Source: Halobellus captivus | GTDB lineage: Archaea > Halobacteriota > Halobacteria > Halobacteriales > Haloferacaceae | Length of the DNA stretch: 64,000 nt | Reading direction: 5' to 3' | Assembly (NCBI RefSeq): GCF_003697845.1 | Contig: NZ_RDQE01000001.1 | Coordinates: 1-64,000 of the forward strand | Shown: positions 1 to 64,000 of the stretch, piece after piece | Layout of the letters: every line of letters starts with the position of its first letter | How positions within the stretch are numbered: position 1 is the first letter of the stretch | Program-made: the position numbers and the translations under genes | Notes under the pieces: generated by a model | Seen by the model: the letters and a program-made list of their open reading frames with translations, nothing else | The model's database searches: none | Told to the model about the DNA's origin: nothing

Positions 1-82
1 CGGTGTACACAGTCGTCGCCTCCTCATTCCTCTCGCAAAGAAGCCTCGATAAGCCGCTGCTGTCACGCGGTTTCTCTCTTAG

Positions 83-1000
83 CTAAAGACGGATGATGCC
101 TACTACAACCTCACGTCCACCCACCACGATGCGGTCAGCACTGCCAGGGCAACGTTCCAGGTCGAGACTGGCTTCACCGAGACCCACGACACCGTCCATA
201 TTGCCCGCTACACCGGGACAGGGTGGACAGATCTCGGTGCTGACCGGATCAACCCTGGTGTCTACCAGGTGACCTTGGACGGGTTCAGCCGGTTCGCTGT
301 CTATGGGGTCAACGAGACCGATGGCCAGGAACCGGGTGATGGGACGAACGAGACCGATCCCGGTACCGAGCCCGGGACCAACGAGACGGATGGAACGACG
401 GCTCCCACCTGTGGCGATGGACAGTGTACCGGGAACGAGACCTGGGATTCCTGTCCGGGTGATTGTCCTAAACCGGATCGTGTCGTTGAGGCCGAATCTG
501 TACTAAATGCCGCAGAAGGCAATATCAGTCAGGGTGATCCAGGATACAGTGCGTTCCAACAGGCACAAAAAGCGTATGAGAATGAGAATTTTGAACGGGC
601 AGCAGAGCTCGCCACCCAGGCACTTGAACAGTACCGGGAGACACAGCAGGAGGGGCAGACAGTGCCGTGGCTGCCGATTATTGTTGGTGTGCTTGGTGTC
701 GTCCTTGTCGGTGCTTTTGTGCTGAAACGCAGGACCGCATCCGGTATAGTAAATGGGGAGTCGGGAAATGATCGAGACGAGGCTGGTCTAGATACACCAG
801 CACATGAGGTTGATGATCGTCTTGATGAGGTCTCTGACCGGGTTCGTGATGCAATTCAGGCAGGAACCTATCCGAAACGGACGCGGGAACGCATCTATGA
901 ACTCCTCAACGAAGCCATTGAGGCTGTCCAGCAGGATGATTATCTCAAGGCCAAACGTGTCCTTGATCATCTTGAAAACGTTATGGACGAGAACGCGTGA
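83..1000 (+). pseudogene. 5'-truncated surface glycoprotein with PGF-pre-PGF-like region and CGDG-C domain
   Basis: The frame is open from an in-frame TAG at 80-82 to the stop at 998-1000, but there is no ATG before a GTG at 269, and the coding pattern clearly begins upstream of that GTG. The first part (TGTGWTDLG, then FSRFAVYGV) resembles the end of the PGF-pre-PGF domain of archaeal surface proteins. It is followed by a Thr/Gly-rich linker with N-glycosylation-type NETD repeats, a cysteine motif (CGDGQCTGNE, DSCPGDC) that I associate with DPANN and other archaeal exported proteins, a helical region, one transmembrane segment near VPWLPIIVGVLG followed by KRR, and an acidic helical cytoplasmic tail. 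It looks like the C-terminal part of a type I membrane surface protein that lost its N-terminus. A frameshift near base 80 is the alternative. Confidence 0.6.
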
Positions 1001-1043
1001 TACTAGGACCGGTCTTGTTCCAATTTTCTGGAATTTCGTCGGT

Positions 1044-1499
1044 CTAATCAATTCCTAGTATATTTCCGCCCTTGCGATGGATGAAGCGGTTGATTTCATT
1101 TCCTAAGAGCCAGCCCAGGTACAGACTGGGCAGCATAGTGAAAGACCTAAAAATATATATCGCGCCCTGACGTAAAAAAAGCGGGTGTAACATAGTTTCT
1201 ATACCTGCTGAGATCCCCAGAAATGGTGCGGCAGCTACCAGATTCAACGCTCCCGAGACCCCTCCGAATCCAGTCTCCCCTTTCTGACCCTCTCTATACT
1301 CATAGAGCCTCTTCGTGATTGTATAGCTCAGCGGGAGAAAGACAACCGTCGGAGTTAGCAATAACAGGATATGCATCTCCGGAAGAGAAAAATTCCTCCA
1401 ACTTCCAAGATTCACTACCAACATCGCCGGAGGAATCGAAATCGTCAGAAGAACGGCCTCCCACAACAGTACAAACTTGTAATGTGGTCTAAAACCCAT
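1044..1499 (-). CDS. Small polytopic membrane protein, unknown function
   Basis: A 151-residue protein with about four hydrophobic segments: near residues 8-30 (FVLLWEAVLLTI), 42-62 (MHILLLLTPTVVFLPL), a Gly/Ala-rich one near 84-100, and one near 118-132. A basic tail follows (RFIHRKGG). It starts with ATG and converges on the truncated surface protein gene to its left, with a 43-base gap. I recognise no family. Its base composition is lower in GC than the right-hand chromosome, matching the element. Confidence 0.5.
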   Translation of the reverse strand: MGFRPHYKFVLLWEAVLLTISIPPAMLVVNLGSWRNFSLPEMHILLLLTPTVVFLPLSYTITKRLYEYREGQKGETGFGGVSGALNLVAAAPFLGISAGIETMLHPLFLRQGAIYIFRSFTMLPSLYLGWLLGNEINRFIHRKGGNILGID

Positions 1500-1656
1500 C
1501 GCTCAAAGACTAACTTCGACAAATCTTTATTTAATTTGGTCGAAAGTAACTTGAGCCGTCCAAAACGAGGAGTACCTCCGGCCGGCCCGAGTCTTGGATC
1601 GGGTCGAAGAGCTCCTCGACGATCAGGAGTGACGCTATCCGAACAGAGATACGCTG

Positions 1657-2139
1657 TTAACGGATGTGGGTGGTATCGAGGCGTCCGACCGGTCGGAGGT
1701 CGCCTTCGTCGAACCAGAGGTTGAGTTCACGTTCCGCAGCATCTCGGTCCTCTGCTGCGTGGACCAGGTTCTTGACCGGTTTGGCTTCGTTGTTGGCGTG
1801 CTGGGTGGTGATGTGGGCGTGGTCGCCACGGATGGTTCCCGGTGCTGCGTTGTGGGGTTCTGTGTCGCCGACGAGTTTGCGGGCTGTCGAGACGGCCTCG
1901 ACTCCTTCGTAGGCAACGGCGATGACCGGTTGATCCACCATGTAGTCGAGTAAGGTGGGGTAGAAGTCTTCGTCGTGGTGTTCCTCGTAGTGCTGCGCGA
2001 TACGGTCTTCACTGGGGTAGGTGAGTTCGAGGCCGAGGAGTTCGAGGCCGGCGGTCTGGAACCGTTCCAAGATGTCAGGGATCAGGCCGCGTTGGACACC
2101 GTCCGGTTTGACCAGTACAAGCGTTCGCTCTACCGCCAT
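1657..2139 (-). CDS. ndk: Nucleoside diphosphate kinase
   Basis: A 160-residue protein matching the NDK family over its whole length: N-terminal TLVLVKPDGVQRG with the phosphate-binding lysine at residue 11, APGTIRGD at about 99-106, and KNLVHAAED with the phospho-accepting histidine at 127. NDK transfers the gamma phosphate from ATP to NDPs through that histidine. The usual His-Gly-Ser-Asp context is altered to His-Ala-Ala-Glu-Asp and there is a longer 107-122 loop, so it is a divergent copy. It lies inside the mobile element, not in a housekeeping context, and is probably a second copy in the cell that could boost dNTP supply during element replication (inference). It stands alone between unrelated genes. 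Confidence 0.9.
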   Translation of the reverse strand: MAVERTLVLVKPDGVQRGLIPDILERFQTAGLELLGLELTYPSEDRIAQHYEEHHDEDFYPTLLDYMVDQPVIAVAYEGVEAVSTARKLVGDTEPHNAAPGTIRGDHAHITTQHANNEAKPVKNLVHAAEDRDAAERELNLWFDEGDLRPVGRLDTTHIR

Positions 2140-2199
2140 ACCGGCAGTAACGGCTCTGTATCCTAGGATCTTTCGCTTCCCCCTCTCCTACCGGCTGGT

Positions 2200-3009
2200 T
2201 CACTGGAGATCCGGTGGCAGCCTGGTATCGGTTTCTGTGAGTCGTGTTGCACCCTGTTCGATAGCCTGATCCACGGAAAGCTGGTCGTTCATCACGAACA
2301 GGTGCTGGCCTCCTTGACGAAGGCGGACGACTGCATTCCGGAGGATGGTACTGTGGTCCTGATCACGGTCGATGACGACGCAGTAGGGCTCAATGTCGTC
2401 GACGACATTGATCTGGTAGAAGTGCTCGTGAAGGATGTCCTCGACTGTCTCCAGGTCGTTGTCAGTGGAGACTTCGAAGCGGTAGGCATCCGGGTTGTAG
2501 TACTGCCGGAGCTTCTCGAAGACGTCGTCGTTGTCGAAGTACTGTTTGAACAGGTAGGTGTCGTTGCTCTCGAAGACGTTGATCTGGTCGCGGTCGACGT
2601 CGAAGGCCGGCATCGCATACTGGACTATGGGCCGGGTCCACGTGAAGATTCCCTGCAATCCAGCGCGTAGCCTGGCTGTCAGCGTTGTCTCCGTTGGTTC
2701 AGTGATCGGTTCCCAGGTCTCGGTCTCGGCGTCGTATGTGACGTTGTTCCACTGAAGCTGGTAGACGTCGCCGTGTGTTCCTGGCTGTGGTCTGATGCTG
2801 ACGGTGACCGGTGTGCCGTGAATAAGCAGGTCCTGGACAGTTCGTAGAACCTGGTTCGGGGAGAGTGTGTCGTGGGTGCCGCCAACGATCTCGGTGTTGT
2901 CTCCGGTTGTCAGGGATAACCACCTGTACGAGTCACGTGGGTGAGACAGTGGTATCTGTGTTGGGCGAGGGCCGGGTTCGGTTGCCGGATCTAGCGAACA
3001 GGGTGTCAG
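2200..3009 (-). CDS. Hypothetical protein with probable CTG start
   Basis: I do not recognise this protein. The frame is strongly coding (acidic, haloarchaeal codon use) far upstream of the first TTG at 2658; segments such as TGDNTEIVGG and VYQLQWNNVTYD are read from about 2913 onward. No ATG or GTG exists in frame. A CTG at 3009-3007 overlaps the TGA stop of the upstream nuclease gene as CTGA, just where ATGA would be expected, and gives 269 residues. An alternative CTG at 2913 follows an AGGTGG Shine-Dalgarno-like stretch. It is the third gene of an ArsR regulator-nuclease operon, so it may work with the nuclease. The C-terminal half is acidic and mixed alpha/beta by inspection. Confidence 0.6.
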   Translation of the reverse strand: MTPCSLDPATEPGPRPTQIPLSHPRDSYRWLSLTTGDNTEIVGGTHDTLSPNQVLRTVQDLLIHGTPVTVSIRPQPGTHGDVYQLQWNNVTYDAETETWEPITEPTETTLTARLRAGLQGIFTWTRPIVQYAMPAFDVDRDQINVFESNDTYLFKQYFDNDDVFEKLRQYYNPDAYRFEVSTDNDLETVEDILHEHFYQINVVDDIEPYCVVIDRDQDHSTILRNAVVRLRQGGQHLFVMNDQLSVDQAIEQGATRLTETDTRLPPDLQ

Positions 3010-4043
3010 GTCTGGTTGACGGTGACGCGGGTGGTCAGGTTATCAGTGGTCTCGGAGAGGTCTTTCTCGAACTCGGCCGGGTTCGTCAAGTAGCGGTCTG
3101 GATCATAGATGAAACAGAGGAGTGTCTCACAGTTCGTATCGCTCCGGTAGTGCTCTTTGTCTTCTGCCAGCTCTGTCCGTATCTTTTTCGGGTGGCTGTT
3201 GGCTCTGACGCGTTTGGTCTCGATCCCGATGTTTTCGTCTTCGAGCAAGAAATCGATCCGGGGTGAGACACCGGCGTGACGTTTCAGGTAGTTCTCGTCC
3301 CGGATATCATCGAAGTACAGCCGCAGAAGTGCATGGAGCAGATACTGGACATCGTATTCATCATCCATCTGCAGTGGTGGCCGATCCCGACTTCGATTCG
3401 CTAACTGCCGTGTGATGTGCCCAAACCGTTCGAAAAGCAGCTCCACCTTCTCGACCGCTCCCCGATCAAGGGAGACCGGGTTCTCTAACTCTAACTCGGG
3501 GACCTCACCTGTATACCGCGTACGGAAGAAGTCATAGAAGACGTGGCTGAACGTCAGGACATTACGGAAATCCTCCGCCTGTCCACTATCGATGACTTCA
3601 CCGGACGGAATCTCGACGCCTTCCCACTCATCATCTTCGAAAAAGCCGAGCTCGATCGCACGTGGACCAACCCTGAACGCAAGGGCATCGAACGAGTGTT
3701 CCACGCGAGGCGGTGTCCCTCGCATCGAGCGTTGTTCCTCCCGCTCATAGGTCCCGTCGACGTCCTCGATGGTCTCGAAAAACGTGGGATGGCTCTCGGA
3801 TTCAAGCCAGGAGTCCACGAGCTCGACGACCGTGACGATCTGGTCCGTGGTGAGCTGACTGAGTGTCACCGATTCTTCCTGATCGGTCTTGACCTTCTGT
3901 CCCGGCCCCAGTGTGGCCTCTTCCCTGGTGACGTGAAGGTCGATACCGTCAGTGGTTTCGATCAGGATAACGCTGACCAGGACGGATTTGTCCTTGTCCG
4001 TGGTCGAGGCGGTCTTGATCAGTGAGGTCAGGCTCTTGCGCAC
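3006..4043 (-). CDS. DpnII/MboI-like PD-(D/E)XK nuclease domain protein
   Basis: A 345-residue protein starting at GTG. The C-terminal 120 residues carry the pattern YLLHALLRLYFDD, then RIDFLLED, IGIETKRVR and ETLLCFIYDPDRY. These correspond to the nuclease fold with catalytic Asp (RIDF) and Glu-x-Lys (IETK), as in the DpnII/MboI-related restriction-endonuclease-like family. The N-terminal two thirds are not recognised and may be a sensor or effector part. It lies 6 bases downstream of an ArsR-type regulator, and the next gene begins inside its stop codon, so the three form an operon, divergent from the ubiquitin-like operon. A role in defence against foreign DNA is likely but inferred. Confidence 0.75.
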   Translation of the reverse strand: MRKSLTSLIKTASTTDKDKSVLVSVILIETTDGIDLHVTREEATLGPGQKVKTDQEESVTLSQLTTDQIVTVVELVDSWLESESHPTFFETIEDVDGTYEREEQRSMRGTPPRVEHSFDALAFRVGPRAIELGFFEDDEWEGVEIPSGEVIDSGQAEDFRNVLTFSHVFYDFFRTRYTGEVPELELENPVSLDRGAVEKVELLFERFGHITRQLANRSRDRPPLQMDDEYDVQYLLHALLRLYFDDIRDENYLKRHAGVSPRIDFLLEDENIGIETKRVRANSHPKKIRTELAEDKEHYRSDTNCETLLCFIYDPDRYLTNPAEFEKDLSETTDNLTTRVTVNQT

Positions 4044-4049
4044 CGGTCA

Positions 4050-4481
4050 TCACCCCTCCGTCTCGCTGCCTGTTTCATCGATACGCCGCCACTTTTCAGT
4101 CTTCACCGCTCGTTCCAGTTCTGACTCATCGACCGGGAGACCAGGTCCTTCACTGTGTTCCTCCCGGATAGCTGTTTCAAGCTCTTCTGCCCGTTCCATG
4201 ATATTGAGGAGTCGATCAGCATCCTGTTCCAAAAGCTGGATGACGTACTCGCCCAGCGGTGTCAGTTCGAAATCACTGTCAACGTCCGTTGGGCGGAACA
4301 TAAGCCCTTCCCGGATGAGGATCCGTTGATGATCCTGTAGTGCACCCCGTGACATACCGACTCTGTCAGCGGCCTCTGTCAGGGGATCTCCGTCCTCGAC
4401 TGCTTGGAGGATCGCAATCCGGGCTGGATGCCCGACACCTTTGAACATATCAGCAAGACGCTCCAGATCGTCTGCATCCAT
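4050..4481 (-). CDS. ArsR-family winged-helix regulator
   Basis: A 143-residue protein. Residues 5-75 match an ArsR-type winged helix: LADMFKGVGHPARIAILQAV, then DPLTEAADRVGMSRGALQDHQRILIREGL, followed by a wing and TPLGEYVIQLL. The C-terminal part is helical and charged. It has no metal-binding Cys cluster, so it is not an arsenic sensor. It is the first gene of the leftward nuclease operon and faces the rightward ubiquitin-like operon across a 149-base divergent promoter region holding two direct repeats. It probably controls one or both operons (inference). Confidence 0.8.
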   Translation of the reverse strand: MDADDLERLADMFKGVGHPARIAILQAVEDGDPLTEAADRVGMSRGALQDHQRILIREGLMFRPTDVDSDFELTPLGEYVIQLLEQDADRLLNIMERAEELETAIREEHSEGPGLPVDESELERAVKTEKWRRIDETGSETEG

Positions 4482-4553
4482 AGCGAAGTTCTGTTCCTCG
4501 TTTCCCAGCGTTCACAGTCCTAGCAGGTATATCTGTGGCACTCGAGAACCGCA

Positions 4554-4586
4554 TTGATACAGTAAAAACATTTGATACAGAGAAAA
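4554..4586. promoter_or_regulatory. Two direct repeats in the divergent promoter region
   Basis: The motif TTGATACAG followed by two bases and AAAA occurs at 4554-4567 and again at 4572-4585, an 18-base spacing, between the ArsR-type regulator and the ubiquitin-like gene. It is a reasonable operator for the neighbouring regulator. A TATA-like TTAAG stretch follows at about 4587. Confidence 0.4.
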
Positions 4587-4630
4587 CCTTAAGCATGTCT
4601 GTCCTGTACCGTCTCACTGGAGGAGGGACG

Positions 4631-4864
4631 ATGTCGAATGAGAAACGGACCATTCAGGTCGAAGGTGAACAGTTGACCATCGATCAGACCACCACAGTAC
4701 AGGAGCTGAAAGAAGCCGTCGGGGCCGCCGACGATGATATCGCGACCTACACCGAAGACGGTGAAATCGTTGCCCTCGGCAACCGGGACAACGTCCATCG
4801 TAACGTCCCAGAAGGTGCGAATATCAGTTTCCAGCCGGGGAAAGGCACCGTCTTCGGCCACTAA
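4631..4864 (+). CDS. Ubiquitin-like (beta-grasp) modifier protein
   Basis: A 77-residue protein chosen to start at ATG 4631 because a strong Shine-Dalgarno (GGAGGAGGGA) ends three bases before it. The sequence has the layout of a ubiquitin-like fold: beta strand TIQVEGEQLTI, helix VQELKEAVGA, then short strands ending in NISFQPGKGTVFGH. The C-terminus is Gly-His rather than Gly-Gly, so loss of one residue would expose a terminal glycine, a job suited to the JAB peptidase encoded two genes downstream. With an E2-like gene and a JAB-E1 fusion in the same operon, it is most likely the protein that is conjugated to targets. It is distinct from the haloarchaeal SAMP proteins, which function without an E2. 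Confidence 0.75.
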   Translation: MSNEKRTIQVEGEQLTIDQTTTVQELKEAVGAADDDIATYTEDGEIVALGNRDNVHRNVPEGANISFQPGKGTVFGH

Positions 4865-4884
4865 CCCGCCCGAGGTGACTGGTC

Positions 4885-5256
4885 ATGGATCAGCAACGCC
4901 TCGTACGGGAGGTCAACGAACTCCAGCAGGACTGGCCGGTGAAATGGAGCCTGGATAAGCAGTACGTGATGATCACGACATACGGGTACCCACAGGGCTG
5001 GAGTCCACGGACGGCTCCCCTGTTTTTCAGTCTCCCCGATGTTTATCCGCGGCAGCCACCGGATGTCTTTCTCCCGCCCGATATGCGGTACAAGGGGTCG
5101 ACGGTCATCCATCAGCTGTCACCGAACGATGACGGCTGGTTCAAGTGGTGTATCGAGGAGTTGGACTGGAAGCCCAGGCATCACCGTCTCATGACGATGG
5201 TCGAGTTGATGAACCGGTCACTGACCAAGCCCTACCGTAGCCGGATCGTCAAATGA
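4885..5256 (+). CDS. E2-like ubiquitin-conjugating enzyme
   Basis: A 123-residue protein with the prokaryotic E2 (UBC-fold) layout: an N-terminal helix, strands including YVMITTYGYP, the loop LPDVYPRQPPDVFLPPDM that corresponds to the conserved 'YP..PP' region of E2 enzymes, and then WFKWCIEELDW. Cys89 in that motif is the only cysteine and the natural acceptor of the Ubl thioester. A C-terminal helix (MTMVELMNRSL) follows. It starts 20 bases after the Ubl gene and overlaps the JAB-E1 gene by the ATGA arrangement, so the three are translated together. E2-type proteins are rare in haloarchaea. Confidence 0.8.
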   Translation: MDQQRLVREVNELQQDWPVKWSLDKQYVMITTYGYPQGWSPRTAPLFFSLPDVYPRQPPDVFLPPDMRYKGSTVIHQLSPNDDGWFKWCIEELDWKPRHHRLMTMVELMNRSLTKPYRSRIVK

Positions 5257-6638
5257 ATCTCACACTGCCTGCACCCGTTCTGCAGCAGCTCCGCACCGAG
5301 CTTGTGCAGGACGACGAACTCGAACGGTTCGCGTACCTGTACTGTGGACAAACAGGGGATGACCTCCTGGCAGCGGAGGTCCATCCGGTTGACCGGGACG
5401 ACTTAGAGGTTATCTCAGAGGGTGCCTGCCGTCCGGACCTCGATGTTGAACGCGGTCATATCGAAGCCTGCATCAACGAGGGCTTGGTCCCGATCATGGT
5501 CCACAGCCATCCATTCGCTGATACACCTGGCTTTTCCGGTGTGGATGTAGCGACGATAGGGAATTACCACACGTGGCTGGCTGGGCTGTACCCTGACACG
5601 GTGTTCGGGTTCATCGTCATCGGTCGGAACGGGATCGCGACAACGGTCTATGACCCGGACCAGGACACATTCGTCGACCTGCCGGTGACGGTGTTGGGTG
5701 AGTGGATGGTGGAGCGGGAGTGGACACTGCCCTCCGAACACTCGGACACGGCGGTCACGGTTGACCACAGCCGCTACGACCGGAACATCCGGGCCGTGAC
5801 CGAGGATGGCCAGCAAGCGGTGGCATCGAGTTCCGTTGCAGTTGTCGGCTGCGGTGGTATCGGTTCGGTCCTCGTTGAGCAACTGGCTCGGCTTGGGGTC
5901 AAAGAGTTCACCTTGATCGATCCCGACAGCATCGAGGCATCCAACCTCCCACGACTGGTTGGATCCTTCCCTGAACACGTCGATCGACCGAAAGTCACGG
6001 TCCTACAGAACCATCTGTGGCACATCGCACCGGAATGTGAGGTCACCACCGTACAACAACCAGTCCAGGACGCAGCGGAGCATCTAGACGACATTGATGT
6101 GATCCTCGCCGGCGTGGACCAAGTCTCAGCACGGATGTGGCTCAACGAATATGCCGTCCGTCACCTGACACCGTACATCGATGCCGGCTCCATCATCGAA
6201 ACCGGTGACGATGAAGTAGTGGAAACGATGGATGGCTACGTCCAGACAATCGTTCCCGGTGTCAACGCCTGCTTCGACTGCCTCGACCGTGGTGACCACG
6301 AACAGGCCCGGCTCGAACAACTGACCGAGGACGAACTCGAGGAACAGATCGAGCGGGGCTATGTCGATGAATCCCAGCTTGTACCTGAACCAGCGGTCAT
6401 CCATCTCAACGGGACGGTGGCCTCATCAGCGGTCAACGAGTTCACAAAGCTGGTCACCGGATTCGATGTGCCGGCGGACTTCATCCGGTACGATGGCTTA
6501 GACAACGATGTAACGGAGGTATCGACCCACTGTTCCTCGACCTGTCTTACCTGTAGCAACCAGCTGGGTCGGGGGGATTACGCTGTCGACGATGACCCTG
6601 CTGAAGGCGATCCCCCAGGAACCCCTAACATGGCATGA
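5253..6638 (+). CDS. JAB peptidase-E1 (ThiF-like) fusion
   Basis: A 461-residue two-domain protein. Residues 20-130 are a JAB/JAMM metallopeptidase: acidic residues near E22/E24 and a perfect HSHP, seven residues, then SGVD (H84, H86, S95, D98). Residues 180-461 are an E1-type adenylation domain: VAVVGCGGIGSVLVEQLARLG (nucleotide site, near 195-215), LIDPDSIEASNLPRL, and two CxxC pairs (CFDC and CLTC) that would bind zinc. The E1 half would activate the Ubl and pass it to the E2; the JAB half would trim the Ubl C-terminus or remove conjugates. Bacterial antiviral Ubl operons usually encode these two activities as separate genes. Overlaps with both neighbours show tight translational coupling. 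Confidence 0.88.
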   Translation: MNLTLPAPVLQQLRTELVQDDELERFAYLYCGQTGDDLLAAEVHPVDRDDLEVISEGACRPDLDVERGHIEACINEGLVPIMVHSHPFADTPGFSGVDVATIGNYHTWLAGLYPDTVFGFIVIGRNGIATTVYDPDQDTFVDLPVTVLGEWMVEREWTLPSEHSDTAVTVDHSRYDRNIRAVTEDGQQAVASSSVAVVGCGGIGSVLVEQLARLGVKEFTLIDPDSIEASNLPRLVGSFPEHVDRPKVTVLQNHLWHIAPECEVTTVQQPVQDAAEHLDDIDVILAGVDQVSARMWLNEYAVRHLTPYIDAGSIIETGDDEVVETMDGYVQTIVPGVNACFDCLDRGDHEQARLEQLTEDELEEQIERGYVDESQLVPEPAVIHLNGTVASSAVNEFTKLVTGFDVPADFIRYDGLDNDVTEVSTHCSSTCLTCSNQLGRGDYAVDDDPAEGDPPGTPNMA

Positions 6639-6973
6639 CCGAGACCCTGATCTATCTGGTCCTCTGGCTGCTTTTCGGCATCTGCCTCCTGATCTGGATC
6701 TTTGCCGTGATCGGATCTGTGCTTGGGGCACTCATCCCGGGATCACGGACGAACTGGGACAACGCGAAACTCGGTCTCCTTGCCGTGGTTGCCTACCTTG
6801 TCGCTCGATGGCTCACCAACAGTGCTGATACCGGAGACAGAGACCACGGTAGTAACAGGCAGGATCGAGACCGGGGCGGTGGACCTGATCAAGGGAATGA
6901 GTGCTCGATCGAACAGTTGAGCGATGAAGCGGTCCTCGATGAGGTCTTTGGCCAGGACCGCCGCTTTCGATAA
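6635..6973 (+). CDS. Two-helix membrane protein of the ubiquitin-like operon
   Basis: A 112-residue protein with two hydrophobic segments (residues about 4-36 and 48-64), then a polar Asp/Arg/Gly-rich tail ending in an acidic stretch (LSDEAVLDEVFGQDRRFR). It overlaps the JAB-E1 gene by the ATGA arrangement and is thus the fourth gene of the operon. I recognise no family. It could be the membrane partner or target of the conjugation system; this is inferred only from position. Confidence 0.6.
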   Translation: MTETLIYLVLWLLFGICLLIWIFAVIGSVLGALIPGSRTNWDNAKLGLLAVVAYLVARWLTNSADTGDRDHGSNRQDRDRGGGPDQGNECSIEQLSDEAVLDEVFGQDRRFR

Positions 6974-7057
6974 GAGGCTGTCCCGCAACAGGTGTCTCGC
7001 CCCGGTCAGCTGAATCTTTCTCGACCCCGCATACATATCTCTCCGTTAGCTACGGGA

Positions 7058-7918
7058 TCAGGAGGTGTACTCACCGAGCCCTGCCTGTTCCGGTGGATCA
7101 CGAGTTTCACCTGGTTCTAGCTCTGGGACATGACTCCGTCCCTGTCCCTCGTACTCGATCTCGGCGCTGTAGAGTTCCAGATGGGCAGTGTCATCCATCC
7201 CGTACCGGTCTGCGTACCAGTCGATGAACCGGTACGCATCGTCCTCTGTCTCGAACAGGCCACGGACATCGTAGGGGTCGACCTCTTCCTGCACCAGCCG
7301 GTCCCCAGCCGGGTCGTACCAGAAAAACACCGTCTCGGGCGATGGATTCTCAATCTGGAGTCCATCCTCTGTCTCCGGGTACCCGCCGTCCGGGACGAAG
7401 TCCTCGATCCCGGACTGATCGGTCAGGACATCGACCGCGTCCCCGACCTTTTTCGCCCGTGCCTCGTACAGCGAGAAGCTCTCGTAGGTCTCTTTGTCGC
7501 CGTTTTCGGCACGGCGTTCGAGGTACGCTTCAGCGGCTTCCTCGTCCGGGAAAAACGGGATGGTCTGTTCGTCGTTGACCCCGGTGTGTTCCAGGGCGGA
7601 ACCGGTGTCAGGATCCAGCCAGTAGTACACCTTTGATGTCCGTTTCCCGTTGTGGAGGTCATCGAACCCGCCGTCCGTCCGGACCTCTGTTTCTCCGGTC
7701 TCGTCAAGCTGGTAGCCGGCTTCCTCAACCGCTTCCCGGTAGTGGAAGTCCGGGAAGTAGGTGTTGAGGTCCCACTGAAGTTCTCCGTCGTAGGGGTTCC
7801 GGAGGTTCATCCAGTACGGCTTCTCATCCTGCACGTACTGTTTGCGTTCCTCGTACCGTGCCGCCAGGGTTGCCGGATCATCAGTGTACTCTTCGATCAG
7901 GTACCACCCTTCAGTCAG
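7058..7918 (-). CDS. Acidic hypothetical protein with probable CTG start
   Basis: I do not recognise this 286-residue, very acidic protein (segments such as DTGSALEHTGVNDEQ, FFPDEEAAEAYLERR and FETEDDAYRFIDWYADRYG). The open frame runs much further upstream, but that part is a low-complexity shadow of the preceding gene. The biologically sensible start is CTG at 7918-7916 (L/M-TEGWYLIEEY), which overlaps the end of the DUF932-like gene by eight bases (CTGACTGA). No ATG or GTG is available near it. It is the last gene of a three-gene leftward operon. Confidence 0.6.
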   Translation of the reverse strand: MTEGWYLIEEYTDDPATLAARYEERKQYVQDEKPYWMNLRNPYDGELQWDLNTYFPDFHYREAVEEAGYQLDETGETEVRTDGGFDDLHNGKRTSKVYYWLDPDTGSALEHTGVNDEQTIPFFPDEEAAEAYLERRAENGDKETYESFSLYEARAKKVGDAVDVLTDQSGIEDFVPDGGYPETEDGLQIENPSPETVFFWYDPAGDRLVQEEVDPYDVRGLFETEDDAYRFIDWYADRYGMDDTAHLELYSAEIEYEGQGRSHVPELEPGETRDPPEQAGLGEYTS

Positions 7919-8933
7919 CGTAGGCTTGCCGAAGGTCTCTGACTGTTTCGCGTTCGCCGTCCCAGTACGGGTCGGTCTCGTCGGGCTGATCGATGTACTG
8001 GTTGGCCCGGTTCTCGACGGCCTGCTCGCCGAGGTAGTCCGCATCTGGGAGGCCGTAGTTCCCGTAGTCGAGGAGCTGGCTTGCGTCCTCGTACCCGTTG
8101 TCCAGAGCGTACTGTGGCACATCGTCGTCGACGTAGTGGGTCAGCGCGCGTGTGGCCGCGTTGTAGGTATCGTAGAGGCTGGGAACGTCGCTATCGACCT
8201 CCTCGTCCAGGGCATCGCGGAAGGTATCGACCGGTTCATCGAAGTACTGATCGATCCCGGTGTCCATCAGGACGAGGAGTGCTTCATCGTAGTTCTGGAA
8301 CTCGCGTTCCTGGGCGTCTTCCAGCCGGTCTTCGACCTCGTCAGCACCTTCGACCACGGCGTCGACGGCCTGGTGAGCTAGGCCTGGATTGTACGGATCT
8401 TGGTGGGACTGCTCGACGTGCATGTCGGAGACGAACGCCATCATGCCGTTGCTACAGACCTGGCGATATGCTCCAACATCGTACTTGAGCCCGTGGAACC
8501 CGGAGTGACCGCTGCGGACCTTGAGTCCAAGGTTGATCTCATCGCCATCGACCGGTTCGATCGTGGTATCGCCGTAGAAATCGACCTTCCCGGTCATCTT
8601 GTGGCCTGATCCGGAGATCGAGACCTGCCCCTCGACGTCGATCGCTCCGTCGTACTGTTCGACGGCGTTGCCGACCCCTTCGAGGATCTCACCGTACTGG
8701 ATCACATTGTACCAGTCTTCCGAGGACGAGACGTCCCCGACGAGGCGGCCGTCGTCGAGCCACACCGAGTCACGCCAGTTGATCTCTGCCCATTCATCGA
8801 GGTCTTCGTGGTGGCCGTAGGCCGGGTGTCGTTCGGCTTCTGGAAGGGTTTCTGCGACGTCGTAGAGTTCTTCGAGGCCGTCAAAGTGGTAGGTGTTCTC
8901 TGCGATTGGGTATCCACCCTGTGCCGGGGTCAG
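7911..8933 (-). CDS. DUF932-like phage/plasmid protein with probable CTG start
   Basis: About 340 residues. The core (SGSGHKMTGKVDFYGDT, then VRSGHSGFHGLKYDVGAYR, QVCSNGMMAF) is the pattern seen in DUF932-type proteins of plasmids and viruses, function unknown. The first GTG in frame (8765) would cut off about 56 codons of clearly coding sequence (YHFDGLEELYDVAETLPEAE and more). The upstream frame contains no ATG or GTG; a CTG at 8933-8931 overlaps the previous gene's TGA as CTGA. I use that start. It lies between two unknown genes in one operon and probably serves element maintenance (inference). Confidence 0.7.
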   Translation of the reverse strand: MTPAQGGYPIAENTYHFDGLEELYDVAETLPEAERHPAYGHHEDLDEWAEINWRDSVWLDDGRLVGDVSSSEDWYNVIQYGEILEGVGNAVEQYDGAIDVEGQVSISGSGHKMTGKVDFYGDTTIEPVDGDEINLGLKVRSGHSGFHGLKYDVGAYRQVCSNGMMAFVSDMHVEQSHQDPYNPGLAHQAVDAVVEGADEVEDRLEDAQEREFQNYDEALLVLMDTGIDQYFDEPVDTFRDALDEEVDSDVPSLYDTYNAATRALTHYVDDDVPQYALDNGYEDASQLLDYGNYGLPDADYLGEQAVENRANQYIDQPDETDPYWDGERETVRDLRQAYAD

Positions 8934-9163
8934 CGTTCGAGGAGGTCGTTGATCCGGGATTCGAGGAACTCAGCATGGTCTTCCTCGATGGCGGGTGTTT
9001 CGAGCATCTCCCGGTAGACCTCTACTGCCTCGGGTTCGGCAGTCTGGGTGCTGTCGTAGGGTTTGTACGTGGACGTGGCACTGGTGTCTTCATGCCACTC
9101 GTTCGCGTAGCCGGTCTCCTCAAAGGAGTCCGGTTGACCGTAGGTGTCGTGTCCGAAGTCCAT
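8930..9163 (-). CDS. Small acidic hypothetical protein
   Basis: A 77-residue protein rich in Asp/Glu/Tyr, ending in a charged helix (EEDHAEFLESRINDLLER). It is the first gene of the operon with the DUF932-like protein. A TATA-like TTTTTAAACC stretch lies at about 9199-9208 on this strand and a GGTGA Shine-Dalgarno precedes the ATG, supporting the start. Function unknown. Confidence 0.55.
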   Translation of the reverse strand: MDFGHDTYGQPDSFEETGYANEWHEDTSATSTYKPYDSTQTAEPEAVEVYREMLETPAIEEDHAEFLESRINDLLER

Positions 9164-9245
9164 TGTGTGTTCACCGTTCTACCCCCAGACAGGACACCTG
9201 GTTTAAAAACGGATATCTCCACACCGTGTTTCGCTTGGGCCTGAT

Positions 9246-9821
9246 TCAGAGCCACGGATCGTCACTTGATACGATTCCCAGCGAGAACATGAACATTGAG
9301 AGCTTCTGAGAGATCTCGTCGGCGTTGTATATCCAGACAGCGGAGGGGTCTCCTGCTCGTATCGATTTGATTTGGATGAAAAACAGGTCATCTCCCGGTT
9401 CATACTGGTCGAGAATATCGTCCGGTAACTGGTCCGTGACCCGGACATCGCGGTCACCGCTTTCCTTCTCGTCGAAGAGATTGGTGACGGTGACGAAGTT
9501 GAACACATCATCCGAGAGCGGCTGTGGAGCTAGCACCGGGTAGCTGTAGGGTTCAGCCTCGACGTAGTGCCAAAAGACGGACATCTCATCACCGTCTCCC
9601 ATACATGCAACATCTTGGATACTCGGTGGGATAGCTACGAACTGATCCTGCCGGAGAGGCCGGCTCGCTGCTACTCCAGAAAATGCCTCCTCCATCTCCT
9701 CAAATTCAGTGAACATCTCCTGGAGATTGCGCATCCGGTCTACTGCGAACTCTATACCCGGTTCAACACCTTCGATCACCTCTTTCAGATCATCATCCTC
9801 TGAATCGCTGGAATCGCCCAT
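9246..9821 (-). CDS. Hypothetical acidic protein
   Basis: A 191-residue protein (start taken at ATG 9821, MGDSSDSEDDDLKEV). The N-terminus is a charged helix; the rest is mixed, with VFNFVTVTNLFDEKE and DDLFFIQIKSIRAGDPSAVWIYNADE. I recognise no domain. It is transcribed leftward, away from the conjugation genes, from an AT-rich divergent promoter region (9822-9985). Confidence 0.55.
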   Translation of the reverse strand: MGDSSDSEDDDLKEVIEGVEPGIEFAVDRMRNLQEMFTEFEEMEEAFSGVAASRPLRQDQFVAIPPSIQDVACMGDGDEMSVFWHYVEAEPYSYPVLAPQPLSDDVFNFVTVTNLFDEKESGDRDVRVTDQLPDDILDQYEPGDDLFFIQIKSIRAGDPSAVWIYNADEISQKLSMFMFSLGIVSSDDPWL

Positions 9822-9960
9822 AGTTTCTGCTAGCACAAAATTTTCTATCTAAGAAAACTCTTGCCCCGAAGCAAAATATTCGGGTTACAAAGCCTCTTCT
9901 GCTTCTATAATGGTTTCTTGTATAGTAAAATTTCTTACAATAAAGTGGTGCCACCTACAT

Positions 9961-9970
9961 AGGAGGTGAT
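9961..9970 (+). promoter_or_regulatory. Full-length Shine-Dalgarno site of the conjugation operon
   Basis: AGGAGGTGAT is a perfect ten-base complement to the archaeal 16S rRNA 3' end. It lies 15 bases before ATG 9986 of the pilin-like gene. Haloarchaeal genes are often leaderless, so this points to strong, leader-based translation. AT-rich promoter-like sequence (TATAGTAAAATTT) lies upstream. Confidence 0.6.
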
Positions 9971-9985
9971 GAGGAGTGAGAAAGA

Positions 9986-10378
9986 ATGTGTGTACTCGCG
10001 GCGGACGGTATCGGTCAACGACTCCCGACGGTGAAGCGAGGTATTGTGAAGCTGGGATTGATGCTGGTGTCGGTGGTGATGTTGAGTACGCCGGCGGCTG
10101 CTGCTCACGACAATCTGCCGTGTACGGTACCCGAATCACTGACCCCGTTGTTCGATCTGCTCGATACGCTCACACAGCTTGCGTTCCTCGGCGGAGTCGG
10201 GCTTGGAACGGTCGGCCTGCTGGTCGCGGCGTTGTTCATGATGTTGCCCGGTGAGGACTCCACTCGTCGCGGGAAACAGATTGCAAAGCACGTCTTGGTC
10301 GGGACGGTCCTGTTGCTCAGCGCCCAGATGATCATCTCGTTCCTCGTCAGCCAGCTCGGCACCACGATCTGTACCTAA
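9986..10378 (+). CDS. VirB2/TrbC-like pilin subunit
   Basis: A 130-residue protein with a long basic N-terminus and a signal segment ending near STPAAAAHD, one of two cysteines at CTVPES, and two further hydrophobic helices (LTQLAFLGGVGLGTVGLLVAA and VLVGTVLLLSAQMIISFLV) separated by a short basic loop. This size and two-helix hairpin layout after a long leader matches VirB2/TrbC conjugative pilins, and the next genes encode VirB6-like and VirB4-like proteins. The start is fixed by the strong Shine-Dalgarno. It probably forms an extracellular conjugative filament. Confidence 0.65.
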   Translation: MCVLAADGIGQRLPTVKRGIVKLGLMLVSVVMLSTPAAAAHDNLPCTVPESLTPLFDLLDTLTQLAFLGGVGLGTVGLLVAALFMMLPGEDSTRRGKQIAKHVLVGTVLLLSAQMIISFLVSQLGTTICT

Positions 10379-10384
10379 CCACCC

Positions 10385-11788
10385 ATGATCCGAGTATATC
10401 ACCTCCTGATCGGGCTGCTCGTCGTTGGGTGCCTGCTGACAGTAGCTGTTCCCGCCTCGGCAAGTCACTCCGACCATCTCGTCGAACACACGATCCATTC
10501 ACCGTCTGAGGTCGAGACCGGAGAAGAGGCTACGATTTCAGGCCAGGTCACCAACCGAGAAGACGCCCGGCTGTTCATTGAGGTCACGGTCGGCGGAACC
10601 ACCGTCCTCAGTGAAGCTGTCGACCCCGATGCGACTGTCGAGTTTACTCACCAGCTGCGATTTGACCAAGCTGGCGAACGGAACGTCGATGTCGAGATCT
10701 ATGTAGCCGGTCAGCACCACACCACGGAGACAGCGACCATCGAGGTCACCGAGTCCCAGGATGACGGGGGTTTGCTGGATGTCGATCTCGTCGAGAAGAT
10801 TAAGCAGGCAGTCTACGCCCCGTTCAACGCGTTCGCGGACGCGGTCGTTGGTATTCTCACCCATCTGTTCACGAGCTATCCCGACGTCCACCCTAACCCT
10901 GATGTTCAGGAACTCCATCGGCTGTCTCTGATCGTTGCCTTCGCTCTCTCAACGCTGACTGTTGTCTTGGCCGGTATCCTGTTCCAGGTTGGACCGATCT
11001 TTGGCGTCTCCTATCGACAAGTGCGGATGCTGCTGCCCCGCGTTCTCATCGCTCTTGTCTTCGGGACGGTCAGCCCATTCCTTCTGCAGTACGCCGTTGA
11101 TCTGGCCGAAGCGCTCACAATCGCGTTCCGGCCCAGCAATCCTGGCTTCCTCGGGTCTGTCCAGTTAACCGGCGGTCTCATCGTTGTGGGATTCCTCGAT
11201 GCCTTCCTGCTCGCTGCGGTCGCGGCGATCTTCGTCGTCCGGGATGTTTATATCCTCTTTGCGGCAGCTGCCTCACCGCTTATCGCACTGGGCTGGGCGC
11301 TTCCCTACACCCGGCGATTTGCACACAGCTTCATTGGCGTCTTCTGGGCCTTCCTCCTGATCGGGCCGCTCGATATGATCGTGTTCCGGCTCATGCTCTC
11401 ATTGCTCCAGCCGGCCGGGGTGGAGGTCCCGCACTGGTTGCTGGCTATGGGCGGGTTCGCCATGCTGCTTGGGATTCCGTACATGGTGCTGTCTACCGGG
11501 CAGTCTATGGCCGGGGTACTGGCCGGTATGGCGGTCGGAGAAGGCAGCGGCTGGTTGTCGAACACTGGTGATGGCGGAACGCATGCTGCCCAGAGCCAGC
11601 AGCTTCGGCAGCGTCGCCAGGAACGCGAGCTCATCAAGCGGTACGCTGAGAGTGATAGCCGGCGTCGACGCCGGACCAGCCCTGGCGAACACTACAGCTC
11701 GGGAGGTATCAACCGGCGTACTGAGCCTTCGGAGTCCCGCGATCTCGAGTCGAACCCGTTCTGGAACAAGGACGGTGATGACCTATGA
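10385..11788 (+). CDS. VirB6/TrbL-like membrane channel protein with exported Ig-like domain
   Basis: A 467-residue protein. Residues 1-26 are a signal peptide (LLIGLLVVGCLLTVAVPASA). Residues about 30-125 form an extracellular beta-sandwich-like domain (SPSEVETGEEATISGQVTNRED, then ETATIEVTE). Residues about 175-390 have six to seven transmembrane helices. The C-terminal 90 residues are cytoplasmic, basic and disordered. The position between a pilin-like gene and a VirB4-type ATPase, overlapping the latter by ATGA, supports a VirB6-type inner-membrane channel role. The exported domain in front is an archaeal feature. Confidence 0.65.
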   Translation: MIRVYHLLIGLLVVGCLLTVAVPASASHSDHLVEHTIHSPSEVETGEEATISGQVTNREDARLFIEVTVGGTTVLSEAVDPDATVEFTHQLRFDQAGERNVDVEIYVAGQHHTTETATIEVTESQDDGGLLDVDLVEKIKQAVYAPFNAFADAVVGILTHLFTSYPDVHPNPDVQELHRLSLIVAFALSTLTVVLAGILFQVGPIFGVSYRQVRMLLPRVLIALVFGTVSPFLLQYAVDLAEALTIAFRPSNPGFLGSVQLTGGLIVVGFLDAFLLAAVAAIFVVRDVYILFAAAASPLIALGWALPYTRRFAHSFIGVFWAFLLIGPLDMIVFRLMLSLLQPAGVEVPHWLLAMGGFAMLLGIPYMVLSTGQSMAGVLAGMAVGEGSGWLSNTGDGGTHAAQSQQLRQRRQERELIKRYAESDSRRRRRTSPGEHYSSGGINRRTEPSESRDLESNPFWNKDGDDL

Positions 11789-13986
11789 TACGGTTCCGCA
11801 TTCCCCGCGATCCGCGTGTCGCTACCAAGTTCTTCGCCCAGTTCACCGCACGCGATCTCGTCAGGTTAGGTGTTTCCCTCATTGTGGCCTACATCGCCAT
11901 TCCGGGGGGAACGGTCGTTCAGACGACGGGCTTCATCGTCGCTGCTGCGGTGAGTGCTGGCTGGTATTTGTGGCGTCCGTACGGGAACGCGGTTGATGTC
12001 CACGCCGTCAACGCCGTGCGCTGGTACGTCGGGAAAACCCGTGTGGACGGCCCGGATGTGGTAGCAGAAAGCCGGTCAGCCGGCGATGTCATCACCTCCG
12101 GGAGCTATCTCACGGCATTCATCGAGGTGTCGCCAACGAACCTCTCGATGAAGACGGAGGCAGAGCAGGCCGCACTGCACAGCATCTACCAGGAGCTGCT
12201 GGAGACGGTGTCGTACCCTGTGAAGGTGCATTCGAGGCAGGAGATCGCATCCGAGCAAACAGAGTATGGCCGGAATATAGCCGAGAAAGACGTCGAACCT
12301 GAGCCCCTCAAAGAGAGCTATCTGGACTACTGGAAGCGGGTGTGCAGCGACCAGCCTACGACCACCCGTCATTACGTGTCGCTGCGCGTTCCGCGGCAGC
12401 AGGATGGGGCGAGCGGCTGGCTTGCCAGCTTCCTCGGTGGCGACGATATCGACTACCGGTCCGATAATGCGAAGGCTGAGTTGGATCGCCGGTGTCGAGA
12501 GGTGGTTAGTTGCCTGAATGCTGCTGATATGGATGCCGAGCGGGTTACTGGGAGCCGGCTGACCGATGTGGTCCACCTGTTCGAGGAGGACACGCCGGAT
12601 GTCTCGCCACGGTTCACGTCGACGACGGAGTACGGAGACTCTGCCTCCCGGCGTCCTGGCGGGGCTCCGGATGCCTGGCGGCAAACGTTCCAGTTGACGG
12701 AGTTCCCGCGGAGTCAACGGCTTGGGTGGCCGACTGAGCTGCTATCGGTTGATGGCCGGGTTGAGGTGACTCAGGTCGTCAGGCCGGAGAACTCAGCGAA
12801 GGCTACGAAGCAGTTGACGCGGACGATCGAGAAACTGTCGGCAGAGATCGACTCGTGGCTTCGGGCAGGCCATCTGGGGACGAACGATCTTGAGGCGAAA
12901 CAGGATGATGCAGACTGGATACTGGGTCGGCTGACCGACCGTGAGGACAAAGCGTTCACCTACCGGTGCTATGTCACGGTCCACGGACGGACCGTCGAGG
13001 AGTGTCGCCAGACGGCCTCCCAACTGCAGAATGTCTTGGATACGATGCAGGTCGGCTACGAGGAGCCGGTCTTCCAGACCCATAACGTGTTCAAGGCTGT
13101 GTCGCCGTTCTACCCGGACCCGCACACCGACGGCCATCTGCTCCCCGGGACGGCTGTAGCTGCCGGGTTCCCGTTCTCGACACAGGTCCCGCAGGATACC
13201 TCGGGGGTGCTGTTCGGAGAGGATCCATCCAGCGGCCGGCCGATCGTGCTTGACCGGTTCACCTGGAGTAGCCATTCCCTTGCCCGGATGGGCATGGTGG
13301 GGTCCGGGAAGTCCTACGCGGCCAAGCTGGAGCTGCTGCGGTCGTGGCTGGCCTACGATGATCTGCAGGTGATCGTGGTTGACCCGAAGCGAGAGTACGG
13401 CGATGTTGTCCGAACGCTTGGAGACTCCCGTGGCTGTATCCAGACGGTCAGTGAGGACACGGACTACCGGTTCGACCACGACACCATCTGCTTCCAGGTC
13501 GAGAAACGCGGCCAGTCCGAGGACATCGACCGGCTGACTGACTTGGTCGCTGAAATCTACGAGGAGACGAGTCAAGACCAGCGGAAGACGATCGTCCTGA
13601 TCGACGAGGCCCGGCTGTTGCTGAACGATGAACAGGGCCGAGAGGTCCTGAACAGGTTCGTCCTCGAGGCCCGGGATACCCGGACAGCTGTGACGCTGGT
13701 CACCCAGAATGCCTCCCACTTCACACACAGCCGGGAAGGCAGGGAAATCTTGGACAATATGCCGGCGAAGCTGTTCATGCGCCACGACCGGGTGCCGGAC
13801 TCCGTTGTCCAGTATTTCGATCTGTCCCAGCGGGAGAAACAGGAGCTGTTCAAGCTCCGGACGGGGACCGATGCCGAGTACAGCGAGTGCTTGGCGCAGG
13901 TCAGCGACCGTGTGGACACCACGGCACGGGTCCGGGCGACCGAGGCAGAGCATACGATCATCAAGGCGGCTGACGGAGGGGACTAA
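11785..13986 (+). CDS. VirB4/TraC-type ATPase with N-terminal VirB3/PrgI-like membrane domain
   Basis: A 733-residue protein. The first ~80 residues carry two hydrophobic helices after a basic start (RDLVRLGVSLIVAYIAIP, GFIVAAAVSAGWYLW), the layout of PrgI/VirB3 proteins fused to VirB4. The Walker A motif GMVGSGKSYAAK is at about residue 501, Walker B TIVLIDEARLLL at about 600, and a downstream VTLVTQNASHF segment matches the motor core of conjugative ATPases. It powers pilus assembly and substrate transfer at the membrane. It lies in the same operon as the VirB2- and VirB6-like genes. Confidence 0.88.
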   Translation: MIRFRIPRDPRVATKFFAQFTARDLVRLGVSLIVAYIAIPGGTVVQTTGFIVAAAVSAGWYLWRPYGNAVDVHAVNAVRWYVGKTRVDGPDVVAESRSAGDVITSGSYLTAFIEVSPTNLSMKTEAEQAALHSIYQELLETVSYPVKVHSRQEIASEQTEYGRNIAEKDVEPEPLKESYLDYWKRVCSDQPTTTRHYVSLRVPRQQDGASGWLASFLGGDDIDYRSDNAKAELDRRCREVVSCLNAADMDAERVTGSRLTDVVHLFEEDTPDVSPRFTSTTEYGDSASRRPGGAPDAWRQTFQLTEFPRSQRLGWPTELLSVDGRVEVTQVVRPENSAKATKQLTRTIEKLSAEIDSWLRAGHLGTNDLEAKQDDADWILGRLTDREDKAFTYRCYVTVHGRTVEECRQTASQLQNVLDTMQVGYEEPVFQTHNVFKAVSPFYPDPHTDGHLLPGTAVAAGFPFSTQVPQDTSGVLFGEDPSSGRPIVLDRFTWSSHSLARMGMVGSGKSYAAKLELLRSWLAYDDLQVIVVDPKREYGDVVRTLGDSRGCIQTVSEDTDYRFDHDTICFQVEKRGQSEDIDRLTDLVAEIYEETSQDQRKTIVLIDEARLLLNDEQGREVLNRFVLEARDTRTAVTLVTQNASHFTHSREGREILDNMPAKLFMRHDRVPDSVVQYFDLSQREKQELFKLRTGTDAEYSECLAQVSDRVDTTARVRATEAEHTIIKAADGGD

Positions 13987-13988
13987 CC

Positions 13989-14321
13989 ATGTCTGAGAAC
14001 ACCATCACCATCAAGAACTCATCGATCGGCAACACCATCATCTACGAAGGATCAACGGTCATCGACAACCGGACGTTCGTGGCAGTACAGCTCAACGAAA
14101 CAGATCAAACGGAGACGCCATCGGAGACTGCGAAAAAGGACAGGGTACCCCCGTCTGAAATGCAGGAACCAAGCGGTGAAGAGGTGTCGGCCCGGGACAT
14201 CATCGATATTCCGAGTACGGTTGTCGACGACGGAAACCCAGATCAACCTGACCAGGCAGACCTCCCTGTACCAGCGGACGAAAAGGAAGACTCGGACGTT
14301 CTGGAGGTGTTCGACCTATGA
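13989..14321 (+). CDS. Hypothetical acidic protein in the conjugation operon
   Basis: A 110-residue protein. The N-terminal 35 residues are beta-prone (ITIKNSSIGNTIIYEG) and the rest is disordered and rich in Asp/Glu/Pro. It follows the VirB4 gene by two bases and overlaps the next gene by ATGA. It may be an accessory linker or regulator of the secretion module. No family recognised. Confidence 0.55.
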   Translation: MSENTITIKNSSIGNTIIYEGSTVIDNRTFVAVQLNETDQTETPSETAKKDRVPPSEMQEPSGEEVSARDIIDIPSTVVDDGNPDQPDQADLPVPADEKEDSDVLEVFDL

Positions 14322-15289
14322 TCCGCGACAGGCTCTTCACATCGGCGGTTGAACTCGACGAGGATCAGGCCCGGTATCTTCGTGCGGGCAGTGGCGGCCA
14401 GGCAGTCGAAGTGCATCCACCGCGGGCACAATCTATCTCCGCTACACTCAATCAGTTTACCAAGACGATCTATGAGCCCCAGACCAAGTGGTTCGGAGTC
14501 AAGAATACGTCACCGGTCGCCGCATTCGAGATCCGACGGACGGTCCCTGACCAGGTCTCGATGCAGTTCATCGTCCCGACGAAACGGTTGGAGCGGAAGG
14601 TACGGACACAGCTGGAAAATGAGGTGCCGGGTGTCGGGTTCAGTGACGGGACACTGCAGCTGCCTATCTCGGAGGGATGTACTGTCGGTGGTGGCTTGTT
14701 GGAACCGGGATGTCGTGATTGGTATCCCTTAGAGACCGGGTTCAACTCACCGCCGAATAACAGTGTTCTCTCGGCGCTGCACCGACACGCTATGCAAAAC
14801 TCCCAGTTCGTCATCCAGATCCTGTTCCAGCCGGTGGTCGGTCGCCCGGTACGGTCGTGGTGGTGGACGCGACGGGCGTACCAGCGGATCGGGTATCTCC
14901 GCAAGGAGAAAGAGAAACTGTGGGGGAGTCGTTCGGCAACGCCTCGTGAAAAACAGCAGGCCAATGCCGTTGAAGCGAAAGCCGGTAGTCCACGGTTCAA
15001 CGTCTCGATACGGTTCTTGATCGTGAACGGAGGCGAATATACACGAAGCCGGGTGAAGGAACTGAGCGGTGCGTTCAACGTATTCGAGAATCCGGAAACC
15101 GGCCAGTACCTGAACGCGACCACGGTCCAGACCCTCCGGAAACGGTCACTTCTCCGGTTCGTCGATGCTGTCGGACAGCGAGACTTCCAAGGCTGGGGCC
15201 GCCGGTTCCAGGCCACGACCGAGGAACTCGCCAGTCTGATCTCGATCCCGGACATCGACCAACAGAACATCCAGTACAACACTGCGTGA
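14318..15289 (+). CDS. Likely N-terminal region of the coupling protein, encoded separately
   Basis: A 323-residue protein without a P-loop. It has a positional and compositional likeness to the region that precedes the ATPase domain in TraD/HerA-like coupling proteins: two alpha/beta units (SISATLNQFTKTIYEP, QVSMQFIVPTKRLERKV and RFNVSIRFLIVNGGEY) joined by a basic linker (WWWTRRAYQRIGYLRKEKEK). The matching ATPase domain is encoded by the separate gene at 16437-18353, beyond an oppositely oriented insertion. This is inferred from architecture; it might instead be an independent secretion factor. Confidence 0.5.
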   Translation: MIRDRLFTSAVELDEDQARYLRAGSGGQAVEVHPPRAQSISATLNQFTKTIYEPQTKWFGVKNTSPVAAFEIRRTVPDQVSMQFIVPTKRLERKVRTQLENEVPGVGFSDGTLQLPISEGCTVGGGLLEPGCRDWYPLETGFNSPPNNSVLSALHRHAMQNSQFVIQILFQPVVGRPVRSWWWTRRAYQRIGYLRKEKEKLWGSRSATPREKQQANAVEAKAGSPRFNVSIRFLIVNGGEYTRSRVKELSGAFNVFENPETGQYLNATTVQTLRKRSLLRFVDAVGQRDFQGWGRRFQATTEELASLISIPDIDQQNIQYNTA

Positions 15290-15294
15290 GGTGT

Positions 15295-16053
15295 TCAGTA
15301 TGGAAGTGGCAACTCGGGGTGGATCTGTCTATCAATTCTTGTCGAAAACTGCCTGACAAAACCACGAGACACACGTATTGCCCATTCAGCGCAACCGTAG
15401 CTCATACACTGACTCGGGAAAAACGCATTACCGCTTGCCATGAGTGGATTGAGGTCAAACCGGTCTTGAAGCGATTCCTCGAAGTCATACTCGTTGTTCG
15501 TCTCCGTCTTGCCGCCACCCTCAATCCACCGGGGTTCAAAGTGAACAAGCTCATTGCGGATATCCAGCACACGTGCTACCGGTTCAGCAGGCGTCTCGTC
15601 TTTCTCGAATTCATCGTGGCCAACGACATCAAGATAAATGTTGTACTTGCCCAAAATCCCGGCGTTCTCCAAGCGGTTGCTGAGCTTTTTCTGGCCGTTC
15701 GGGGGTGACTGCTCTGCATCGGCTACGGCTTGACGTTCTCCCTCCGGCATGTCTGGATAATGAATTGGATCGTCCTCACTCTCGCTACGGTCAATATCGT
15801 CCCAAATATCCCAGAAGAGGCTATTCACAGTCGATTCTAGAAAGCAAACGGCACTGATCACCGAATTCATACAGTATGCCCGGTGTTTTCTCATATCCTC
15901 ATCTGGGACCGACGACCGTGAGTTCTCTGATGGAACATCACTATACAGTGCCTCGGCCTTGTTTAGACGTCCGAATTCGGATGCGTTAGAGCCTGAAGGA
16001 CGAGAATCGGTGTTGGTTCCGGAGGGATGGAGATGATCGCCGAATCGCTTCAT
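15295..16053 (-). CDS. Hypothetical protein with HEPN-like RxxxxH motif
   Basis: A 252-residue protein. Near residue 170 it reads VLDIRNELVHFEPRW, containing Arg, four residues, His (RNELVH), the hallmark of HEPN ribonucleases, after a helical region (SVISAVCFLESTVNSLFWDIW). The N-terminal 60 residues look disordered. It lies opposite to and between the two coupling-protein genes, five bases from the end of the first, so it looks like an insertion into the conjugation operon. It may be a toxin or defence ribonuclease; the motif alone is not proof. Confidence 0.5.
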   Translation of the reverse strand: MKRFGDHLHPSGTNTDSRPSGSNASEFGRLNKAEALYSDVPSENSRSSVPDEDMRKHRAYCMNSVISAVCFLESTVNSLFWDIWDDIDRSESEDDPIHYPDMPEGERQAVADAEQSPPNGQKKLSNRLENAGILGKYNIYLDVVGHDEFEKDETPAEPVARVLDIRNELVHFEPRWIEGGGKTETNNEYDFEESLQDRFDLNPLMASGNAFFPSQCMSYGCAEWAIRVSRGFVRQFSTRIDRQIHPELPLPY

Positions 16054-16184
16054 CGTCGATCGAGCTCACTTCGCCGCTCTTTGTGGGTGCTGACGGTCTA
16101 TCTCCCGCACAGGTAACTCATATTTCCGCGAAACTAACCACAACTAACAAACAAAACTGCCGATAGAGCGTCTCTCACGAGCGT

Positions 16185-16340
16185 CTAAACACGGCCCAGT
16201 GCCTCAATTCGTCTTGCCTCATCTCGAAAGAGTTCAGCGTTCGTAAGATGATTTCCTTTCAACGTAGTCGTATGACGCACACTTACCATAGCTCGATAAT
16301 GGTCAGGCAACCAATTTAACAGGTAGGCTACCCTCCGCAT
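16185..16340 (-). CDS. Possible small protein of 51 residues
   Basis: A short open frame from ATG 16340 reading MRRVAYLLNWLPDHYRAM and ending in a charged helix (ELFRDEARRIEALGRV). The frame stays open upstream to about 16388 with plausible residues, so it may also be the end of an older gene. It occupies most of the otherwise geneless stretch 16054-16436. The rest of that gap holds AT-rich sequence likely to contain the promoter of the coupling ATPase. Unknown function. Confidence 0.35.
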   Translation of the reverse strand: MRRVAYLLNWLPDHYRAMVSVRHTTTLKGNHLTNAELFRDEARRIEALGRV

Positions 16341-16436
16341 CGCCGTACCACACCGACCTTTCTGCCAGCGAAAAGGCTTCGTCTAGTAGAAAATTCAACA
16401 CTTTAGGGAGGGGTCGCGTCGTACAGTGAAGTAGCC

Positions 16437-18353
16437 ATGGACACCGAACAGGTCAAGACGTTGGTGGAGAACAGTGGGGACCTCCGGGAGACGTTCCTCG
16501 GCTTCCAAGAGTCCAGTCTCGGTGTCGAGGAAAACATCCAGGTGCCAGACGACAGCCGCTTCATACATGTCCTGAACGTCGGTCCGACCGGGTACGGGAA
16601 GACCCAGTTGATGATCCATGCCGTCCTGCAGGACGCAGAGAAAGACCACGGGATCTGTGTTGTCAATCCGAAAGGTGGGGCGATCGATGAGATCATCGAG
16701 AAGCTCCCGGAGGACCGGTTAGATGATATCGTCTACATCAATCCAGGCCGGGACAAGGTGACCCCAATCAACGTCTTGGAACCCCACGTCACCGAGGATA
16801 TGACGGAGGCACAGATGGAGAACCAGAAAGAGATCATCATCTCGGATATGATCGATCTGTTCCGCCGGTACAGCGAGAACTGGGGTGACCGGTTCGGCCG
16901 GGTCCTTGAAACCCTGCTTCGTGCCCACATCGATCTCAATATCCGCCACGACCAGTCCAACACCTTACTCGATGTCTTCCGCTGTGTCGTCAACGAGGAC
17001 GCCCTCACCGACCTGATCGATGAGACCGAAGACCAGGTCGTACGGGAACAGCTGGTCCGGGTCAAAGAGGATATGTCCAGTTACGAAATGGAGCCGTTGC
17101 AGCGCCGGCTGAATGACTTCGTGATGAATCCGACCGTTCGGAGGGTGATCGCCGCCGACGAATCCGGCATCGACTTCCGCGACGCCGTCAACGACGGGAA
17201 AATCATCCTGGTCGACATCCAGAAAGGCGAGGTCGGGGACATGGTCGCGAAACTGGTCGGCAGCATCGTGATCACCAAGGTCTGGGCCGCCACCCAGAGC
17301 CGGATCACCATGCCAGAGGACGAACGCGAACCGTTCATGCTGTACTGCGATGAGTTACAGAACTTCTCAGGGGAAGGAAGCAACTTTACGAAGATATTGA
17401 GTGAAGCCCGCGAATATCAGCTTGGGACCTGGCTTGCTACTCAATTTCTCCATCAAATGAGTTCTACAATGCGACGAGCTGTGTCGAACAACTGTAGGAC
17501 CAAGATTTTCTTCAATCCGAGCGGCTCAGAGGATCTCTCCCGGATCACGAATATGCTCAACGGTATCGATAAGGCCACGCTCAAATCACTGGGGAAATTC
17601 CGCGCTGCCATCCAAAAACCAGCGGAAGGCCAACACCATGACGCTGTTATCTTCGATACCTACCCTCCGTGGGAATCGGATAATGACCGGGACCTGGATA
17701 AGATTAAGCGGGACAAGACATTCCCCACTGCGACGGGCGGGGACCACATCGTTGGGCAGAGTCTGGGCCAGGCAGCCAACGCCGGCGGCGACCGCCATCG
17801 CGAGCTCCTGTTGGAGGCGAAGGAATTTCTGGAAGAGACCTTGGAAGCACAGGTGAATCTACTGTATCAAGAGCAGAGCGATGAGAAGCCGGATGGTATT
17901 GTTATGCAGAACAGCTCGATCAGCAACTTAGAAGCAGAGCAGAGTACCTTGACACGGCCGGTCAAAGTTCTCCGTAATGTGCTTCGTGCGGCCCAACAGG
18001 ATCGTGATGTCGTCTTCGCTGTGGAACAGGGGAAAGCAACGAAGCTGAAAAATATCGTTATGGATCCTGTGAATCGACGTGGAGAAATGCACGAAGACGA
18101 GCAGGGATCGTTCAGCTACTATATGGATGAGGAGGGTGAGGCGTTTACCGATGTTGAAGCAGTACATGAGGTAGGATTTCGGATTCTTGAGATCGGAGAT
18201 AATGGCGCTATGTGGCATGATCAGGATCTCGATACAAACTGTCCAGAGATAGAGAATAATGATAGAGAGGCTCTCAAAGACTTCTGCCTATATCGAGATG
18301 AAGATGGCTTCTGTAGCCAATTGGAACAACCGTGTGTGCTTCAATCTGGCTGA
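16437..18353 (+). CDS. VirD4/TraD-like coupling ATPase
   Basis: A 638-residue protein. Walker A GPTGYGKTQ is at about residue 50, directly after a short N-terminus. Other family features are VVNPKGGAIDEI, the PINVLEP segment typical of coupling ATPases, HTH-like helices, Walker B FMLYCDELQNF at about 300, and ATQFLHQMSSTMRRAVSNNCRTKIFF. No transmembrane segment is seen, so it must be recruited by other proteins. It would bring the DNA or protein substrate to the secretion channel. It is separated from the rest of the conjugation operon by an inserted opposite-strand gene. The C-terminal 200 residues are not recognised. Confidence 0.8.
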   Translation: MDTEQVKTLVENSGDLRETFLGFQESSLGVEENIQVPDDSRFIHVLNVGPTGYGKTQLMIHAVLQDAEKDHGICVVNPKGGAIDEIIEKLPEDRLDDIVYINPGRDKVTPINVLEPHVTEDMTEAQMENQKEIIISDMIDLFRRYSENWGDRFGRVLETLLRAHIDLNIRHDQSNTLLDVFRCVVNEDALTDLIDETEDQVVREQLVRVKEDMSSYEMEPLQRRLNDFVMNPTVRRVIAADESGIDFRDAVNDGKIILVDIQKGEVGDMVAKLVGSIVITKVWAATQSRITMPEDEREPFMLYCDELQNFSGEGSNFTKILSEAREYQLGTWLATQFLHQMSSTMRRAVSNNCRTKIFFNPSGSEDLSRITNMLNGIDKATLKSLGKFRAAIQKPAEGQHHDAVIFDTYPPWESDNDRDLDKIKRDKTFPTATGGDHIVGQSLGQAANAGGDRHRELLLEAKEFLEETLEAQVNLLYQEQSDEKPDGIVMQNSSISNLEAEQSTLTRPVKVLRNVLRAAQQDRDVVFAVEQGKATKLKNIVMDPVNRRGEMHEDEQGSFSYYMDEEGEAFTDVEAVHEVGFRILEIGDNGAMWHDQDLDTNCPEIENNDREALKDFCLYRDEDGFCSQLEQPCVLQSG

Positions 18354-18356
18354 TCG

Positions 18357-18728
18357 TTATTCGGCTTCAATTTCTTCCCACGGAGTTGTCTCTTGTCCAG
18401 CTTGCTCCTCCATTCTATCGATATCACCAAGATTGATGCCCAATATGTTTGTTAATATGTCTTTCACAAGTTCTGCATCCTTCTTCGCATCTTTATGGCC
18501 CCTTACGTTGATATTCCCGGTTTCCTCGTTCTTCACGATATCTTCAAAGTCAGAGGTTCGCTCATCAACGTCGGCGAACTGTTCAGGATTCAGATTCACA
18601 AAATTATGCCCGCCTTGATCATACTGATAGATGATCTCGCCGTCCTTGACGAAGTTGATGAATTTGCCGGGTTCTTGGTCTAAGTGGTAATCAAAGCAGT
18701 CGATTATCTCTTCGATTGTAATACTCAT
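18357..18728 (-). CDS. Hypothetical acidic protein
   Basis: A 123-residue acidic protein (segments such as IEEIIDCFDYHLDQEPGKF and KDILTNILGINLGDIDRM). It converges on the coupling ATPase gene with only three bases between them. The first part may be a small alpha/beta domain. No family recognised. AT-rich sequence upstream (18729-18770) would hold its promoter. Confidence 0.5.
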   Translation of the reverse strand: MSITIEEIIDCFDYHLDQEPGKFINFVKDGEIIYQYDQGGHNFVNLNPEQFADVDERTSDFEDIVKNEETGNINVRGHKDAKKDAELVKDILTNILGINLGDIDRMEEQAGQETTPWEEIEAE

Positions 18729-18834
18729 AGTATCTATATCAAATTGATGGAATTTTTTTGATAAAATTTATTTGCGGTTCGGGGATATGCTTAACCGCCG
18801 GATGGAGACGGGACGGCTCGCATCGTTCTAAATA

Positions 18835-20160
18835 TTATCCCGCTTGTCGCTGACCGGTATCGATCTTAACTGGGAGACGTTCCATCGCGTTGTGACAGGT
18901 TCGACAAAGGCAGATGAGATTGTCTAATCGGTTCGCCGTCTCGTAGTCACCGTTTACAAGAGCTGTCCTATCGATATGGTGAACATCTGGATTGCGGCCA
19001 ATTTCATCCGGTTCAGCACCGCATCGTTGGCAGGTGTAGTCATCTCGTTCTAAAGCCTTCTTCCGCTGCTGATGCCAGTTCGGACCGTAATAGACGTATT
19101 CTGAACAGCCCTCCCACAGAGGATGGTTTTCGCCGACACGGACTTCAGAGAGCCACTTGTTCCGACAGTCTTCATCGCAGAAATTGTGGTCATACATATC
19201 TGAAGATGGCCGATGGAATTCCTCTCCACAGTAGTCACACGTGACGGTTGACTCGATCCAGTGGTGACTGTTCTCACCGCTGCGATGCTCACTGAACCAT
19301 CTCCCTTGGCACCTCATATCGCAGAACTGGCGCTCAAACTGTTCTACCCTGTGTGGCTGACGTTTCAGGTCTGTTCCACACCACTCACACTCAACAGTAA
19401 CCGAGTTCTCGGTTGGGTGGTCATCTCCTTTGTCATGCCACAGAGAGATCTCGCCCTGCCGCCACTTCGCCTTCATAATCATCGACAGTCGCTCTTGATC
19501 ACGGGACGCAGCAGCTTTCTTCGCTATCTCGTGTGCTAATTCTGGGTCGTTTTGGACAGGTAATTCGCCTCGTGCACCCATCGCGGAAAGGGTGTCACAG
19601 ACCTCCTGGTGGACTGCCTCGTGCTGCATCGGGTTCTGTCTGCCGTCACCGGGGAAACCGACCACGTCTAACCCCGCTTTCCGTTTCGCGGTATTCCACC
19701 CTATCCGTTCTTGGATCGTATTCAGACTATGGTTCCCTACCTCTTGGTACTTCGAGGCACTGAGGAACCCGTCGACTTCTTCAGCAGCTCGTCGAACGTC
19801 CTCGATGATATCGTCTTCTGTAACGTCGGTTGACTTCTTCGGGAAGGTTTCAAAATCGTCTGTCGAGATTCCGGCTTCTTCTTTTGCGTTGTTCCAAGAA
19901 CCGAACCGGGCAGTACAAGTTTGGGGAGAGAATTCGCCGAGCTCATCGTACTTATCGAACGTCAGTGTACCGTCGACAAGTTCTTTACACCGCTGTAGAT
20001 CCTCAAGCAGTTCATCCTCCGGTATTCTCGCAGGAACTGGTATCCCCTCCGGTATTATGCAACTGCAAGTACACTCGGAGGTAGATTTTAAACAGGTTAC
20101 CCAGTCTTTTCCGCTATTTCCACCAGCGAAAGAGATTCTGCGATCAAAAAGATCTGACAT
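18835..20160 (-). CDS. HNH endonuclease with homing-endonuclease-associated repeats and zinc ribbons
   Basis: About 441 residues from ATG 20160. Two N-terminal repeats end in the signature FGSWNNAKEEAG and IGWNTAKRKAG, the homing-endonuclease-associated (HNH_repeat) DNA-binding unit. Then come two Cys4-type zinc ribbons (CEWCG..., FCDMRC; CDYCGEEF, FCDEDC). A C-terminal HNH nuclease follows: CQRCG, VHHIDR, NLICLCRTCHNAME, with the catalytic His pair and zinc-binding Cys residues. It should cut double-stranded DNA at specific sites and might promote spread of the surrounding genes. It stands alone, leftward, divergent from a two-gene regulator operon. Confidence 0.85.
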   Translation of the reverse strand: MSDLFDRRISFAGGNSGKDWVTCLKSTSECTCSCIIPEGIPVPARIPEDELLEDLQRCKELVDGTLTFDKYDELGEFSPQTCTARFGSWNNAKEEAGISTDDFETFPKKSTDVTEDDIIEDVRRAAEEVDGFLSASKYQEVGNHSLNTIQERIGWNTAKRKAGLDVVGFPGDGRQNPMQHEAVHQEVCDTLSAMGARGELPVQNDPELAHEIAKKAAASRDQERLSMIMKAKWRQGEISLWHDKGDDHPTENSVTVECEWCGTDLKRQPHRVEQFERQFCDMRCQGRWFSEHRSGENSHHWIESTVTCDYCGEEFHRPSSDMYDHNFCDEDCRNKWLSEVRVGENHPLWEGCSEYVYYGPNWHQQRKKALERDDYTCQRCGAEPDEIGRNPDVHHIDRTALVNGDYETANRLDNLICLCRTCHNAMERLPVKIDTGQRQAG

Positions 20161-20213
20161 CTTATCCAGCACCACGCCGTATCCACACAGCAAGGAAAGC
20201 TGGAGGTACAAGC

Positions 20214-20477
20214 ATGACCACGATCCATCTCTCTCAGACCGAACGCTACGTCCTCACCCAGATCCACGACGGCAACCACACCATCGAGGACCTCATCACC
20301 GCGACCGGGTTCCCACGCCCACGGCTTCGCACCTACCTCACCTGGCTGGCACACGACGACTTCATCGAGGTCACCCGGACAGACGGACCGGGAAGTGAAC
20401 TCCACATTGACCTGACCGACCGGGGAATCGAACGCTGCACCCAGCCTGACAGCCGCCACCCACTCACCTATGTCTAA
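20214..20477 (+). CDS. Small winged-helix protein
   Basis: An 87-residue MarR-like winged helix: LSQTERYVLTQIHDGNHTIEDLITATGFPRPRLRTYLTWLAHDDFIEVTR followed by a beta wing. A GGAGGTAC Shine-Dalgarno precedes the ATG. It overlaps the next regulator gene by eight bases; the two form an operon and share the same helix pattern, as if duplicated. It probably binds DNA as a local regulator. Confidence 0.7.
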   Translation: MTTIHLSQTERYVLTQIHDGNHTIEDLITATGFPRPRLRTYLTWLAHDDFIEVTRTDGPGSELHIDLTDRGIERCTQPDSRHPLTYV

Positions 20478-20886
20478 CACCGAGGAACCACTCCGTGAGA
20501 AAGACCGTGCCGTCCTTGCATGCATCCGGGACGGGGACAACGACGTCCAACAGATCAAGGCAGCAACCACCCTGAGCAAACGCGAGGTCAACTACAGCTT
20601 CGAGAAACTCGAGGATCTAGACTTCATCGAGGTGTCCCGGCCCGATGGTCAGGTTGAACGCATCATCGACGGCCAGAAACGCGTGTTCGATACACCAAAA
20701 GAAGCCACACTCACCGAACAGGCAATCCAGTACCTCCAAGCCGCGAACCAGGACAGCAACCGGTACCAAAATCTCTCACGGGACGAATTAGTGGACAAGA
20801 TCCACGACCTCGAGGCACGGATCGATCGATTAGAGAACGGGTTCGAGAGCTTCCGGCAACAGGTGCTTCAGAAATTGGATGGGTGA
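20470..20886 (+). CDS. Winged-helix regulator with C-terminal coiled coil
   Basis: A 138-residue protein. Residues 8-60 form a winged helix closely similar in layout to the preceding gene (REKDRAVLACIRDGDNDVQQIKAATTLSKREVNYSFEKLEDLDFIEVSR). Residues 95-135 form a coiled coil (LVDKIHDLEARIDRLENGFESF) for dimerisation. This architecture is common in haloarchaeal plasmids and viruses. Its end overlaps the convergent repeat-protein gene by 19 bases. Confidence 0.7.
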   Translation: MSNTEEPLREKDRAVLACIRDGDNDVQQIKAATTLSKREVNYSFEKLEDLDFIEVSRPDGQVERIIDGQKRVFDTPKEATLTEQAIQYLQAANQDSNRYQNLSRDELVDKIHDLEARIDRLENGFESFRQQVLQKLDG

Positions 20887-21455
20887 GCGCTGTCTTTGCC
20901 GAGTCCTGCTTTCTTCACTGCCTCACTCCATGACCCGAAGCGACGGACATAGGTGGCAAGTGACGGATACCCCTCGGCATCATCCAATTTAGAGCTTGTG
21001 AGAGGACCATCTGTTTCCTCAGCAAGTTCCTGAAGCTTCGCTAAGAGTTCCTCATCAGAATAGGACTGGTTATGTTTCGTGTCAGCCTCAATCCCGGCGG
21101 CCTCTTTCGCCTGGTTCCATGACCCAAAATGCCGGCGGAACGCCATCCGTGACGGGACATCCCCTGACCCATCGACATCCCCGCGTGTGACAGGACCATC
21201 AACGCGTTCATCAAGATCCTGCAGAAGCTCGATCAACTCCGCATCAGTATACATCTCATCCCGGCCCACCTTGTTGTAGGTCTTAAGCCTAGCAGCCTCC
21301 TTCGCCTCATTCCAGGAATCGAAACACCTGAGGACCTGGTAGACTGACGGAGACTCATCACTATCCTTCAAATCTTGTAGCGTCGGGGATCGACCCAGTT
21401 CATCGGCTAGATCCTGTAACTGCCTGATGATCTCATCTCGTCCCTCTACGGTCAA
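20868..21455 (-). CDS. Stand-alone homing-endonuclease-associated repeat protein
   Basis: A 195-residue protein built from three copies of a ~55-residue unit, each with an N-terminal helix (LIELLQDLDERVDGP type) and a C-terminal FDSWNEAKEAA / FGSWNQAKEAAG / FGSWSEAVKKAG signature. This is the DNA-binding repeat found in HNH homing endonucleases, here with no nuclease domain. The neighbouring gene at 18835-20160 has the same unit fused to a nuclease. It could be a sequence-specific DNA-binding protein, an antagonist of the nuclease, or a remnant. Confidence 0.75.
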   Translation of the reverse strand: MTVEGRDEIIRQLQDLADELGRSPTLQDLKDSDESPSVYQVLRCFDSWNEAKEAARLKTYNKVGRDEMYTDAELIELLQDLDERVDGPVTRGDVDGSGDVPSRMAFRRHFGSWNQAKEAAGIEADTKHNQSYSDEELLAKLQELAEETDGPLTSSKLDDAEGYPSLATYVRRFGSWSEAVKKAGLGKDSAHPSNF

Positions 21456-21500
21456 AGGATATCACCGGAGTACATAGTGGTGAGACTGAATTAAATAAGA

Positions 21501-21546
21501 AAAGGAAAAAAGAACGGGACCGCGCCCACGACGGGGCGGGGTCCCG
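21501..21546 (-). terminator. Strong hairpin terminator of the S-layer gene
   Basis: Downstream of the S-layer gene on the minus strand, arms CGGGACC and GGTCCCG (21515-21521 and 21540-21546) with further GC pairing inside are followed by TTCTTTTTTCC. This looks like an intrinsic terminator suited to a highly expressed gene. Confidence 0.6.
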
Positions 21547-21574
21547 GATCGTCCGTCAGCGAGGAAGGCCCGAG

Positions 21575-24529
21575 TTATCGGGGTGCTTCCTGGCTGGACG
21601 GACTGTACTGCATGCCTGCATCTGCGAGGGTGTCCTGATGGGACCTCCACTCGGAGACGTAGCGGGCAGCAGCACGGGTGTCGTCGGCGGAGTGACCCGC
21701 GACGATCATGGCGTGCTGGCCGTCGGCGAAGGCATCCTCAACGACCTGGAGGAGTGCCTCATCGACGTGCTCGTTACGCCACTGATCGGTGGTCCATGTC
21801 TCACCGTCGTCAGCGAGATCGCTGACCAGGGTGTTGACCGCAGGACCGCCGACGAGGATCAGGTGGCTGTTCTGCCTGTCACTGGACGTGACCTGATCGT
21901 CGGTCTTCGCCAGATCCGGCAGAGCACCACGGATGTCCTCGTTCGTGACACCAGTGTAGGTGACCTCACCGGAACCAGTACCGGAACCGCCACCCATCGA
22001 CAGTTCGCCGCCAGAGCCAGTGAAGGCTGCGCCAGCGACTGCCTGCTGGTTCGGGACGTGCAGGGTGAACGAGCCCTGATCCTCATCGTCCTTCATGACG
22101 TGTGCACCGTAGACATCGTAGTCTGCGGTCACACTGTCATCGGAGTCGAGGGTGGTTCCACCGAACGTGGAAGCACGGTCCCAGAGGATGGCCTGTGAGC
22201 CACCGACCTCGACCCAGTCGTCAGAGTCGTCGACACCAGGAACGACGTTGTAAGCCGCCTCGGCGTCGCCGGAGCCAGTCTCGTGCTCAGGCTCGATGAC
22301 CATCGCACCAGAGGAAGTCAGCTCGCTACCCGAGTTCTCAGGAGCGACATCGACTGAGAAGGCTGCCTCGTCGCTCGTCGTCGAGTCGGTGTCGTCGCTG
22401 TGGTCGTCAAGATTGACTGAGACCCTGTAGCTGAGTGCACCAACATCGACGACTGTTTCGGAGACAACGTCCTCGCCTTCGTTGCTGTCAGTGGCTGCAG
22501 TGCTGGTGTCGTTGTACCAGGTGCCACCAACGTTGATGTCGACCTGATCGGCAGTACCGTCGTCGTAAATGACGACTTGGGCCGTCTGAGTTCCGGTGGA
22601 TTCCGTGCTCGGGAAGACAAGTTCTTTGTCGAGGGCACGGGCATCGTTTTCAGCAACTGCCACGTCAGCGTCGATGACTTCATCGACGTCGTCGTGGAGT
22701 GCGATTGATGCACCACTGTCGGTGTCGACTGCCGGGTAGACGGATGCCATGTTACCGACATCATACCCGGACTCACTGACACTGGAACCAGCGTCCCAGA
22801 CAACCTGGACCTCATCTGTTCCACCGTCAACGCGGAACTTGTAGGTCTGGCCGTCGATGACCTCTGTCCCAGTGAAGAAGGTGTCGTCGCTGTCGTCGTT
22901 GCCGTCACCAGTTCCGGTTTCGGTCACTTCGACCTCGACGTTGGCACCGGTGACAACATCCTGCAGATCGACGGTACCTTCTTCTGCTGTACCGCTGTCA
23001 CTGTCAGATGCGTCAACGCCAGTGACTTCCCACATGTGATCGAAGTCCCCAGCATCGCTGAAGAAGTACTCATCTTCAGCAACGGAAGCACCCTCGTAGA
23101 CCATGATGGAATGATCATCACTGTCAGCGAGAGCGTCGTCGACAGCACCGTCGCCTCCTGTGGCGTCGTCGTACCACCATTCGATGGTCGCGTCGTTGTC
23201 GCCGTCAGTGAAGTCGACTGTAACGGTCTCGTCACCGTCGTTGTCGAACATCACTTCGCCGACCTGATCGCCTGCACCTTCGCCTGCATCAGGTGCGAGC
23301 CCACCGAGGTGGAAACGGAGCTCTGTGAAGATGGGATCTTCGAACGTCCCACCAGATTCGACGTAGTTGTTGTCGCTGTCGTCAGCACCGACACCGATCT
23401 CGACCGAGGAAACCTCGACCTTGTTGTTGTTGTTCAGCGTCTCCGTGGAACCTGACTCGACGCCGTCACCAGTCAGCTTGACGTAGGTGCCTTCGATGTC
23501 GTCGCCGTCGCTGTCCTGGACGGGCTGACCGTCTTCAAGACGGTACTCCTCGGAACCGATACTGAAGGTCACAAGACCCTCTGAGTTCTGACTGTTGGTC
23601 AGGATGACGTCATCAATCCGGACGTCAGTACCGCCAACGTTGACTGTCTGTCCTTCGGTCTTCTCCTGCAGACTGCCGTCAACGTAGAACGCGACGGTGT
23701 CACTAGCAGTGACCGCTCGGACTTCCAGTGTGTGCGTCTCGCCATCGACATCGATCTCGGTGGATTCACCGGTCTCGAGGTCGTACTCCTCGCTGGAACC
23801 GTAAAGGATGAGCTGATCGTTGCCGGTGAAGCTGTCGGACGAGATTGTGAAGGTCTGTCCGAACATGTCGATTTCTTCACCAAGCACGTCATCGTTGCCA
23901 TCGCTGTCGCCATCATCCTCAGTCCCACTCGGGTCAAGGAGCAGTCCTTCACCGAAGTTAGCCTGCAGCTTGTACAGGCCGCCGGTGACAGATGACGGGT
24001 TCGCAGGGTTGTCGACGTACAGGAACGGATCGACATTCGACTCGGACGCAGTGCCGAACTTGATCTGCTGGCCCTGCGTATAGAGGAAGTGCTCGACATC
24101 CTGATCGTTGCCAGCTGCATCCTGGAACTCTGTCGTAGCCAGCATGTCCAGATGCTCCTCTGTCAGGGTCTGCCGGACGGTGTCGATAGTGTCCCCGAAG
24201 TAGAGATTGTCGTTCCGGGTATCCAGCGTCTGACCATCGGATGCTGACCATCCGACTGAACCGCCTGATGTCTCGACGTCGACTGTTTCTGTCTGTTCTG
24301 AAGTTTGAATTGTAGCTTGTCCGAGTGCTGCAGCGACGTTGACAGCTCCGACGACGTCGGAGACTGCACCCTGAGATCCGACGACGACCTGGGCAGTAGG
24401 TGCCCCGTCGTCACCGACGAACATGCCAGGGAACTCGCTCAGTGACTGAGCTGCTCCCATGGTCATGCCGACCATCAGGGTCGATGCTGCTACAGCACCA
24501 ACCTTCTTGATTGAGTCTTTCACATTCAT
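21575..24529 (-). CDS. S-layer protein of the methanogen/Thermococcus/DPANN type
   Basis: A 984-residue exported protein. Residues 1-28 are a signal peptide (VGAVAASTLMVGMTMGAA), followed by FPGMFV and VVVGSQGAVSDVVGAVNVAAALG, the conserved start of the S_layer_N family. The middle is acidic, beta-rich and Thr/Asp-rich. The C-terminus (LILVGGPAVNTLV at about 890, IVAGHSADDTRAAARYV at about 942) is the conserved S_layer_C unit. It has no C-terminal transmembrane anchor and no PGF-CTERM signal, unlike haloarchaeal S-layer glycoproteins. It might coat the host cell, or particles/vesicles made by the element. It is monocistronic, with a long leader and its own terminator. Confidence 0.85.
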   Translation of the reverse strand: MNVKDSIKKVGAVAASTLMVGMTMGAAQSLSEFPGMFVGDDGAPTAQVVVGSQGAVSDVVGAVNVAAALGQATIQTSEQTETVDVETSGGSVGWSASDGQTLDTRNDNLYFGDTIDTVRQTLTEEHLDMLATTEFQDAAGNDQDVEHFLYTQGQQIKFGTASESNVDPFLYVDNPANPSSVTGGLYKLQANFGEGLLLDPSGTEDDGDSDGNDDVLGEEIDMFGQTFTISSDSFTGNDQLILYGSSEEYDLETGESTEIDVDGETHTLEVRAVTASDTVAFYVDGSLQEKTEGQTVNVGGTDVRIDDVILTNSQNSEGLVTFSIGSEEYRLEDGQPVQDSDGDDIEGTYVKLTGDGVESGSTETLNNNNKVEVSSVEIGVGADDSDNNYVESGGTFEDPIFTELRFHLGGLAPDAGEGAGDQVGEVMFDNDGDETVTVDFTDGDNDATIEWWYDDATGGDGAVDDALADSDDHSIMVYEGASVAEDEYFFSDAGDFDHMWEVTGVDASDSDSGTAEEGTVDLQDVVTGANVEVEVTETGTGDGNDDSDDTFFTGTEVIDGQTYKFRVDGGTDEVQVVWDAGSSVSESGYDVGNMASVYPAVDTDSGASIALHDDVDEVIDADVAVAENDARALDKELVFPSTESTGTQTAQVVIYDDGTADQVDINVGGTWYNDTSTAATDSNEGEDVVSETVVDVGALSYRVSVNLDDHSDDTDSTTSDEAAFSVDVAPENSGSELTSSGAMVIEPEHETGSGDAEAAYNVVPGVDDSDDWVEVGGSQAILWDRASTFGGTTLDSDDSVTADYDVYGAHVMKDDEDQGSFTLHVPNQQAVAGAAFTGSGGELSMGGGSGTGSGEVTYTGVTNEDIRGALPDLAKTDDQVTSSDRQNSHLILVGGPAVNTLVSDLADDGETWTTDQWRNEHVDEALLQVVEDAFADGQHAMIVAGHSADDTRAAARYVSEWRSHQDTLADAGMQYSPSSQEAPR

Positions 24530-24812
24530 TGTGCTTGTTCACCTGTTGGTTCCCAAAACGTACTTGGGAGGGGGTTCGGAGTGGTCGTAGAGGGAAAAAG
24601 AGGGGTCCGGGAAGTGGTTGCCCGTGTCTCCCGTTCCTTTACGTGGGAAGGTGGTGTGCCTGTGGCTCCTGCCTTCCTTGTTCTAATTACGGGGGAGGTG
24701 GGGCGGTTGCCCGGACCGGTCCTCGTTGACCGGTCTCCGAATCTGGCCATACGGGGTGTGGCCGTATGGCCGTAAGACTATCCTCCTATTGGCCCAAAGC
24801 CCTTTTAATAGG
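24530..24812 (-). promoter_or_regulatory. Promoter and long structured leader of the S-layer gene
   Basis: On the minus strand a TATA-like box (CTATTAAAAGG) lies at 24801-24812. About 250 bases of leader would follow before the ATG, which has AGGTGA as Shine-Dalgarno. The leader contains a hairpin with perfect 8-base arms GGCCATAC / GTATGGCC (24746-24753 and 24765-24772). A leader this long is unusual for a haloarchaeal gene and suggests control of mRNA stability or translation. No gene was seen from here to 25041. Confidence 0.45.
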
Positions 24813-25041
24813 TTTCCACTGGAACTGTTTCACCGGTAGAGCGGCTCTCTCTTTTCGTGTCTCCTATTGATCTTTGAACGTTTCAAAACACGCCGGATTG
24901 TTCATCAAGGGCATATAGACCTTCGTGGATCTATAAAAAGATTATACGAGTTAAGAGGTCGTGACTGTTTCTACGCGTCTACAGCCGGTCTTACAAGGAT
25001 TTGAAATCCAATTGTTGCTTGATCTGTTGTATAGGGGTGTT

Positions 25042-25197
25042 TTAGCCCATCCGGAGTTCGACGTAGTCTGTGAGTTTGGACTCATTCAGGGCTTCTTTTT
25101 CTTCGTCTGTGAGATCGGTGTAGTGGAAGGGGTCGTCGCCTAAAAGCTGGTTGATGAGGAAAGAGTATCTGTGTAACCGGTGATCACGTTGGAAGCA
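25042..25197 (-). pseudogene. C-terminal gene fragment, start missing
   Basis: A 51-codon open frame that ends at TAA 25042 and reads like coding sequence (SFLINQLLGDDPFHYTDLTD, EEKEALNESKLTDYVELRMG), but it is bounded upstream by a TAA and has no ATG, GTG, TTG or CTG. It is most likely the tail of a gene cut off when the PglZ operon arrived. Family unknown. Confidence 0.35.
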
Positions 25198-25229
25198 TTA
25201 AGTGGTGCGGTTGAGAACGTACCGTTTAG

Positions 25230-27995
25230 ATGAAGGAAGCTCTGGAACAGTCTCTTGAGGATTCGTTCGATTTCACCGCGTTCCAACGTCTTACTGGGAC
25301 GCAGGATGCGATCACGGACGAGACGGGGAAGATTCTCTACGTGCCGACTGACCTCCCGGTCCCGTTCGATAAACGGGTACTCAGTGCCATCGTGGACAGT
25401 GACGATGTCCGTGTCCTGTCGATGCCGGTCGATGAATGGGAGTTCCAGGAGACGATCTACACCGGTATCGAGTACCTCGTGGACAACGACGGGGACGGGA
25501 CTGTCGTGTTCTTCTGCCCTCGATCCCTCGTTGACAGCATTCAGGATATCCCCGGTACAGCGTTCGTCCATTTTGACCGCGTCCAGCTGGATGACACGAC
25601 CAGGACCATCCGTGATGCCTTCGAACGTGGGGCCGGCACCGAACCACGGCCGAGCACCATCGATGACCTTGCCGAGTTCACGTTGCGGGCTTTCACCGCG
25701 GCAGCAACGGGTGCTGAACTCAGTCCGACACACATCCAGACCAGTACTGATGACCGATTGGACGAGTTCTACATTCCCTATGATACCCTTCCGTCGGTCC
25801 CGACAGCTGTCCGTGAGTTCTTCCTCGACAGCGTCGGAATTCCCAATACTGAGTTGTTCGACAGCCTCGACCCAGCGGCCCAACAGAACGTCTACACGAC
25901 CCGGCTCCTGGCCAGGTATGGCGACAGATTCGCCCAAAACGAACCCAAATACCATGTAGCAGCCGAAATCCAAGGGCTCGACCCAGAGCTTCAGCACCTG
26001 TACCGAACCCTTGTCATCAAATGGCTGGCCCAGCGACGGCTGTTCGATTCCACCCTGACCGAACTTGCCACAACAGCGTTGGACCGGGACGTCATCGATA
26101 CCATCCAAGCAAGCTACCAACAGATCACCGGCCAGGACACGGCAGTCAACATCCAAGAACCGGGCCACGCCGCAGAAACCCTGACCCAGCACTTCGGCAT
26201 CCTGTTCCACACCGTCGACGAAGACGAGTTCACCAACCTCGTCAACACGGTACGGGACCAACTGTCGAGTGACAGCCAGCAAATCGAGGACTACGGACCG
26301 GACCAGGCCCTCAACACTGTCGAGAAAGTCGATACCCTGCTCAACCTCCTCGCTGAGGTCGCACTTATCAAACACCCCCGTTTCGTCAACGCAGCGTTCC
26401 CAAAAGACCGCTGGACGGACATCTTCGAACAGTTCATCCATGTCGCCTATGAGAACGATCGGGAGGATCTGCTCGACTACCGTTACCTGACAGCACTGAA
26501 CCAGGCACGCAAGCAGGAACTCCGTGAACGCGAAGCCGAAGACCTTGCAGAGGACATCCGCACACTGGAGGTGGACTTAGACACGCTGCCCGACTTCCTC
26601 GACCAGTGGACCTCGTTCCTCGCAGACACGCGGGAGGACGAACCGGTCTCGGATCTCCTGCAACAAGAGCTGATCGACAAGTACGACAGCTACTGTGCTG
26701 AACTCGTTGACCGGTACGACGACATCGTCACCGACGACAACTGGCTACACCTCTCCGATCTGCTCACGGAACCAGATGATGACAGGGTCAAATTCACCGT
26801 CATCCTCGACAGCGTCGGATACACCGACTACCTGCTCCTCAACCAGTTCGGCTTCCTGACCACAGAACCTGATAGCGTCGACCTCGCGTTCTCCAACATG
26901 CCGTCGTACACGCCTTCCGCTATCTCGACCATCCTCACCGGACTTCCTGCCGAAGCCACCGGTATCTACAGCTGGCAACCCCGCCGCGGTGACGACATAT
27001 TCGTTCTCCAGCACAGCAGCTACGATCCCGACGCCTTCGACTTCATCGAGGAACGTACCGAGAACGATTTCCACCTCATCCAGCGCCCGCAGCTCAATTC
27101 CTCTGGAATTTCCCGGTTCGCTGACCAGGTCGCCGATATCCGATTCTCCTCTGACCTCACTATCGAAGCCGATCACTTGGACGCGGTCCGGAACGGGTTC
27201 GTGGACGAAGTCGAGAGCACGTTGAACGAACGGCACCACGTCCTGAACAACGACGATGTAGACCCAGAAGCACGGGCAGCACAACGGTCCCACATCGTTC
27301 TCTACCTGGAGGACTTCGACAAGATCCTCCACGAGATGCTCTCGTTCGCAGAGTTCGAGAACTACTACAACACGCTCGGCAACTTCCTCGATGCCCTCCT
27401 GGAAGACCTGCGAGAAGCTACAACGATCATTGAGAACCCGGTTGACATCGAGGTCATCTCAGACCACGGGAAACTCACCCGCTACGAGATGGAAATGATT
27501 CTCAACGAACGCCCTGAACATGAATTCACCCAACAGATGCTGACAGAGACCGTCGCGCTCCAGCACGCCTACCGCATCAATTTCCGCGACGCCGAGTTCA
27601 CGAACCGAACCGACCTCCAATTCGTTACCGTGGCCACCGACGACAGCGACCCACCAGTAGACCGAATCCGTGCACTTCTCACCGAGGAGGATGCTGACGG
27701 CGTCAGTGACGATACACTCAGGGACGTGACTGAGAAAGTTGAGTATCTCCAGTCAGGCTCCAAATTCGTCTACGGCTGGCGTACAGACAGCGATGCCACT
27801 TCGATCAGTGGCCTCCATCAATTCGACGGCGTTGATACCCACCAGCCACGCGGTGACGGTATCTTCGACCTGCCTGATGTCGGACTACTCTCCCGGTACG
27901 ATATCAAAAACAGGAGTGGCCACGACCACGGCTACCACGGCGGGACCTCGATCAGCGAGATGGCCGCCCTCCGCCTTACATATCAAGACGCCTGA
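25230..27995 (+). CDS. PglZ-domain protein
   Basis: A 921-residue protein. The N-terminal half is helical and acidic with no recognised domain. The C-terminal half is a PglZ (alkaline-phosphatase-like) domain: metal-site motif VILDSVGYTDYLLL at about 526, SNMPSYTPSAISTILTGLP at about 555 (nucleophile region), EVISDHGKLTR at about 740 and DHGYHGGTSISEMA at about 897. PglZ proteins are constant members of BREX and Pgl phage defence systems. It is the first gene of a five-gene operon (25230-34170), with only 9 bases before the next gene. The exact catalytic competence needs structural alignment. Confidence 0.85.
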   Translation: MKEALEQSLEDSFDFTAFQRLTGTQDAITDETGKILYVPTDLPVPFDKRVLSAIVDSDDVRVLSMPVDEWEFQETIYTGIEYLVDNDGDGTVVFFCPRSLVDSIQDIPGTAFVHFDRVQLDDTTRTIRDAFERGAGTEPRPSTIDDLAEFTLRAFTAAATGAELSPTHIQTSTDDRLDEFYIPYDTLPSVPTAVREFFLDSVGIPNTELFDSLDPAAQQNVYTTRLLARYGDRFAQNEPKYHVAAEIQGLDPELQHLYRTLVIKWLAQRRLFDSTLTELATTALDRDVIDTIQASYQQITGQDTAVNIQEPGHAAETLTQHFGILFHTVDEDEFTNLVNTVRDQLSSDSQQIEDYGPDQALNTVEKVDTLLNLLAEVALIKHPRFVNAAFPKDRWTDIFEQFIHVAYENDREDLLDYRYLTALNQARKQELREREAEDLAEDIRTLEVDLDTLPDFLDQWTSFLADTREDEPVSDLLQQELIDKYDSYCAELVDRYDDIVTDDNWLHLSDLLTEPDDDRVKFTVILDSVGYTDYLLLNQFGFLTTEPDSVDLAFSNMPSYTPSAISTILTGLPAEATGIYSWQPRRGDDIFVLQHSSYDPDAFDFIEERTENDFHLIQRPQLNSSGISRFADQVADIRFSSDLTIEADHLDAVRNGFVDEVESTLNERHHVLNNDDVDPEARAAQRSHIVLYLEDFDKILHEMLSFAEFENYYNTLGNFLDALLEDLREATTIIENPVDIEVISDHGKLTRYEMEMILNERPEHEFTQQMLTETVALQHAYRINFRDAEFTNRTDLQFVTVATDDSDPPVDRIRALLTEEDADGVSDDTLRDVTEKVEYLQSGSKFVYGWRTDSDATSISGLHQFDGVDTHQPRGDGIFDLPDVGLLSRYDIKNRSGHDHGYHGGTSISEMAALRLTYQDA

Positions 27996-28004
27996 CTACC
28001 AGCT

Positions 28005-28763
28005 ATGCCAAAGACTATCCCCCGGATCGGCCGGCAAGACCTGCTCAAGGGTATCGAAAAGCTCGCCCAGATCGTCCACTTCCGCGGCGAGCTCACCGAA
28101 GACGAACTCCGCGACGAAATGAAGGCGATCAACCGCGACAGAGATTCCAAACTGTTCAAATCGATCGATGGCTGGCTCACGTTCACCCTGCAAGACGAGA
28201 ACCGGTCCATTGAGATCCTCAAACAGGACAACGACCACATCGAACTCACCGACGAAGGGTTAGAACTTCTGAACGCCCCTGACTTCCGTGTGGCCGCATT
28301 CCACCTGTTAGAACGTAAATCACGGACCAATTTCACCTACTTCCACACACTCCTCCAGGAACTTGACCGGAAGGTCCAGGCCGGCAACTACGACATGGGG
28401 ACCGATCTCGCTGACACCGTCAACACATTGATGAAAGACACTGTCAGCGGGAACAAGGTGACTGCTGGAGCAATAGCGTGTTTCCTCCGTGACTTCGAGA
28501 TCGCGGTCGAAAACGACGGTGAATGGCAACTTGACCCCGCCCAGTACACCTACTTCAGAGGCGAGGATGAAGACATCGTCGAGGACATCATCGCGGAACA
28601 CGGCAACCGCATGGACCGTGCAGAGTTGGAACGATTGCTCACATTGGATTTCAAGTGGACCGGGGAACAAGTCGATACTATCATACAACAATTACAGGAC
28701 CAGAATCGGGTGGCAACGGACCGCTACGAAGGCAAAACCGTGGTTGAACTGGTCACGACCTAA
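28005..28763 (+). CDS. Winged-helix-like component of the PglZ operon
   Basis: A 252-residue protein, acidic and mainly helical. Its N-terminal part (LLKGIEKLAQIVHFRGELTEDELRDEMKAI) and C-terminal part (RAELERLLTLDFKWTGEQVDTIIQQLQDQNRV) resemble paired winged-helix modules. It lies between pglZ and a small gene, where BREX systems have their small brxA/brxB-type proteins, but no direct match to these was made. Probably a DNA-binding or adaptor subunit. Confidence 0.6.
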   Translation: MPKTIPRIGRQDLLKGIEKLAQIVHFRGELTEDELRDEMKAINRDRDSKLFKSIDGWLTFTLQDENRSIEILKQDNDHIELTDEGLELLNAPDFRVAAFHLLERKSRTNFTYFHTLLQELDRKVQAGNYDMGTDLADTVNTLMKDTVSGNKVTAGAIACFLRDFEIAVENDGEWQLDPAQYTYFRGEDEDIVEDIIAEHGNRMDRAELERLLTLDFKWTGEQVDTIIQQLQDQNRVATDRYEGKTVVELVTT

Positions 28764-28766
28764 CAT

Positions 28767-29087
28767 ATGAGCATCGTCCGCAACGCCTTAGACCACTTGG
28801 ACCGGGCCGGCAACGATATCGCTATCGTCGGGATCGACGATGTTCACACCGAGTACGACACCGTCTTCGAATTCACCACGGAGGTTCAAAGACGCACCCC
28901 GAACACGGACTACGACATCGAGTTTCTCCGTCCACGCGACCGTGATGAGGGCAGTGGCGATAAGATCATTCTGATGTCGAATCCTGCCCGTATCACGGAG
29001 CACAACGTGTTAGATACAAGGATTTACATCGTCGAGCAGACAAACGACCTGAAACGCAAACTCATCAAATACCGGATCAATACATGA
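28767..29087 (+). CDS. Small protein of the PglZ operon
   Basis: A 106-residue protein, alpha/beta in pattern (NDIAIVGIDDVHTEYD, KIILMSNPARITEH, TRIYIVEQTNDLKRK). It starts three bases after the preceding gene and overlaps the large ATPase gene by ATGA, so it is expected to be made in step with it. No family recognised. Confidence 0.6.
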   Translation: MSIVRNALDHLDRAGNDIAIVGIDDVHTEYDTVFEFTTEVQRRTPNTDYDIEFLRPRDRDEGSGDKIILMSNPARITEHNVLDTRIYIVEQTNDLKRKLIKYRINT

Positions 29088-32000
29088 CAGTGGAGGAAGC
29101 CAAAGAGGACGTCGTCAACATCCTCGACCGACAGACGATCAAACGCGTCCGACGCGAGTGCGAACGACTGGCCCGAGAAAAGGACCTCCCCGAGTTCGAA
29201 GCATTCCTCGAGGAAGGCACCCACTTCATCCTCACCGACAAACGGGCCGATATCCTGCACGGCGTCCACGACGGGTTAGCCAGCCAGGACAGTCCCGGTG
29301 TCATCCTCCACGGAGCCTACGGCTCCGGGAAGACCGTGATGATGGAAAACATCGAACTTCTCTGTGACTCAAGTCAGGAGTTCGGGGGCCACGAGTTCAA
29401 CCAGCTCCAGTACGGGGAGACACCCATCGACTGCATCACGATCAGCCTCGAACAGAACGATACTCCGACCGATTTCCTCTTTGCTATCTTTCAATCCTTG
29501 GTCGACCACAGTGACAGCGTCGGCACGGACGACCTTATCGCCATCTTCAACGACCGGAAGATCAACCTGACAATCGAAGACCTCGACGACACACTGCCCT
29601 CCAGCCAGCGCGAGGACCTCATCGACCGGTTCGAGGATCCAGCCTCCTTAGAGGATATCGCCCGCGTCAGTAAATCCCTGACCGCCGGCGACGCCCACAA
29701 ACCCATCACCTGGTTCACCACGTACTACCGGGAACGAGAAGACCGGTACCCCGCCCTGTACATCGACGAGTTCGAGCAACTCTTCCGCCAAGGCGTGGAT
29801 CCGGGCGGCACCTACCGCCTCAAGGCCATCATCCAGAAAATGATCCGGAATGCCGTCTCCGGCTTTGACGATCTCGATGCCCCGCCTTACATCCTGTTTG
29901 CGAACACGCTCTCCCTCGACGAGCTCACGGACCGGTTCAGTGCAGAACGGGACCTGATCGACCGCATTACTGAAAGCGTCAGCTACAACATCGATCTCTC
30001 AGAGGACGAGACAAAGGAACTGTTCGCCAAACTCTACCGCCTCTACGTTATTCCGCTTCTCGCTGACCGCGACGGCGATGTCCAAGCGTGGTACGACACT
30101 ATCGTGTCTGCGGACCGTGGTGATGATGGCTACGTCTACCCCTTCACTGAGGACACGCTCGATTTCGCCCTAAGCATCGTCCAGAAGTTCGAAGACGAAA
30201 CACAGGGTGAAACCGTCGTCCGTGCTTTCCGTGACTACAAACGTATCCTGATTGCGTTCCTCGACCACTGGGATGGTGAGGGCCGTATCGACCTGGACTT
30301 CCTGTACCAACACGGCGACGCTGTCCGCGAACAGCTCCGGGGTCAGGTCGAACGAGTCAATCTCGATGAACTCCCTGGTGAAGGCAGCATCGAAGCCACC
30401 ATCGAGGCAGACTACGATACCGCCACAACGATCGACCGCCGTATCCTCCGCCAAGTCGCCAAGGTCGGTATCCTTGAGAAAGAGGAACGACCGGTCTACT
30501 TCACTGCTGAAGAAATCGCCGACATCGCAGGCACCATCGAACTTCAGATCAGTGAGGACGAAGCTGAGGACCTGATCAGTCGTGCTGCCAACGGACCCGA
30601 CTATTTCGACGAGGAAGAGGGCCGGCTCGAATTCGATCCGAACGAACTGACCGGGACAGCAGTTGGTGGCGGCGAACTCTCCCTTGCTGACCAGGTGGGC
30701 GAGGCCATCGAAGATCTCGACTTGGAGGACAAGAACCTGGTACAGCTCTGGGCAGCGATGCGGGAGCACCGCTTCCCCGACACCTCCTTCGAGAACCAGC
30801 AGAACCAGTTCCTCGTCTTCGATACGGAAGGCGACCTCAACTACACGTCCAATGTCTACTTCACTGTCGCCCCGGATGAGCTGCCGGAACAGCTCCAGGC
30901 CGAGGTCGATGATGAGGCACTGAACATCGTCATCCGGTTCGGGCGGGCGACCGACGGTGACCTCCCGGCACGGTTCTACGTCACGGAACGGAACGGCCGG
31001 GCAGCCGACATCACGGACGCGATAGAGACAAGTCTCAATCAGGAACTGGAAACTCATTTCGACGAGGACAGCGGCTACTATGACCTTATCGAAGCCATCC
31101 AGGAGAACAACCCTCGGTTCGATGATGCGTATGAAGCCTACGTGATGTTTCTGAAGCTCTCCCTTGCATCGCTGGCAGGGGAGGACCTCCCTGAGGATGT
31201 TGGTGTGCGGACCGCTGACCAGACCAGCTTCTCGATCATCCAGACAGTCGACAGGAGCGTCACAAACATCGCCGGGGGCTATCCCCGGACCAAACTCGGG
31301 TTCAACGAAGCCTACACCGGCAAGAACTATCTCAACCTCGTCTACGGGATCAAACACTTAGATCTTGAAGACGACCTCATCTTTGCCAACCCCAACCACC
31401 CTCGGATCGATGTCCGGTCGTTCGGCCGTGTCAGTCGGTCACGGGAGGCCGGTGACGAGTTCCGCGATATCGTCAGTTCGTTCGCGGAGCATGAATCGTT
31501 CATCCAGGAACGGGACACTGGTGAGTACGACATCGTTCCCCAGTTTAGTAGTTACAGCTCTGTGCTGGACACGATCGAATCTCACCTTGATGACGACGGG
31601 CTTGACTTCGATGAGATACTTGAGCTGATCTTCGGGACCACCGAGGTCGAAAACGTTACCAAGGCGATGGTCTACCTGCTTTTGATCCTTGGCCAGTACT
31701 GGGACGATTACAGCTGGGTCTTCGAGGACGACAGTGAGACGACCATCATTCCCGCTGATGTCCGGATCGAAACACAGCGTGACCAGACGCGGCGTAAGAT
31801 CGGGCGGGCCATCGAGATTGAAATCCTGGACCAGGCGAAACAGGACACGCCTGACAGCGATCCGGTGGAAGCGCTCAAGGACAAGTACGACAGTGTGGAG
31901 GATGCCGATGCGACGGAGCTGGATGAGCTCCAAGGTGAGGTCGATGCTGACTGGGACTTCGACTTCCAGACCGTGGATGAGTCACTCCGTGAGATCGTTG

Positions 32001-32932
32001 CGAACGATGTGTTTGCTGATACGGAGGTGGCGACGTATGCGAACACGGTCCGACCGCTCGGATCGATCGATCCCGAGCTCCGCTACCTGATCCTTGACGA
32101 CCTGGACCACGTCGTCACTCAGGTGAAAAAAGCAGCGACAGTGCTGGAAAAACAAGAGGATCTAGAACACCTCACCACGAAGCTGGACTGGTTCGGTATC
32201 GATCCCGATCTCCAGTCTGAGGACCTGGACATCGAGTGCATCACCACGATCGAGGAGTTCTGGGAGACCCACCAGGTTGAACGGAACATCGAGGATGCAG
32301 CAGTTGGTGATGACCTTGACGGGTATCTCGACGGTGATATCCAGCTCTCTCGGTTGTTCGAGATGCTCCAAAGCAGGCGAAAAAGCATCGTCCCCCAGGT
32401 CGAGACCTACGACGCTGAAGACGACAAAGACGCCTTGGATGATGACTTGGAGTACGTCAAAGGCGAGCTGACCGACGCCATCGAGGAGGAACAGGAGACG
32501 GTGTCGGCAGCACAAGACGAGTTAGCAGAGTACCGTGACCGGATCCCCGGTGAGTCCAGCTGGCTGCGGCGCGGCCAAACCTATCTGGACAACTGCGAGA
32601 CCGAGTTGGAGAGTTCGCCTGCCCAGTTCGACCACGACCAGTACGGGGACTACTGGGAGCAGTGGGAAACAGCCCGCACCAACCTGGAAGAAGAGGCATT
32701 CGGTGAAGACGAGTTCGAAGAAACCGTCCGGAAATACGATCCTGATATCGAGATAGACGTGGTCGAAGACGCTACCGAGGACGGCCTCTCGGACAGGTTC
32801 ACCGAACTGGATGACGATGAGTTCCAGCAGGTAATCGACGGATTACGCGGATCGACAACGGCTGCCGAGGAACTAAAGCAGTCCCTGCTGAAGATACGTG
32901 TGAAAGCTGAACTCACTGGTGACGAATCATGA
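29084..32932 (+). CDS. Large AAA ATPase, BrxC/PglY-like
   Basis: A 1282-residue protein. Walker A GAYGSGKTVMMENIELL is at about residue 77 and Walker B PALYIDEFEQLF at about 224, followed by NTLSLDELTDRF and a helical AAA lid. The remaining 900 residues are acidic and mostly helical. This size and layout fits the BrxC/PglY class of large defence ATPases (often DUF499/DUF6079-related). It overlaps both neighbours (ATGA type), so it is built with the HerA-like ATPase. It would be the motor or sensor of the system. Confidence 0.75.
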   Translation: MTVEEAKEDVVNILDRQTIKRVRRECERLAREKDLPEFEAFLEEGTHFILTDKRADILHGVHDGLASQDSPGVILHGAYGSGKTVMMENIELLCDSSQEFGGHEFNQLQYGETPIDCITISLEQNDTPTDFLFAIFQSLVDHSDSVGTDDLIAIFNDRKINLTIEDLDDTLPSSQREDLIDRFEDPASLEDIARVSKSLTAGDAHKPITWFTTYYREREDRYPALYIDEFEQLFRQGVDPGGTYRLKAIIQKMIRNAVSGFDDLDAPPYILFANTLSLDELTDRFSAERDLIDRITESVSYNIDLSEDETKELFAKLYRLYVIPLLADRDGDVQAWYDTIVSADRGDDGYVYPFTEDTLDFALSIVQKFEDETQGETVVRAFRDYKRILIAFLDHWDGEGRIDLDFLYQHGDAVREQLRGQVERVNLDELPGEGSIEATIEADYDTATTIDRRILRQVAKVGILEKEERPVYFTAEEIADIAGTIELQISEDEAEDLISRAANGPDYFDEEEGRLEFDPNELTGTAVGGGELSLADQVGEAIEDLDLEDKNLVQLWAAMREHRFPDTSFENQQNQFLVFDTEGDLNYTSNVYFTVAPDELPEQLQAEVDDEALNIVIRFGRATDGDLPARFYVTERNGRAADITDAIETSLNQELETHFDEDSGYYDLIEAIQENNPRFDDAYEAYVMFLKLSLASLAGEDLPEDVGVRTADQTSFSIIQTVDRSVTNIAGGYPRTKLGFNEAYTGKNYLNLVYGIKHLDLEDDLIFANPNHPRIDVRSFGRVSRSREAGDEFRDIVSSFAEHESFIQERDTGEYDIVPQFSSYSSVLDTIESHLDDDGLDFDEILELIFGTTEVENVTKAMVYLLLILGQYWDDYSWVFEDDSETTIIPADVRIETQRDQTRRKIGRAIEIEILDQAKQDTPDSDPVEALKDKYDSVEDADATELDELQGEVDADWDFDFQTVDESLREIVANDVFADTEVATYANTVRPLGSIDPELRYLILDDLDHVVTQVKKAATVLEKQEDLEHLTTKLDWFGIDPDLQSEDLDIECITTIEEFWETHQVERNIEDAAVGDDLDGYLDGDIQLSRLFEMLQSRRKSIVPQVETYDAEDDKDALDDDLEYVKGELTDAIEEEQETVSAAQDELAEYRDRIPGESSWLRRGQTYLDNCETELESSPAQFDHDQYGDYWEQWETARTNLEEEAFGEDEFEETVRKYDPDIEIDVVEDATEDGLSDRFTELDDDEFQQVIDGLRGSTTAAEELKQSLLKIRVKAELTGDES

Positions 32933-34170
32933 TTATTGGCGGGGACAAAGAAGAGTTATCAGCCTATCTTGGCCGCAAGTTCGACAGTACCGATGAGCTC
33001 GGTGAACAGGTCCGCCTCGACCTCAACGAACCCCATATGGTCACCGTCTGTGGGAAACGCGGCTCCGGGAAGTCCCATACCCTCGGTGTGATGATGGAGG
33101 AACTGATGACCCTGCCCGCCCAGGCTCGACAGAACCTGAACGGCTTGGTCATCGACGCTATGGGCATCTACTGGAGTCTCCAGGTCCAAACACCAGACAC
33201 CGACCTGCTTGATGGCTGGGATATCTCTCCCAGAGAGTACCCGGTCAAAGTCTACTACCCCGCCGGCCTCGAAGAGCAGTACGAAGAGATCCAGCAGTAC
33301 TTCCACGAAGGATTCGAGCTGTACCCCTCGGAACTCTCTGTTGAGGACTGGCTTTACCTGCTCGACATCGATGAAACCCAGGCACAGGCCGGGTTGCTCT
33401 CACAGGTCATCGAACAGGCAGAGGAGGACTTCGGCCAGTACTACAGCATCATGGATCTCCTCGATAAGGTCGAAGCCTCTCCTGAGTCCGCTAACATCAA
33501 AGACGCCCTTCACCGCCGCTTGGAGAAGGCTAAAAACTGGGGTATCTTCAGCTCCTCCGGCTCGAAGATCGAAGAAATCGTCGAGGGCGGGGAATTCGTC
33601 GTCCTCGACCTCTCCGGTGCCGGTGCCCTCCCCTGGAACGTCCGCACCATGCTTACCGGCATCCTCGTCAAGAAGATGTACAACAAGCGGAGCTTCGACC
33701 GCAGCCGGGAAGAAGTCAAGAAAATCAAAGGCGAACACACCGAAGTCAACTTCCCCCTGGTCTGGCTGTTCCTCGATGAAGCCCACCTGTTCGCCCCGTC
33801 TGGTCACACCGAACCGAGCACCGCACCCTTGGTCGAATGGGTCCGCCAAGGTCGCCGCCCCGGCCTCTCGCTCGTCATGGCCACCCAACAACCTGGAGCC
33901 CTCGACAACCGGATCCTGTCCCAATGTGACACCCTCATCATTCACCGCCTCACCGCTGGCCAGGACTCCGACGCGGTCGGGGACAAGATTTCTGAACTCC
34001 ACGATGCCCAGACCATCAGCCACTACATGCAACAGATCCCGAAAGCTCCGGGCTATGCCTATGCGATGAACGACGATGCCGAAACCATCGTCCCCGTCAA
34101 GGTCCGCCCCCGCAAGTCGTGGCACGCCGGCGACTCTGCCAAACTCGAAGAATTCCTGGAGAGCCCGTAA
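32929..34170 (+). CDS. HerA-like (DUF87) ATPase of the PglZ operon
   Basis: A 413-residue protein. Walker A CGKRGSGKSHTLGVMMEEL is at about residue 41, Walker B LVWLFLDEAHLFAP at about 280, followed by WVRQGRRPGLSLVMATQQPGAL and LSQCDTLIIHRLTAGQD, all typical of HerA/FtsK-related hexameric DNA translocases. In archaea HerA works with NurA, but no NurA is present here; the PglZ-operon context suggests a defence translocase instead. It is the last gene of the operon. Confidence 0.85.
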   Translation: MIIGGDKEELSAYLGRKFDSTDELGEQVRLDLNEPHMVTVCGKRGSGKSHTLGVMMEELMTLPAQARQNLNGLVIDAMGIYWSLQVQTPDTDLLDGWDISPREYPVKVYYPAGLEEQYEEIQQYFHEGFELYPSELSVEDWLYLLDIDETQAQAGLLSQVIEQAEEDFGQYYSIMDLLDKVEASPESANIKDALHRRLEKAKNWGIFSSSGSKIEEIVEGGEFVVLDLSGAGALPWNVRTMLTGILVKKMYNKRSFDRSREEVKKIKGEHTEVNFPLVWLFLDEAHLFAPSGHTEPSTAPLVEWVRQGRRPGLSLVMATQQPGALDNRILSQCDTLIIHRLTAGQDSDAVGDKISELHDAQTISHYMQQIPKAPGYAYAMNDDAETIVPVKVRPRKSWHAGDSAKLEEFLESP

Positions 34171-34231
34171 CGATCTGATCCTCACGCAACGAGGAGGTCT
34201 TTTTTAATAATCGCTTCTTGGTGTGACCTAT

Positions 34232-35356
34232 ATGCCAGAGAAGGGTGAGGATGGAGACGAAGGAGACGAGAACGATCGAGGGTCGTCATCGTCCTCGACG
34301 TCGCCGAGATCGACGCTACAAGCTATAAATCAGATGCAAGGTCTTCGGAAGTCACTCATTGCAACACAGAACCTGCAGGAGACACTTGCCAGCATCAACC
34401 GGATGCAGCGAGAGGTAGCTGAACCGGTTCGCCAGATGGAGCAGACCGCTGAAGAACTCACGGATACGGTGCGTGGCGTTGAGCAGATGCGGGAAAATGT
34501 GGTCGAACCTATCCGCGAGCTGCAACGAACCGTCGATGCTACGACACAACCGTTCGCTGACTTACAGCAGACGGTCAGTGCTATCCAGAGTGCACGAGCA
34601 TTCACCCAGGCGTACAACCAGCAGTGGGAGGCTATCCGTGAAACGCTTGAGGAACTGCGGGAAGGGATCCGGATCGCGGTTGAGGAGCAACTCCGACTCG
34701 AGATGCCGTGGGACTATGAATCCATCGAGCCCGATCCCGCTGCCAAAGCTGCTGCCGAAAACTGGGTGAGCCAGTTCTTAGAAGAGTTCGAGGAGGTTGA
34801 TGATGAGTACTTTGAGCGGTTGACAAGCCGTGTCGAGGATGGGCTTGATGATTTTCAAGACGAGCCAGATCGGCCATATGCGGCCATCCATATCTTCATC
34901 TCGATGCAAGATGCACTCCTGTGGTGGCTGTGCTACCAGGATGATGACATAACCACGGAGGAGACGAACGAAATCGACCTTCCAAAATACGGGACAGAGG
35001 AGAAACAAACCGCACTACGCGATCACTATCAGGCGTATTTCGGTGTAGAGGAAGGCGACCCTGCCAGGATCTCGGATTTCAAGTGGGACTGTTTCTGGGC
35101 CCACCGCCACGCCATCATGCACGGAGACCTGTACGCGACCTACGATATGAACATCGCGACAACTGCTCTCCTCTTTTTCGCCCTAACCGCTCACTCTGTC
35201 CTCCACGTTATCGAGGAGTATGACGAAGCAGGTGAGGACATCCCTTCCATCATGGACGAGATAGAACAGACCGAACAGGATATCGAGTCTGAAGATGTTG
35301 ATCCCGCAGAAGCTCTTGGAACCTTCGCAGCGCTTCAATCCACTGACGACGATTAA
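34232..35356 (+). CDS. Coiled-coil protein with C-terminal HEPN domain
   Basis: A 374-residue protein (start taken at ATG 34232 because a TATA-like TTTTTAATAA lies about 30 bases upstream; a GTG at 34223 is possible). Residues 30-165 are a long coiled coil with repeated Gln/Glu-rich heptads (NRMQREVAEPVRQMEQTAEEL). The C-terminal domain contains DCFWAHRHAIMHGDLYATY, with the Arg, four residues, His motif (RHAIMH) of HEPN ribonucleases. It follows the PglZ operon on the same strand but seems to have its own promoter. It may be an abortive-infection RNase (inference). Confidence 0.7.
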   Translation: MPEKGEDGDEGDENDRGSSSSSTSPRSTLQAINQMQGLRKSLIATQNLQETLASINRMQREVAEPVRQMEQTAEELTDTVRGVEQMRENVVEPIRELQRTVDATTQPFADLQQTVSAIQSARAFTQAYNQQWEAIRETLEELREGIRIAVEEQLRLEMPWDYESIEPDPAAKAAAENWVSQFLEEFEEVDDEYFERLTSRVEDGLDDFQDEPDRPYAAIHIFISMQDALLWWLCYQDDDITTEETNEIDLPKYGTEEKQTALRDHYQAYFGVEEGDPARISDFKWDCFWAHRHAIMHGDLYATYDMNIATTALLFFALTAHSVLHVIEEYDEAGEDIPSIMDEIEQTEQDIESEDVDPAEALGTFAALQSTDDD

Positions 35357-35408
35357 CTTCTCTTTGGCCACATCACCGGTTGATACAGCGTGTGAAGGCC
35401 GATCTGTG

Positions 35409-35597
35409 TTAGAGCTCAGCTAAGTCGTCAGCGAGGTCTTCGCCCTCAGCAAGCAGTGTCGCTGTGGCTTGGATGGACTCGGCAGCTCGGAATCCGAGGA
35501 ATGTCTCCAAGGTCTCTACCTCGATTTCATTGTCGAGGTAGCGTTCGATCACGCTTTCAGGGTTGAGCGAGTCATTTTGTGTCCTATCCATCTGCAT
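35409..35597 (-). CDS. Small antitoxin-like protein
   Basis: A 62-residue protein starting at ATG 35597 (or 35591): NPESVIERYLDNEIEVETLETFLGFRAAESIQATATLLAEG. The helical, acidic layout with a short DNA-binding-like start recalls small antitoxins, but no specific match is claimed. It lies downstream of a winged-helix gene on the same strand (76-base gap). Confidence 0.45.
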   Translation of the reverse strand: MQMDRTQNDSLNPESVIERYLDNEIEVETLETFLGFRAAESIQATATLLAEGEDLADDLAEL

Positions 35598-35673
35598 TAT
35601 TCCTCCGTGGATGCTATTGCGTATGGCAGTTCTTGTCTCGTGTCGTTGGCTGTTCGAATCTGTATTACCGAGG

Positions 35674-35946
35674 TTATCGGAGCTCAAGGATGTAGTCCGC
35701 AACGTGACCGGAAAGGAACTCACGCACCTCTTCTTTATAAGAGGGGTTGATCGAGGCACAGGTCCGGTTCTTGTGGTACTGGATGTACCCCTGTTGGTGT
35801 AATTCGTCGAATGCTTCGTTGACTGTGGAGCTCCGTTCATCAGGGATTCCACTGGTGATCTGTTCGACCGGTTGGTATGTGCCTCCGAAGAGGTTGCGTC
35901 GCCACATCTTCGTAAGAATTGATGCCATACAGTCCTCGACCTCCAT
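35674..35946 (-). CDS. Winged-helix regulator
   Basis: A 90-residue protein (start at ATG 35946, about 50 bases downstream of a TTTAAG TATA box). It reads ASILTKMWRRNLFGGTYQPVEQITSGIPDERSSTVNEAFDELHQQGYIQYHKN, a clear winged helix with a basic wing. It is divergent from another winged-helix gene starting at 36026, with which it shares the promoter region 35947-36025, and is probably a local regulator. Confidence 0.65.
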   Translation of the reverse strand: MEVEDCMASILTKMWRRNLFGGTYQPVEQITSGIPDERSSTVNEAFDELHQQGYIQYHKNRTCASINPSYKEEVREFLSGHVADYILELR

Positions 35947-36025
35947 CGGTCCCCGGTCCACCTCGACTCGGCATAGTAGAAGGAGGGACAAACCTTCTTA
36001 AATGTAATCTCACACATACATCTGT

Positions 36026-36313
36026 ATGTCTCCAGCAACGGCGAGACAGGACATTCAGACCAACACGCTCCTCGATAACATCACGATCAAGATAGTTGAA
36101 ACGCTGCTGGAGAACCCGACTATCCCGTACACGAAGACCCAGCTAGCTGACGCAGCTGACATCTCCCGAGACGCACTGTACCGCCGCTGGAACGACCTCC
36201 AAGCCTACGACATCATCCAGCGAGCAGAGGACGAGACTGGCGGAGATTACTGGACTCTCAATCAAGAGGCAGATGCTGTCAAAGCACTCGCCACCCTCAT
36301 CCACCGCCAGTGA
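36026..36313 (+). CDS. Winged-helix regulator
   Basis: A 95-residue protein with a helix-turn-helix: NITIKIVETLLENPTIPYTKTQLADAADISRDALYRRWNDLQAYDIIQRA, then a wing. It is divergent from the 35674-35946 regulator and ends 29 bases before the convergent GIY-YIG gene. Confidence 0.7.
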   Translation: MSPATARQDIQTNTLLDNITIKIVETLLENPTIPYTKTQLADAADISRDALYRRWNDLQAYDIIQRAEDETGGDYWTLNQEADAVKALATLIHRQ

Positions 36314-36342
36314 TTCGTCCGCTACTACCGACGTACAGCTGG

Positions 36343-37704
36343 TTACTCTGGTGGCGAATCGGTGCGGCGTTCCTCGACGAACTGGCGTAGATCCATACCG
36401 TTCAGCTTGCGGCTTTCCGATCCTCGCCGCTGATAGAACCGGCCGTTCTCGCTGTACGGGATCTCATCAGCCTTCTCGATTTCAGCGATGAGCACATGCC
36501 CGCCGTCGATTTCCTCTATCTGTGTGAACCGGATCGGGGATCGCGGATCGACCCCGTCTTCGATGATGTTCAACAACCGTTCTTCAACCCGTTGTGGATC
36601 CTTCCCTGTGCCTGTATTCTCGATCCCTACTACTGTGCCACTATCTGCAACACCGACGAGGAGATACCCGCCTTCGGCATTCGCTAAGGCAACGACCGCC
36701 TTACGGATCTTCTGTTTATCCGAGATCGTCTTTTTGCCTTCAACCGTCGGGGACTCGTACTGGTCAATCAAATCCCTGATCTCATCGACGGGGAGGTCTT
36801 CCTTGGTCACACTGGATGTTGGCACGATATCTTTCGCCAAGTAGTGTGCACCGACCAGGTCGGTCGCAACAGCCTGTCGATCGGAGATGTCACCAATCTC
36901 GCGTTGGTCGAACGAGACCATTGTCCCATCGTCGTGGGGCTCTGCGTCCAAGACCTGGTTCCGGATGTTCGTCGTTGCACCAACCTGGGTAAGCGTGTTC
37001 GTCCCTTTCTGCCAGATACGGAACACCCCCTCCGCATCCGGGTACGGATCTTCAAAATCACCCAGGTCGTATGTTTCCCAGTCGAACCCCATCCACGTCT
37101 CCGAGGTCACATCATCCCACTGTTCCCACGTTGAGATCGTCTCCTCTCGCATGCCGGGCTCGCCGTCGTCCTGTTCGAGTTTCCCACCGCGTCTCCCGGA
37201 ACTGCGGGGACCTGACTGCTCATAGCCAGGGATCATGTACCCGAAATTGGCGGTCGGTGATTGACGGGAGACGAACCGGTACCCCGCGATGTAGGCGGCC
37301 TTGAGCCCGACTAAGTCATTGACTGTGGCCAGCTCGCCGATAGTCCGGGTCGAGGTCAAACTCGACTGTTCCTCATCATCGCCAATATCGTCGATCGATG
37401 CCCAACACACCCGGTACTCGGCACTGTATTCGTCCGCAATCGCCCACAGACACGGCGCTGCCGTATGCGGATCCCGGTGCGGCATCTCGTCTGAATCAAT
37501 CTCATTCCCCATGCGCCATATTCGGTCATGAAGATCGGTCCGGCTGTGCCCGACGTACTGGACCCCGCTCAACGATTTATGCGACACCAGGTAGATGCCC
37601 GGTTCCTGTGGAATGACGCCAAGCTCCCTGGTGGGGAAAAGCGGTGTCCACTCCGACCAGTTGATGACCGGATGGACGATCGGAACTGTCCCGGAAGCTG
37701 CCAT
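36343..37704 (-). CDS. GIY-YIG nuclease-Schlafen AlbA-2 fusion
   Basis: A 453-residue protein. Residues about 34-75 read PGIYLVSHKSLSGVQYVGHSR...LHDRIW, a GIY-YIG nuclease core with the GIY and YVG elements. A second, weaker copy near 230-255 (GVFRIWQKGTNTLTQVGATTNI) lacks the canonical residues. The C-terminal 170 residues match the Schlafen AlbA_2 domain: ISDKQKIRKAVVALANAEGGYLLVGVAD, then GRFYQRRGSESRKL. This joins a nuclease and a putative nucleotide/RNA-binding domain, fitting a defence role. It is followed 66 bases upstream by the GHKL-protease gene on the same strand. Confidence 0.75.
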   Translation of the reverse strand: MAASGTVPIVHPVINWSEWTPLFPTRELGVIPQEPGIYLVSHKSLSGVQYVGHSRTDLHDRIWRMGNEIDSDEMPHRDPHTAAPCLWAIADEYSAEYRVCWASIDDIGDDEEQSSLTSTRTIGELATVNDLVGLKAAYIAGYRFVSRQSPTANFGYMIPGYEQSGPRSSGRRGGKLEQDDGEPGMREETISTWEQWDDVTSETWMGFDWETYDLGDFEDPYPDAEGVFRIWQKGTNTLTQVGATTNIRNQVLDAEPHDDGTMVSFDQREIGDISDRQAVATDLVGAHYLAKDIVPTSSVTKEDLPVDEIRDLIDQYESPTVEGKKTISDKQKIRKAVVALANAEGGYLLVGVADSGTVVGIENTGTGKDPQRVEERLLNIIEDGVDPRSPIRFTQIEEIDGGHVLIAEIEKADEIPYSENGRFYQRRGSESRKLNGMDLRQFVEERRTDSPPE

Positions 37705-37770
37705 TAGCTATGATGGTATCTCCACTGAATAAGGTCTACCGGCTGGACAGGTCCAAAGCAGTAAGAGCCA

Positions 37771-39309
37771 TCACGGATCATCGTACAGGCCACCCAGTCG
37801 CTCCTGCAGGTCCTGGATGATGTCACCGCTGAGTTCCTCGACGGCGTGGTACCAGTCCGGACCGTGCCCGTCCTCGTCCGGGTTGGTCTCGTGGTGGCCG
37901 AGTTCGTGCAGTACAGTCCCGATCCGCCGCGGTGACGGCCTATCCCAGTCATCGGCGAACGCGTTGAGGTACACGGTCTCGTCGCCCGGGCTGTACGTGG
38001 CGTGGGTCTGTCCGTCCTCGGTGTCCTCGCTGATGTAAGCGAGTTCGAAATCGACACCGTATGTCCGGGTCCGGGGGACGAGTTCATCTTCGACGTACTC
38101 GAGGAACGCTTCTTGCTCCGGTTCGGGATCCTCGATGACCTCGATGGACTGGCCGTCGGTCTGGTCACTGTACCACTCCTGGACAGTGGGGCAGTGTTTG
38201 GTCAGGATCCCGCGGACGTTCCGGCTGTACTCGTCGGCATTTTCCATCGGCAGCTGGCGCTGCATCCCCCACGTCAACGCGATAGACGGGGTCTCGTTCG
38301 TATAGACCAGGAGGTCCTCCGGTTCGGTACCGAACCGGCGTTCGATGTAGTCCTGCTGGACACTGCTGGAGGTCTTGTGGCTGAACTGGGAGATGTACTG
38401 GGTGACATAGTCTTCGCCGAGCTCATCGTCATCGAACAGATCGAGGCGATCGTTGATCAGGCCCTGCATCAACTCGGTCCGGTAACTGTTGTCCAGCTCG
38501 TTCCGCCGCTCAGTCACCGGCGTCTTCTGCCCCACATTGAACACGAACGGGAACTCCTCACCCGTCGTCACCGGAATCCCCAGCTCATACACGCCGCCGT
38601 CGCCCGGCGACGTCTTCCTGACCTCAACCTGGGTACGGCGCTTTTCCTCCTGCTGGACACCATCCTCCGCAGTCAAGGTGGGAAGGTACTGTCGTTCCAG
38701 TTCGGCGTCCGGCTCCTCGTGCGTATAGACATCCTCACGCACCGGGGCAGCATCCTCGCCGTAGATCTCCAGGTACAGGTCCTGGTCCTCCGGCATCCAG
38801 AGCCGCTCAACGAAGTCCTCGACCTCCTGTAAGTCGTCGTCGGTCCACTCCGTGTTCGTCCCGTACACGACCGTCCCTTCCTCGCGTCGGGCATCCGGGT
38901 ACAGCTCCCGGGAGGCATCCACCACGTACTCCTCCCGCGCCTCATCGTACGCGGCATCGAACGCGAACCGGAGCCCGCCACCGGTCGAGCTGATCACGGT
39001 CTCATCGCTGGCCCCGATGAACTCCTTGACACCACGGCCGAACCGGCCCCGCTTCTCCGGATCATACTGCTTATCACCAGAAAACAGATCGTAGAACTGC
39101 GACAGGTCTTCCACACCGTCCCCGTAGTCCTCGACAGTGACGGACTGGTCACCGTAGTCCACCCGGACATACAGGTCAGAACCAGTGTCTAACGCGTTCT
39201 GGACCGGTTCACGCACCACCTCATACACATCCCTGCTCCGGTGCTGTTCCACCCAGCCAGAGACATCAACACCGAAGACACCGCCACTGCTATCATCGCT
39301 GTACGCCAC
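37771..39309 (-). CDS. GHKL ATPase fused to SprT-like metalloprotease
   Basis: A 512-residue protein starting at GTG 39309 after an AGGTGG Shine-Dalgarno. The N-terminal domain is a GHKL (Hsp90/MutL-type) ATPase: REPVQNALDTG (N box, about 33), VTVEDYGDGVEDL (G1 box, about 55), GRFGRGVKEFIGA (G2 box, about 87). The middle is beta-rich. The C-terminal domain has HELGHHETNPDEDGHGPDW: HExxH at 468-472 plus HGxxW at 482-486, the SprT/WLM zinc protease pattern. An ATP-gated conformational change driving proteolysis is a plausible but untested mechanism. A tiny gene lies just upstream. Confidence 0.82.
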   Translation of the reverse strand: MAYSDDSSGGVFGVDVSGWVEQHRSRDVYEVVREPVQNALDTGSDLYVRVDYGDQSVTVEDYGDGVEDLSQFYDLFSGDKQYDPEKRGRFGRGVKEFIGASDETVISSTGGGLRFAFDAAYDEAREEYVVDASRELYPDARREEGTVVYGTNTEWTDDDLQEVEDFVERLWMPEDQDLYLEIYGEDAAPVREDVYTHEEPDAELERQYLPTLTAEDGVQQEEKRRTQVEVRKTSPGDGGVYELGIPVTTGEEFPFVFNVGQKTPVTERRNELDNSYRTELMQGLINDRLDLFDDDELGEDYVTQYISQFSHKTSSSVQQDYIERRFGTEPEDLLVYTNETPSIALTWGMQRQLPMENADEYSRNVRGILTKHCPTVQEWYSDQTDGQSIEVIEDPEPEQEAFLEYVEDELVPRTRTYGVDFELAYISEDTEDGQTHATYSPGDETVYLNAFADDWDRPSPRRIGTVLHELGHHETNPDEDGHGPDWYHAVEELSGDIIQDLQERLGGLYDDP

Positions 39310-39321
39310 CGCAAACCACCT

Positions 39322-39411
39322 TCAGCGGCCGTGCCCCGTCTCGGCAGTCAGCTCTCCTGCAGTTTGCCCAACTTCGTCACGGTAACCGAACACATCGAGG
39401 TCAGTGTCCAT
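39322..39411 (-). CDS. 29-residue small protein upstream of the GHKL-protease gene
   Basis: ATG 39411 is preceded by an AGGTGGGA Shine-Dalgarno at a proper distance, and the frame (MDTDLDVFGYRDEVGQTAGE...) is acidic and haloarchaeal in codon use. It ends 12 bases before the GTG of the GHKL-SprT gene, so it may be co-translated. It may be a regulatory or partner peptide. Too short to assign. Confidence 0.45.
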   Translation of the reverse strand: MDTDLDVFGYRDEVGQTAGELTAETGHGR

Positions 39412-39542
39412 CAGGTATCCCACCTTGCTACCCCCGCTACGGGACACCAACAGGGGAGTACCTACCGAGACACCGGGTTTCGCTAGACTGGCTGTGTTCT
39501 ATCCACCGTCAATCGAAAAAAACTGGATAAGGTGTGAAACGA

Positions 39543-39848
39543 TCAGCCCTGTGAACGTCGGGGCATGCTCCATGTTCCGAACTCTCCTGGATCTTGGTCG
39601 TCCTCGATGACATCGCCGTGTGCGATAGCGTTGCGTCGTTGGCGGATCGTCTCGTGCATGAAAGTGCTGAAGATGCCGTCAAAGAAAGTGGAGATGAGGT
39701 TATGCAAGTTCTTCTGCTGCTGTGACCGATTCCTCCCTGGGAGTTTGAGCTCTGTCTCACCGTCTTGTTTAACGATATCGCCGCCGGCCTCTAGGACAAG
39801 GTCGGTGGGGAAAATTCGGCAGTGGTAGAACCGAACCCCTTGAGGAGA
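39543..39848 (-). pseudogene. HEPN-domain protein remnant
   Basis: The frame is open for 101 codons from just after a TGA (39849-39851) to the stop at 39543. It reads as real coding sequence with no usable start: FYHCRIFPTDLVLEAGGDIV, TFMHETIRQRRNAIAHGDVIED. The RRNAIAHGD segment holds the HEPN Arg, four residues, His motif. It looks like the C-terminal part of a HEPN protein whose front was lost, perhaps when the adjacent beta-helix gene was inserted. It lies in an otherwise geneless gap, 39412-39869. Confidence 0.5.
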
Positions 39849-39869
39849 TCACGACATGCTCAAAGAACA

Positions 39870-41597
39870 CTAACTGGTCGATCCAATTTGTATTGCATTT
39901 CCACTTGGAGTAATCAGATACATGGTACCAGGATTGTCGCTGTCCTCTACAAAGACCATTTGTCCATAATTCGTGGGATCAGGGCTGGTTCCTCCGAGAG
40001 AAGTTTGAGTAACGGGGACAACCGATCTCCATTTATTCCCGTCATATTGTGTGAGCCACTTCTCCCCAACTCCGAGAGGATCCCAATTTGTCCCATCAGG
40101 GATTATAATGCCGCCTTCGGCAGGGTTGCCAGAGTTGCCAGGGGATTGAGAGACAATATCGGGGAAAAACTGCGTGTATCCCGCATTATCGGGAGATGTA
40201 ACTTTATAGCTGCCATCTAAGGCAGTTTTTATAACTGTCACATCATGAGGATTTGGACCATTGACTTCTACGCCTTTGGCTCCATATATAACCATATCTG
40301 CTCTGGAGAAACTTCCGTCCTTTTCTATCCTTATATCTGTGTTTGGGTTGAATACAGTGACATCCCCGATGGGTCTGTTAACTTCAAAAACGGTCTCGCC
40401 ACTGGCCCCTCCCAGAGAGGCCGCCGAAATCACACTATTTTGCAACGCGACCTGGTCTTCAGATGCCCCGAACCGGATGTCTATTCCAGACCCTTCACAC
40501 GAAAACCCTTGGATTGCTCCTCTTGCAGACCCATGAAACGTGAGGTTGGCACGGTCAGAGTCAGAGACGGAAGACTTGTTATGGAATGTACATCCTCCGT
40601 TGATCGTGAAGGCTGCACTCGACAGCATAACGTTATCTTCTCCCCGTGTCGTAGCGAATGTTCCGCCCCACATACCGAACGTTGCACCGTCATGAACCAA
40701 ACTCGGATATACCCCACTCTTTCCGAAAACCGTATAAGAGATATCAGATATGTTCTCTACATCACAGTTGTTCACCGTTGTCCGGAATGAACCTTGTAGA
40801 AGTACAGGGCCACCATGTATCTCAATGTTGTTCAATTCCCACCCGGAAGTGAGATATTGGTCCCTCCTGGCGTCTATACTAGGACCACTATTGGCACCGC
40901 CTTCTATCCTGAAGTCCGCCATTGTCACCTTAACCGTGTCATCTTCTGTCGTGTCTGTGTAGAATACCGGATCCCCTGTCTCCGGGTCAGTTATACACGG
41001 CCTGCCATCTGGACCCCCCATCCCACGAATAACGATATGTCCCCATCCATTTGGGATCAAAATGTTATTCTCAGTAATGTCCTCAGCCAGCCAGATATAC
41101 CGGTATCCTGCATCGAATGCCGATTGGATACTGTCAAAGCATTCACTATATGAGGGGGAAACAACGGCCGTACCACCAGAATCAGGCCATAGTTTGCCAA
41201 TGGATCCTTCTTCTGAACTCACCGATAATGCATTCACGGATCCTACATTGGTGGCATCCTTACCTTGGAGATTGAGATTACCTTGTGTATCGACGGAGAA
41301 GTTTTCGTTGTATCTTAGCGGGTTGTCACTCTCGATGTCCAGCGCGGCAGCTGAGGGCATCATCGCAGCAGCCCCTAATGCGGCTCCGCCGCCGGCGATG
41401 GCTTTCATGAATTTGCGGCGGCTCATCCCGGCGTGGTCGGCTTCGTCCCGGATCTGGTCATGGACTTCTTCAATCTCCTCGTCGACAGCGTCAGAATCAG
41501 TTCCGTCCTGATGTTTCTGGTCTTTGAGCTTCTGGAGTTCGTCTTCGAGTTCCTGGATACGTTCCTTGAGATTTTCGTCAATTGTGTCGTCGCTCAC
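39870..41597 (-). CDS. Tat-exported beta-helix protein with N-terminal coiled coil
   Basis: A 575-residue protein. Residues 1-55 are a charged coiled coil (ERIQELEDELQKLKDQ). A twin-arginine signal (MSRRKFMKAIAGGGAALGAAA) comes only at about residue 58, so the coiled coil is inside the cell before export. The rest is a right-handed parallel beta-helix pattern with short turns (GGPVLLQGSFRTTVNNCDV, NISDISYTV). The C-terminal tail is Gly/Asn/Pro-rich (FFPDIVSQSPGNSG). Such proteins occur as spikes, glycan-binding or surface proteins of viruses and secreted enzymes. The codon use is less GC-biased than its neighbours, suggesting separate transfer. Confidence 0.65.
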   Translation of the reverse strand: MSDDTIDENLKERIQELEDELQKLKDQKHQDGTDSDAVDEEIEEVHDQIRDEADHAGMSRRKFMKAIAGGGAALGAAAMMPSAAALDIESDNPLRYNENFSVDTQGNLNLQGKDATNVGSVNALSVSSEEGSIGKLWPDSGGTAVVSPSYSECFDSIQSAFDAGYRYIWLAEDITENNILIPNGWGHIVIRGMGGPDGRPCITDPETGDPVFYTDTTEDDTVKVTMADFRIEGGANSGPSIDARRDQYLTSGWELNNIEIHGGPVLLQGSFRTTVNNCDVENISDISYTVFGKSGVYPSLVHDGATFGMWGGTFATTRGEDNVMLSSAAFTINGGCTFHNKSSVSDSDRANLTFHGSARGAIQGFSCEGSGIDIRFGASEDQVALQNSVISAASLGGASGETVFEVNRPIGDVTVFNPNTDIRIEKDGSFSRADMVIYGAKGVEVNGPNPHDVTVIKTALDGSYKVTSPDNAGYTQFFPDIVSQSPGNSGNPAEGGIIIPDGTNWDPLGVGEKWLTQYDGNKWRSVVPVTQTSLGGTSPDPTNYGQMVFVEDSDNPGTMYLITPSGNAIQIGSTS

Positions 41598-41711
41598 TGG
41601 GTACCGACCGAACTCTCTATTTGGTTGAATTGGTATTTAATGGTTGGTGTCTGGAGGGTTTAGCAACTGGACGGTGTCGGGTGGTTTTGGTTGGAAAAAT
41701 GCCTCGGAACT

Positions 41712-44700
41712 CTATCGTTGGTAGCCTGAGTACAGGCGGATGGGTTCGTCGAGGTGGCTGGGGTCGAGGAACTCGTCTGCTGTGTCGGCACTGATGAGGT
41801 CCTCGAGGTCGTAGGTGTCGAAGGCGTCGTCGTGGTTGCCCATAGCTTGGTAGAAGGTGATCCAGGCTTTCTGCTCCTCGAACGTCTCGACGTCGTCGCT
41901 AGATTCTTCGAACAGGCCGGCGGAGGCGATGATGACGACCTTCTGCTTCATGCGGCTGGCACCGACGTTGAACCGGTTGGGTTCAAGCAAGAACTCGCTG
42001 ATCTGGCTGATGTAGCCGCGGTCGGAGGCGGTCATCGAGAGGATCATCAAGTCTCGTTCCCCGCCTTGGAACCGTTCTACGGTATCGACAGCGGCATCCG
42101 GTGAGACGAACCCGATCACGTCACGTCGCTGTGCGCGGAACGGGACCACGACACCTGCCGTCACTTCCTCATCGTCCGCGTCCTCGTCGTCCGGGGCACA
42201 GATATCGACCGCGTTCAACACTTCGGCGATCAGTGCCTGTTCGACGGCATTGGTTTTCTGGGACTGGTTCTCGTTGTGGACCAGCAATGTCACCCGGTCG
42301 TCGGTGTTCAGGATGTCCGCGGCTGGGCCATCGACGTCGGGGATTTCGTCGCTGTCACTTGCACTGACGAGGTCGATGTCGTCGTCCTCGTAGAACAGGT
42401 CGGTGTGCATGTCGGCCGATTCCTGTGGGAGGCGGTAGGTGACGTTGAGGCGGTGGACGGGCAGTGTTTCGTCCGGCTCGTCGGGGACTTCGACGGGCCG
42501 GTCGAAGTACTCGATCTCGGTTTCGCCGCGGAGGTACCGGATGAAGTCCAGGGCTGAGAGGAACGGGACGTGTTGTTCGATGGGTTCGCGGTCTTCCTCC
42601 TCCCAGTCGTGTTTCTGGATCGGCTGCATTTGGCGGTGGTCACCGACCAGGATGACCTGGCCGTTCGCATCGACGTAGGACCCGACAAGCAGGAACAAGG
42701 GGAGATCCATCATGCTGGCTTCATCGACGATTGCCAGGTCGAACGGCGAGGAGTCCTGGGACTGCAGGAAGAGCTCGATGTCGTCGTAGTCGAAGGCATC
42801 GACCTCACCGATCATCCGGTTGAACAGGCCGCGTAGCGAGGTCGGGGTGGAGAAGAACACGACACGGTTGCTGGTGTCGCGGTCGTCGGCGAAGTATCGG
42901 TCGTACAGGTCTTCCAGCTGGGCGGTGTTGTCGTCCGCGTTATAGTTGATCGTCTCGACCCGGGGATCGTTGATACTCTGGCCCGCACTCGACATCACCC
43001 GGATGTACGCGATCTCGTCCGCACCGGTTCCCGGCGGACAGTCGCTGTCGAGGTCGACTGTGCCTTCCAGTGCTTCGTTGACGGCGGTGTGGGAGACCGC
43101 GGAGACGACCCCGCGGAACGGTTGGCCTTGGTGGATGGCTGCGTAGGCCCGGCTCAGCAGGGAGGGGGCGACCGTGAACTTGGTTTTGCCTGTGCCTGGT
43201 GGGCCTTGGAGCATGAGGAGGCCGTTGTCCACGTCCCGCACCAGGTCGCGTTGTGCTGTGTTCGGCCGCTGCCACCCCACCGTCACCGCCATCAACTGGA
43301 TGTACTGCTGGATGACGTCTTCGTCCCAGTGGTCGATAGGGATGGCATCGCGGCGGCCGTTGTAGATCTGGCTGAGCCACCGCCGTAGCGGGGCGTCAAA
43401 GGCGTGTTGGAGGGATTCGAAGGCACGTTCCTGTGGGATCTGATCGAAGTTGGGGTCGAGGACGTACTGCTCGCCTTCCGCGACATACGTCTCCCACTCC
43501 TCGTCGATAGCGTCGTGATCGTCCGACCAGCCGCGGTGCCGCACGGTGTACTCACCCCACCACGGCCAGCCCCAGTGGAAGGTGCCCGCAATCGTGATCG
43601 TGCCGTCTCCCTCATCGATATCCGAGACAATGACGGTGGTCGAGTTCCCGATCGAGCTGGGATCGTCCGGGTCGTCTAACCGGTAGGCTTCCGGTCGGTC
43701 ACCGTGGTCGTCCAACCGGGTCAACAGCATGAAGTCATCATCGGTGACCGAGATCGATCCACCGGTCAACCCGTCATGGACGTCCGGATCGTACGCGTCC
43801 CGATTACTGAGCAACAGGTCGCCCTCGATGACGTGGTCATCTGTATCGACGTTGGTGCATTCGAAAAGGAGTGAGGATCCGGAATCGACCCGTTCCTCCA
43901 ACGGTTGCCGGTAGTAGTCCTCCAGGTTCTTCTTCGTGGTCTGGTACTCCAACCGCTGGTATTCGATACAGACATCGTCCAGGCTACGGGGGGCGAACGA
44001 GAAGTCAGCCAGCTCGGCGAGCTCGATCGGTTCTTTCGTGACGAACTGGTCGTTCGCATACCGATTGTTGGTTTCGATCGTCCGCTCGATGTGGTGAGAT
44101 GACCGGGCGAACCGTTGTGCGAGCAGGGCCAGGTCAGTGTCCGTGATGCGGTCATCGGAGCCTGGTGTCCTGGTAAGATATGGGTCGAGGTCCTCGGGAT
44201 CATCAGCCAAGTCTGGATCAAGTCGGTCGTGCCGGCCCCAGATGTATTCGATCGGGATCTGGTCGGTTTCCCGGTACTGCACCGGGTAGATGTGGCGTCC
44301 TACCCGGCGATCATCCGGTGTCCATACTGGTTCCTGGTGACTGTGGTCAAGGTTTGGGCCGGGATAGTAGCGGACGGTTCCGTCGAACAACCCTGCTTCG
44401 AAGATCCGAGGCAGCTGGACGAACCCGTCATCACTGATTTCCTCGATGTCCTCCTCATCCAGGAGGTCCTCGTCGTCGAGGGCGGTGACCGGTGCGCGCC
44501 AGTCGTAGAAGTCACCGTTCCACAGGAAGTGGCCGACGCTTTGGACCGAGCCGAGGCCGGGGAACCGGAGTGCCCACCGCCGACGGAAATCTTCCTGCAT
44601 CAGGGACACCATTTCTTGGTCGATGCTGGGGCGGAGGCCCAGCAAGGTGCGGATCGGGCGTTGCCACTCCGCCGTTGGGTGGCGGCGGATCGCGTCCATC

Positions 44701-46208
44701 AACGCGTCCCGTTGGGTATCGCTGTAGAGGTAGAGATGGAGGAAGCCGTGGTCATCGTCCAGGTCGATATCGATGTGGGGTTGGTTCGACCAGTCAGGAG
44801 AGACGCGATCAACCTCGTCAGCTAACTGTTCGAAGAACTGGGAGAACAACCGGTTTTCCTCTGCCTGTTTCGCACCGGTTTCGATGGGAAGGTCATCAGG
44901 TAGCTCTGTCACCGTCCCACTGCGGCCGGACAGGGAACACTCGATGTAGGCACTGAGCAGGGTGACCCGGTCCTGGGCGAAGTCCTGCTGGACATAGAGA
45001 TAGACCCGGACCAAGGATTCGGACGGATAGTCCGGCCCACCCCAGGCATCCCAATCCACGTCAAGTTCACCGTGGGCATCCTGGGGCAAGGCGTTCCCCG
45101 TACCGCGAAGCGGGTGGGCAAAATAGTCCGGCCCGTCACGGCCGTAATCATCGTCGATTTCGGCGAGAAACCGGTACGCGATCTGTGCCCGTTTCTGCAG
45201 GTTCGTGATATCGGCTTCCTGCCGGACCTGCTGTGTCAACTCTTCATCACGCGGTGTCAACCCGGCGTAGTCCCAGTGGACACTGCCTTCCGGATCATGC
45301 TCGAACAGGTTCGCAAAGTCCTCGATATCGGTGACCCCGAGCTCGTGGAGTGCCTGTTGTGTTCCAGCCTGCAGTCCCAACAGTTCGAGGCCCTTGTTCT
45401 CCGCACCCAGCGTAACGCAAAACGGTTCGTACTCACAGCCTGAACAGCGGCGAGCGATACGATTCGTCGTCCGCTCGAAATCCGTATCGAGGATGGTCTG
45501 GTCGAACGACCCGCCCTCTCCCAGTTTGAGTGCTAACTTTGCCTGGTACGGTTCTGTGTCGAAGCCCTCGGGAACATCGCCACTGAGATCGTTCTCCGGT
45601 GTGATGATCGTGACCGGGATCGAGTCCGGGACAGCAGCATCCTCGACGGCGTCGAGGTACTGTTCCAGGAGGATGGCGTAGATGGCGGCCTGGTACCGGT
45701 GATGGACCTTCTGCTCGCTGGAGGACTTGATCTCGTACAGTGTCGGAACAAGTCCGTCGTCGGTTGGTTCAAGTAACAGTGCATCTGCCTTCCCAGCGAC
45801 CGGATAGGCCCCGATCTGGCCGGCGAGATGGGGCTGGTGGATGACCGTCGTGCCGAGCTCCGAGTTCGCCACGTCAGCGATGACCCCTTGGACCTCGTCC
45901 CGGCCTGTGTCGCTGTCGTCCTCCCAGGTCCGGGTAAACTCGATAGCTGTGTCACTGGTATCCGTGTCGTCGAGACCGAAGAGAGCGTCCGCCTCGTCGA
46001 CGAGCTGTTCTAACTGGGCAAATTCGAAGTTGTCACCTTCCCCTGTCAGGACAGGGCTGACCGAGGCCGAGGACCAGTCACGCGCGTCGATCCGGTCCTG
46101 TGCGTCATCATCGTACTCCCACTGCAGATACATCGGACAGCTCTGAAGACGGAAGAACTGGCCAATCGCACTCGGGCTGAGGATAGGCCGATCGCCACGT
46201 GCTCCCAT
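41712..46208 (-). CDS. Cas4/RecB-like nuclease-SF1 helicase fusion (Dna2-like)
   Basis: About 1498 residues from ATG 46208 (the open frame further upstream only mirrors the opposite strand). The N-terminal domain is a Cas4/RecB-type nuclease: Cys near residue 24 (QSCPMYLQW), KADALLLE, LYEIKSSSEQKVHHRYQAAIYAI near 140-170, and CSGCEYEPFC near 249, giving four cysteines for an Fe-S cluster. The C-terminal helicase is SF1 of the Upf1/Dna2 type: Walker A LQGPPGTGKTKF at about 1001, FDLAIVDEASMMDLPL at about 1157, DHRQMQPI, VERFQGGERDLMIL. It would unwind and degrade DNA ends. It stands alone on the minus strand and may be a defence or recombination helicase. Confidence 0.85.
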   Translation of the reverse strand: MGARGDRPILSPSAIGQFFRLQSCPMYLQWEYDDDAQDRIDARDWSSASVSPVLTGEGDNFEFAQLEQLVDEADALFGLDDTDTSDTAIEFTRTWEDDSDTGRDEVQGVIADVANSELGTTVIHQPHLAGQIGAYPVAGKADALLLEPTDDGLVPTLYEIKSSSEQKVHHRYQAAIYAILLEQYLDAVEDAAVPDSIPVTIITPENDLSGDVPEGFDTEPYQAKLALKLGEGGSFDQTILDTDFERTTNRIARRCSGCEYEPFCVTLGAENKGLELLGLQAGTQQALHELGVTDIEDFANLFEHDPEGSVHWDYAGLTPRDEELTQQVRQEADITNLQKRAQIAYRFLAEIDDDYGRDGPDYFAHPLRGTGNALPQDAHGELDVDWDAWGGPDYPSESLVRVYLYVQQDFAQDRVTLLSAYIECSLSGRSGTVTELPDDLPIETGAKQAEENRLFSQFFEQLADEVDRVSPDWSNQPHIDIDLDDDHGFLHLYLYSDTQRDALMDAIRRHPTAEWQRPIRTLLGLRPSIDQEMVSLMQEDFRRRWALRFPGLGSVQSVGHFLWNGDFYDWRAPVTALDDEDLLDEEDIEEISDDGFVQLPRIFEAGLFDGTVRYYPGPNLDHSHQEPVWTPDDRRVGRHIYPVQYRETDQIPIEYIWGRHDRLDPDLADDPEDLDPYLTRTPGSDDRITDTDLALLAQRFARSSHHIERTIETNNRYANDQFVTKEPIELAELADFSFAPRSLDDVCIEYQRLEYQTTKKNLEDYYRQPLEERVDSGSSLLFECTNVDTDDHVIEGDLLLSNRDAYDPDVHDGLTGGSISVTDDDFMLLTRLDDHGDRPEAYRLDDPDDPSSIGNSTTVIVSDIDEGDGTITIAGTFHWGWPWWGEYTVRHRGWSDDHDAIDEEWETYVAEGEQYVLDPNFDQIPQERAFESLQHAFDAPLRRWLSQIYNGRRDAIPIDHWDEDVIQQYIQLMAVTVGWQRPNTAQRDLVRDVDNGLLMLQGPPGTGKTKFTVAPSLLSRAYAAIHQGQPFRGVVSAVSHTAVNEALEGTVDLDSDCPPGTGADEIAYIRVMSSAGQSINDPRVETINYNADDNTAQLEDLYDRYFADDRDTSNRVVFFSTPTSLRGLFNRMIGEVDAFDYDDIELFLQSQDSSPFDLAIVDEASMMDLPLFLLVGSYVDANGQVILVGDHRQMQPIQKHDWEEEDREPIEQHVPFLSALDFIRYLRGETEIEYFDRPVEVPDEPDETLPVHRLNVTYRLPQESADMHTDLFYEDDDIDLVSASDSDEIPDVDGPAADILNTDDRVTLLVHNENQSQKTNAVEQALIAEVLNAVDICAPDDEDADDEEVTAGVVVPFRAQRRDVIGFVSPDAAVDTVERFQGGERDLMILSMTASDRGYISQISEFLLEPNRFNVGASRMKQKVVIIASAGLFEESSDDVETFEEQKAWITFYQAMGNHDDAFDTYDLEDLISADTADEFLDPSHLDEPIRLYSGYQR

Positions 46209-46338
46209 ACCCCTAGGACCGAAACAACCCACCTCCTTAACAGTAAGCGTACTATCGGCCTCGCAGTTGACACACCCGGCATCGAGGAAAGACGCCCTGG
46301 ACCAGGTCTTTCTTGATACAGTCCTTTGAACAGGAGAG

Positions 46339-47313
46339 ATGTATGCCGAGACGGATGATCGTCGTCCGTCCACTATCCGTCTCTTCGGGGTGGAACACGA
46401 CGAATACTCTGTGTCGAAGACGAAGGAGGAATTGGAGTCATTCATTTCGGAGGACACTGAGGCTATCTTTTTCGAGGCACCGAACGACGAGGATGTCGAT
46501 GAAGGTGAAGGTATCCCCGAGCCCGGCTATCATATGACATCGTTCGTTTGGCGACCGTTCCTCCGCAATCCAAGCTTTGTCATCTATCTCCTCCTCGTTG
46601 GACTGATCCCTAACCTGCTCAAGGAGCTCTATCAGGAGCGAACCTTTGCCTCACTGAATCCGTGGACGTGGAAGGTTGGTCGGCGTATTGTCTCTGAGTG
46701 GAACGCCGCAATCGATCTCGCCGACCAACGGGGTATTCCGCTCATCAAGGTCGATAAGCCGATGCCCGCGGTCATCCGTGATCAAGAACATCACTGGACA
46801 CCGCTCAGTGTGATCTTCCTCGTTGGCCTTCTCCTGGTGCTCGGCTATATCGCCTGGATCGCAGCGATTGGCTCAGTATTCGTCATGTGGGTTTATTTAG
46901 CGTTCTTCCTCGCCTTCCTGGCTATTGCCCGCTTCAAGGGCTATACCGTTAATTGGCGTCAGGTAGCTGTCGCTGTGGGCGTGTATTTTCTCCTAATCTT
47001 GCTTGCCAGTTACTTCGTGGTCGAGGGACCGACGCTGGGTGCCTCCATCATCGCTGAACTCGCAACCATCACCGTCCTGTACGTGCTGGCTATCATGACC
47101 CTCCGGGTCTGCATCTATCTCCCCTTCATCAAGGCCACCAACGACGAACGCAACACCTACATGATGCAGCAAATCATCGAAACAGCACAGGACGAGGACT
47201 ACACCGATGTCTGCGTCATCGTCGGAGCCAGCCACCTCGACCACTTCGAGGACCTCTGTGACATCCGCGATGTCACCTGCCCAGAACCAGTCGACATGCG
47301 AACCTGGGACTAA
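46339..47313 (+). CDS. TraB/TIKI-like protein with a membrane insertion
   Basis: A 324-residue protein. The N-terminal half has RLFGVEHDEYS and EAIFFEAPND, and the C-terminus has NTYMMQQIIETAQDEDYTDVCVIVGASHLDHFEDL. These are the conserved blocks of the TraB/TIKI (erythromycin esterase-like) metalloprotease superfamily. Between them sit about three to five transmembrane segments (residues about 150-260). It is divergent from the large nuclease-helicase. A role in peptide or pheromone turnover at the membrane is known for relatives, but not shown here. Confidence 0.65.
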   Translation: MYAETDDRRPSTIRLFGVEHDEYSVSKTKEELESFISEDTEAIFFEAPNDEDVDEGEGIPEPGYHMTSFVWRPFLRNPSFVIYLLLVGLIPNLLKELYQERTFASLNPWTWKVGRRIVSEWNAAIDLADQRGIPLIKVDKPMPAVIRDQEHHWTPLSVIFLVGLLLVLGYIAWIAAIGSVFVMWVYLAFFLAFLAIARFKGYTVNWRQVAVAVGVYFLLILLASYFVVEGPTLGASIIAELATITVLYVLAIMTLRVCIYLPFIKATNDERNTYMMQQIIETAQDEDYTDVCVIVGASHLDHFEDLCDIRDVTCPEPVDMRTWD

Positions 47314-47374
47314 CTCACTACCGTGTGTACCTCTTCTGCTTAGATATAAGAACGAGGTCAGTGTAAATGCGTGT

Positions 47375-47692
47375 ATGGAGATTGACGCCGACGAGTTCAA
47401 GAAGAACCTAGAGAAGGCGTTAGAGGAGCAATCCGGGCTCCGGATGAACGAGCAGAATGAGATCCCGTTCGAGCAATTGTTCACAGAGGAGTTCATGCAG
47501 CTGTACACAGAATTCGACTCTTTCGAAGCCTTGCTCGAGGCAAGTCAATGGGATGTCAAGGACGAGGACGATTTTGAGGCCATCCCGGAGGATGCGTTCG
47601 ATACCTATGTCGACGAGCACACGGACTTCCCATCGTGGGAAGTTATGTCTCAGACTGCGGCTCAGCGGTTCCTTGAACGCCAATTCAACTGA
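47375..47692 (+). CDS. Acidic hypothetical protein
   Basis: A 105-residue protein (start at ATG 47375; the longer open frame upstream only mirrors the previous gene). It is helical and acidic with aromatic residues (FEQLFTEEFMQLYTEFDSFEAL, FDTYVDEHTDFPSWEVMSQTA). It converges on the next gene with seven bases between them. No family recognised. Confidence 0.5.
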   Translation: MEIDADEFKKNLEKALEEQSGLRMNEQNEIPFEQLFTEEFMQLYTEFDSFEALLEASQWDVKDEDDFEAIPEDAFDTYVDEHTDFPSWEVMSQTAAQRFLERQFN

Positions 47693-47699
47693 AGTGGGG

Positions 47700-48533
47700 T
47701 TACTGACTGACCTGCCGCCCGAGCTTGGTGATCTCCGCCTCACTGTACCCTCCGTCACTCGAATTGATGTAGGCTTGTGTCTCGACGTATCCTTTCTCTC
47801 GGAGCAACCAAAGGTTATGATCCACGACATCTGACGACCGGCCCACTGCCTCAATCAACTCGTCACGATCAACCCGTGGATAGGTAGGATCCGCCCGGTA
47901 TGACTGGAGTAACACGTCCAGGATTTCATCCTGCACCGCGTCATCCAACAAAATTTCCTCACCCAACTCTTCTGCACGCCACAGCGTCGTCGGTGTAATC
48001 GTCAGTGAACGCTTCCCTGGCCGGCGTTTGAAGAACCCATCATCTTTGGAGAACCGCCACACCTTGTTGATGACTTCTTCATCAACATCGTCAAATTCGT
48101 CTTGGAGATAACTGCACAGCATCTCACCCTGTGGCGTTGGCCAGAATGTGAATGGACGCTCCGCAAACCGTCGGTATGCCTCACGGATCAATTCATTCTG
48201 TACCCGCCGCTCGGTCGCAGATAACCCTTCTGTCGCACCTACGTCATGCTCCGTCGATGCCTCATCTCCATCCACCACATCGTCACTGGTATCGGACCGA
48301 TCAGTCCCGTCCACGTACTCGCCACTGTCCTCTGGTCCGACTCTATTGTTCGACGTGTTGTGGACTTGGATCGCTAAAATACCCAGAGTGCCTAACATAC
48401 CGATCACACCAGCAATCTCCACGAGCGAAAAAGGTGTATAGACGGTCCCGATCCCTGCAAGAACCAATGCGGCAAGCCAGGCAAGGATGAGCTTCCCGAT
48501 GAACCGCTCAGTCACGTACTGCCCAACCGACAT
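47700..48533 (-). CDS. Membrane-anchored winged-helix protein
   Basis: A 277-residue protein (ATG 48533 chosen: a TTATAA box about 30 bases upstream makes it near-leaderless). The N-terminus has two transmembrane helices (LILAWLAALVLAGIGTV, LVEIAGVIGMLGTLGILAIQV). Then come a disordered acidic linker, an alpha region (RRVQNELIREAYRRFAERPFTF) and two winged-helix-like modules (LQDEFDDVDEEVINKVWRFSKDDGFFKRR; ELIEAVGRSSDVVDHNLWLLREKGYVE). It could link surface signals to gene control, but no specific function is assigned. Confidence 0.6.
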   Translation of the reverse strand: MSVGQYVTERFIGKLILAWLAALVLAGIGTVYTPFSLVEIAGVIGMLGTLGILAIQVHNTSNNRVGPEDSGEYVDGTDRSDTSDDVVDGDEASTEHDVGATEGLSATERRVQNELIREAYRRFAERPFTFWPTPQGEMLCSYLQDEFDDVDEEVINKVWRFSKDDGFFKRRPGKRSLTITPTTLWRAEELGEEILLDDAVQDEILDVLLQSYRADPTYPRVDRDELIEAVGRSSDVVDHNLWLLREKGYVETQAYINSSDGGYSEAEITKLGRQVSQ

Positions 48534-48639
48534 CCTATCACTGCAAGTATTCACAGACCAGTATTATAAGTCGTAGGAGAGCAGCCTCAACCAGACGGAC
48601 CCACCTGATTTTTCAAGAGTTGTTGAGAAGTACCGAATT

Positions 48640-49407
48640 ATGAGTCAAAACGATCGGACATCCCGGTTCATCGATGCAGAAGGCCCGAATGAGGACGCTG
48701 TCGAGTTGGCCTTCGCATGGCTCCATCAGCTCGGAGACCAACACGAGGACAAACGGGACGCTGTCCTGGCAGTGAATACGAAAAAGCAACTCGACGGAGT
48801 CATATCCACCGTTATCGGGGAACAGGCCGCAAAGGCATTGGACAAAAAGAATCCGGTAGGAGTCGGTGAAGCCGAGATCCAGCTCATGACGAAACGGATT
48901 GATCCATCGGGGTGGCAAAGCGGTCCTGTCCTCGCTATCTATCCAGACAAAGACCTGCTGGACAAGATCGACGGAATGCATGGTGTCACCGACGTTCTCG
49001 TCGTCCCCTGGTCCAAAGACGAAGTCCAATACTGGATCGATACATGGGGCGCGTCAGCCCTCCGGTCAGACGCGAGTGGATCTAGCCCTGACCTCGGCAA
49101 TTCTATCGTCGAAGAAGCACTGGAAACCCTTGACCTCCTGGTTAACACATCAACCGGGATCACCCATCCGTCCGACCGGTCCACCTGCATCGAGATCTTC
49201 AAAACACTACACAACGAAAGAATATCCTTCGATCCCGATGCAGTCAGAGCCTGGCTGGTCGCACAAAAACACTGGGATCCCGACGATGCTGATGACGTGA
49301 AAGAAATCTCTGAAGGCGTCCAAGACGGGAAAGGCTTCCAGTACGAATCCGGCCGCCTCAGCAACGACATCATGGAACAGTGGGAAGAACAGGCCAACGA
49401 AGACTAA
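48640..49407 (+). CDS. Hypothetical protein, element-associated
   Basis: A 255-residue protein with an alpha/beta pattern: FAWLHQLGDQ, AVLAVNTKKQLDGVISTVIG, GPVLAIYPDKDLLDKIDGMHGVTDVLVVPWSKDEVQYWIDTWG, then helices. The paired strand-helix units recall Rossmann-like domains, and the middle lines up as a nucleotide- or ligand-binding fold. No family claimed. It is convergent with the leftward small-gene operon, 19 bases away. Confidence 0.5.
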   Translation: MSQNDRTSRFIDAEGPNEDAVELAFAWLHQLGDQHEDKRDAVLAVNTKKQLDGVISTVIGEQAAKALDKKNPVGVGEAEIQLMTKRIDPSGWQSGPVLAIYPDKDLLDKIDGMHGVTDVLVVPWSKDEVQYWIDTWGASALRSDASGSSPDLGNSIVEEALETLDLLVNTSTGITHPSDRSTCIEIFKTLHNERISFDPDAVRAWLVAQKHWDPDDADDVKEISEGVQDGKGFQYESGRLSNDIMEQWEEQANED

Positions 49408-49426
49408 TCGACGCTCTATCCGACAG

Positions 49427-49645
49427 CTACTCTTCATCAGGATTGCCGTCGTCACTTTTAGCGGCGTCAAGGAACTCGTCCCGAAGCTCTTGGCCCAGGT
49501 TCTGGCGGAGGTACTCGATCAGGGCGGCATAGATGACTTCGGGCTCGTAGTCTTGGTCCAATCCGAGCTTGGAGATCTGCTCTTGGACCTTTGCCTTCTT
49601 TTCAGTCCATTCGACCTCGTCTTGGGTTCGCTCGTAGGGAGTCAC
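49427..49645 (-). CDS. Small acidic protein, last gene of the leftward operon
   Basis: A 72-residue helical protein (EVEWTEKKAKVQEQISKLG, EVIYAALIEYLRQNLGQEL). It starts with GTG overlapping the stop of the preceding gene as GTGA, which fits translational coupling. No family recognised. Confidence 0.5.
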   Translation of the reverse strand: MTPYERTQDEVEWTEKKAKVQEQISKLGLDQDYEPEVIYAALIEYLRQNLGQELRDEFLDAAKSDDGNPDEE

Positions 49646-49887
49646 TCTGGCCGGTCACCCGTCTCGATACGTTCCAGGAGTGTTTCGTGGGCAAGAGAGC
49701 TGATGAGGGCGGCACGCTCGGTGTCGGTCATTTCGTGGATAGCGTTCTTGTATTTCCGGGCTGTTTCGCGAGAGATGCCGGCTTCCTCGGCTGCTTGTGA
49801 CTGGTTCAGGTGGACTATCGCATCGATGTACCTGCGCGCGTAGTCTTTTGTGAGGTTGTAGCGATTCAGGATATCGTCGACATCCAT
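49642..49887 (-). CDS. Small helix-turn-helix protein
   Basis: An 81-residue protein (start at ATG 49887). Residues 20-55 form a resolvase-like helix-turn-helix (AIVHLNQSQAAEEAGISRETARKYKNAI), then a helical tail. A DNA-binding role in element regulation is likely. Confidence 0.65.
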   Translation of the reverse strand: MDVDDILNRYNLTKDYARRYIDAIVHLNQSQAAEEAGISRETARKYKNAIHEMTDTERAALISSLAHETLLERIETGDRPE

Positions 49888-49949
49888 CGGGAATTGCCGT
49901 TTTATTGTCTCTCCAGTGATGTTTAAATATACTGACGAGGTGGCAAGGA

Positions 49950-50345
49950 TCAGATCACCTCCGGGTATGCGGTTGGAGTGGTTTGGATGCGTTCGACGGT
50001 GACGGTTGCCCACTCATACCAGGTGGTGCCGCGGCGGTCTGGGCCACACCAGTAGCCGAACGTTCGGCCTTCGATTTCCTCGCCGTGCCGGATTCTGTAT
50101 GCTGCACGGCCACCGCGTTTCAAGGTGGTCTCGGTGACGTGGATGTGGTTCCGGAGCCAGGGCAGGATCTCCTCACGGGTGTCGAATGTTTCCTGCTCGT
50201 GGTGGGTCGGTTGCCGGTCACCGGGATCCGCGCCAGGGTGGGACGCGGATTCGTAGTACACGGTGACCTGGTAATACCTGCTCTCGTTATCACCTTCCGA
50301 AGTGTGGTGATCGGTAGCGGTCGGGCTCCCCTTTGTTTGCATCAC
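49950..50345 (-). CDS. Hypothetical small basic-acidic protein
   Basis: A 131-residue protein (GTG start 50345, or ATG 50342). The middle is beta-rich (RYYQVTVYYESASHPG, YRIRHGEEIEGRTFGYWCG). It overlaps the preceding gene by four bases. No family recognised; similar small plasmid proteins are common in haloarchaea. Confidence 0.5.
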   Translation of the reverse strand: MMQTKGSPTATDHHTSEGDNESRYYQVTVYYESASHPGADPGDRQPTHHEQETFDTREEILPWLRNHIHVTETTLKRGGRAAYRIRHGEEIEGRTFGYWCGPDRRGTTWYEWATVTVERIQTTPTAYPEVI

Positions 50346-50791
50346 GTATCACCATGCCGGTCCAATGCGTTGGCGAGTTTCTGGTCTTCCTCCCGGTGTT
50401 CACCGAGCAGCGCGCGAGACATAGCACCCTGTTTGCCCCTGACCGCGGCTGACAGGTACAGGGCGTAGTTGCCGGTCATATCACCAGTGTCCCGGTCCTC
50501 GGTCTCCTGGAGGTTGACCGCGAGCCGGGTGGCTGAGGATTCCCACGCGAGGAGGGGTTGAAGGAGGGCGGCCACGGTTTCCACGAAGGCCGGCGTGCCG
50601 GTGACGCGGATGCTGCTGATCTCTGTGGCGTACTTTGAGCCTGAGTGGTTGGTCGGTTGTGGTGTGACCGCGGCGATGAGTTCCTCCTCGTTCGGTGTTT
50701 CGAGGTCTTCGAGCCAGCGGAGTGTGTCCTGTTTCCGGACGCTGCCGCTGTTTGTTGTCGGTAGATCGTCTATCTGGGTGTCGTCTGTCAT
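50342..50791 (-). CDS. Hypothetical small protein of the leftward operon
   Basis: A 149-residue protein starting at MTDDTQIDD (ATG 50791). It has a helical start, a mixed core (SSIRVTGTPAFVETVAALLQPLLAWESSATRLAVNL) and an acidic tail. It lies between unknown genes in the same orientation. No family recognised. Confidence 0.5.
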   Translation of the reverse strand: MTDDTQIDDLPTTNSGSVRKQDTLRWLEDLETPNEEELIAAVTPQPTNHSGSKYATEISSIRVTGTPAFVETVAALLQPLLAWESSATRLAVNLQETEDRDTGDMTGNYALYLSAAVRGKQGAMSRALLGEHREEDQKLANALDRHGDT

Positions 50792-50872
50792 TGCTGAGGG
50801 TGTCACCTCAAAAAGGGGTGGCAGGTGGGTGTTACCCTTCCTGCCCCCTGTGCGAAGGGTTTGGTGGAGGGG

Positions 50873-51343
50873 TTAGCGGCTCCGCAGGTTGGTGGGTGCG
50901 TCGATCTGGTCCAGCCATGTGAACGTGGTGACGATGTTGGTCTCTAAACGTCCTCCTACCTGACCGTCAAGAACCGCTTCGCGGAACGTGTCATCGTCAC
51001 TGTACAGATGGTGGTGTTTGTTAAAGAGGAAGTCACAGTCTATGCAGTCCCGGAGCAGATACAGATACAGATGCTCGTCTTCGGTATCCTCCCGCCTGTT
51101 TTTCCATGTTTGGGGGCGGATACACTCTGTCCCGGTTCCTTCATCCAAGAACCCATGGCGGCGGAGCCGGTTTGCGGCTTCACGGGTGAGCTTGCGGAGC
51201 GGAATTAGGACCTCACAGATCCACTGTTTGTCTTTCTCTGCATAGGAGTCGGGAGTGTCGAGGGTCTGGGCGTGGTTCTCGATACGGCGTGCCGCCGTGG
51301 TGACCCGCTGTGAGAGGGGTCGTGGCTCGTCACTGCTCGTCAT
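50873..51343 (-). CDS. Hypothetical helical protein
   Basis: A 156-residue protein (start at ATG 51343). It has a basic helical core (RRIENHAQTLDTPDSY, CEVLIPLRKLTREAANRLRR) with Cys/His residues (LRDCIDCDFLFNKHHHLY) that might bind a metal. It overlaps the gene upstream by 14 bases. Unknown. Confidence 0.5.
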   Translation of the reverse strand: MTSSDEPRPLSQRVTTAARRIENHAQTLDTPDSYAEKDKQWICEVLIPLRKLTREAANRLRRHGFLDEGTGTECIRPQTWKNRREDTEDEHLYLYLLRDCIDCDFLFNKHHHLYSDDDTFREAVLDGQVGGRLETNIVTTFTWLDQIDAPTNLRSR

Positions 51344-51905
51344 CGGTGTCACCCACTGAGGCGTTGACGAGGTTCTCGAGGAGCCACTGGTCGACGATGG
51401 TCGTGTACTGATCCGGTGTGAGTTCGGTGATATCGTCGACGGGGACGTCGTCGTTGATGACCTCTTGTGCTCCACATCGTGCCCGGACACCGATGTCGAT
51501 GGCATTGCGATCCCTGGATCCTGGGGTGGCATAGACGATGATGTCCAGGGTCTCGTGCCGCCACATGATACAGTCAGTGTGGGCGGTCAGACCGAGACAC
51601 TCGAACCCGTAGAAGGTGGTTCCTTTTGCTTCCGTACTGATCTCTTTGAGCTGGTCCCATGTGATGCCGTGGGCTTTGGTTTCGATGTGGTCGATGGCCT
51701 CGTCGTAGGTGTCAAAGCTGTCTCCGCAGGTACAGCGGTAGGTAGCGTGGTCTCGGTCTGGTGTCGCTTCCTCGTCGTGTTCCGTGATCTCGCCCTCACT
51801 GGTTGCTATGTACGTCGTGATGGCTGTGACGGGTGTTTCTTCGATGATCCTGTGGCCGTACGTTGTGGAATCAGCTGTTTCCGATCTACTGCTCACTGCG
51901 TTCAC
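51330..51905 (-). CDS. Zinc-finger-containing hypothetical protein
   Basis: A 191-residue protein from GTG 51905. Near residue 57 it reads YRCTCGDSFDTYDEAIDHIETKAH, a C2H2-type finger. The C-terminal half (FECLGLTAHTDCIMWRHETLDIIVYAT) is alpha/beta. It overlaps both neighbours. Perhaps a DNA- or RNA-binding element protein. Confidence 0.55.
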   Translation of the reverse strand: MNAVSSRSETADSTTYGHRIIEETPVTAITTYIATSEGEITEHDEEATPDRDHATYRCTCGDSFDTYDEAIDHIETKAHGITWDQLKEISTEAKGTTFYGFECLGLTAHTDCIMWRHETLDIIVYATPGSRDRNAIDIGVRARCGAQEVINDDVPVDDITELTPDQYTTIVDQWLLENLVNASVGDTDDEQ

Positions 51906-52071
51906 CTCGTCGACGGGCGATTTCGTCCTCTATCCGCTGGGCTTCTGCCCGCATATCCTGGGCACCGTAGATGTGGCCCCGGTCCAGGTCTTTCAGGGCC
52001 AGTCCGTAGATCTCCTGGCGTTTCTCTTTCAGTTCCTGCAGTGTCATTGCGGTGTAGGGGTTCGACATCAT
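51886..52071 (-). CDS. Small helical hypothetical protein
   Basis: A 61-residue protein, helical and charged (MTLQELKEKRQEIYGLALKD, AQDMRAEAQRIEDEIARR), probably a coiled coil. It overlaps the following gene by 20 bases and starts four bases inside the previous one. Unknown. Confidence 0.5.
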   Translation of the reverse strand: MMSNPYTAMTLQELKEKRQEIYGLALKDLDRGHIYGAQDMRAEAQRIEDEIARRRGERSEQ

Positions 52072-52253
52072 TCCAGCACCTCACGGATGATCTCGGGGCA
52101 GTGCTCGTCTCTGTAGGAGTTGGGGCACCCGACGGCATGGCCGATACAATCGCCGTCGTCCCGTACTGGGAACTGTTTCAAGCGTCCGCCGCAGTTTGTG
52201 CAGCGTTCGTCTAAGACTTGCTCTGCATGCTTCTGGTTGGTCTGTGTCGCCAT
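52068..52253 (-). CDS. Small CxxC zinc-ribbon protein
   Basis: A 61-residue protein (start at ATG 52253, MATQTNQKHAEQ). It has CTNCGG and a later GCPNSYRDEHC, giving four Cys likely to hold zinc, plus a helical end (PEIIREVLE). Possibly a small nucleic-acid-binding regulator. Confidence 0.55.
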   Translation of the reverse strand: MATQTNQKHAEQVLDERCTNCGGRLKQFPVRDDGDCIGHAVGCPNSYRDEHCPEIIREVLE

Positions 52254-52313
52254 AGTCTGGTCACCTTGGCAAAAATGAGGGGAGTGGGTGGGTGTTACCC
52301 TGCCCACACCTGT

Positions 52314-52745
52314 TCAGGGGAGTGTGCCGTCCTGTTGCATGCTGGTACAGCCGTGTGGTGAGATGATGACGTGATCGAGGAGCCGGAACTCGAACATGTC
52401 CAGTGCTTCGTGGGCCGTCTCGGTTGTCTCGATGTCTGCCTTGGTCGGTTCAGGGTCGCCTCCGGGGTGGTTGTGCAAGAGGATGGTGGCGGAGGCATTG
52501 AGGAGGAGGGCTTTCCGGACGATGTCCCGGGGTTCGACTGAGATGCTTCGGAGACTGCCGCGGAAGAGTAAGGCGTCCCCGAGGACGTGGTTTGATGAGG
52601 AGAGGTAGACACCGACCATGTTCTCCTGGTCCTCGTCGTTGAGTTCGTCCTCGTAGACGTCCGTGACGTCGGTGTAGCTGTCGATGGTCGGTTCGTCCTG
52701 CTGTTTGAGGGTGGTTCCGACCTCGATGTCTGGGGTGGCACTCAC
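52314..52745 (-). CDS. RadC-like JAB-domain protein
   Basis: A 143-residue protein. The core LLFRGSLRSISVEPRDIVRKALLLNASATILLHNHPGGDPEPTKADIETT carries the HNHPxGD...S/TxxD pattern of RadC-type JAMM domains. RadC proteins are frequent on mobile elements; their molecular role is not settled. It is a JAMM domain unrelated in position to the JAB half of the ubiquitin-like operon. Confidence 0.85.
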   Translation of the reverse strand: MSATPDIEVGTTLKQQDEPTIDSYTDVTDVYEDELNDEDQENMVGVYLSSSNHVLGDALLFRGSLRSISVEPRDIVRKALLLNASATILLHNHPGGDPEPTKADIETTETAHEALDMFEFRLLDHVIISPHGCTSMQQDGTLP

Positions 52746-52754
52746 TGCGGGGGT

Positions 52755-52997
52755 TCACCTGGTGTAGCCGGCCCTTTGGAGGGCTTCCTGTGTTTTGTCG
52801 TCGGCCACGACGTGTGCGCGGTTGTGGGCGATGCGGTCGGCCCATTCGTGGATGTAGTTGGGTGCGTAGTGGCCGAATCGGTCGTTCCAGAAGGTTTGGA
52901 ACTGGTCGGGGTTGAGGTCGTGTTTGTCCGCTGCGTCGCGGACGGCTTGGTCTGTCTTCGTGGTCTGTGCCTGCACGTCTTTCACCTGTATTGGCAT
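52755..52997 (-). CDS. Small hypothetical protein, first gene of the leftward operon
   Basis: An 80-residue protein (start at ATG 52997, which lies inside the palindromic operator). It is helical (RDAADKHDLNPDQFQTFWNDRFGHYAPNYIHEWADRIAH). It is followed closely by the RadC-like gene. Because it is the first gene behind the operator, it may be an autoregulator, although no helix-turn-helix was recognised. Confidence 0.55.
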   Translation of the reverse strand: MPIQVKDVQAQTTKTDQAVRDAADKHDLNPDQFQTFWNDRFGHYAPNYIHEWADRIAHNRAHVVADDKTQEALQRAGYTR

Positions 52998-53036
52998 AAT
53001 GACAACTAACTTTTTTATACTTGTTGTCAATATGCC
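52993..53036 (-). promoter_or_regulatory. Palindromic operator enclosing a TATA box
   Basis: Fourteen-base inverted arms GGCATAATGACAAC (52993-53006) and GTTGTCAATATGCC (53023-53036) match with one mismatch. Between them on the minus strand lies AAGTATAAAAAAG, a good TATA box for the leftward small-gene operon. A dimer binding the arms would block the promoter. Confidence 0.6.
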
Positions 53037-53054
53037 CAACCAGTGGGTGTGATT

Positions 53055-53172
53055 AGGGCACCTACACAGGGCACCCGATCATCTCCAAGGGCTCGCTGGT
53101 AGGATCCAATCAGGGCACGTTCTCTAACGACGGGCAGAATCAGGGTACGTGTGCTGGGTTCGTTCAGGGCAC
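53055..53172. repeat. Five iteron-like AGGGCAC direct repeats
   Basis: The core AGGGCAC (or AGGGTAC) occurs at 53055, 53068, 53112, 53142 and 53166 on the same strand. Three copies are preceded by TCA, and two share the longer AATCAGGG(C/T)ACGT. They lie between the operator and the end of the integrase gene, in a stretch without genes (53037-53248). They could be binding sites for an excisionase, integrase or replication protein. Confidence 0.5.
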
Positions 53173-53248
53173 AACACGAACGACTGTATATATTCGACTG
53201 TACGGATGCGAGACGGGGAAAGACGGGGGCCGGGAATCGATGTGCGGG

Positions 53249-54373
53249 CTATTCGATGCTGTTGACGGCGTCGGTCTGTCTGTCGACTGAGCTGTGTTCG
53301 TACTTCTCGGTGGTCCGTTTGGATTTGTGACGGCACTGCTGGGCGGCGACAGCCAGCCCTTCTTCATCAGCGATGTAGGTCGCTGTGCTGTGGCGGATGC
53401 TGTACGGTGTCAGGTCGCGGTTCTCCAAGTCTAATCCGGCTTCCTCGGCGACGTTGCGGAAGACGGTGCGGAACGAGTCTTTGTCGTACCGGTTCCCGTA
53501 CTTGGTGAGCCAGAGAGCGTCCCGGCCGTCGTATTTCTCTCGTTGCTCCCGTTCATCGATCCATCGCTTGAGGATGGACACGGTCTCGGTTTTGAGGGCG
53601 ACGATCCAGTTCTCCCGGTTCTTGCTGGATTCCTCGCGGGGGATACGGAGGACCCCGTTGTCGGTATCGACCCACTGGCTGTTGGCCCGGCCGACCTCGC
53701 ACGGACGTAGGCCCGCATCCAGGGCGGTGTGGATCATCGAGGTGTACTTGAACGAGTTCGCTCGGTTCCAGTCCTGCTTCGTGATCTGGTCTTTCGGCTT
53801 CTGCAGTCGCTGTGCGAGGTAGGTCTTCCACCGTCCCCGTTCCTCTGGGGTCACCGAGTTGTAGTGGGGGACACTGCCGTATTCCATCGCTGCTTCACGG
53901 AGTCTGCGGCGGTCCTGCCGTGTCAGGTAGTCTCGGGGCTGGTAGTTCGTCGATGGGTCGCTGTACTCAATCTTGGGGTCCCATTCGACGTCACTGCCGC
54001 GGGCGTTCCGTTTCCACTTGAACAAGGTCTTGGCGGCTTTCTGGTAGTGGCACTTCGTGGATTCTTTGTAGTCTTGGCGGGCCAGCCATCGCATCCAGGT
54101 GTCGGCGTGGTCGGTGGTGAGGTCCTGGATGTAGCGGCCTTTGCGGTCCCAGATGAAGCGGTAGAAGATGTCGAGGCGGTTCATCCGGTTCTTGGCGGTG
54201 GTGTGGCTGTAGCCTTCTGCCTTGGATGGGTTCTTGCCAAGGGATAGCATCCATTCGGCGAGTTCGCGGCGGTGTTCGCGGTAGGTAATCTCCTGTTTGG
54301 GGTTGAGAAATTCTTGTGCGTCCTCGGTGACGAGGACGATCCCGTCGACTTTGTTATCTTCGCTATGCGGCAT
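53249..54373 (-). CDS. int: Tyrosine recombinase (integrase)
   Basis: A 374-residue protein. The N-terminal part is a SAM-like core-binding domain (EHRRELAEWMLSLGKNPS). The C-terminal catalytic domain has the arginine of box I in ALDAGLRPCEVGRANS and the box II motif TPYSIRHSTATYIADEEG (YxxRH), with H and K in CRHKSKRTTEKYEHSS and the nucleophilic tyrosine in TEKYEH. The start is supported by a GGAGGG Shine-Dalgarno and an upstream ATTTAAAT TATA box near 54420. It integrates the element next to the tRNA-Thr 3' end, 200 bases away. Confidence 0.93.
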   Translation of the reverse strand: MPHSEDNKVDGIVLVTEDAQEFLNPKQEITYREHRRELAEWMLSLGKNPSKAEGYSHTTAKNRMNRLDIFYRFIWDRKGRYIQDLTTDHADTWMRWLARQDYKESTKCHYQKAAKTLFKWKRNARGSDVEWDPKIEYSDPSTNYQPRDYLTRQDRRRLREAAMEYGSVPHYNSVTPEERGRWKTYLAQRLQKPKDQITKQDWNRANSFKYTSMIHTALDAGLRPCEVGRANSQWVDTDNGVLRIPREESSKNRENWIVALKTETVSILKRWIDEREQREKYDGRDALWLTKYGNRYDKDSFRTVFRNVAEEAGLDLENRDLTPYSIRHSTATYIADEEGLAVAAQQCRHKSKRTTEKYEHSSVDRQTDAVNSIE

Positions 54374-54571
54374 GTTCTCGCTCCCTCCGGCTAGAAGCTA
54401 GCGATCTGAACCTGCAACATTTAAATTCCTTTTCCAATATGCCTGACTGTTCCACAGAATCGCGTGACGGCGTCGGGGTAGTCACATTCGAACCACCCTC
54501 GCGTCCTTTCACCCTGGTCATTGTTTCAACGACGGAGAGGGTGATAACTACCGGACGTAACGGGGAAAGAG

Positions 54572-54643
54572 AGCCTAGGCCGGGATTTGAACCCGGGCTC
54601 TCGTCCTTACCAAGGACGCGCTTTACCGCTAAGCTACCCAGGC
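54572..54643 (-). tRNA. tRNA-Thr (anticodon GGT)
   Basis: The minus strand folds as a complete cloverleaf: acceptor GCCTGGG / CCTAGGC, D arm GCTT/AAGC, anticodon stem CGTCC / GGACG around loop TTGGTAA (anticodon GGT), and T arm CCGGG / CCCGG with TTCAAAT loop. CCA is not encoded. The 3' end faces the integrase gene, so it is the likely attachment site, left intact by integration. Confidence 0.95.
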
Positions 54644-54721
54644 GCGCAATACGGGATTGACCGGAGCCGACTTTAGGGGTTTCGATTCGCCCCGTCCGTC
54701 GTCGGCCGGTTCGTGGCATCC

Positions 54722-55387
54722 CTACCGGTCCGTCGCGCTCACGGCCCGGTCGGAGATGGCGGCGATCCGGTCGGCGGTCGCCTCGGGGAGCGCGCGTCCC
54801 GGCGGCGGGAACTCCCGGTCGCAGTCGGCGGCGAGCTCGCGGGCGTACTCGAGCAGTTCCGCCGGCGGGTCCCCGCCCACCGCGGTCGTCCCCGCGACGA
54901 CGGCGAGTTCGAGCGCATCGACCTCCAGGTTCCGGTCGAGCGCCGTCGCCTCGTCGGGGTCGAGACCCGCCGCCTCGCGTCGCGTCTGGTCTCGGCCGAA
55001 CGCGCGTACGACCTCGACGGCGGCACCCGCCGCGCCGGTGTGTGCGAGAAGCGAGAACCCGCGAGAGACGAGCACGTCGGCGGCGAGCACGTCCATGTCG
55101 GCGTCGATGTCGGACTCGTGGGTGGCGGCTGTCGCCCACGGCTCCTCGTGGGCGAGCCGCCGGGTGAGCCGGAGCCCCTCGTAGATGAGTTGGACTCCGG
55201 CCGCCCGGTCGACGACCGCCTCGAGGTCGACCTCGGGGTCGAGCGCGCGGGCGGTGACGAGCGAGAGGACACCGGGAGTTACCGCGGCGTCGACGAGCCG
55301 GTCGTCGAGGGTCTCACGGAGGCGTTCGGGCTCGACGTTCGCGAGCGCCTCGCGTGCGGCGTCACGCGCCCGCGCGACATCGTCCAT
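54722..55387 (-). CDS. Conserved haloarchaeal protein, distant prenyl synthase-like
   Basis: A 221-residue helical, acidic protein, the first chromosomal gene beyond the tRNA. The stretch DADMDVLAADVLVSRGFSLLAHTG recalls the helix that follows the aspartate-rich motif of trans-prenyltransferases (usually LAGDLLLARAFELL), but the DDxxD motifs are absent, so it is unlikely to be an active synthase. I think it belongs to a DUF family restricted to haloarchaea. Function unknown. Confidence 0.6.
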   Translation of the reverse strand: MDDVARARDAAREALANVEPERLRETLDDRLVDAAVTPGVLSLVTARALDPEVDLEAVVDRAAGVQLIYEGLRLTRRLAHEEPWATAATHESDIDADMDVLAADVLVSRGFSLLAHTGAAGAAVEVVRAFGRDQTRREAAGLDPDEATALDRNLEVDALELAVVAGTTAVGGDPPAELLEYARELAADCDREFPPPGRALPEATADRIAAISDRAVSATDR

Positions 55388-55595
55388 TACCGATCCGTTC
55401 GGCAGGGAAGGGCAAAGACCTTTGGAAACCGCCCACGCGACGGCGATGATCCGGGCCGCGATCCGCCCGATCGACGGGTCACGTCTCGCGGACCGTCGGC
55501 CCGATCGTTCCGGGATCGAGTCGGCGATCCGACCGCCGCCGACGCGATGTGACAGATTTAAATATCCGACCCGACCACCTCCGAACGCGAAGCAC

Positions 55596-55666
55596 GCACC
55601 GGTAGTGTAGTGGTATCACGCAACCTTGCCATGGTTGCAACCCGAGTTCAAATCTCGGCCGGTGCA
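55596..55666 (+). tRNA. tRNA-Gly (anticodon GCC)
   Basis: A full cloverleaf: acceptor GCACCGG / CCGGTGC, anticodon stem CAACC / GGTTG around loop TTGCCAT (anticodon GCC), and T arm CCGAG / CTCGG with loop TTCAAAT. CCA is not encoded. Confidence 0.95.
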
Positions 55667-55783
55667 CTCCCTTCGGTCGTGCACCGGCCTGACTCCCGCT
55701 CGCTGCTCGCGGTTCCACCGCTCGCCATCGAGGTGTTCGCGTTGCTCACACCTCGCCTCACTCGCGGGAGTCTCGGCCGGTGC
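55653..55783 (+). repeat. Duplicated tRNA-Gly 3' end and terminal hairpin
   Basis: TCTCGGCCGGTGC, the end of tRNA-Gly, recurs at 55771-55783 as a 13-base direct repeat 118 bases on. The tRNA end GGCCGGTGCA (55657-55666) also has a perfect inverted copy at 55680-55689. This may be an old attachment-site scar or the processing/termination signal of the tRNA. No gene was seen in 55667-55978, which also holds the promoter of the next gene. Confidence 0.5.
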
Positions 55784-55978
55784 TTTTTCCAAACGAAGTG
55801 AGAGAGACACCGGGAGTTTGAACGCTATCAGTCACGCACAGCGAACGACGCGAGATGCGAGCAGCGCGAGCGCTTCGCCATCGAGGGAGTCTCGATCGCT
55901 CGTTTCGTCCCGTCTCAGCCGGCGTATCTTTCCGGAAAACGGACGGCTTAACCGTGACAGTGTGCTTCATTCGACTAT

Positions 55979-57157
55979 ATGGTTGAGCTGCTTCTCATCG
56001 TCGGCCTCGCCGTCACGGTCTTCGTCGGATACAACGTCGGCGGCTCGACGACGGGACCGGCGTTCGGGCCCGCGGTCGGCTCCGGCGTGCTCTCGAAGGT
56101 CGGGGCCGCCGCCCTGATGTCGGTGTTCTTTTTCATCGGCGCGGGAACGCTGGGGCGGCGCGTGGTCGACACGCTGGGCCGGGAGCTCGTCACGCGCGGC
56201 GGCGTGTTCACCCTCGAAACGAGCATCGTCGTGCTCTTCTTCATCGGCGGGGCGCTGTTCGTCGGCAACTACTACGGCGTGCCGGCGTCGACGTCGATGA
56301 CGGCAGTGGGCGCGATCGCCGGACTCGGGATCGCGACGGGCAGCCTCAACTGGAGCGTGATGGGCGAGATCGCGGTCTGGTGGATCGTCGCGCCGATCAT
56401 CGGCTTCTGGGTGTCGGGCGTCATCGGCCGGTACTTCTACCCGCGGATCAACCAGTGGGTGGCGATCGAGAGCACCGACGGCCCGCTCCTCGAGTTCGAC
56501 CGGTCGGGGATCGTCCCGCAGCCGACCCCGGGTCCGGACACGACCCGCAGGGAGATCGGCGGGGCGGTGGTCGTCGTCGCCATCGGCTGTCTGATGGCCT
56601 TCTCGTCGGGGACCTCGAACATCGCGAACGCCGTCGCGCCGCTCGTCGGTGCGGGGGTCGTCGACATGAATCCCATGATCCTGCTCGGGAGCGCCGCGGT
56701 CGCCGTCGGCGCGTTCACCATCGCGCGCCGTACCCTCGACACCCTCGGCAACGACATCACCGACCTCCCGCTCACGGCGGCGATCGTCGTCGCCGTCGTC
56801 TCCTCGGGGATCGTCGTCGGCCTCTCGGCGATCGGGATCCCCGCCTCGTTCGTCATCATCGCGACCATGTCGATCGTCGGGCTCGGCTGGGGTCGCGCGA
56901 CCCGGACGGTCACCGTCGGCGAGGGGATCCGCGGCGGCGCGGAGACCAACGTCTCCGTCGGCGCGTTGAAGGCGGACGACCCCGGCGACGAACCGGAGGA
57001 CATCGGCGAGGAGGACCCCGCGGACATCCCGGCGGCGGCGGACCTCTTCAACCCGTCGACGACCGCCCGTATCGTGGTGTTACAGAACGTCGTCCCGCTG
57101 CTCTCGACGATCGGCGCGCTCGTCACGTTCGGGCTGTTGTTCCGGTTCGTTTGGTGA
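55979..57157 (+). CDS. PiT-family inorganic phosphate transporter
   Basis: A 392-residue membrane protein with about ten hydrophobic segments in two similar halves. The first (GYNVGGSTTGPAFGPAVGSG) and second (SSGTSNIANAVAPLVGAG) repeats carry the PiT signature of phosphate permeases. A central soluble loop lies at residues 160-190 (WVAIESTDGPLLEFDRSG), and a second acidic one near 325-350. It would import phosphate with a cation. No phosphate regulator gene is adjacent. A paralogue lies at 62658-63836. Confidence 0.85.
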   Translation: MVELLLIVGLAVTVFVGYNVGGSTTGPAFGPAVGSGVLSKVGAAALMSVFFFIGAGTLGRRVVDTLGRELVTRGGVFTLETSIVVLFFIGGALFVGNYYGVPASTSMTAVGAIAGLGIATGSLNWSVMGEIAVWWIVAPIIGFWVSGVIGRYFYPRINQWVAIESTDGPLLEFDRSGIVPQPTPGPDTTRREIGGAVVVVAIGCLMAFSSGTSNIANAVAPLVGAGVVDMNPMILLGSAAVAVGAFTIARRTLDTLGNDITDLPLTAAIVVAVVSSGIVVGLSAIGIPASFVIIATMSIVGLGWGRATRTVTVGEGIRGGAETNVSVGALKADDPGDEPEDIGEEDPADIPAAADLFNPSTTARIVVLQNVVPLLSTIGALVTFGLLFRFVW

Positions 57158-57200
57158 GGCAACCTTCGGTTCGACCGGCGAGGTCGACGTCGACGTCCGT

Positions 57201-57809
57201 CTACCGGCCGAACCGGCGCTGTCGGTCCTGGAAGTCGAGAACGGCCCGTAGGTAGTCCCGTCGCCGGAAGTCCCGCCAGTTCACGTCGGTGAAGTAGAGT
57301 TCGGCGTACACCGACTGCCAGATGGCGAAATCGGAGAGCCGCTCCGCCCCGGTCTTGATCACGAGGTCGGGCTCCGTCGGGAACACCAGCCGGTCCGTGA
57401 CGGCCGCCTCGTCGATCTCCTCGGGACGCAGCTCGCCGTCGTCGACGTCGGCGGCGAGATCGCGGACGGCGGCGGCGAACTCGGCCTTCCCGCCGAGGCC
57501 GACGTTCACGCGGATCGGGGCGTCCGCCGACTCGGTGTCCTCCGGACCGCGGATCGACATCGGCCGCGGCGCGTCCAGACCCCGCAACTCCCGGACGAGC
57601 GAGGGAACCACCGCCTCGTCGAGCACGGAGACGGAGACGGTCACCCGCTCGGCACCGTAATCGAACGCCCAGCCGAGCGCCGCGACGAGGGTGTCGAACG
57701 CGCCGTCCGCGAGCAGGTCGCGCTCGGTGATGACGATCGCGACGTGGTCGGGCGGCTCCCCCTCGTGAAGTCGGTGGCGAACGGCGAGATACGCGTCGTA
57801 GAGGCCCAC
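57201..57809 (-). CDS. Degenerate cis-prenyltransferase (UppS-like)
   Basis: A 202-residue protein from GTG 57809; the longer upstream open frame is antisense noise. The C-terminal half keeps the family pattern (PDLVIKTGAERLSDFAIWQSVYAELYFTDVNWRDF, matching PDL.IRT..E.RLS.FL.WQ..YAE.YF...W.DF). However, the catalytic Asp-Gly-Asn-Arg region is replaced by AIVITERDLL, so the active aspartate is lacking. It is also shorter than active enzymes. It may be a non-catalytic partner subunit, as in the eukaryotic NgBR/Nus1-type enzymes; that is inference. Confidence 0.8.
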   Translation of the reverse strand: MGLYDAYLAVRHRLHEGEPPDHVAIVITERDLLADGAFDTLVAALGWAFDYGAERVTVSVSVLDEAVVPSLVRELRGLDAPRPMSIRGPEDTESADAPIRVNVGLGGKAEFAAAVRDLAADVDDGELRPEEIDEAAVTDRLVFPTEPDLVIKTGAERLSDFAIWQSVYAELYFTDVNWRDFRRRDYLRAVLDFQDRQRRFGR

Positions 57810-57884
57810 GGTCGTCGATCGCTTTCCGGGGTGTAAAACCTCGCGGACGAGGGGTTTAATCGGCCGTCGGTCCAAGGGCGCGTG

Positions 57885-58430
57885 ATGACCGACAGCTATC
57901 GGGGGGTGTTCGGCGCGGTTCCGTACGCGATCCGCAACACCGACTCGTGGACGATGCGCGTCTACGGGGTGATCGGCGCGCTGGCGACCGCGGCCATCGC
58001 GCTCGTCGTGACGCTCGCGCTCGTCGTCTGGATGGCCGAGACCGCCGGCGTCCCGAGCGGGACGTACCTGTTCACGCGGTCGCTGTACGTGGTCCTCGGG
58101 TTCGCCGCGGTCGCCCCGCTTCTGGCGCCGCTGCTCTTCGTCGCCCGCCGGCACCGGCGTGACCTCCCCGTCGCGGCCGGATACGACCGGAAGCTGGCGT
58201 ACGCCGGCTTCCTCTTCCTCGCCTCCCTGTATCTCGGACTGATCGTCACCGCGCCCGCCGACCTGCGCGACCCGACCGAGTCCGTGCTGCTCTCGGCGCT
58301 GTACGCGCTTCCCCGGCCGGCCGGGGCGCTGTTTCCCGTCCTCGCCGCCGCGGTCGTCTTCTGGACGCACTATCGCCTCCGGAGCGGCGACGAGGGCGGC
58401 TCGAAACCCGGAAATGGCTCGACGACGTAA
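57885..58430 (+). CDS. Haloarchaeal four-helix membrane protein
   Basis: A 181-residue protein from ATG 57885 (a GTG lies three bases upstream). Four hydrophobic segments (MRVYGVIGALATAAIALVV; LYVVLGFAAVAPLLAPLLFV; YAGFLFLASLYLGLIV; FPVLAAAVVFWTHY) end in a Gly/Ser tail. It is conserved among haloarchaea in my judgement, function unknown. It lies 75 bases from the divergent UppS-like gene. Confidence 0.6.
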   Translation: MTDSYRGVFGAVPYAIRNTDSWTMRVYGVIGALATAAIALVVTLALVVWMAETAGVPSGTYLFTRSLYVVLGFAAVAPLLAPLLFVARRHRRDLPVAAGYDRKLAYAGFLFLASLYLGLIVTAPADLRDPTESVLLSALYALPRPAGALFPVLAAAVVFWTHYRLRSGDEGGSKPGNGSTT

Positions 58431-58439
58431 CCGCGGGTA

Positions 58440-58910
58440 ATGACCGACGAAAAGGAGGGGACGTTCCTCGTCACCCACGTCGAGGCTGACTCCGCGGTGC
58501 TCAAGGACGCCCACGACGGCCAGGTCCACACGCTGAGCTCGAATCCCGGACTGGCGGTCGACGACGCCGTCGAGGCGACGGTCGCGCCGGACCCGCCGAT
58601 GGAGGTCACCTACCGGGTGATCGAGGTGGAGGAACGGCGGTCGCTCTCGCTCGAGCGGAGCGAGGAGCCCCCGACGGTTCACGAACGGGAGCTCGCCGCC
58701 GACCTTCCCCCCGGCGAGTTGACCCGCGAACCGCGGGCCGGCATCGGCGAGATACACGTGTTGTCCCCGCCGGAGGACGCGACCGAGGAGGCGGCCGCGG
58801 ACGTGCTCGAGGACCGCGAGGGAACGCTCTCGCGGGCCGCCAGGCTCGGAGTCGATCGCGTCGAGGTCCGGGCGGAACCGGGCGTGCTCAGCGTGCGGTA
58901 TCTGCCCTGA
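58440..58910 (+). CDS. Conserved haloarchaeal small protein (DUF5812-like)
   Basis: A 156-residue protein, 9 bases after the membrane-protein gene and probably in the same operon. It starts TDEKEGTFLVTHVEADSAVLKDAHDGQVHTLSSNPGL, an OB-like beta pattern, then an acidic alpha/beta part. I recall a haloarchaeal DUF of this type (DUF5812), but the assignment is from memory. Function unknown. Confidence 0.6.
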   Translation: MTDEKEGTFLVTHVEADSAVLKDAHDGQVHTLSSNPGLAVDDAVEATVAPDPPMEVTYRVIEVEERRSLSLERSEEPPTVHERELAADLPPGELTREPRAGIGEIHVLSPPEDATEEAAADVLEDREGTLSRAARLGVDRVEVRAEPGVLSVRYLP

Positions 58911-58992
58911 GGTCGAGACGGGACCGGAGCGTCGTTTTCGACCGATTCGGGAGATAAGAAGGCTTATTCGGCCTCACGGACGAACCCGTTTC

Positions 58993-59877
58993 ATGACAGC
59001 GATCGAGGTACCGGAGGTCGATTACACCGAGTACTCGAACCGGCAGCTCGTGCTCGTGCCGCTCGCGGTGCTCGCGTTGGCGATCGTCATTATCGGCGGG
59101 TGGTACGCGGTCACGGGCGCGCCGGCGACGCTCGGGCTCGAGTTCACCGGCGGCGTCGAGCTTCGGATCGCAGACGACGGCAGCGGGAACGTCGAGGAGC
59201 GGATCGAGACGGCGTTCGATCGCGATCCGGACTCGATCCGCTCGATCCCCGCCGACGACGTGTACGTCGTGACCTTCCGGGCGTCCGATGACGACCCGGA
59301 GGGGCTCGCGAGCGATCTGGAGGAGCAGGCGGCCGCGGCGGAGCTCGAGACGGAGGCGATAGACCAGGTGTCGGCGAGCTTCGCCACGGACACCGCCCGG
59401 ACCGCGGTCTTCGGAGTCGGGCTCGCGTTCCTCGGGATGAGCGTGCTCGTGTTCGCGCTCTTCCGGACGTTCGTCCCGTCCGTCGCGGTCGTCGCCTCCG
59501 CGTTCTCGGACCTGGTCATCCCCGTTGCCGCCATGAACTTACTCGGCATCGAGATGACGCTCGGTATCGTCGCGGCCCTCCTCATGATCATCGGATACAG
59601 CGTCGACTCGGACATCCTGTTGAACAACTCCGTGCTCCGCCGGACCGGCGAGTTCTACGAGTCCGTGAACCGCGCGATGCGAACCGGGGTGACGATGACG
59701 GTCACCTCCATGGCCGCGATGATCGTCATGGCGATCGTCGCGACGGTCTTCGGGATCGGACTCTTACGTGACATCGGGATCATCCTCGCGATCGGGCTCT
59801 GTGCGGACCTGATGAACACGTATCTGCTGAACGTGGCGCTGCTTCGCTGGTACAAGTTCGAGGGGGTGAAACGCTGA
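58993..59877 (+). CDS. secF: Protein export membrane protein SecF
   Basis: A 294-residue membrane protein. It has one N-terminal helix, then a soluble alpha/beta domain opening with the SecF signature LEFTGGVELRI, then five helices including TARTAVFGVGLAFLGMSVLVFA and LLRDIGIILAIGLCADLMNTYLLNVALLRWYK. SecF forms a complex with SecD that pulls preproteins through the Sec channel using the proton or ion gradient. It overlaps secD by one base (TGATG). Confidence 0.95.
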   Translation: MTAIEVPEVDYTEYSNRQLVLVPLAVLALAIVIIGGWYAVTGAPATLGLEFTGGVELRIADDGSGNVEERIETAFDRDPDSIRSIPADDVYVVTFRASDDDPEGLASDLEEQAAAAELETEAIDQVSASFATDTARTAVFGVGLAFLGMSVLVFALFRTFVPSVAVVASAFSDLVIPVAAMNLLGIEMTLGIVAALLMIIGYSVDSDILLNNSVLRRTGEFYESVNRAMRTGVTMTVTSMAAMIVMAIVATVFGIGLLRDIGIILAIGLCADLMNTYLLNVALLRWYKFEGVKR

Positions 59878-61487
59878 TGCTCGAACCGATCAAGGAGAAC
59901 TGGCGGGTGCTGCTCCTCGTCGTCGTGGTACTCGGCGCGACCGTCGCGCTCTTCGCCCCGCAGTTCGGCCCCGAGACGGCCCCGGGCGAGTCGGCCGACG
60001 AGGCGACACAGGGGATCACGAACCTCCAGTACGGCCTCGATCTGGCCGGCGGGACGCGGGTCCGAGCGCCCCTTCTCGGATACACCGCGACGGACGTGGC
60101 GTTCGACGGCGAGAACCCCTCACAGGTCGCGAGCGACATCGCCGCCCAGTTGGACGGAACCTCCGCGCGCGACGTCAGCGCGGTCCGGACCACCGAGGAG
60201 GGCGGCGAGGTGGAGGTCACGGACGCCTCGGTAGGCGAGGACGAGTTCCGCGCGGCGATGGACGCCTCGGGATACGCCTACGACGGGATCAGAAGCGGCG
60301 TGACACAGGAGAGCCGGGACGCCGCGGAGCAGGTCATCCAGGACAAGATCAACGAGGCGGGCCTCTCCGGCGGGAGCGTCCAGCAGGTCCAGTCGATCAC
60401 CGGCGAGTACTTCCTGCTGATCGAGGTGCCCGGACAGGGACGCCAGGACGTGATAGACCTCCTCGAGGAGCGCGGAACGGTACAGATAGCGATCGCCTAT
60501 CCCGACTCGTCGGCCGACGACGGGACCGCGGTCGAGGAGGACGTGTTGATCCAGGACGACTTCGAGGACATCGGGACCGCGAGCCGACGCGAGGGGTCCA
60601 CGGGTGCGTACGTTCCGGTCTCCGTCGTCAACGAGGCTCCCGAGGGGGAGCAGTCGCCGGCCCACCGGTTCCAGGAGGCGTCCGTCGAGTACGGCGTCGC
60701 GAGCGCCTCCGGCGGCGCGCGCTGTAACTACGACATGGAGACGGACTCGCTCGGCGAGGGCAGCGACTCCTGTCTGCTGCTCGTCGTCGACGGCGAGGTC
60801 GTCAACGCGTTCGGGATGGACGACGGGCTCGCCCGGAGCATGGCTGAGGGAAGCTGGGCCGACAGCGGCAACTTCCGGCTGACGACCACCTCCTTCGCCG
60901 ACGCTCAGACCATCTCGATCAACCTGCGTGCGGGCGCGCTCCCCGCGGAGCTCGACATCAGCGGGCAGGGGACGTCCTCGACCATCTCGGCCTCGCAGGG
61001 GGAGAACTTCCGGCTCTACTCGGCGATAACCGGCATCTTCGCCGTGTTCGCGGTCGCCGGCATGGTGTTCCTCCGCTACCGCGAGCCGAAGGTGGCGCTG
61101 CCGATGATCGTCACCGCGCTCGCGGAGGTGTACGCGCTGCTCGGCTTCGCGGCGCTCGTGGGGTACCCGCTCGAACTCGCGGTCATCGCCGGCTTCATCG
61201 CCGTGGTCGGGACGGGCGTCGACGACCTCGTGATCATCGCCGACGAGGTGATGAGCGAGGGCGAGGTCAACTCTCGGACGGTGTTCGACTCGCGGTTCCG
61301 CCGGGCGTTCTGGGTGATCGGCGCGGCCGCGGCGACGACCATCGTCGCCATGTCGCCGCTGATGGTGTTGAGCCTCGGCGACCTCTCCGGGTTCGCCATC
61401 TTCACCATCCTCGGCGTGCTGATCGGCGTGTTGGTCACGCGACCCGCGTACGGCGACATCCTCCGCCGGCTGCTGACGATCCGGTAA
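59877..61487 (+). CDS. secD: Protein export membrane protein SecD
   Basis: A 536-residue membrane protein. NLQYGLDLAGGTRVRAPLL near residue 45 is the SecD D1 motif. A large extracytoplasmic domain spans 60-370 (haloarchaeal SecD has an extended first periplasmic loop). Six helices end at about 530 (GYPLELAVIAGFIAVVGTGVDDLVIIADEVM, LGDLSGFAIFTILGVLIGVLVTRPAYG). The ATG overlaps the secF stop, so the two are translated together. Confidence 0.95.
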   Translation: MLEPIKENWRVLLLVVVVLGATVALFAPQFGPETAPGESADEATQGITNLQYGLDLAGGTRVRAPLLGYTATDVAFDGENPSQVASDIAAQLDGTSARDVSAVRTTEEGGEVEVTDASVGEDEFRAAMDASGYAYDGIRSGVTQESRDAAEQVIQDKINEAGLSGGSVQQVQSITGEYFLLIEVPGQGRQDVIDLLEERGTVQIAIAYPDSSADDGTAVEEDVLIQDDFEDIGTASRREGSTGAYVPVSVVNEAPEGEQSPAHRFQEASVEYGVASASGGARCNYDMETDSLGEGSDSCLLLVVDGEVVNAFGMDDGLARSMAEGSWADSGNFRLTTTSFADAQTISINLRAGALPAELDISGQGTSSTISASQGENFRLYSAITGIFAVFAVAGMVFLRYREPKVALPMIVTALAEVYALLGFAALVGYPLELAVIAGFIAVVGTGVDDLVIIADEVMSEGEVNSRTVFDSRFRRAFWVIGAAAATTIVAMSPLMVLSLGDLSGFAIFTILGVLIGVLVTRPAYGDILRRLLTIR

Positions 61488-61576
61488 GCGGGGGACCACC
61501 CCCGGCCGTCGCGGGTCCGATCGACCCGTCCGGCTCGCCCGCGACGCTTAACCGCCGTGCGTCGGAACCGGGAGGC

Positions 61577-62086
61577 ATGCTCGTCGTCCTCTCGGACACC
61601 CACAGCACCGACGATCCGAAGCTTCGCGGACGGACTCGTGAGGCGGTCGAGAGCGCCGATCTCGTCGTCCACGCGGGCGACTTCTATCGGGAGCCCGTCC
61701 TCGACGCGTTCGAACGGGCGACGGATTCCCTCCGTGCCGTGTTCGGCAACAACGACGGCGCGACGATCCGGGGCCGACTGCCGGAGGTCCGCACCGTCGA
61801 GTTCGGCGGCGTCCGGTTCGCGGTGACGCACAGACATCGGAGCGGCGACACCGGGCTCGTCATGCTCGCTCGCGGCCGCGACGCCGACGCCGTGATCTGT
61901 GGCCACAGCCATCGACCGCGATTCGACGACTCGACCGCGGTTCCGATCCTGAACCCGGGAAGCCACGCCCAGCCGCGGGGGAACCGACCGGCCCACGCGG
62001 AACTCGAGCCGGCGGACGGCGGCCTCGACGGCCGCCTCGTCACCCCTGACGGGGAGGTCTTCGAGCGATTCCGGATCGAGCGATAG
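61577..62086 (+). CDS. YfcE-type metallophosphoesterase
   Basis: A 169-residue protein with a calcineurin-like phosphoesterase core: LVVLSDTHS (D7, H9), VHAGDF (D35), FGNNDGA (N58-N59), THRHR (H85) and ICGHSHRP (H110, H112). It needs two metal ions. Small members of this group hydrolyse phosphodiesters of unknown natural substrate. It lies 89 bases after secD and ends before a geneless stretch. Confidence 0.85.
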   Translation: MLVVLSDTHSTDDPKLRGRTREAVESADLVVHAGDFYREPVLDAFERATDSLRAVFGNNDGATIRGRLPEVRTVEFGGVRFAVTHRHRSGDTGLVMLARGRDADAVICGHSHRPRFDDSTAVPILNPGSHAQPRGNRPAHAELEPADGGLDGRLVTPDGEVFERFRIER

Positions 62087-62526
62087 CGGTGTGAGGACGG
62101 ACGAACCGAGCAGAAGAGTACACGCGTCCGTCCCGCGTCTCGACGGAGGGGGATCGGTCGGACGGGTGGGGACGGACGACCGCGACTCCCCGCCTCGACC
62201 CGGTCGGACGGGCGGTCGTTGGGGGAACGACCGCCGGCCAGGAGGCGTCGTCCCGGAGACGTCGACCGCTCGGACGACGGGGGATCGTCCGAACGGATGG
62301 AGGGCGGACGTGCGCCTCGCTTGCGGGGGGACTCCCGGGTACCACGTCGAGCGGTACTCGGCGGAGGGCCGAAGCGGGGGTCGCACTTGCGTATTGCCCG
62401 GGTACCGTATTATAGGTGTTCGAGGCACAAAAACGCGTTTTAGTGACGCCGAGGAGAGGTATCTGCGGCCCCTCCGCCTGGTCAGCGGGTCGAAACGCCT
62501 AACTCCGTGCCGACGGATCTCCGTGT
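62087..62526. other. Geneless GC-rich stretch with a promoter at its right end
   Basis: No credible gene was seen on either strand; the long open frame here is low in coding character (Arg/Gly/Ser-rich). Near 62407-62416 a CGTATTATAGG TATA-like box is followed by AAAAACGCGTTTTAG and would drive the small membrane protein and permease genes to the right. Confidence 0.35.
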
Positions 62527-62655
62527 ATGATATCGGTCGAGCCGCTGTTCGTGCTCGTTCTCGTCGGTCTGCTCGGGTTGTTCTTCTTCGGTTTCCTCCT
62601 CGTCCGGCGCACCCTGATGGGGCTGCGCGAGGGCTACGAGGACGGGCAGCGATAA
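62527..62655 (+). CDS. 42-residue membrane protein upstream of PiT-like permease
   Basis: MISVEPLFVLVLVGLLGLFFFGFLLVRRT... then an acidic/basic end (MGLREGYEDGQR). One transmembrane helix followed by two arginines. It ends 2 bases before the permease gene, so the two are almost certainly co-transcribed. Probably an accessory subunit (inference). Confidence 0.6.
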   Translation: MISVEPLFVLVLVGLLGLFFFGFLLVRRTLMGLREGYEDGQR

Positions 62656-62657
62656 CG

Positions 62658-63836
62658 ATGGTCGTCGTCACGACGCTCACGCTCCTCGTCGCCGGCGCCG
62701 CCAGCCTCTTCATGGCGTGGTCCATCGGCGCCGGCTCCTCCGGGTCGACCCCGTTCGCCCCGGCCGTCGGAGCCAACGCCATCTCGGTCATGCGCGCCGG
62801 GCTCGTCGTCGGCGTCCTCGGTCTCCTCGGGGCGATCCTCCAGGGAGCGAACGTCACGGAAGCGGTCGGAACCGAGCTGATCGGCGGGGTCACGCTCACC
62901 GCCACCGCCGCCATCGTCGCGCTCGTCACCGCCGCGGTACTCGTCGCCATCGGCGTCTTCGCCGGCTACCCGATCGCCACCGCGTTCACCGTCACCGGCG
63001 CGGTCGTCGGCGTCGGCCTCGCGATGGGCGGCGACCCCGCGTGGCCGAAGTACACCGAGATCCTCACGCTGTGGGTGCTTACCCCGTTCGTCGGCGGCGG
63101 GATCGCCTACGGCGTCGCCCGCACGCTGATCGGCGACCGCCTCCCGGAGCGCGCGCTCACGGCGGCGCTGGCCGGCGTAGTCGGCGCGATCGTCGCCAAC
63201 GTCGGATTTGCGCTGCTCGGTCCCGACGGCGATCAGGCGTCGATCGCGGAGGCGGCGGGAGTCGGGCTCGGCGTTCCCGGCTCCGCCGGCGTCCTCGCCG
63301 TGACGGCCGCCGTGGCCGCGGTCGTCACCGCCGCGGTGTACGTCGACGTCGGACGCGACCGCGCGGGCGCACAGCGCCGGTTCCTGCTCGCGATGGGCGG
63401 GCTCGTGGCGTTCTCGGCCGGCGGCTCGCAGGTCGGCCTCGCGATCGGACCGCTCGTCCCGATCTTCTCCGACGTGGGGGTGCCCCTGTGGGCGCTCCTC
63501 GTTGGCGGTGGCGTCGGCCTGCTCGCCGGGTCGTGGACCGGCGCGCCGCGGATGATCAAGGCGATCTCACAGGACTACGCCTCGATGGGACCGAGGCGGT
63601 CGATCTCGGCGCTCATCCCGTCGTTCGCCATCGCCCAGACCGCGGTCGCGTTCGGGATCCCCGTCTCGTTCAACGAGATCATCGTCTCGGCGATCGTCGG
63701 CGCGGGATACGCCGCCGGCGACGCCGGCGTGAGCCGCTCGAAGATGGGGTATACCGTGCTCGCGTGGATCGCGTCGCTCGTCGGGTCGCTCGTGCTCGGT
63801 TTCGGCGTCTACTCGGGCGTGCGGTTCGTGTTGTGA
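62658..63836 (+). CDS. PiT-like anion permease
   Basis: A 392-residue membrane protein starting at ATG 62658 (the open frame upstream is noise). It has around ten helices. The repeats MAWSIGAGSSGSTPFAPAVGAN and SAGGSQVGLAIGPLVPIFSD match the PiT layout, and the last helices include FNEIIVSAIVGAGYAAGDAGVSRSKMG. It is a second phosphate/anion carrier in this window and differs strongly from the one at 55979-57157 in the loops. Confidence 0.8.
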   Translation: MVVVTTLTLLVAGAASLFMAWSIGAGSSGSTPFAPAVGANAISVMRAGLVVGVLGLLGAILQGANVTEAVGTELIGGVTLTATAAIVALVTAAVLVAIGVFAGYPIATAFTVTGAVVGVGLAMGGDPAWPKYTEILTLWVLTPFVGGGIAYGVARTLIGDRLPERALTAALAGVVGAIVANVGFALLGPDGDQASIAEAAGVGLGVPGSAGVLAVTAAVAAVVTAAVYVDVGRDRAGAQRRFLLAMGGLVAFSAGGSQVGLAIGPLVPIFSDVGVPLWALLVGGGVGLLAGSWTGAPRMIKAISQDYASMGPRRSISALIPSFAIAQTAVAFGIPVSFNEIIVSAIVGAGYAAGDAGVSRSKMGYTVLAWIASLVGSLVLGFGVYSGVRFVL

Positions 63837-63961
63837 GTCGGCCGAGCGAGCGTGGTCGACGAACGCGATCGAACGGGACGGGGCATGGCTCCCGTGGCCA
63901 TCGTTTCGCCGTTGTTGCCTTCATGACTCCGTTTAATTGAGGATGGAAACACCGACGTATA

Positions 63962-64000
63962 ATGGCAGTCGAGGCGGTCCGAGATCTGTTCGACGTTACC
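63962..64000 (+). CDS. Start of a gene cut by the window edge
   Basis: ATG 63962 begins a frame MAVEAVRDLFDVT that is still open at the window edge. A TTTAATT TATA-like box near 63932-63940 lies about 25 bases upstream, fitting a leaderless haloarchaeal gene. Too short to identify. Confidence 0.5.
   Translation, partial: MAVEAVRDLFDVT

What the first reader, a model, noticed from the sequence alone, without database searches (positions are those of the whole stretch)
4631..6973. Complete E2-dependent ubiquitin-like conjugation operon in an archaeal mobile element
Four tightly linked genes encode a 77-residue Ubl, an E2-like protein with a single cysteine (C89), a JAB-E1 fusion and a two-helix membrane protein; three of the junctions are ATGA overlaps or very short gaps. 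Established knowledge: haloarchaea use SAMP proteins with UbaA but no E2, and bacterial BIL and CBASS Ubl systems act against phages. Inference: this is an archaeal antiviral or element-protective system. It differs from the usual bacterial layout in fusing JAB and E1 and in adding a membrane protein.
Basis: partly seen in the sequence, partly recalled or inferred. Interest (0 to 1): 0.88.

Follow-up and report, generated by a model that had tools for sequence, protein, structure and literature searches.

The report
Archaeal ubiquitin-like conjugation operon with cysteine E2
A salt-loving archaeon carries, on a mobile DNA element, a compact set of genes for attaching a ubiquitin-like tag to other molecules; it is the archaeal cousin of a bacterial system called Bub, but keeps the cysteine that the bacterial carrier enzymes sampled here lack and is usually linked to the cell membrane.

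Summary
The operon is real. At 4631-6973 (+) lie a 77-aa ubiquitin-like protein (Ubl), a 123-aa E2, a JAB-E1 fusion and a small membrane protein, with a 20-bp gap and two ATGA overlaps. Predicted folds are beta-grasp and UBC; the E2's best PDB match is Citrobacter BubB, the JAB-E1's is BubCD. The membrane part holds: 12 of 14 haloarchaeal loci have a membrane protein after E1 (7) or a hydrophobic C-terminus on E1 (5). New here: the E2 active-site Cys (C89) is kept in 14/14 haloarchaeal and 3/3 Methanocella-like loci, while 14/14 bacterial relatives have Ser or a WFSWH motif; E1 has no conserved catalytic Cys; the bacterial partner DUF6527 is absent from 17/17 archaeal loci; five loci add a Cys-less second E2; a divergent winged-helix regulator is conserved in 6 loci. 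The operon lies on an integrative, probably conjugative element. An antiviral role is plausible but untested; even bacterial Bub is not shown to protect against phage. Verdict: new variant of a known kind.

The parts
4050..4481 (-). divergent winged-helix/HTH gene (143 aa), probable regulator of the operon
   Evidence: HTH_20 6.7e-05; homologues divergent and adjacent in L031, L033, L034, L035, L045 (30-40% identity)
4482..4630 (.). 149-bp divergent intergenic region (probable promoters); GGAGG ribosome-binding site just before the Ubl start
   Evidence: sequence
4631..4864 (+). ubiquitin-like protein, 77 aa, ends ...PGKGTVFG|H; Gly76 is the predicted mature C-terminus
   Evidence: AlphaFold2 pLDDT 84.6, beta-grasp; Foldseek TM 0.71 to bacterial multi-ubiquitin protein 8u38; invariant F75-G76
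4885..5256 (+). E2 (UBC-fold), active-site Cys89
   Evidence: Prok-E2_E 24.5 bits, just under the 25 cut-off; pLDDT 87.7; best PDB match Citrobacter BubB 9eae_C, Z 13.2, rmsd 2.5, 115 aligned; Cys conserved in all primary archaeal E2s
5253..6638 (+). JAB/JAMM isopeptidase fused to ThiF/E1 adenylation domain (BubCD-like)
   Evidence: ThiF 8.1e-49; best PDB match Citrobacter BubCD 3.3e-19; JAMM E24/H84/H86/D98 and two CxxC invariant
6635..6973 (+). small membrane protein, 112 aa (strong helix at residues 8-26, weaker second helix, acidic C-terminal tail)
   Evidence: hydropathy; same position after E1 in 6 other loci
3006..4043 (-). DpnII/MboI-type restriction endonuclease domain protein beside the operon (context, not shown to be part)
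   Evidence: Pfam 2.7e-46; not found near the other operons
11785..13986 (+). VirB4-like conjugation ATPase of the host element
   Evidence: AAA_10 5.4e-14; a copy lies near the operon in Halovivax, 7.9e-145
16437..18353 (+). TraG/VirD4-like coupling protein of the element
   Evidence: TraG-D_C 1.3e-06
53249..54373 (-). tyrosine recombinase of the element, beside tRNA-Thr 54571-54643
   Evidence: Phage_integrase 1e-21; tRNA; G+C shift from about 0.55 to 0.70

Best explanation
This is an archaeal branch of the class 6e/Bub ubiquitin-like conjugation systems. Proposed cycle: the JAB domain trims His77 to expose Gly76 of the Ubl (inferred from the conserved Phe-Gly and the variable tails); the E1 domain adenylates Gly76 (inferred from the intact ThiF domain); because the E1 has no conserved catalytic cysteine, the adenylate passes directly to Cys89 of the E2 (inferred); the E2 attaches the Ubl to targets, probably lysines, close to the membrane, because the E1 or its partner is membrane-anchored (inferred from gene order and from fusions in sister loci); JAB reverses the modification. 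The divergent winged-helix gene probably controls expression. The cassette is carried by integrative elements and plasmids as an accessory stress or conflict module, most likely defence-related, but no target or trigger is known.
For: Same core gene order in 14 haloarchaeal loci. Fold models match UBC/BubB and beta-grasp proteins. JAB-E1 best match is BubCD. In the E1 tree the Bub-type and other JAB-E1s are separated from MoeB/UbaA at 100/99, and the haloarchaeal set forms one group (79/92). E2 Cys in 14/14 haloarchaeal and 3/3 Methanocella-like loci against 0/14 bacterial ones. JAMM residues invariant; the only invariant E1 cysteines are two CxxC pairs; where the cell's own UbaA has 'PDCATTGVLG' the operon's E1 has 'VPEPAVIHLN'. 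Several Ubls already end at Phe-Gly and others carry 1-31 extra residues. Membrane protein in 7 loci and hydrophobic E1 C-terminus in 5 (best 15-residue hydropathy 1.8-3.1, against -0.3 to 1.4 in bacterial E1s). Patchy spread: 9 of 391 haloarchaeal genomes, no other genome of the same genus in the sample.
Against: No biochemical evidence of conjugation in any archaeal member. The window E2 misses the Prok-E2_E cut-off by half a bit. The separate membrane proteins are mostly not recognisably homologous to each other, and two loci (L029, L043) have no membrane part. In three Methanocella-like genomes the genes lie in one shared chromosomal context, which fits a stable cellular role rather than mobile defence. 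Direct E1-to-E2 transfer is deduced only from the lack of a conserved Cys.
Confidence: 0.72

Rival explanations
1. Dedicated antiviral defence system: the Ubl is attached to viral or host proteins on infection and blocks the virus or kills the cell.
For: Patchy distribution and location on plasmids or integrative elements; a restriction-enzyme gene beside it and defence-like genes elsewhere on the element; related bacterial Bil operons are antiphage (literature, cited in PMC13373217).
Against: Bub operons have not been shown to protect against phage (PMC13373217). The restriction gene is not conserved near the other operons. The Methanocella-like versions have a stable chromosomal position.
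Confidence: 0.4
2. The cassette serves the conjugative element itself (surface exclusion, control of the transfer machinery or its own maintenance), with the Ubl tagging membrane components of the transfer apparatus.
For: The operon lies close to VirB6/VirB4-type genes in the window and in Halovivax L045, where that gene block is shared; membrane linkage; a further element gene (window 7911-8765) is shared with L033, L034, L035 and L045.
Against: No relatives of the window's T4SS genes were found near the other operons within the stretches searched (up to about 20 kb each side where held). L029 and L043 sit next to metabolic genes.
Confidence: 0.2
3. The small membrane protein is an effector (pore former) or a substrate released or activated by Ubl conjugation, not an anchor for the E1.
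For: Membrane effectors are common in defence operons (own knowledge); sequences diverge fast and some loci have two such genes.
Against: In five sister loci the hydrophobic segment is fused to the E1 C-terminus, which points to localisation.
Confidence: 0.3
4. A sulfur-carrier system (ThiS/MoaD with a MoeB-like enzyme), not protein conjugation.
For: Weak ThiS hits for the Ubl; MoeB/ThiF-like E1 domain.
Against: E2 with conserved active-site Cys, fused JAB, and no sulfurtransferase gene in the operon; the genome has its own UbaA-type enzyme with the usual Cys.
Confidence: 0.04

Closest known systems
Bub (bacterial ubiquitination-like) operons = class 6e of Iyer, Burroughs and Aravind 2006
   Same: Gene order Ubl - E2 - JAB/E1 fusion; Phe-Gly near the C-terminus in several bacterial Ubls; E2 fold closest to BubB; E1 closest to BubCD; no conserved E1 cysteine outside the CxxC pairs; often on plasmids
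   Different: Archaeal E2 keeps Cys (bacterial: Ser or WFSWH); single Ubl domain; no DUF6527 gene; membrane protein or membrane segment; optional second Cys-less E2; different regulator
Bil (BilABCD, ISG15-like) antiphage operon
   Same: Ubl, E1, E2 with Cys, JAB protease
   Different: Bil has a two-domain Ubl, separate JAB and E1 genes and a Cys-bearing E1 (PMC11354881); here JAB and E1 are fused and the E1 lacks a conserved Cys
SAMP/UbaA of haloarchaea
   Same: Ubl activated by a ThiF-fold E1; JAMM proteases exist
   Different: SAMP conjugation needs no E2 (PMC11354881); UbaA has the crossover-loop Cys; the same genome carries a UbaA-type gene separately
Caldiarchaeum Ub-E1-E2-RING cluster
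   Same: Archaeal E2-dependent conjugation set
   Different: Eukaryote-like E1 with its own Cys domain and a RING E3 (PMC11354881); no JAB-E1 fusion (own knowledge)

Membership tests
Bub / class 6e operon | JAB domain fused to E1, closest to BubCD | tested here: met
   PDB best hit BubCD 3.3e-19; E1 tree groups JAB-E1s apart from MoeB/UbaA at 100/99
Bub / class 6e operon | Gene order Ubl, E2, JAB-E1 | tested here: met
   same in bacterial L090, L091, L093, L097, L104
Bub / class 6e operon | E2 without the active-site cysteine (described as such in PMC1779556) | tested here: not met
   Cys in 14/14 haloarchaeal and 3/3 Methanocella-like loci; none in 14 bacterial E2s
Bub / class 6e operon | Zn-finger-like partner protein (here equated with DUF6527) in the operon | tested here: not met
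   tblastn finds DUF6527 in 8/8 bacterial control loci and 0/17 archaeal loci
Bub / class 6e operon | Covalent conjugation of the Ubl to targets | not testable with these tools
   needs biochemistry
Bil (BilABCD) | Separate JAB and E1 genes, E1 with catalytic Cys | tested here: not met
   one fused gene; no conserved E1 Cys outside CxxC pairs
SAMP/UbaA | E1 with crossover-loop Cys | tested here: not met
   own UbaA has PDCATTGVLG where this E1 has VPEPAVIHLN
CBASS Cap2/Cap3 | E2-E1 fusion next to a CD-NTase | tested here: not met
   E2 is a separate gene; no CD-NTase hit among the operon and flanking proteins scanned
UBC-fold E2 | UBC fold with a Cys in the active-site loop | tested here: met
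   model and VIA Z 10.7 to UBE2A, 13.2 to BubB; C89 with a following W-x-P
Beta-grasp Ubl | beta-grasp fold with C-terminal Gly | tested here: met
   model, Foldseek, invariant F75-G76

The most novel reading that the evidence does not exclude
A membrane-held archaeal conjugation machine in which an E1 without a catalytic cysteine hands its Ubl-adenylate straight to a cysteine E2, and whose target is a membrane component, possibly a lipid. The Ubl C-terminus (Phe-Gly with a short removable tail) resembles that of Atg8/LC3 (own knowledge). Against specificity: several bacterial Bub Ubls without a membrane partner also have Phe-Gly there.
Probability: 0.08. Interest if true: 0.93.

Novelty: new variant of a known kind. 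Interest (0 to 1): 0.63.

Why it matters
The 2006 description calls the class 6e E2 catalytically inactive because it lacks cysteine, and the bacterial operons sampled here have Ser or a WFSWH motif there. Archaeal relatives with the same gene order keep an invariant cysteine, so the thiol may be ancestral and lost in bacteria, or regained in archaea; the archaeal loci make that testable. They also place an E2-dependent conjugation system in genetically tractable haloarchaea, where only the E2-less SAMP system is established, and they link it to the membrane.

Tried and rejected
First genome-contig scan with the single E1 sequence found no relatives; the alignment query did. Viral contigs gave only distant ThiF-type matches and phage records no E2 relative. 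The key Bub papers (PMC12885553, PMC12145246) and the Bil paper (PMC11476048) are not held, so statements about Bub rest on PMC13373217, PMC1779556, PDB names and sequence. A direct repeat of the tRNA-Thr end elsewhere in the window was not found; the other element end lies beyond the contig start, so integration is argued from gene content, tRNA and G+C only. Homology among the separate membrane proteins was tested and mostly not found. The idea that the operon always travels with one conjugative element was tested and rejected: only L045 shares the T4SS block within the stretches examined. VIA-align lists of other E2s and ubiquitin-like proteins are fold matches, not evidence of function.

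Full report
Observation. The window holds four tightly linked + strand genes: Ubl 4631-4864, E2 4885-5256, JAB-E1 5253-6638 and a membrane protein 6635-6973. The Ubl/E2 gap is 20 bp; the other two junctions are ATGA overlaps. The Ubl start is preceded by GGAGG.

Identity. Pfam gives ThiF at 8.1e-49 for the E1 part and a Prok-E2_E match just under its cut-off for the E2 (24.5 against 25 bits); the Ubl gives only weak ThiS hits and the membrane protein nothing. The best solved relative of the JAB-E1 is Citrobacter BubCD, 3.3e-19; the JAB part alone of a close homologue also picks BubCD first, weakly. AlphaFold2 models built from haloarchaeal homologues give a UBC fold (pLDDT 87.7) and a beta-grasp fold (pLDDT 84.6). 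The E2 model matches Citrobacter BubB best (Z 13.2, rmsd 2.5, 115 residues), ahead of UBE2A and other E2s at about 10.7. The Ubl model matches ubiquitin, ISG15 and bacterial multi-ubiquitin proteins.

Relatives. Four haloarchaeal plasmid records (Natrinema, Salinigranum, two Natribaculum) and further genomes carry the same operon. Together with the window they make 14 non-redundant haloarchaeal loci. In a class-wide sample 9 of 391 genomes hold a close JAB-E1 and no other genome of the window's own genus in that sample does. Three of four genomes of one further order in the phylum, of about 3.2 Mb and probably Methanocellales (my inference from genome size and number of species), hold a more distant version with the Ubl fused to the E2 and a shared chromosomal context. 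Bacterial relatives on plasmids have Ubl - E2/UBC - ThiF (JAB-E1) - DUF6527, often with extra genes. This is class 6e of Iyer et al. 2006, 'PolyUbl, inactive E2-/RWD like UBC fold domain, multidomain protein with a JAB fused to an E1 domain, and a metal-binding protein' (PMC1779556), to which the operons now called Bub correspond (PMC13373217; PDB names). Hence the JAB-E1 fusion is not new.

What is different in archaea. (1) The E2 active-site column is Cys in 14/14 primary haloarchaeal E2s and in all 3 Methanocella-like loci; in 14 bacterial E2s it is Ser (10, mostly W-x-R-W-S-R-H) or the region reads W-F-S-W-H (4). Iyer et al. also note that the bacterial domain lacks the cysteine. (2) DUF6527 was found in 8/8 bacterial control loci and 0/17 archaeal loci. 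(3) Seven haloarchaeal loci have a small membrane protein after E1 and five others have a hydrophobic stretch at the very C-terminus of E1; two have neither. Two of the five fused segments pass a standard 19-residue hydropathy threshold; the other three are shorter, 15-residue stretches, all above the bacterial controls. (4) Five haloarchaeal loci (L004, L028, L030, L031, L040) carry an additional E2 without Cys, four of them with its own Ubl, reminiscent of Ubc13/UEV pairs (own knowledge). (5) A divergent winged-helix gene precedes the operon in 6 of 14 loci, all with a separate membrane protein.

Catalytic logic. JAMM residues E24, H84, H86 and D98 are invariant. The Ubl ends in invariant Phe-Gly followed by 0 to 31 residues; in several loci it already ends at Gly, so JAB must do more than trim there. 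The only invariant E1 cysteines are two CxxC pairs, expected to bind zinc; the loop that carries the catalytic Cys in the cell's own UbaA ('PDCATTGVLG') reads 'VPEPAVIHLN' here. Shown: presence and conservation of residues. Inferred: direct transfer of the Ubl from the adenylate to E2 Cys89, lysine targets, membrane location.

Evolution. In a tree of E1 domains the JAB-E1s of these systems separate from MoeB/UbaA with 100/99 support; the haloarchaeal sequences form one group (79/92) and the bacterial Bub sequences another set, with deep branches not firmly resolved. The E1s with fused hydrophobic tails form one clade (100/99), so the fusion probably arose once. Whether the Cys or the Ser/His state is ancestral is not settled.

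Setting. The window's left 54 kb is an integrated element: VirB4-like (5.4e-14), TraG-like (1.3e-06) and a tyrosine recombinase (1e-21) beside tRNA-Thr, with G+C about 0.55 against 0.70 to the right. The far end is beyond the contig start and no attachment repeat was found. Halovivax locus L045 shares the VirB4 and neighbouring genes close to its operon; L033, L034 and L035 share another element gene. The operon is thus accessory and mobile in haloarchaea.

Function. The most likely role is an accessory stress or conflict module, plausibly antiviral, but this is not shown. [quoted passage not shown] The stable context in the methanogen-like genomes argues for caution. A role for the element itself remains possible.

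Novelty. No paper found in the searchable library describes Bub-type operons in haloarchaea, but the main Bub papers are not held, so prior mention cannot be excluded. Because two features attributed to class 6e/Bub are tested and not met (Cys-less E2, DUF6527), I file it as a separate archaeal branch that works like Bub rather than as a Bub member.

Noticed in passing
L138 3947-4785 and L139 (reverse complement) 4877-5508: Two genomes of family f4 hold a Ubl ending in Phe-Arg (Gly lost) with a Cys-less E2, and no JAB-E1 in the 10 kb read, near vWA, DnaK-like and transglutaminase-like genes: a possibly non-conjugating remnant or adaptor module.
   Followed up: partly
L096 2321-5353: A second haloarchaeal system in Halorubrum sp. 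CBA1229: a Ubl-E2-like fusion, JAB-E1 and a KTSC-domain protein; similar 337-aa E2-type proteins in three further genomes.
   Followed up: partly
L019, L022, L024, L027: Other haloarchaeal proteins of about 560-600 aa with JAB-like and E1 domains form a separate deep group; their operons were not examined.
   Followed up: no
window 25230-35356: Gene block with a phosphodiesterase/PglZ-like protein (921 aa), a 1282-aa ATPase-like protein, a HerA-like helicase (best PADLOC match mad8) and a coiled-coil protein; looks like an undescribed defence-type cluster.
   Followed up: partly
window 36343-46457: Schlafen/AlbA protein, HATPase protein and a 1581-aa MkoA-like helicase: further defence-like cargo on the element.
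   Followed up: partly
window 1657-2139: A nucleoside diphosphate kinase gene (7.2e-41) on the low-G+C element side of the window, unusual as mobile-element cargo.
   Followed up: no
window 1-107: The contig start matches short stretches in many haloarchaeal plasmids, one annotated as an IS5-family transposase, so the contig probably ends in an insertion sequence.
   Followed up: no
L040 about 5304-5530: The second Ubl gene of Halolamina pelagica is frameshifted (sequencing error or decay) while the neighbouring E2 and E1 are open.
   Followed up: partly
L043 5280-5588: Haloglomus Ubl has a 31-residue tail after Phe-Gly, far longer than in the others.
   Followed up: no
L002 2652-5213: In Salinigranum the operon lies next to queC/queE/folE/6-PTPS and a tRNA-guanine transglycosylase-like gene on a plasmid, possibly a 7-deazaguanine DNA or RNA modification cluster.
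   Followed up: no

Follow-up and report, generated by a model that had tools for sequence, protein, structure and literature searches.

A T4SS-bearing integrative element of Halobacteria probably acquired, as cargo, an S-layer gene that descends from nanohaloarchaea and would encode an alternative surface coat. The gene lies in the window analyzed here, a 64-kb stretch at the start of a 402-kb contig of Halobellus captivus. As the preliminary description of this DNA proposed, the protein is of a non-haloarchaeal type and belongs to a haloarchaeal element. Its family is S_layer_C/S_layer_MJ, and the element is a mobile one with T4SS and integrase genes.

The S-layer gene and its product

21575..24529, minus strand: S-layer protein, 984 aa, S_layer_C/S_layer_MJ family, nanohaloarchaeal type (ORF, Pfam, NCBIfam, alignment, trees)
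24299..24445, minus strand: N-terminal half of a composite anchor domain, codons of residues 29-77 (9FSA match; anchor role, PMC11410804)
21656..21913, minus strand: C-terminal half of the anchor domain, codons of residues 873-958 (9FSA match)

The open reading frame starts with ATG and is intact over its 984 codons. Its product matched a single family in a Pfam scan, S_layer_C (PF05124, 73 bits against a cut-off of 23.9, in two stretches), and a single family in an NCBIfam scan, TIGR01564 S_layer_MJ (63.3 bits, cut-off 25). Both cut-offs are passed and both anchor halves are present, placing the protein in this family. The S_layer_N/S_layer_C architecture first attributed to it is right in outline but does not correspond to the Pfam families, as there is no separate S_layer_N match at E<=1 and the N-terminal stretch aligns to S_layer_C positions 4-55. 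The relative with a solved structure is 9FSA, the S-layer anchor domain of Methanococcus voltae (residues 24-75 and 484-576), described in PMC11410804 as responsible for dimerisation of the anchor; its N and C parts are both matched by sequence, by residues 29-77 and 873-958 of the window protein. 9FSA covers the anchor only, so the comparison excludes the middle region of the window protein, and since an AlphaFold model built on a 5-row alignment reached a pLDDT of 33.6, the anchor fold is predicted from sequence only.

The protein is acidic (pI 4.05, 21% D+E), has no cysteine, and contains a single N-glycosylation sequon. It shares a probable cell-surface role with the haloarchaeal S-layer glycoprotein but differs in having neither the halo_sig_pep signal (no NCBIfam match at E<=1) nor the PGF-CTERM anchor, whose absence had been noted previously and is borne out by the NCBIfam scan (S_layer_MJ being the only match at E<=1) and by the lack of a PGF motif. 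The window gene is the only S_layer_C gene in this genome. On another contig of the host (C4), a 951-aa ORF bears the haloarchaeal surface-glycoprotein signal (halo_sig_pep), so the window protein would be a second coat protein.

Distribution and phylogeny of the S-layer family

In a class-wide search, 3 of 391 haloarchaeal genomes had S_layer_C above the cut-off: this genome, Natronococcus sp. A-GB1, and Halobiforma nitratireducens. Searches of overlapping genome sets gave 1/170 in the family of the window's genome, 2/125 in the Natronococcus family, and 1/97 among the nearest relatives, the one being the window's own genome; none of the other 96, 51 of which are of the same genus, had a match above the cut-off. 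A fourth candidate haloarchaeal carrier (G199) scored below the cut-off with a 114-aa frame and was taken as a chance match. The Natronococcus gene is intact (800 aa), and both anchor halves are conserved in the window and Natronococcus proteins. The Halobiforma gene is truncated and continues into a tyrosine recombinase frame (L009:4200-5200; recombinase named by eye), a junction that may be an insertion scar or an assembly join. Among Nanohaloarchaeota, 26 of 28 genomes have an S_layer_C match; the frame measures 700 aa or longer in at least 13 of these, and some others have only a 260-320 aa paralogue.

The window protein aligns through residues 1-968 with its best match, a protein of the nanohaloarchaeal genome G439 (42%, 995 aligned positions). 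Trees of 25 and 22 rows, the phylogeny that the preliminary description had proposed as a check, place it within the Nanohaloarchaeota S-layer proteins and not among haloarchaeal chromosomal paralogues. The 25-row tree used ORFs of at least 540 aa, leaving out shorter or N-cut S-layer frames and the duplicate loci L075 and L076, with the Halobiforma row trimmed ahead of its recombinase-frame tail. The 22-row tree omits three long-branch rows (L071, L015, and L065_10318) and was rooted on two rows of a Thermococci MAG, an outgroup that is thin because a phylum search around this MAG yielded 1/28, that genome alone. In a 5-row set the window protein again fell inside the nanohaloarchaeal clade (support 97/98). 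The nesting is stable, and the exact sister varies: the long-branch L071 at 87/90 in the 25-row tree, two G439 rows at 90/93 in the 22-row tree. Full-length homology together with this nesting is why we regard the gene as being of nanohaloarchaeal descent. The window protein also resembles the Nanohaloarchaeota proteins in its signal-peptide region, its N and C anchor halves, and its acidic composition; it differs in being encoded on a haloarchaeal integrated element, with a GC3 adjusted to that element.

The Natronococcus and Halobiforma proteins sit elsewhere in the nanohaloarchaeal tree, grouped with Ca. Nanohalalkaliarchaeum at 100/100. Halobiforma is sister to Nanohalalkaliarchaeum (66% identity over 553 positions), with Natronococcus outside both (46% to Nanohalalkaliarchaeum over 811). 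The Nanohalalkaliarchaeum contig resembles the other contigs of its own MAG (tetranucleotide r of 0.93, against at most 0.83 for the other sets compared). Constraining the three haloarchaeal rows to monophyly was rejected (dlnL 454, p-AU 9e-116), as was constraining the 17 nanohaloarchaeal rows to monophyly without the haloarchaeal rows (dlnL 471, p-AU 3e-65). With a single haloarchaeal clade and a haloarchaea-free nanohaloarchaeal clade both rejected, at least two transfers are required, and the earlier suggestion of gene exchange with nanohaloarchaeal partners gains support from both the nesting and the rejected constraints. Vertical inheritance of an old haloarchaeal S-layer paralogue, lost in most lineages, would fit the presence of the gene in three haloarchaeal genera, and we found nothing else in its favor. 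We consider it extremely improbable given the two separate positions within Nanohaloarchaeota, the AU tests under the model used, and the absence of the gene from the 96 other genomes in the search of nearest relatives.

Direction and age of transfer

The data are most simply read as two or more separate entries into haloarchaeal elements from nanohaloarchaea. We favor entry into Halobacteria because the family is wide and deep in nanohaloarchaea and rare in Halobacteria. The opposite course, in which nanohaloarchaea received S-layer genes from haloarchaeal elements, draws on the report that transfer from Halobacteria to nanohaloarchaea is common (47.86% of horizontally acquired genes in NHA21; PMC9765267) and on the position of Halobiforma as sister to Nanohalalkaliarchaeum with Natronococcus outside, which fits this direction for the Halobiforma/Nanohalalkaliarchaeum pair alone. 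The near-universal, deeply branched family in Nanohaloarchaeota and its near absence from Halobacteria make such a reverse transfer highly unlikely.

Third-position GC content bears on the age of the event. The window S-layer gene has a GC3 of 0.674, within the range of the element genes measured (0.55-0.80), compared with 0.92-0.95 for the chromosome and 0.39-0.57 for nanohaloarchaeal S-layer genes. As it fits the element and not the nanohaloarchaeal genes, the transfer would be either not recent or indirect. We found no immediate donor, the best match being the 42% noted above.

Leader, promoter, and terminator

24530..24790, minus strand: probable structured 5' leader, boundaries inferred (fold z -4.4; no Rfam match)
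24799..24808, minus strand: TATA-like box TATTAAAAGG, 279 nt before the ATG (pattern only)
21515..21546, minus strand: hairpin followed by a U-run, possible terminator (not better than shuffles)

A long leader had been proposed for the gene, in agreement with the distance of the TATA-like box from the start codon and with the predicted RNA fold of 24530-24790, which is far more stable than its shuffles (0/200). The leader matches no Rfam family. A dedicated strong terminator had also been proposed. A hairpin and U-run do lie just downstream, but their strength is not upheld, since three terminator-like sites were seen against 2.8 expected and the hairpin fold has a z of -1.4.

Leader DNA of Nanohalalkaliarchaeum can be aligned with that of the Halobiforma and Natronococcus genes, at 82% over 136 nt and 81% over 100 nt, and the window leader has no alignable match to nanohaloarchaeal leaders. 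An upstream motif resembling TGAACGGTT precedes S-layer genes in 10 of 13 pattern matches in ~490 kb, the pattern having been built after viewing these sequences; it is absent from the window promoter. With a matrix trained on nanohaloarchaeal promoters, the top site of the 54.5-kb element (24874) lies 5' of the S-layer gene, facing the opposite way, and the best sites in Natronococcus and Halobiforma are not at the S-layer genes.

The host element

9986..10378, plus strand: VirB2/TrbC-like T4SS pilin (Pfam scan)
10385..11788, plus strand: conserved protein of the transfer operon (comparison with related loci)
11785..13986, plus strand: VirB4-like ATPase (AAA_10, DUF87, weak PrgI; Pfam scan, related loci)
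14318..15289, plus strand: conserved protein of the transfer operon (comparison with related loci)
16437..18353, plus strand: TraG/TraD-like coupling protein (Pfam scan, related loci)
53249..54373, minus strand: tyrosine integrase (Pfam scan; 82-84% identical to the integrases of three related elements, L098, L101, and L102)
54571..54643, minus strand: tRNA-Thr, border of element and chromosome (adjoins the tyrosine integrase)

Judging from its gene content and border, the S-layer gene resides on an integrated conjugative-type element joined to a high-GC chromosome. GC content is ~0.49-0.62 up to ~54 kb and ~0.68-0.70 from ~55 kb onward, and features of an ICE are present in the integrase adjoining a tRNA gene and in the VirB4, coupling protein, and pilin genes. 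The synteny of the transfer operon is kept in all nine related haloarchaeal loci compared (L097-L105, which hold the nine highest-ranking VirB4 matches of the 391 genomes, that of the window left aside), with identities to the window of ~40-48% for VirB4 and 47-65% for TraD. No relaxase family was found in Pfam scans of 40 window proteins, from an element that lacks its left part at the contig start. The first bases of the contig match short haloarchaeal plasmid stretches, one of which has an IS5 family transposase annotation; a break of the contig at an insertion sequence is therefore probable, leaving the left end of the element missing. The Natronococcus contig, over the 37.9 kb compared, does not show the transfer operon of the window; the ICE of the window is therefore not the sole carrier of such genes.

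Integrated mobile elements of Halobacteria that bear fusexins likewise have recombinase, HerA, VirB4, and TraG/D genes (described in PMC9259645), a likeness of gene content alone; the window element has an S-layer gene instead, with no fusexin family among the 40 proteins scanned. The pR1SE-like plasmids, compared by description only, are also haloarchaeal mobile DNA with surface proteins and differ from the window element in that it has a T4SS operon. It had been suggested that the S-layer protein could coat particles produced by the element; these might be vesicles or virus-like particles, in the manner of pR1SE. A mobile element encoding a surface protein is in keeping with this, as is an ORF of pR1SE-like plasmids with weak structural matches to S-layer proteins (PMC10818511). 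We judge a particle coat very unlikely: what the element has is a T4SS operon, the Pfam scans of the 40 window proteins returned T4SS, integration, and defence-like families and no capsid or vesicle-protein family, and searches of phage, plasmid, and IMG/VR records yielded no relative of the S-layer protein (IMG/VR scanned with the protein and with alignment A3).

The cargo slot

20470..20886, plus strand: small conserved protein that directly follows TraD in related elements (related loci)
20868..21455, minus strand: HNH_repeat-only protein directly downstream of the S-layer gene (order and strand identical in Natronococcus)
25230..35356, plus strand: PglZ-like/large ATPase/HerA (mad8-like)/coiled-coil cluster, defence-like cargo (Pfam, PADLOC)

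The homologue of the 20470-20886 gene lies directly 3' of TraD in 9/9 related loci, after which the content differs: Mre11/Rad50/HerA-like, SMC-like, nucleotidyltransferase-like, and large ATPase genes, among others (named by eye). In the window, an HNH endonuclease (18835-20211, in region 18357-20477) is inserted between TraD and this gene, which is followed by the HNH_repeat gene, the S-layer gene, and the 25230-35356 cluster. The cluster comprises a Phosphodiest-family protein by Pfam, which we regard as PglZ-like, a 1282-aa ATPase, a HerA-like ATPase (PADLOC mad8, 76 bits), and a coiled-coil protein. PADLOC made no clean defence-system call on the window, returning just HerA/mad8, MkoA-like, and weak matches; the cluster would be BREX/MADS-like by its gene content. 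From these comparisons, the S-layer gene occupies what is a variable cargo slot, with defence-like genes there in sister elements.

The gene could also be passive cargo, acquired alongside other DNA and, in haloarchaea, either neutral or in decay. Its great rarity among the haloarchaeal genomes searched and the truncated Halobiforma copy running into a recombinase frame are what such a fate would produce. We nevertheless find it rather doubtful, given the intact codons (984 in the window, 800 in Natronococcus) with both anchor halves conserved, the leader retained in Natronococcus and Halobiforma, and the downstream HNH_repeat gene that accompanies the S-layer gene in two different elements.

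Several other genes of the window were noted: a gene for nucleoside diphosphate kinase within the element (1657-2139, minus strand), a DpnII/MboI-type restriction enzyme domain (3006-4043, minus strand; 157 bits), a pair of E2-like and ThiF/E1-like genes (4885-6638, plus strand), and a 1581-aa helicase-like protein with a PADLOC MkoA match of 112 bits and a weak Cas4-like stretch (41712-46457, minus strand). Homologues of the E2-like/ThiF-E1-like pair (28% and 46%) occur in the Natronococcus element, which also has an S-layer gene. Two ORFs of the element family (L101:11945-13045, minus strand; L106:3317-4540, plus strand) have a uL15-like N-terminal part and a long extension, the L106 ORF matching Pfam PF00828 at 34 bits; ribosomal-protein-like cargo is odd.

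A probable element remnant on a nanohaloarchaeal contig

Among the 28 Nanohaloarchaeota genomes, the C-terminal third of the element's TraD has a match in G427 at 56%, and TraD gave a weak match (27%) in G428. The G427 contig also carries a homologue of the 20470-20886 gene, two genes shared with haloarchaeal element loci, one small and antitoxin-like (up to 80-90% identity) and the other RelE-like (up to 60%; both named by eye), and a uL15-like ORF 44% identical to the one in L101. The same contig has the GC content of its MAG and a glutamyl-tRNA synthetase-like gene (named by eye) that is 63-71% identical in 14 of the 27 other nanohaloarchaeal genomes and more distant in the remaining ones that have it. 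A decayed element of the window's family thus appears to sit on a nanohaloarchaeal chromosome, a chimeric contig being possible in a MAG. We found no S-layer gene on this contig; the element family is a candidate vehicle for S-layer gene transfer.

Possible function and significance

In the reading that we prefer, an alternative coat carried as cargo, the S-layer protein would be exported via its signal peptide and dock through the composite N+C anchor module, without a lipid-type PGF-CTERM anchor. Its large middle region would then be displayed as an alternative or patchy coat above the host's own S-layer. The changed surface would meet viruses, symbionts, or mating partners, and may serve to fend off viruses, to hinder the attachment of symbionts, or in mating partner choice. 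Such surface remodelling is suggested by the defence-like cargo slot together with the nature of the protein, and we infer that the gene makes an alternative surface coat altering one or more of these contacts. For Haloferax, a possible effect of S-layer variation on virus sensitivity and mating preference has been discussed (PMC5867893), and Ca. Nha. antarcticus is described as leading a parasitic lifestyle on Hrr. lacusprofundi, with both S-layers gapped at the contact site (PMC11291902).

A bolder and clearly unlikely proposal is that conjugative elements shuttle between haloarchaea and their nanohaloarchaeal ectosymbionts, some carrying the symbiont's coat gene, so that the wearer is masked or immune, or becomes a mating partner across phyla. 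If true, a symbiont S-layer on a haloarchaeon would mean masking from or immunity to the symbiont or to viruses that read the host coat, or mating recognition across phyla.

The published accounts of gene flow between these groups that we consulted, among them PMC9765267, report it from haloarchaea to nanohaloarchaea. The present comparison provides sequence evidence for the direction from nanohaloarchaea to haloarchaea, involving a major surface protein encoded on mobile DNA and at least two events; we found no earlier report of a nanohaloarchaeal S-layer gene on haloarchaeal mobile DNA in open-licence PMC papers. This suggests that coat genes pass from symbionts to the mobile DNA of their hosts' lineage, and, given the element remnant in G427, a direct route linking hosts with their parasite-like symbionts becomes testable. 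It also raises the question of whether a symbiont's coat serves the host as camouflage or for exclusion.

What the first reader, a model, noticed from the sequence alone, without database searches (positions are those of the whole stretch)
25230..34170. PglZ / AAA / HerA operon without a methyltransferase
Five genes with overlaps or gaps of 2-9 bases encode PglZ (921 aa), a winged-helix-like protein (252), a small protein (106), a BrxC-like ATPase (1282) and a HerA-like translocase (413). BREX needs a PglX methyltransferase; none is present here, and no DndCDEA, SspABCD or brxL genes are seen. It might be an unusual BREX relative, an effector module that relies on host modification, or a new defence system.
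Basis: partly seen in the sequence, partly recalled or inferred. Interest (0 to 1): 0.82.

Follow-up and report, generated by a model that had tools for sequence, protein, structure and literature searches.

The report
Archaeal PglZ–HerA restriction cassette
A five-gene salt-loving-archaeon operon that looks like a BREX antiviral system without its DNA-marking enzyme turns out always to share its genome with a separate gene set for swapping guanine for a 7-deazaguanine base, so it is probably the DNA-attacking half of a guanine-replacement defence system.

Summary
In detail: five co-directional genes (PglZ-like 921 aa, triple winged-helix 252 aa, 106 aa, P-loop ATPase 1282 aa, HerA-type translocase 413 aa), no methyltransferase in or near. 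The order is conserved in five other haloarchaeal genomes. All six genomes also carry a separate module: two extra tRNA-guanine-transglycosylase paralogues, a DpdC-like DUF6884 protein and a GHKL ATPase, often with queD-queE-queC. It lies beside the operon in four (queDEC between them in one), 12 kb away in one, and on another contig in the window's genome. In a 391-genome survey all 5 operon genomes carry it, against 42 overall (hypergeometric p about 1e-5). In other haloarchaea the module stands beside different restriction cassettes, including DpdJ/DpdK-like genes. Best reading: the operon is the restriction arm of a system whose self-mark is a 7-deazaguanine base in DNA, supplied in trans. 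The nearest published relative is the BREX-Related Capture (BRC) system (NAR, January 2026), but the ATPase, the PglZ, the absence of an in-operon TGT/GNAT and the DpdC-bearing module differ. New variant of a known kind. The DNA mark and the defence activity are inferred, not shown.

The parts
25184..25229 (+). conserved upstream stretch, presumed promoter/leader of the operon
   Evidence: left edge of the 77%-identical block shared with H. halobius L010; nothing else in the window is shared with that locus
25230..27995 (+). PglZ-like protein, 921 aa; C-terminal alkaline-phosphatase-superfamily domain; presumed nuclease/effector
   Evidence: PF01663 E 4.5e-8 over 556-748; conserved DS-x-G, SDHG and H-x2-HGGTS-x2-E motifs in six homologues; weak alignment of the C-terminal HGGxS..E stretch with the BREX PglZ of the same genome
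28005..28763 (+). 252-aa protein of three winged-helix units, BrxA/SspB-like; presumed DNA binding
   Evidence: AlphaFold2 model pLDDT 83; VIA-align: SspB 6juf Z 9.7 over 222 residues, BrxA 7zge Z 9.2 over 172 residues; no Foldseek hit below 1e-3
28767..29087 (+). 106-aa conserved protein of unknown role
   Evidence: conserved in position in all six loci, 32-84% identity in the five aligned; no family match
29084..32932 (+). 1282-aa P-loop ATPase (GAYGSGKT at residues 77-84), BrxC-sized
   Evidence: weak AAA_22 match; similarity to DUF6079 and BrxC limited to the P-loop region; conserved in 5 of 391 haloarchaeal genomes plus H. halobius
32929..34170 (+). 413-aa HerA-type translocase, the most conserved subunit (72-99% between all loci)
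   Evidence: PF01935 E 1.6e-13; PADLOC mad8 E 8e-22 over 13-401; alignment A7
34179..34195 (+). terminator-like hairpin with T-run just after the HerA gene
   Evidence: consensus scan only, count not clearly above shuffles
41712..46457 (-). possible accessory: 1581-aa SF1 helicase, probably with an N-terminal PD-(D/E)XK nuclease; family recurs near the TGT module in other haloarchaea
   Evidence: helicase domains, Cas4-like N-terminal hit, PD-(D/E)XK in homologue L107; homologues in L055, L054, L107, L115

Best explanation
The operon is the restriction arm of a restriction-modification-like antiviral system whose self-mark is a 7-deazaguanine base in DNA. A separate module makes the mark. QueD-QueE-QueC supply preQ0. 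A pair of TGT paralogues exchanges guanine for preQ0 in DNA, perhaps helped by the GHKL ATPase in the place of DpdB. The DUF6884 (DpdC-like) protein and/or the ArcS-like C-terminal domain of the larger TGT then convert it to an amide- or archaeosine-type base. The five-gene operon assembles on DNA through the triple winged-helix protein and the large ATPase, HerA pumps DNA that lacks the mark, and the PglZ-like protein cuts or nicks it. Shown here: gene content, conserved order, genomic co-occurrence, adjacency in relatives, conserved catalytic motifs. Inferred: that the TGTs act on DNA, the identity of the base, that the operon restricts unmarked DNA, and that the module on contig C10 serves the operon on C1 of this genome.
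For: All six genomes with the operon carry the TGT pair, DUF6884 and GHKL genes besides canonical ArcTGT and ArcS. In 391 haloarchaeal genomes: operon 5, TGT-S 42, overlap 5/5, p 1.1e-5; by genus 5/5 against 25/86, p 1.5e-3. Operon and module are adjacent in four of six loci: genes end 9 bp apart in G295, about 300-450 bp in G147 and G070, and in H. halobius only queD-queE-queC and two small ORFs lie between. In G056 a 127-residue GHKL remnant lies next to HerA while an intact, different module sits 12 kb away. Elsewhere the module neighbours other restriction-type genes in most loci: DpdJ-like helicase, DpdK-like PLD (E 1.5e-11), GmrSD, PbeA-like, DruE/BrxHI-like helicase. DUF6884 is the domain given for dpdC in bacterial dpd islands (PMC11888242) and hits PADLOC DpdC weakly. 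Both TGTs keep the two Asp motifs and Cys zinc ligands of ArcTGT. In genomes G043 and G019 the BRC-type operon has its own TGT gene and the module is absent.
Against: In the window's own genome the two halves are on different contigs (C1 and C10), so linkage is by analogy. Only 5 of 42 module-bearing genomes have this operon. No measurement of DNA modification exists. TGTs ordinarily modify tRNA. The co-occurrence test ignores phylogeny (the genus-level value is weaker). The PglZ and ATPase assignments are remote.
Confidence: 0.68

Rival explanations
1. The operon is a stand-alone HerA-based capture system that recognises invading DNA by structure or process (segregation, packaging, conjugation) and needs no self-mark; its company with the TGT module reflects defence-island clustering.
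For: Operon and module are on different contigs here; BRC was proposed as an offshoot of HerA capture systems with TGT in only a subset. The operon lies in a low-GC island with conjugation-type ATPase genes.
Against: 5 of 5 (6 of 6 with H. halobius) co-occurrence across several genera, adjacency in four, and module replacement in G056.
Confidence: 0.17
2. The operon is a BREX derivative that uses methylation made by another system in the same cell, such as the Eco57I-type methylase of the BREX on contig C35.
For: The genome carries a complete BREX with methylase, BrxB, BrxC and PglZ.
Against: BrxC, BrxB and PglZ of that BREX are not close relatives of the operon proteins; the operon's conserved partner across genera is the TGT module.
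Confidence: 0.08
3. The TGT/DUF6884/GHKL module modifies RNA, and its association with restriction-like genes serves an RNA-based or abortive defence.
For: TGT enzymes normally act on tRNA; the genome's sole full-length QueC is in this module, so it also feeds tRNA archaeosine.
Against: Canonical ArcTGT and ArcS are already present; the module neighbours DNA restriction families, including DpdJ/DpdK-like genes; a haloarchaeal host DpdA homologue was already proposed to modify halovirus HVTV-1 DNA (PMC6884629).
Confidence: 0.07

Closest known systems
BREX-Related Capture (BRC) systems, Rakesh and Krishnan 2026 (PMC12839542)
   Same: PglZ-type protein, large AAA+ ATPase, tripartite winged-helix protein, HerA/FtsK translocase, and TGT as proposed source of a 7-deazaguanine self-mark; the closest other HerA genes seen in haloarchaea lie in BRC-type operons.
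   Different: ATPase does not match DUF6079 beyond the P-loop; PglZ is 921 aa against 369 aa in haloarchaeal BRC-type loci; no second small P-loop protein, no GNAT or TGT in the operon; modification is a separate module with two TGTs, a DpdC-like protein and a GHKL ATPase, whereas BRC was reported to lack DpdB and DpdC.
Dpd (dpdA-K) 7-deazaguanine DNA modification islands of bacteria
   Same: TGT-type base exchange, DUF6884 (DpdC), preQ0 synthesis genes, separate restriction operon; DpdJ/DpdK-like genes beside the same module in other haloarchaea.
   Different: No DpdB (a GHKL ATPase gene stands in its place); two TGTs, one with an ArcS-like domain; restriction arm here is PglZ/ATPase/HerA, not dpdD-K.
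BREX (types 1, 5, 6)
   Same: PglZ-type effector, BrxC-sized ATPase, BrxA-like winged-helix protein.
   Different: No PglX, no BrxL, HerA added; sequence similarity to BrxC and PglZ is marginal.
MADS (mad1-mad8)
   Same: HerA subunit matches mad8 along its length (E 8e-22).
   Different: None of the other four proteins matches any mad model.

Membership tests
BREX | PglX/BrxX methyltransferase in the locus | tested here: not met
   no methyltransferase among the five proteins and no N6/N4 motif ORF in window or next 19 kb
BREX | PglZ (PF08665) and BrxC profiles | tested here: not met
   PF08665 not matched by the 921-aa protein, which matches PF01663; BrxC domain profiles not matched; only short remote alignments
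BRC (BREX-Related Capture) | HerA/FtsK translocase in the operon | tested here: met
   DUF87/HerA, E 1.6e-13; related to HerA of haloarchaeal BRC-type loci L187, L188
BRC (BREX-Related Capture) | DUF6079 (BrxC-type) ATPase | tested here: not met
   no PF19557 hit at the window locus; hhalign to a DUF6079 alignment covers the P-loop only, probability 68%
BRC (BREX-Related Capture) | STAND-NTPase component | tested here: not met
   no further P-loop NTPase apart from the ATPase and HerA; the 106-aa protein has no ATPase match
BRC (BREX-Related Capture) | tripartite DNA-binding protein (DUF4007/BrxA-like) | tested here: inconclusive
   three winged-helix units in the model; SspB and BrxA among VIA-align rows with Z near 9.5, not above other winged helices; no DUF4007 Pfam hit
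BRC (BREX-Related Capture) | TGT and/or GNAT in the operon (in a subset of loci) | tested here: not met
   absent from the operon; TGTs encoded in a separate module on contig C10
Dpd | DpdA-type TGT beyond canonical TGT | tested here: met
   two extra PF01702 proteins in the genome with catalytic and zinc motifs kept; PADLOC calls the small one TGT, not DpdA
Dpd | DpdB ATPase | tested here: not met
   the four module proteins gave no DpdB hit in PADLOC; a GHKL ATPase sits there
Dpd | DpdC | tested here: met
   DUF6884 E 9.2e-13, PADLOC DpdC E 9e-4; DUF6884 named for dpdC in PMC11888242
Dpd | dpdD-K restriction genes | tested here: not met
   no Dpd profile among the five operon proteins; a haloarchaeal DpdJ-like protein finds only weak helicase-domain matches in the own genome
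MADS | mad1-mad8 set with methyltransferases | tested here: not met
   only mad8 matched
Dnd/Pbe and Ssp | DndCDE or SspABCD phosphorothioation genes and effectors | tested here: not met
   no such PADLOC hit among the five operon proteins; the rest of the genome was not scanned for them
7-deazaguanine-marked restriction | 7-deazaguanine base present in cellular DNA | not testable with these tools
   needs mass spectrometry or nanopore data

The most novel reading that the evidence does not exclude
Haloarchaea use one conserved 7-deazaguanine DNA-marking module (two TGTs, DUF6884, GHKL ATPase) as a common self-mark with several unrelated, interchangeable restriction cassettes, of which this PglZ/ATPase/HerA operon is one, able to work in trans from another replicon. 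Because the larger TGT carries an ArcS-type domain with the PCxxxKPYxxSxxH motif, the mark in cellular DNA could be archaeosine-type (dG+ or a lysine adduct) and not only dPreQ0 or dADG.
Probability: 0.3. Interest if true: 0.8.

Novelty: new variant of a known kind. Interest (0 to 1): 0.62.

Why it matters
It gives a concrete answer to how a BREX-like operon can do without a methyltransferase, extends Dpd-type base exchange from bacteria and viruses to archaeal hosts as a likely hub for several restriction cassettes, and makes the prediction directly testable in a named strain, Halorussus halobius HD8-83, where marking genes and restriction operon lie on one contig.

Tried and rejected
PADLOC, Pfam and NCBIfam for the five proteins: only the HerA subunit gives strong hits. 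PDB sequence searches for PglZ, ATPase and the 252-aa protein: nothing meaningful. The AlphaFold model of PglZ had mean pLDDT 64 and its Foldseek hits were not usable. DUF6079 loci sampled elsewhere in the phylum had methylases or helicases and no HerA of this type next to the ATPase; used only for profile comparison. Lack of a PUA domain was considered as evidence for DNA substrates but dropped, because the canonical haloarchaeal ArcTGT ORF also shows none in Pfam. No relative of the ATPase on plasmids, of the small TGT among phages, or of HerA among viral contigs; only TGTs of 20-25% identity in viral contigs. Close HerA homologues found in most genomes of one family of the phylum (f13) lie in an unrelated conserved neighbourhood and were not counted. 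The supplementary taxon list of the BRC paper could not be read, so it is not known whether any of these loci is among its 45 taxa.
Full report
WHAT IS THERE. They are separated by 9 and 3 bases and then overlap by 4 and 4 bases, as in one transcription unit. The same five genes in the same order occur in Halorussus halobius HD8-83 (L010) and in four other haloarchaeal genomes (L011-L014). Identity to H. halobius is 71, 77, 84, 80 and 95% along the operon; to the others it is about 29-40% except for HerA, 74-76%. DNA similarity to H. halobius begins 46 bases before the first gene and stops at the end of the last; nothing else of the window is shared with that locus. The operon therefore moves as a cassette. 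It lies in a low-GC stretch (about 52-58% up to roughly position 52000, against 69-70% from 56000) that also holds conjugation-type ATPases, so probably in a mobile or defence island.

WHAT THE PROTEINS ARE. The 921-aa protein matches the alkaline-phosphatase superfamily (PF01663) and keeps conserved motifs of the PglZ kind, including SDHG and HGGTS, but not the Pfam PglZ profile. The 252-aa protein is modelled as three successive winged-helix units; SspB and BrxA are among its structural neighbours over most of its length, at Z near 9.5, though single winged helices score as high. The 106-aa protein has no known relative. The 1282-aa protein has a clear P-loop; beyond it I could not align it with BrxC or DUF6079. 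The last protein is a short HerA-type translocase, resembling mad8 of MADS along its length. There is no methyltransferase in the operon, and none was seen by motif in the rest of the window or the next 19 kb.

WHERE THE MODIFICATION GENES ARE. In two relatives the neighbours of the operon are tRNA-guanine transglycosylase (TGT) genes. A search for TGT then showed that every operon-bearing genome has, besides the canonical archaeosine enzymes, two further TGT paralogues. They form a conserved module: a large TGT of about 640-680 aa with an ArcS-type C-terminal domain, a DUF6884 protein of about 150 aa, a small TGT of about 415 aa and a GHKL ATPase of about 520 aa, with divergent queD-queE-queC in three of the six. 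In H. halobius module and operon are on one contig with queD-queE-queC and two small ORFs between them. In G295 the GHKL and HerA genes end 9 bases apart; in G147 and G070 the distance is about 300-450 bases. In G056 a GHKL remnant 80-90% identical to that of G295 lies beside HerA, and an intact module of a different lineage lies 12 kb away, as if the original module had been lost and replaced. In the window's genome the module is on contig C10, near an integrase, so the operon would have to be served in trans.

IS THE ASSOCIATION MORE THAN CHANCE. In 391 haloarchaeal genomes the large ATPase occurs in 5 and the small TGT in 42; all five carry both (hypergeometric p 1.1e-5; by genus 5 of 5 against 25 of 86, p 1.5e-3). 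The test ignores phylogeny, but the five genomes belong to five genera in four families. Sequence distances of operon and module are discordant: G295 and G056 share operons at 94-99% but modules at about 50%, while H. halobius and G295 share the small TGT at 94% but ATPases at 37%. The two halves are exchanged independently, which fits a common mark.

WHAT ELSE USES THE MODULE. I read 20-kb neighbourhoods of 35 further loci. Most have one or more restriction-type families close by: a DpdJ-like helicase with a DpdK-like phospholipase-D protein, a DruE/BrxHI-like helicase in a five-gene set, GmrSD proteins, PbeA-like helicases, or an SF1 helicase with PD-(D/E)XK nuclease whose homologue also lies in this window at 41712-46457. 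My tally of 37 of 41 loci with such a gene (or the PglZ operon) within the fetched stretch has no matched background control. An annotated example is Haladaptatus sp. YSMS36 plasmid NZ_CP119784, with DEAD helicases, a PLD protein, DUF6884, TGT and an ATP-binding protein together. DpdJ and DpdK belong to the bacterial Dpd system, and DUF6884 is the domain reported for dpdC (PMC11888242). This is the main reason to read the TGTs as DNA-modifying. That paper reports dpd islands in eight bacterial phyla; a DpdA homologue in the haloarchaeal host of virus HVTV-1 was noted earlier (PMC6884629).

MECHANISM. Most likely the module places a 7-deazaguanine base in host DNA and the operon attacks DNA that lacks it. 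Steps supported by sequence: preQ0 synthesis (QueD, QueE, QueC), base exchange (both Asp motifs and Cys zinc ligands of ArcTGT kept), ATP-driven translocation (HerA) and a metal-dependent phosphatase-fold effector. In type I BREX, PglZ was reported to be a metal-dependent nuclease (PMC12205998, title and abstract only). Steps inferred: the substrate is DNA; DUF6884 and/or the ArcS-type domain finish the base. The motif PCxxxKPYxxS is present in 32 large-TGT ORF records (a few of them the same gene in overlapping loci) and in the genome's own ArcS, and ArcS can transfer lysine to preQ0 nucleosides without tRNA (PMC11298593). That this motif marks ArcS is from my own knowledge of the ArcS literature.

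RELATION TO KNOWN SYSTEMS. The published BRC system combines PglZ, DUF6079, a STAND NTPase, DUF4007, HerA, GNAT and TGT (PMC12839542). I found what appear to be BRC operons in two haloarchaea (L187, L188): TGT of 334-346 aa, a 274-288 aa protein, a small P-loop protein, a 1317-1325 aa protein, a 369-aa PglZ, HerA and GNAT. These two genomes lack the small-TGT module. The window operon has the same plan and a related HerA, but fails the DUF6079, NTPase and in-operon TGT/GNAT features, and its partner module has a DpdC-like protein that BRC was said to lack. It works like BRC; I do not file it as BRC. It fails BREX for want of PglX, MADS for all but mad8, and Dpd for DpdB and dpdD-K.

LIMITS. 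Gene calls in loci without annotation are mine. G-handles carry no organism names. The own genome is in 37 contigs, so the distance between C1 and C10 is unknown. The BRC supplement was not readable, so priority cannot be fully settled.

Noticed in passing
L096-L128 (20-kb stretches of haloarchaeal genomes), e.g. L125, L114, L102: The TGT/DUF6884/GHKL module is paired with at least four other restriction cassettes (DpdJ-like plus DpdK-like; DEAD/MZB five-gene set; GmrSD; PbeA-like), suggesting a hub-like archaeal Dpd system.
   Followed up: partly
L187 and L188: Apparent BRC operons in haloarchaea with in-operon TGT and GNAT and a very short 369-aa PglZ; the small P-loop ORF (130-158 aa) may be a truncated or miscalled STAND NTPase.
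   Followed up: partly
window 41712-46457 (-): 1581-aa SF1 helicase with Cas4-like N-terminal stretch; homologues (1473-1628 aa) recur beside TGT modules in other haloarchaea.
   Followed up: partly
window 36343-37704 and 37771-39309 (-): Schlafen AlbA_2 protein next to a GHKL ATPase gene, a possible separate defence pair.
   Followed up: no
L179, L181, L182 (genomes G420, G505, G611): Close homologues of the operon's short HerA occur in most genomes of one family of the phylum (f13) in a conserved, non-defence-looking neighbourhood; a possible housekeeping ancestor of the subunit.
   Followed up: no
G000 contigs C35 and C7 (L016, L017): The genome carries a full BREX (BrxB, BrxC, Eco57I-type methylase, PglZ) on C35 and a second PglZ-bearing locus on C7.
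   Followed up: partly
window 18835-20211 (-): HNH endonuclease with homing-endonuclease-associated repeats; the same repeat type recurs beside some TGT modules (L123).
   Followed up: no
G000:C10:25653-26279: The only full-length QueC in this genome lies in the TGT module, so tRNA archaeosine synthesis may depend on a mobile element.
   Followed up: no
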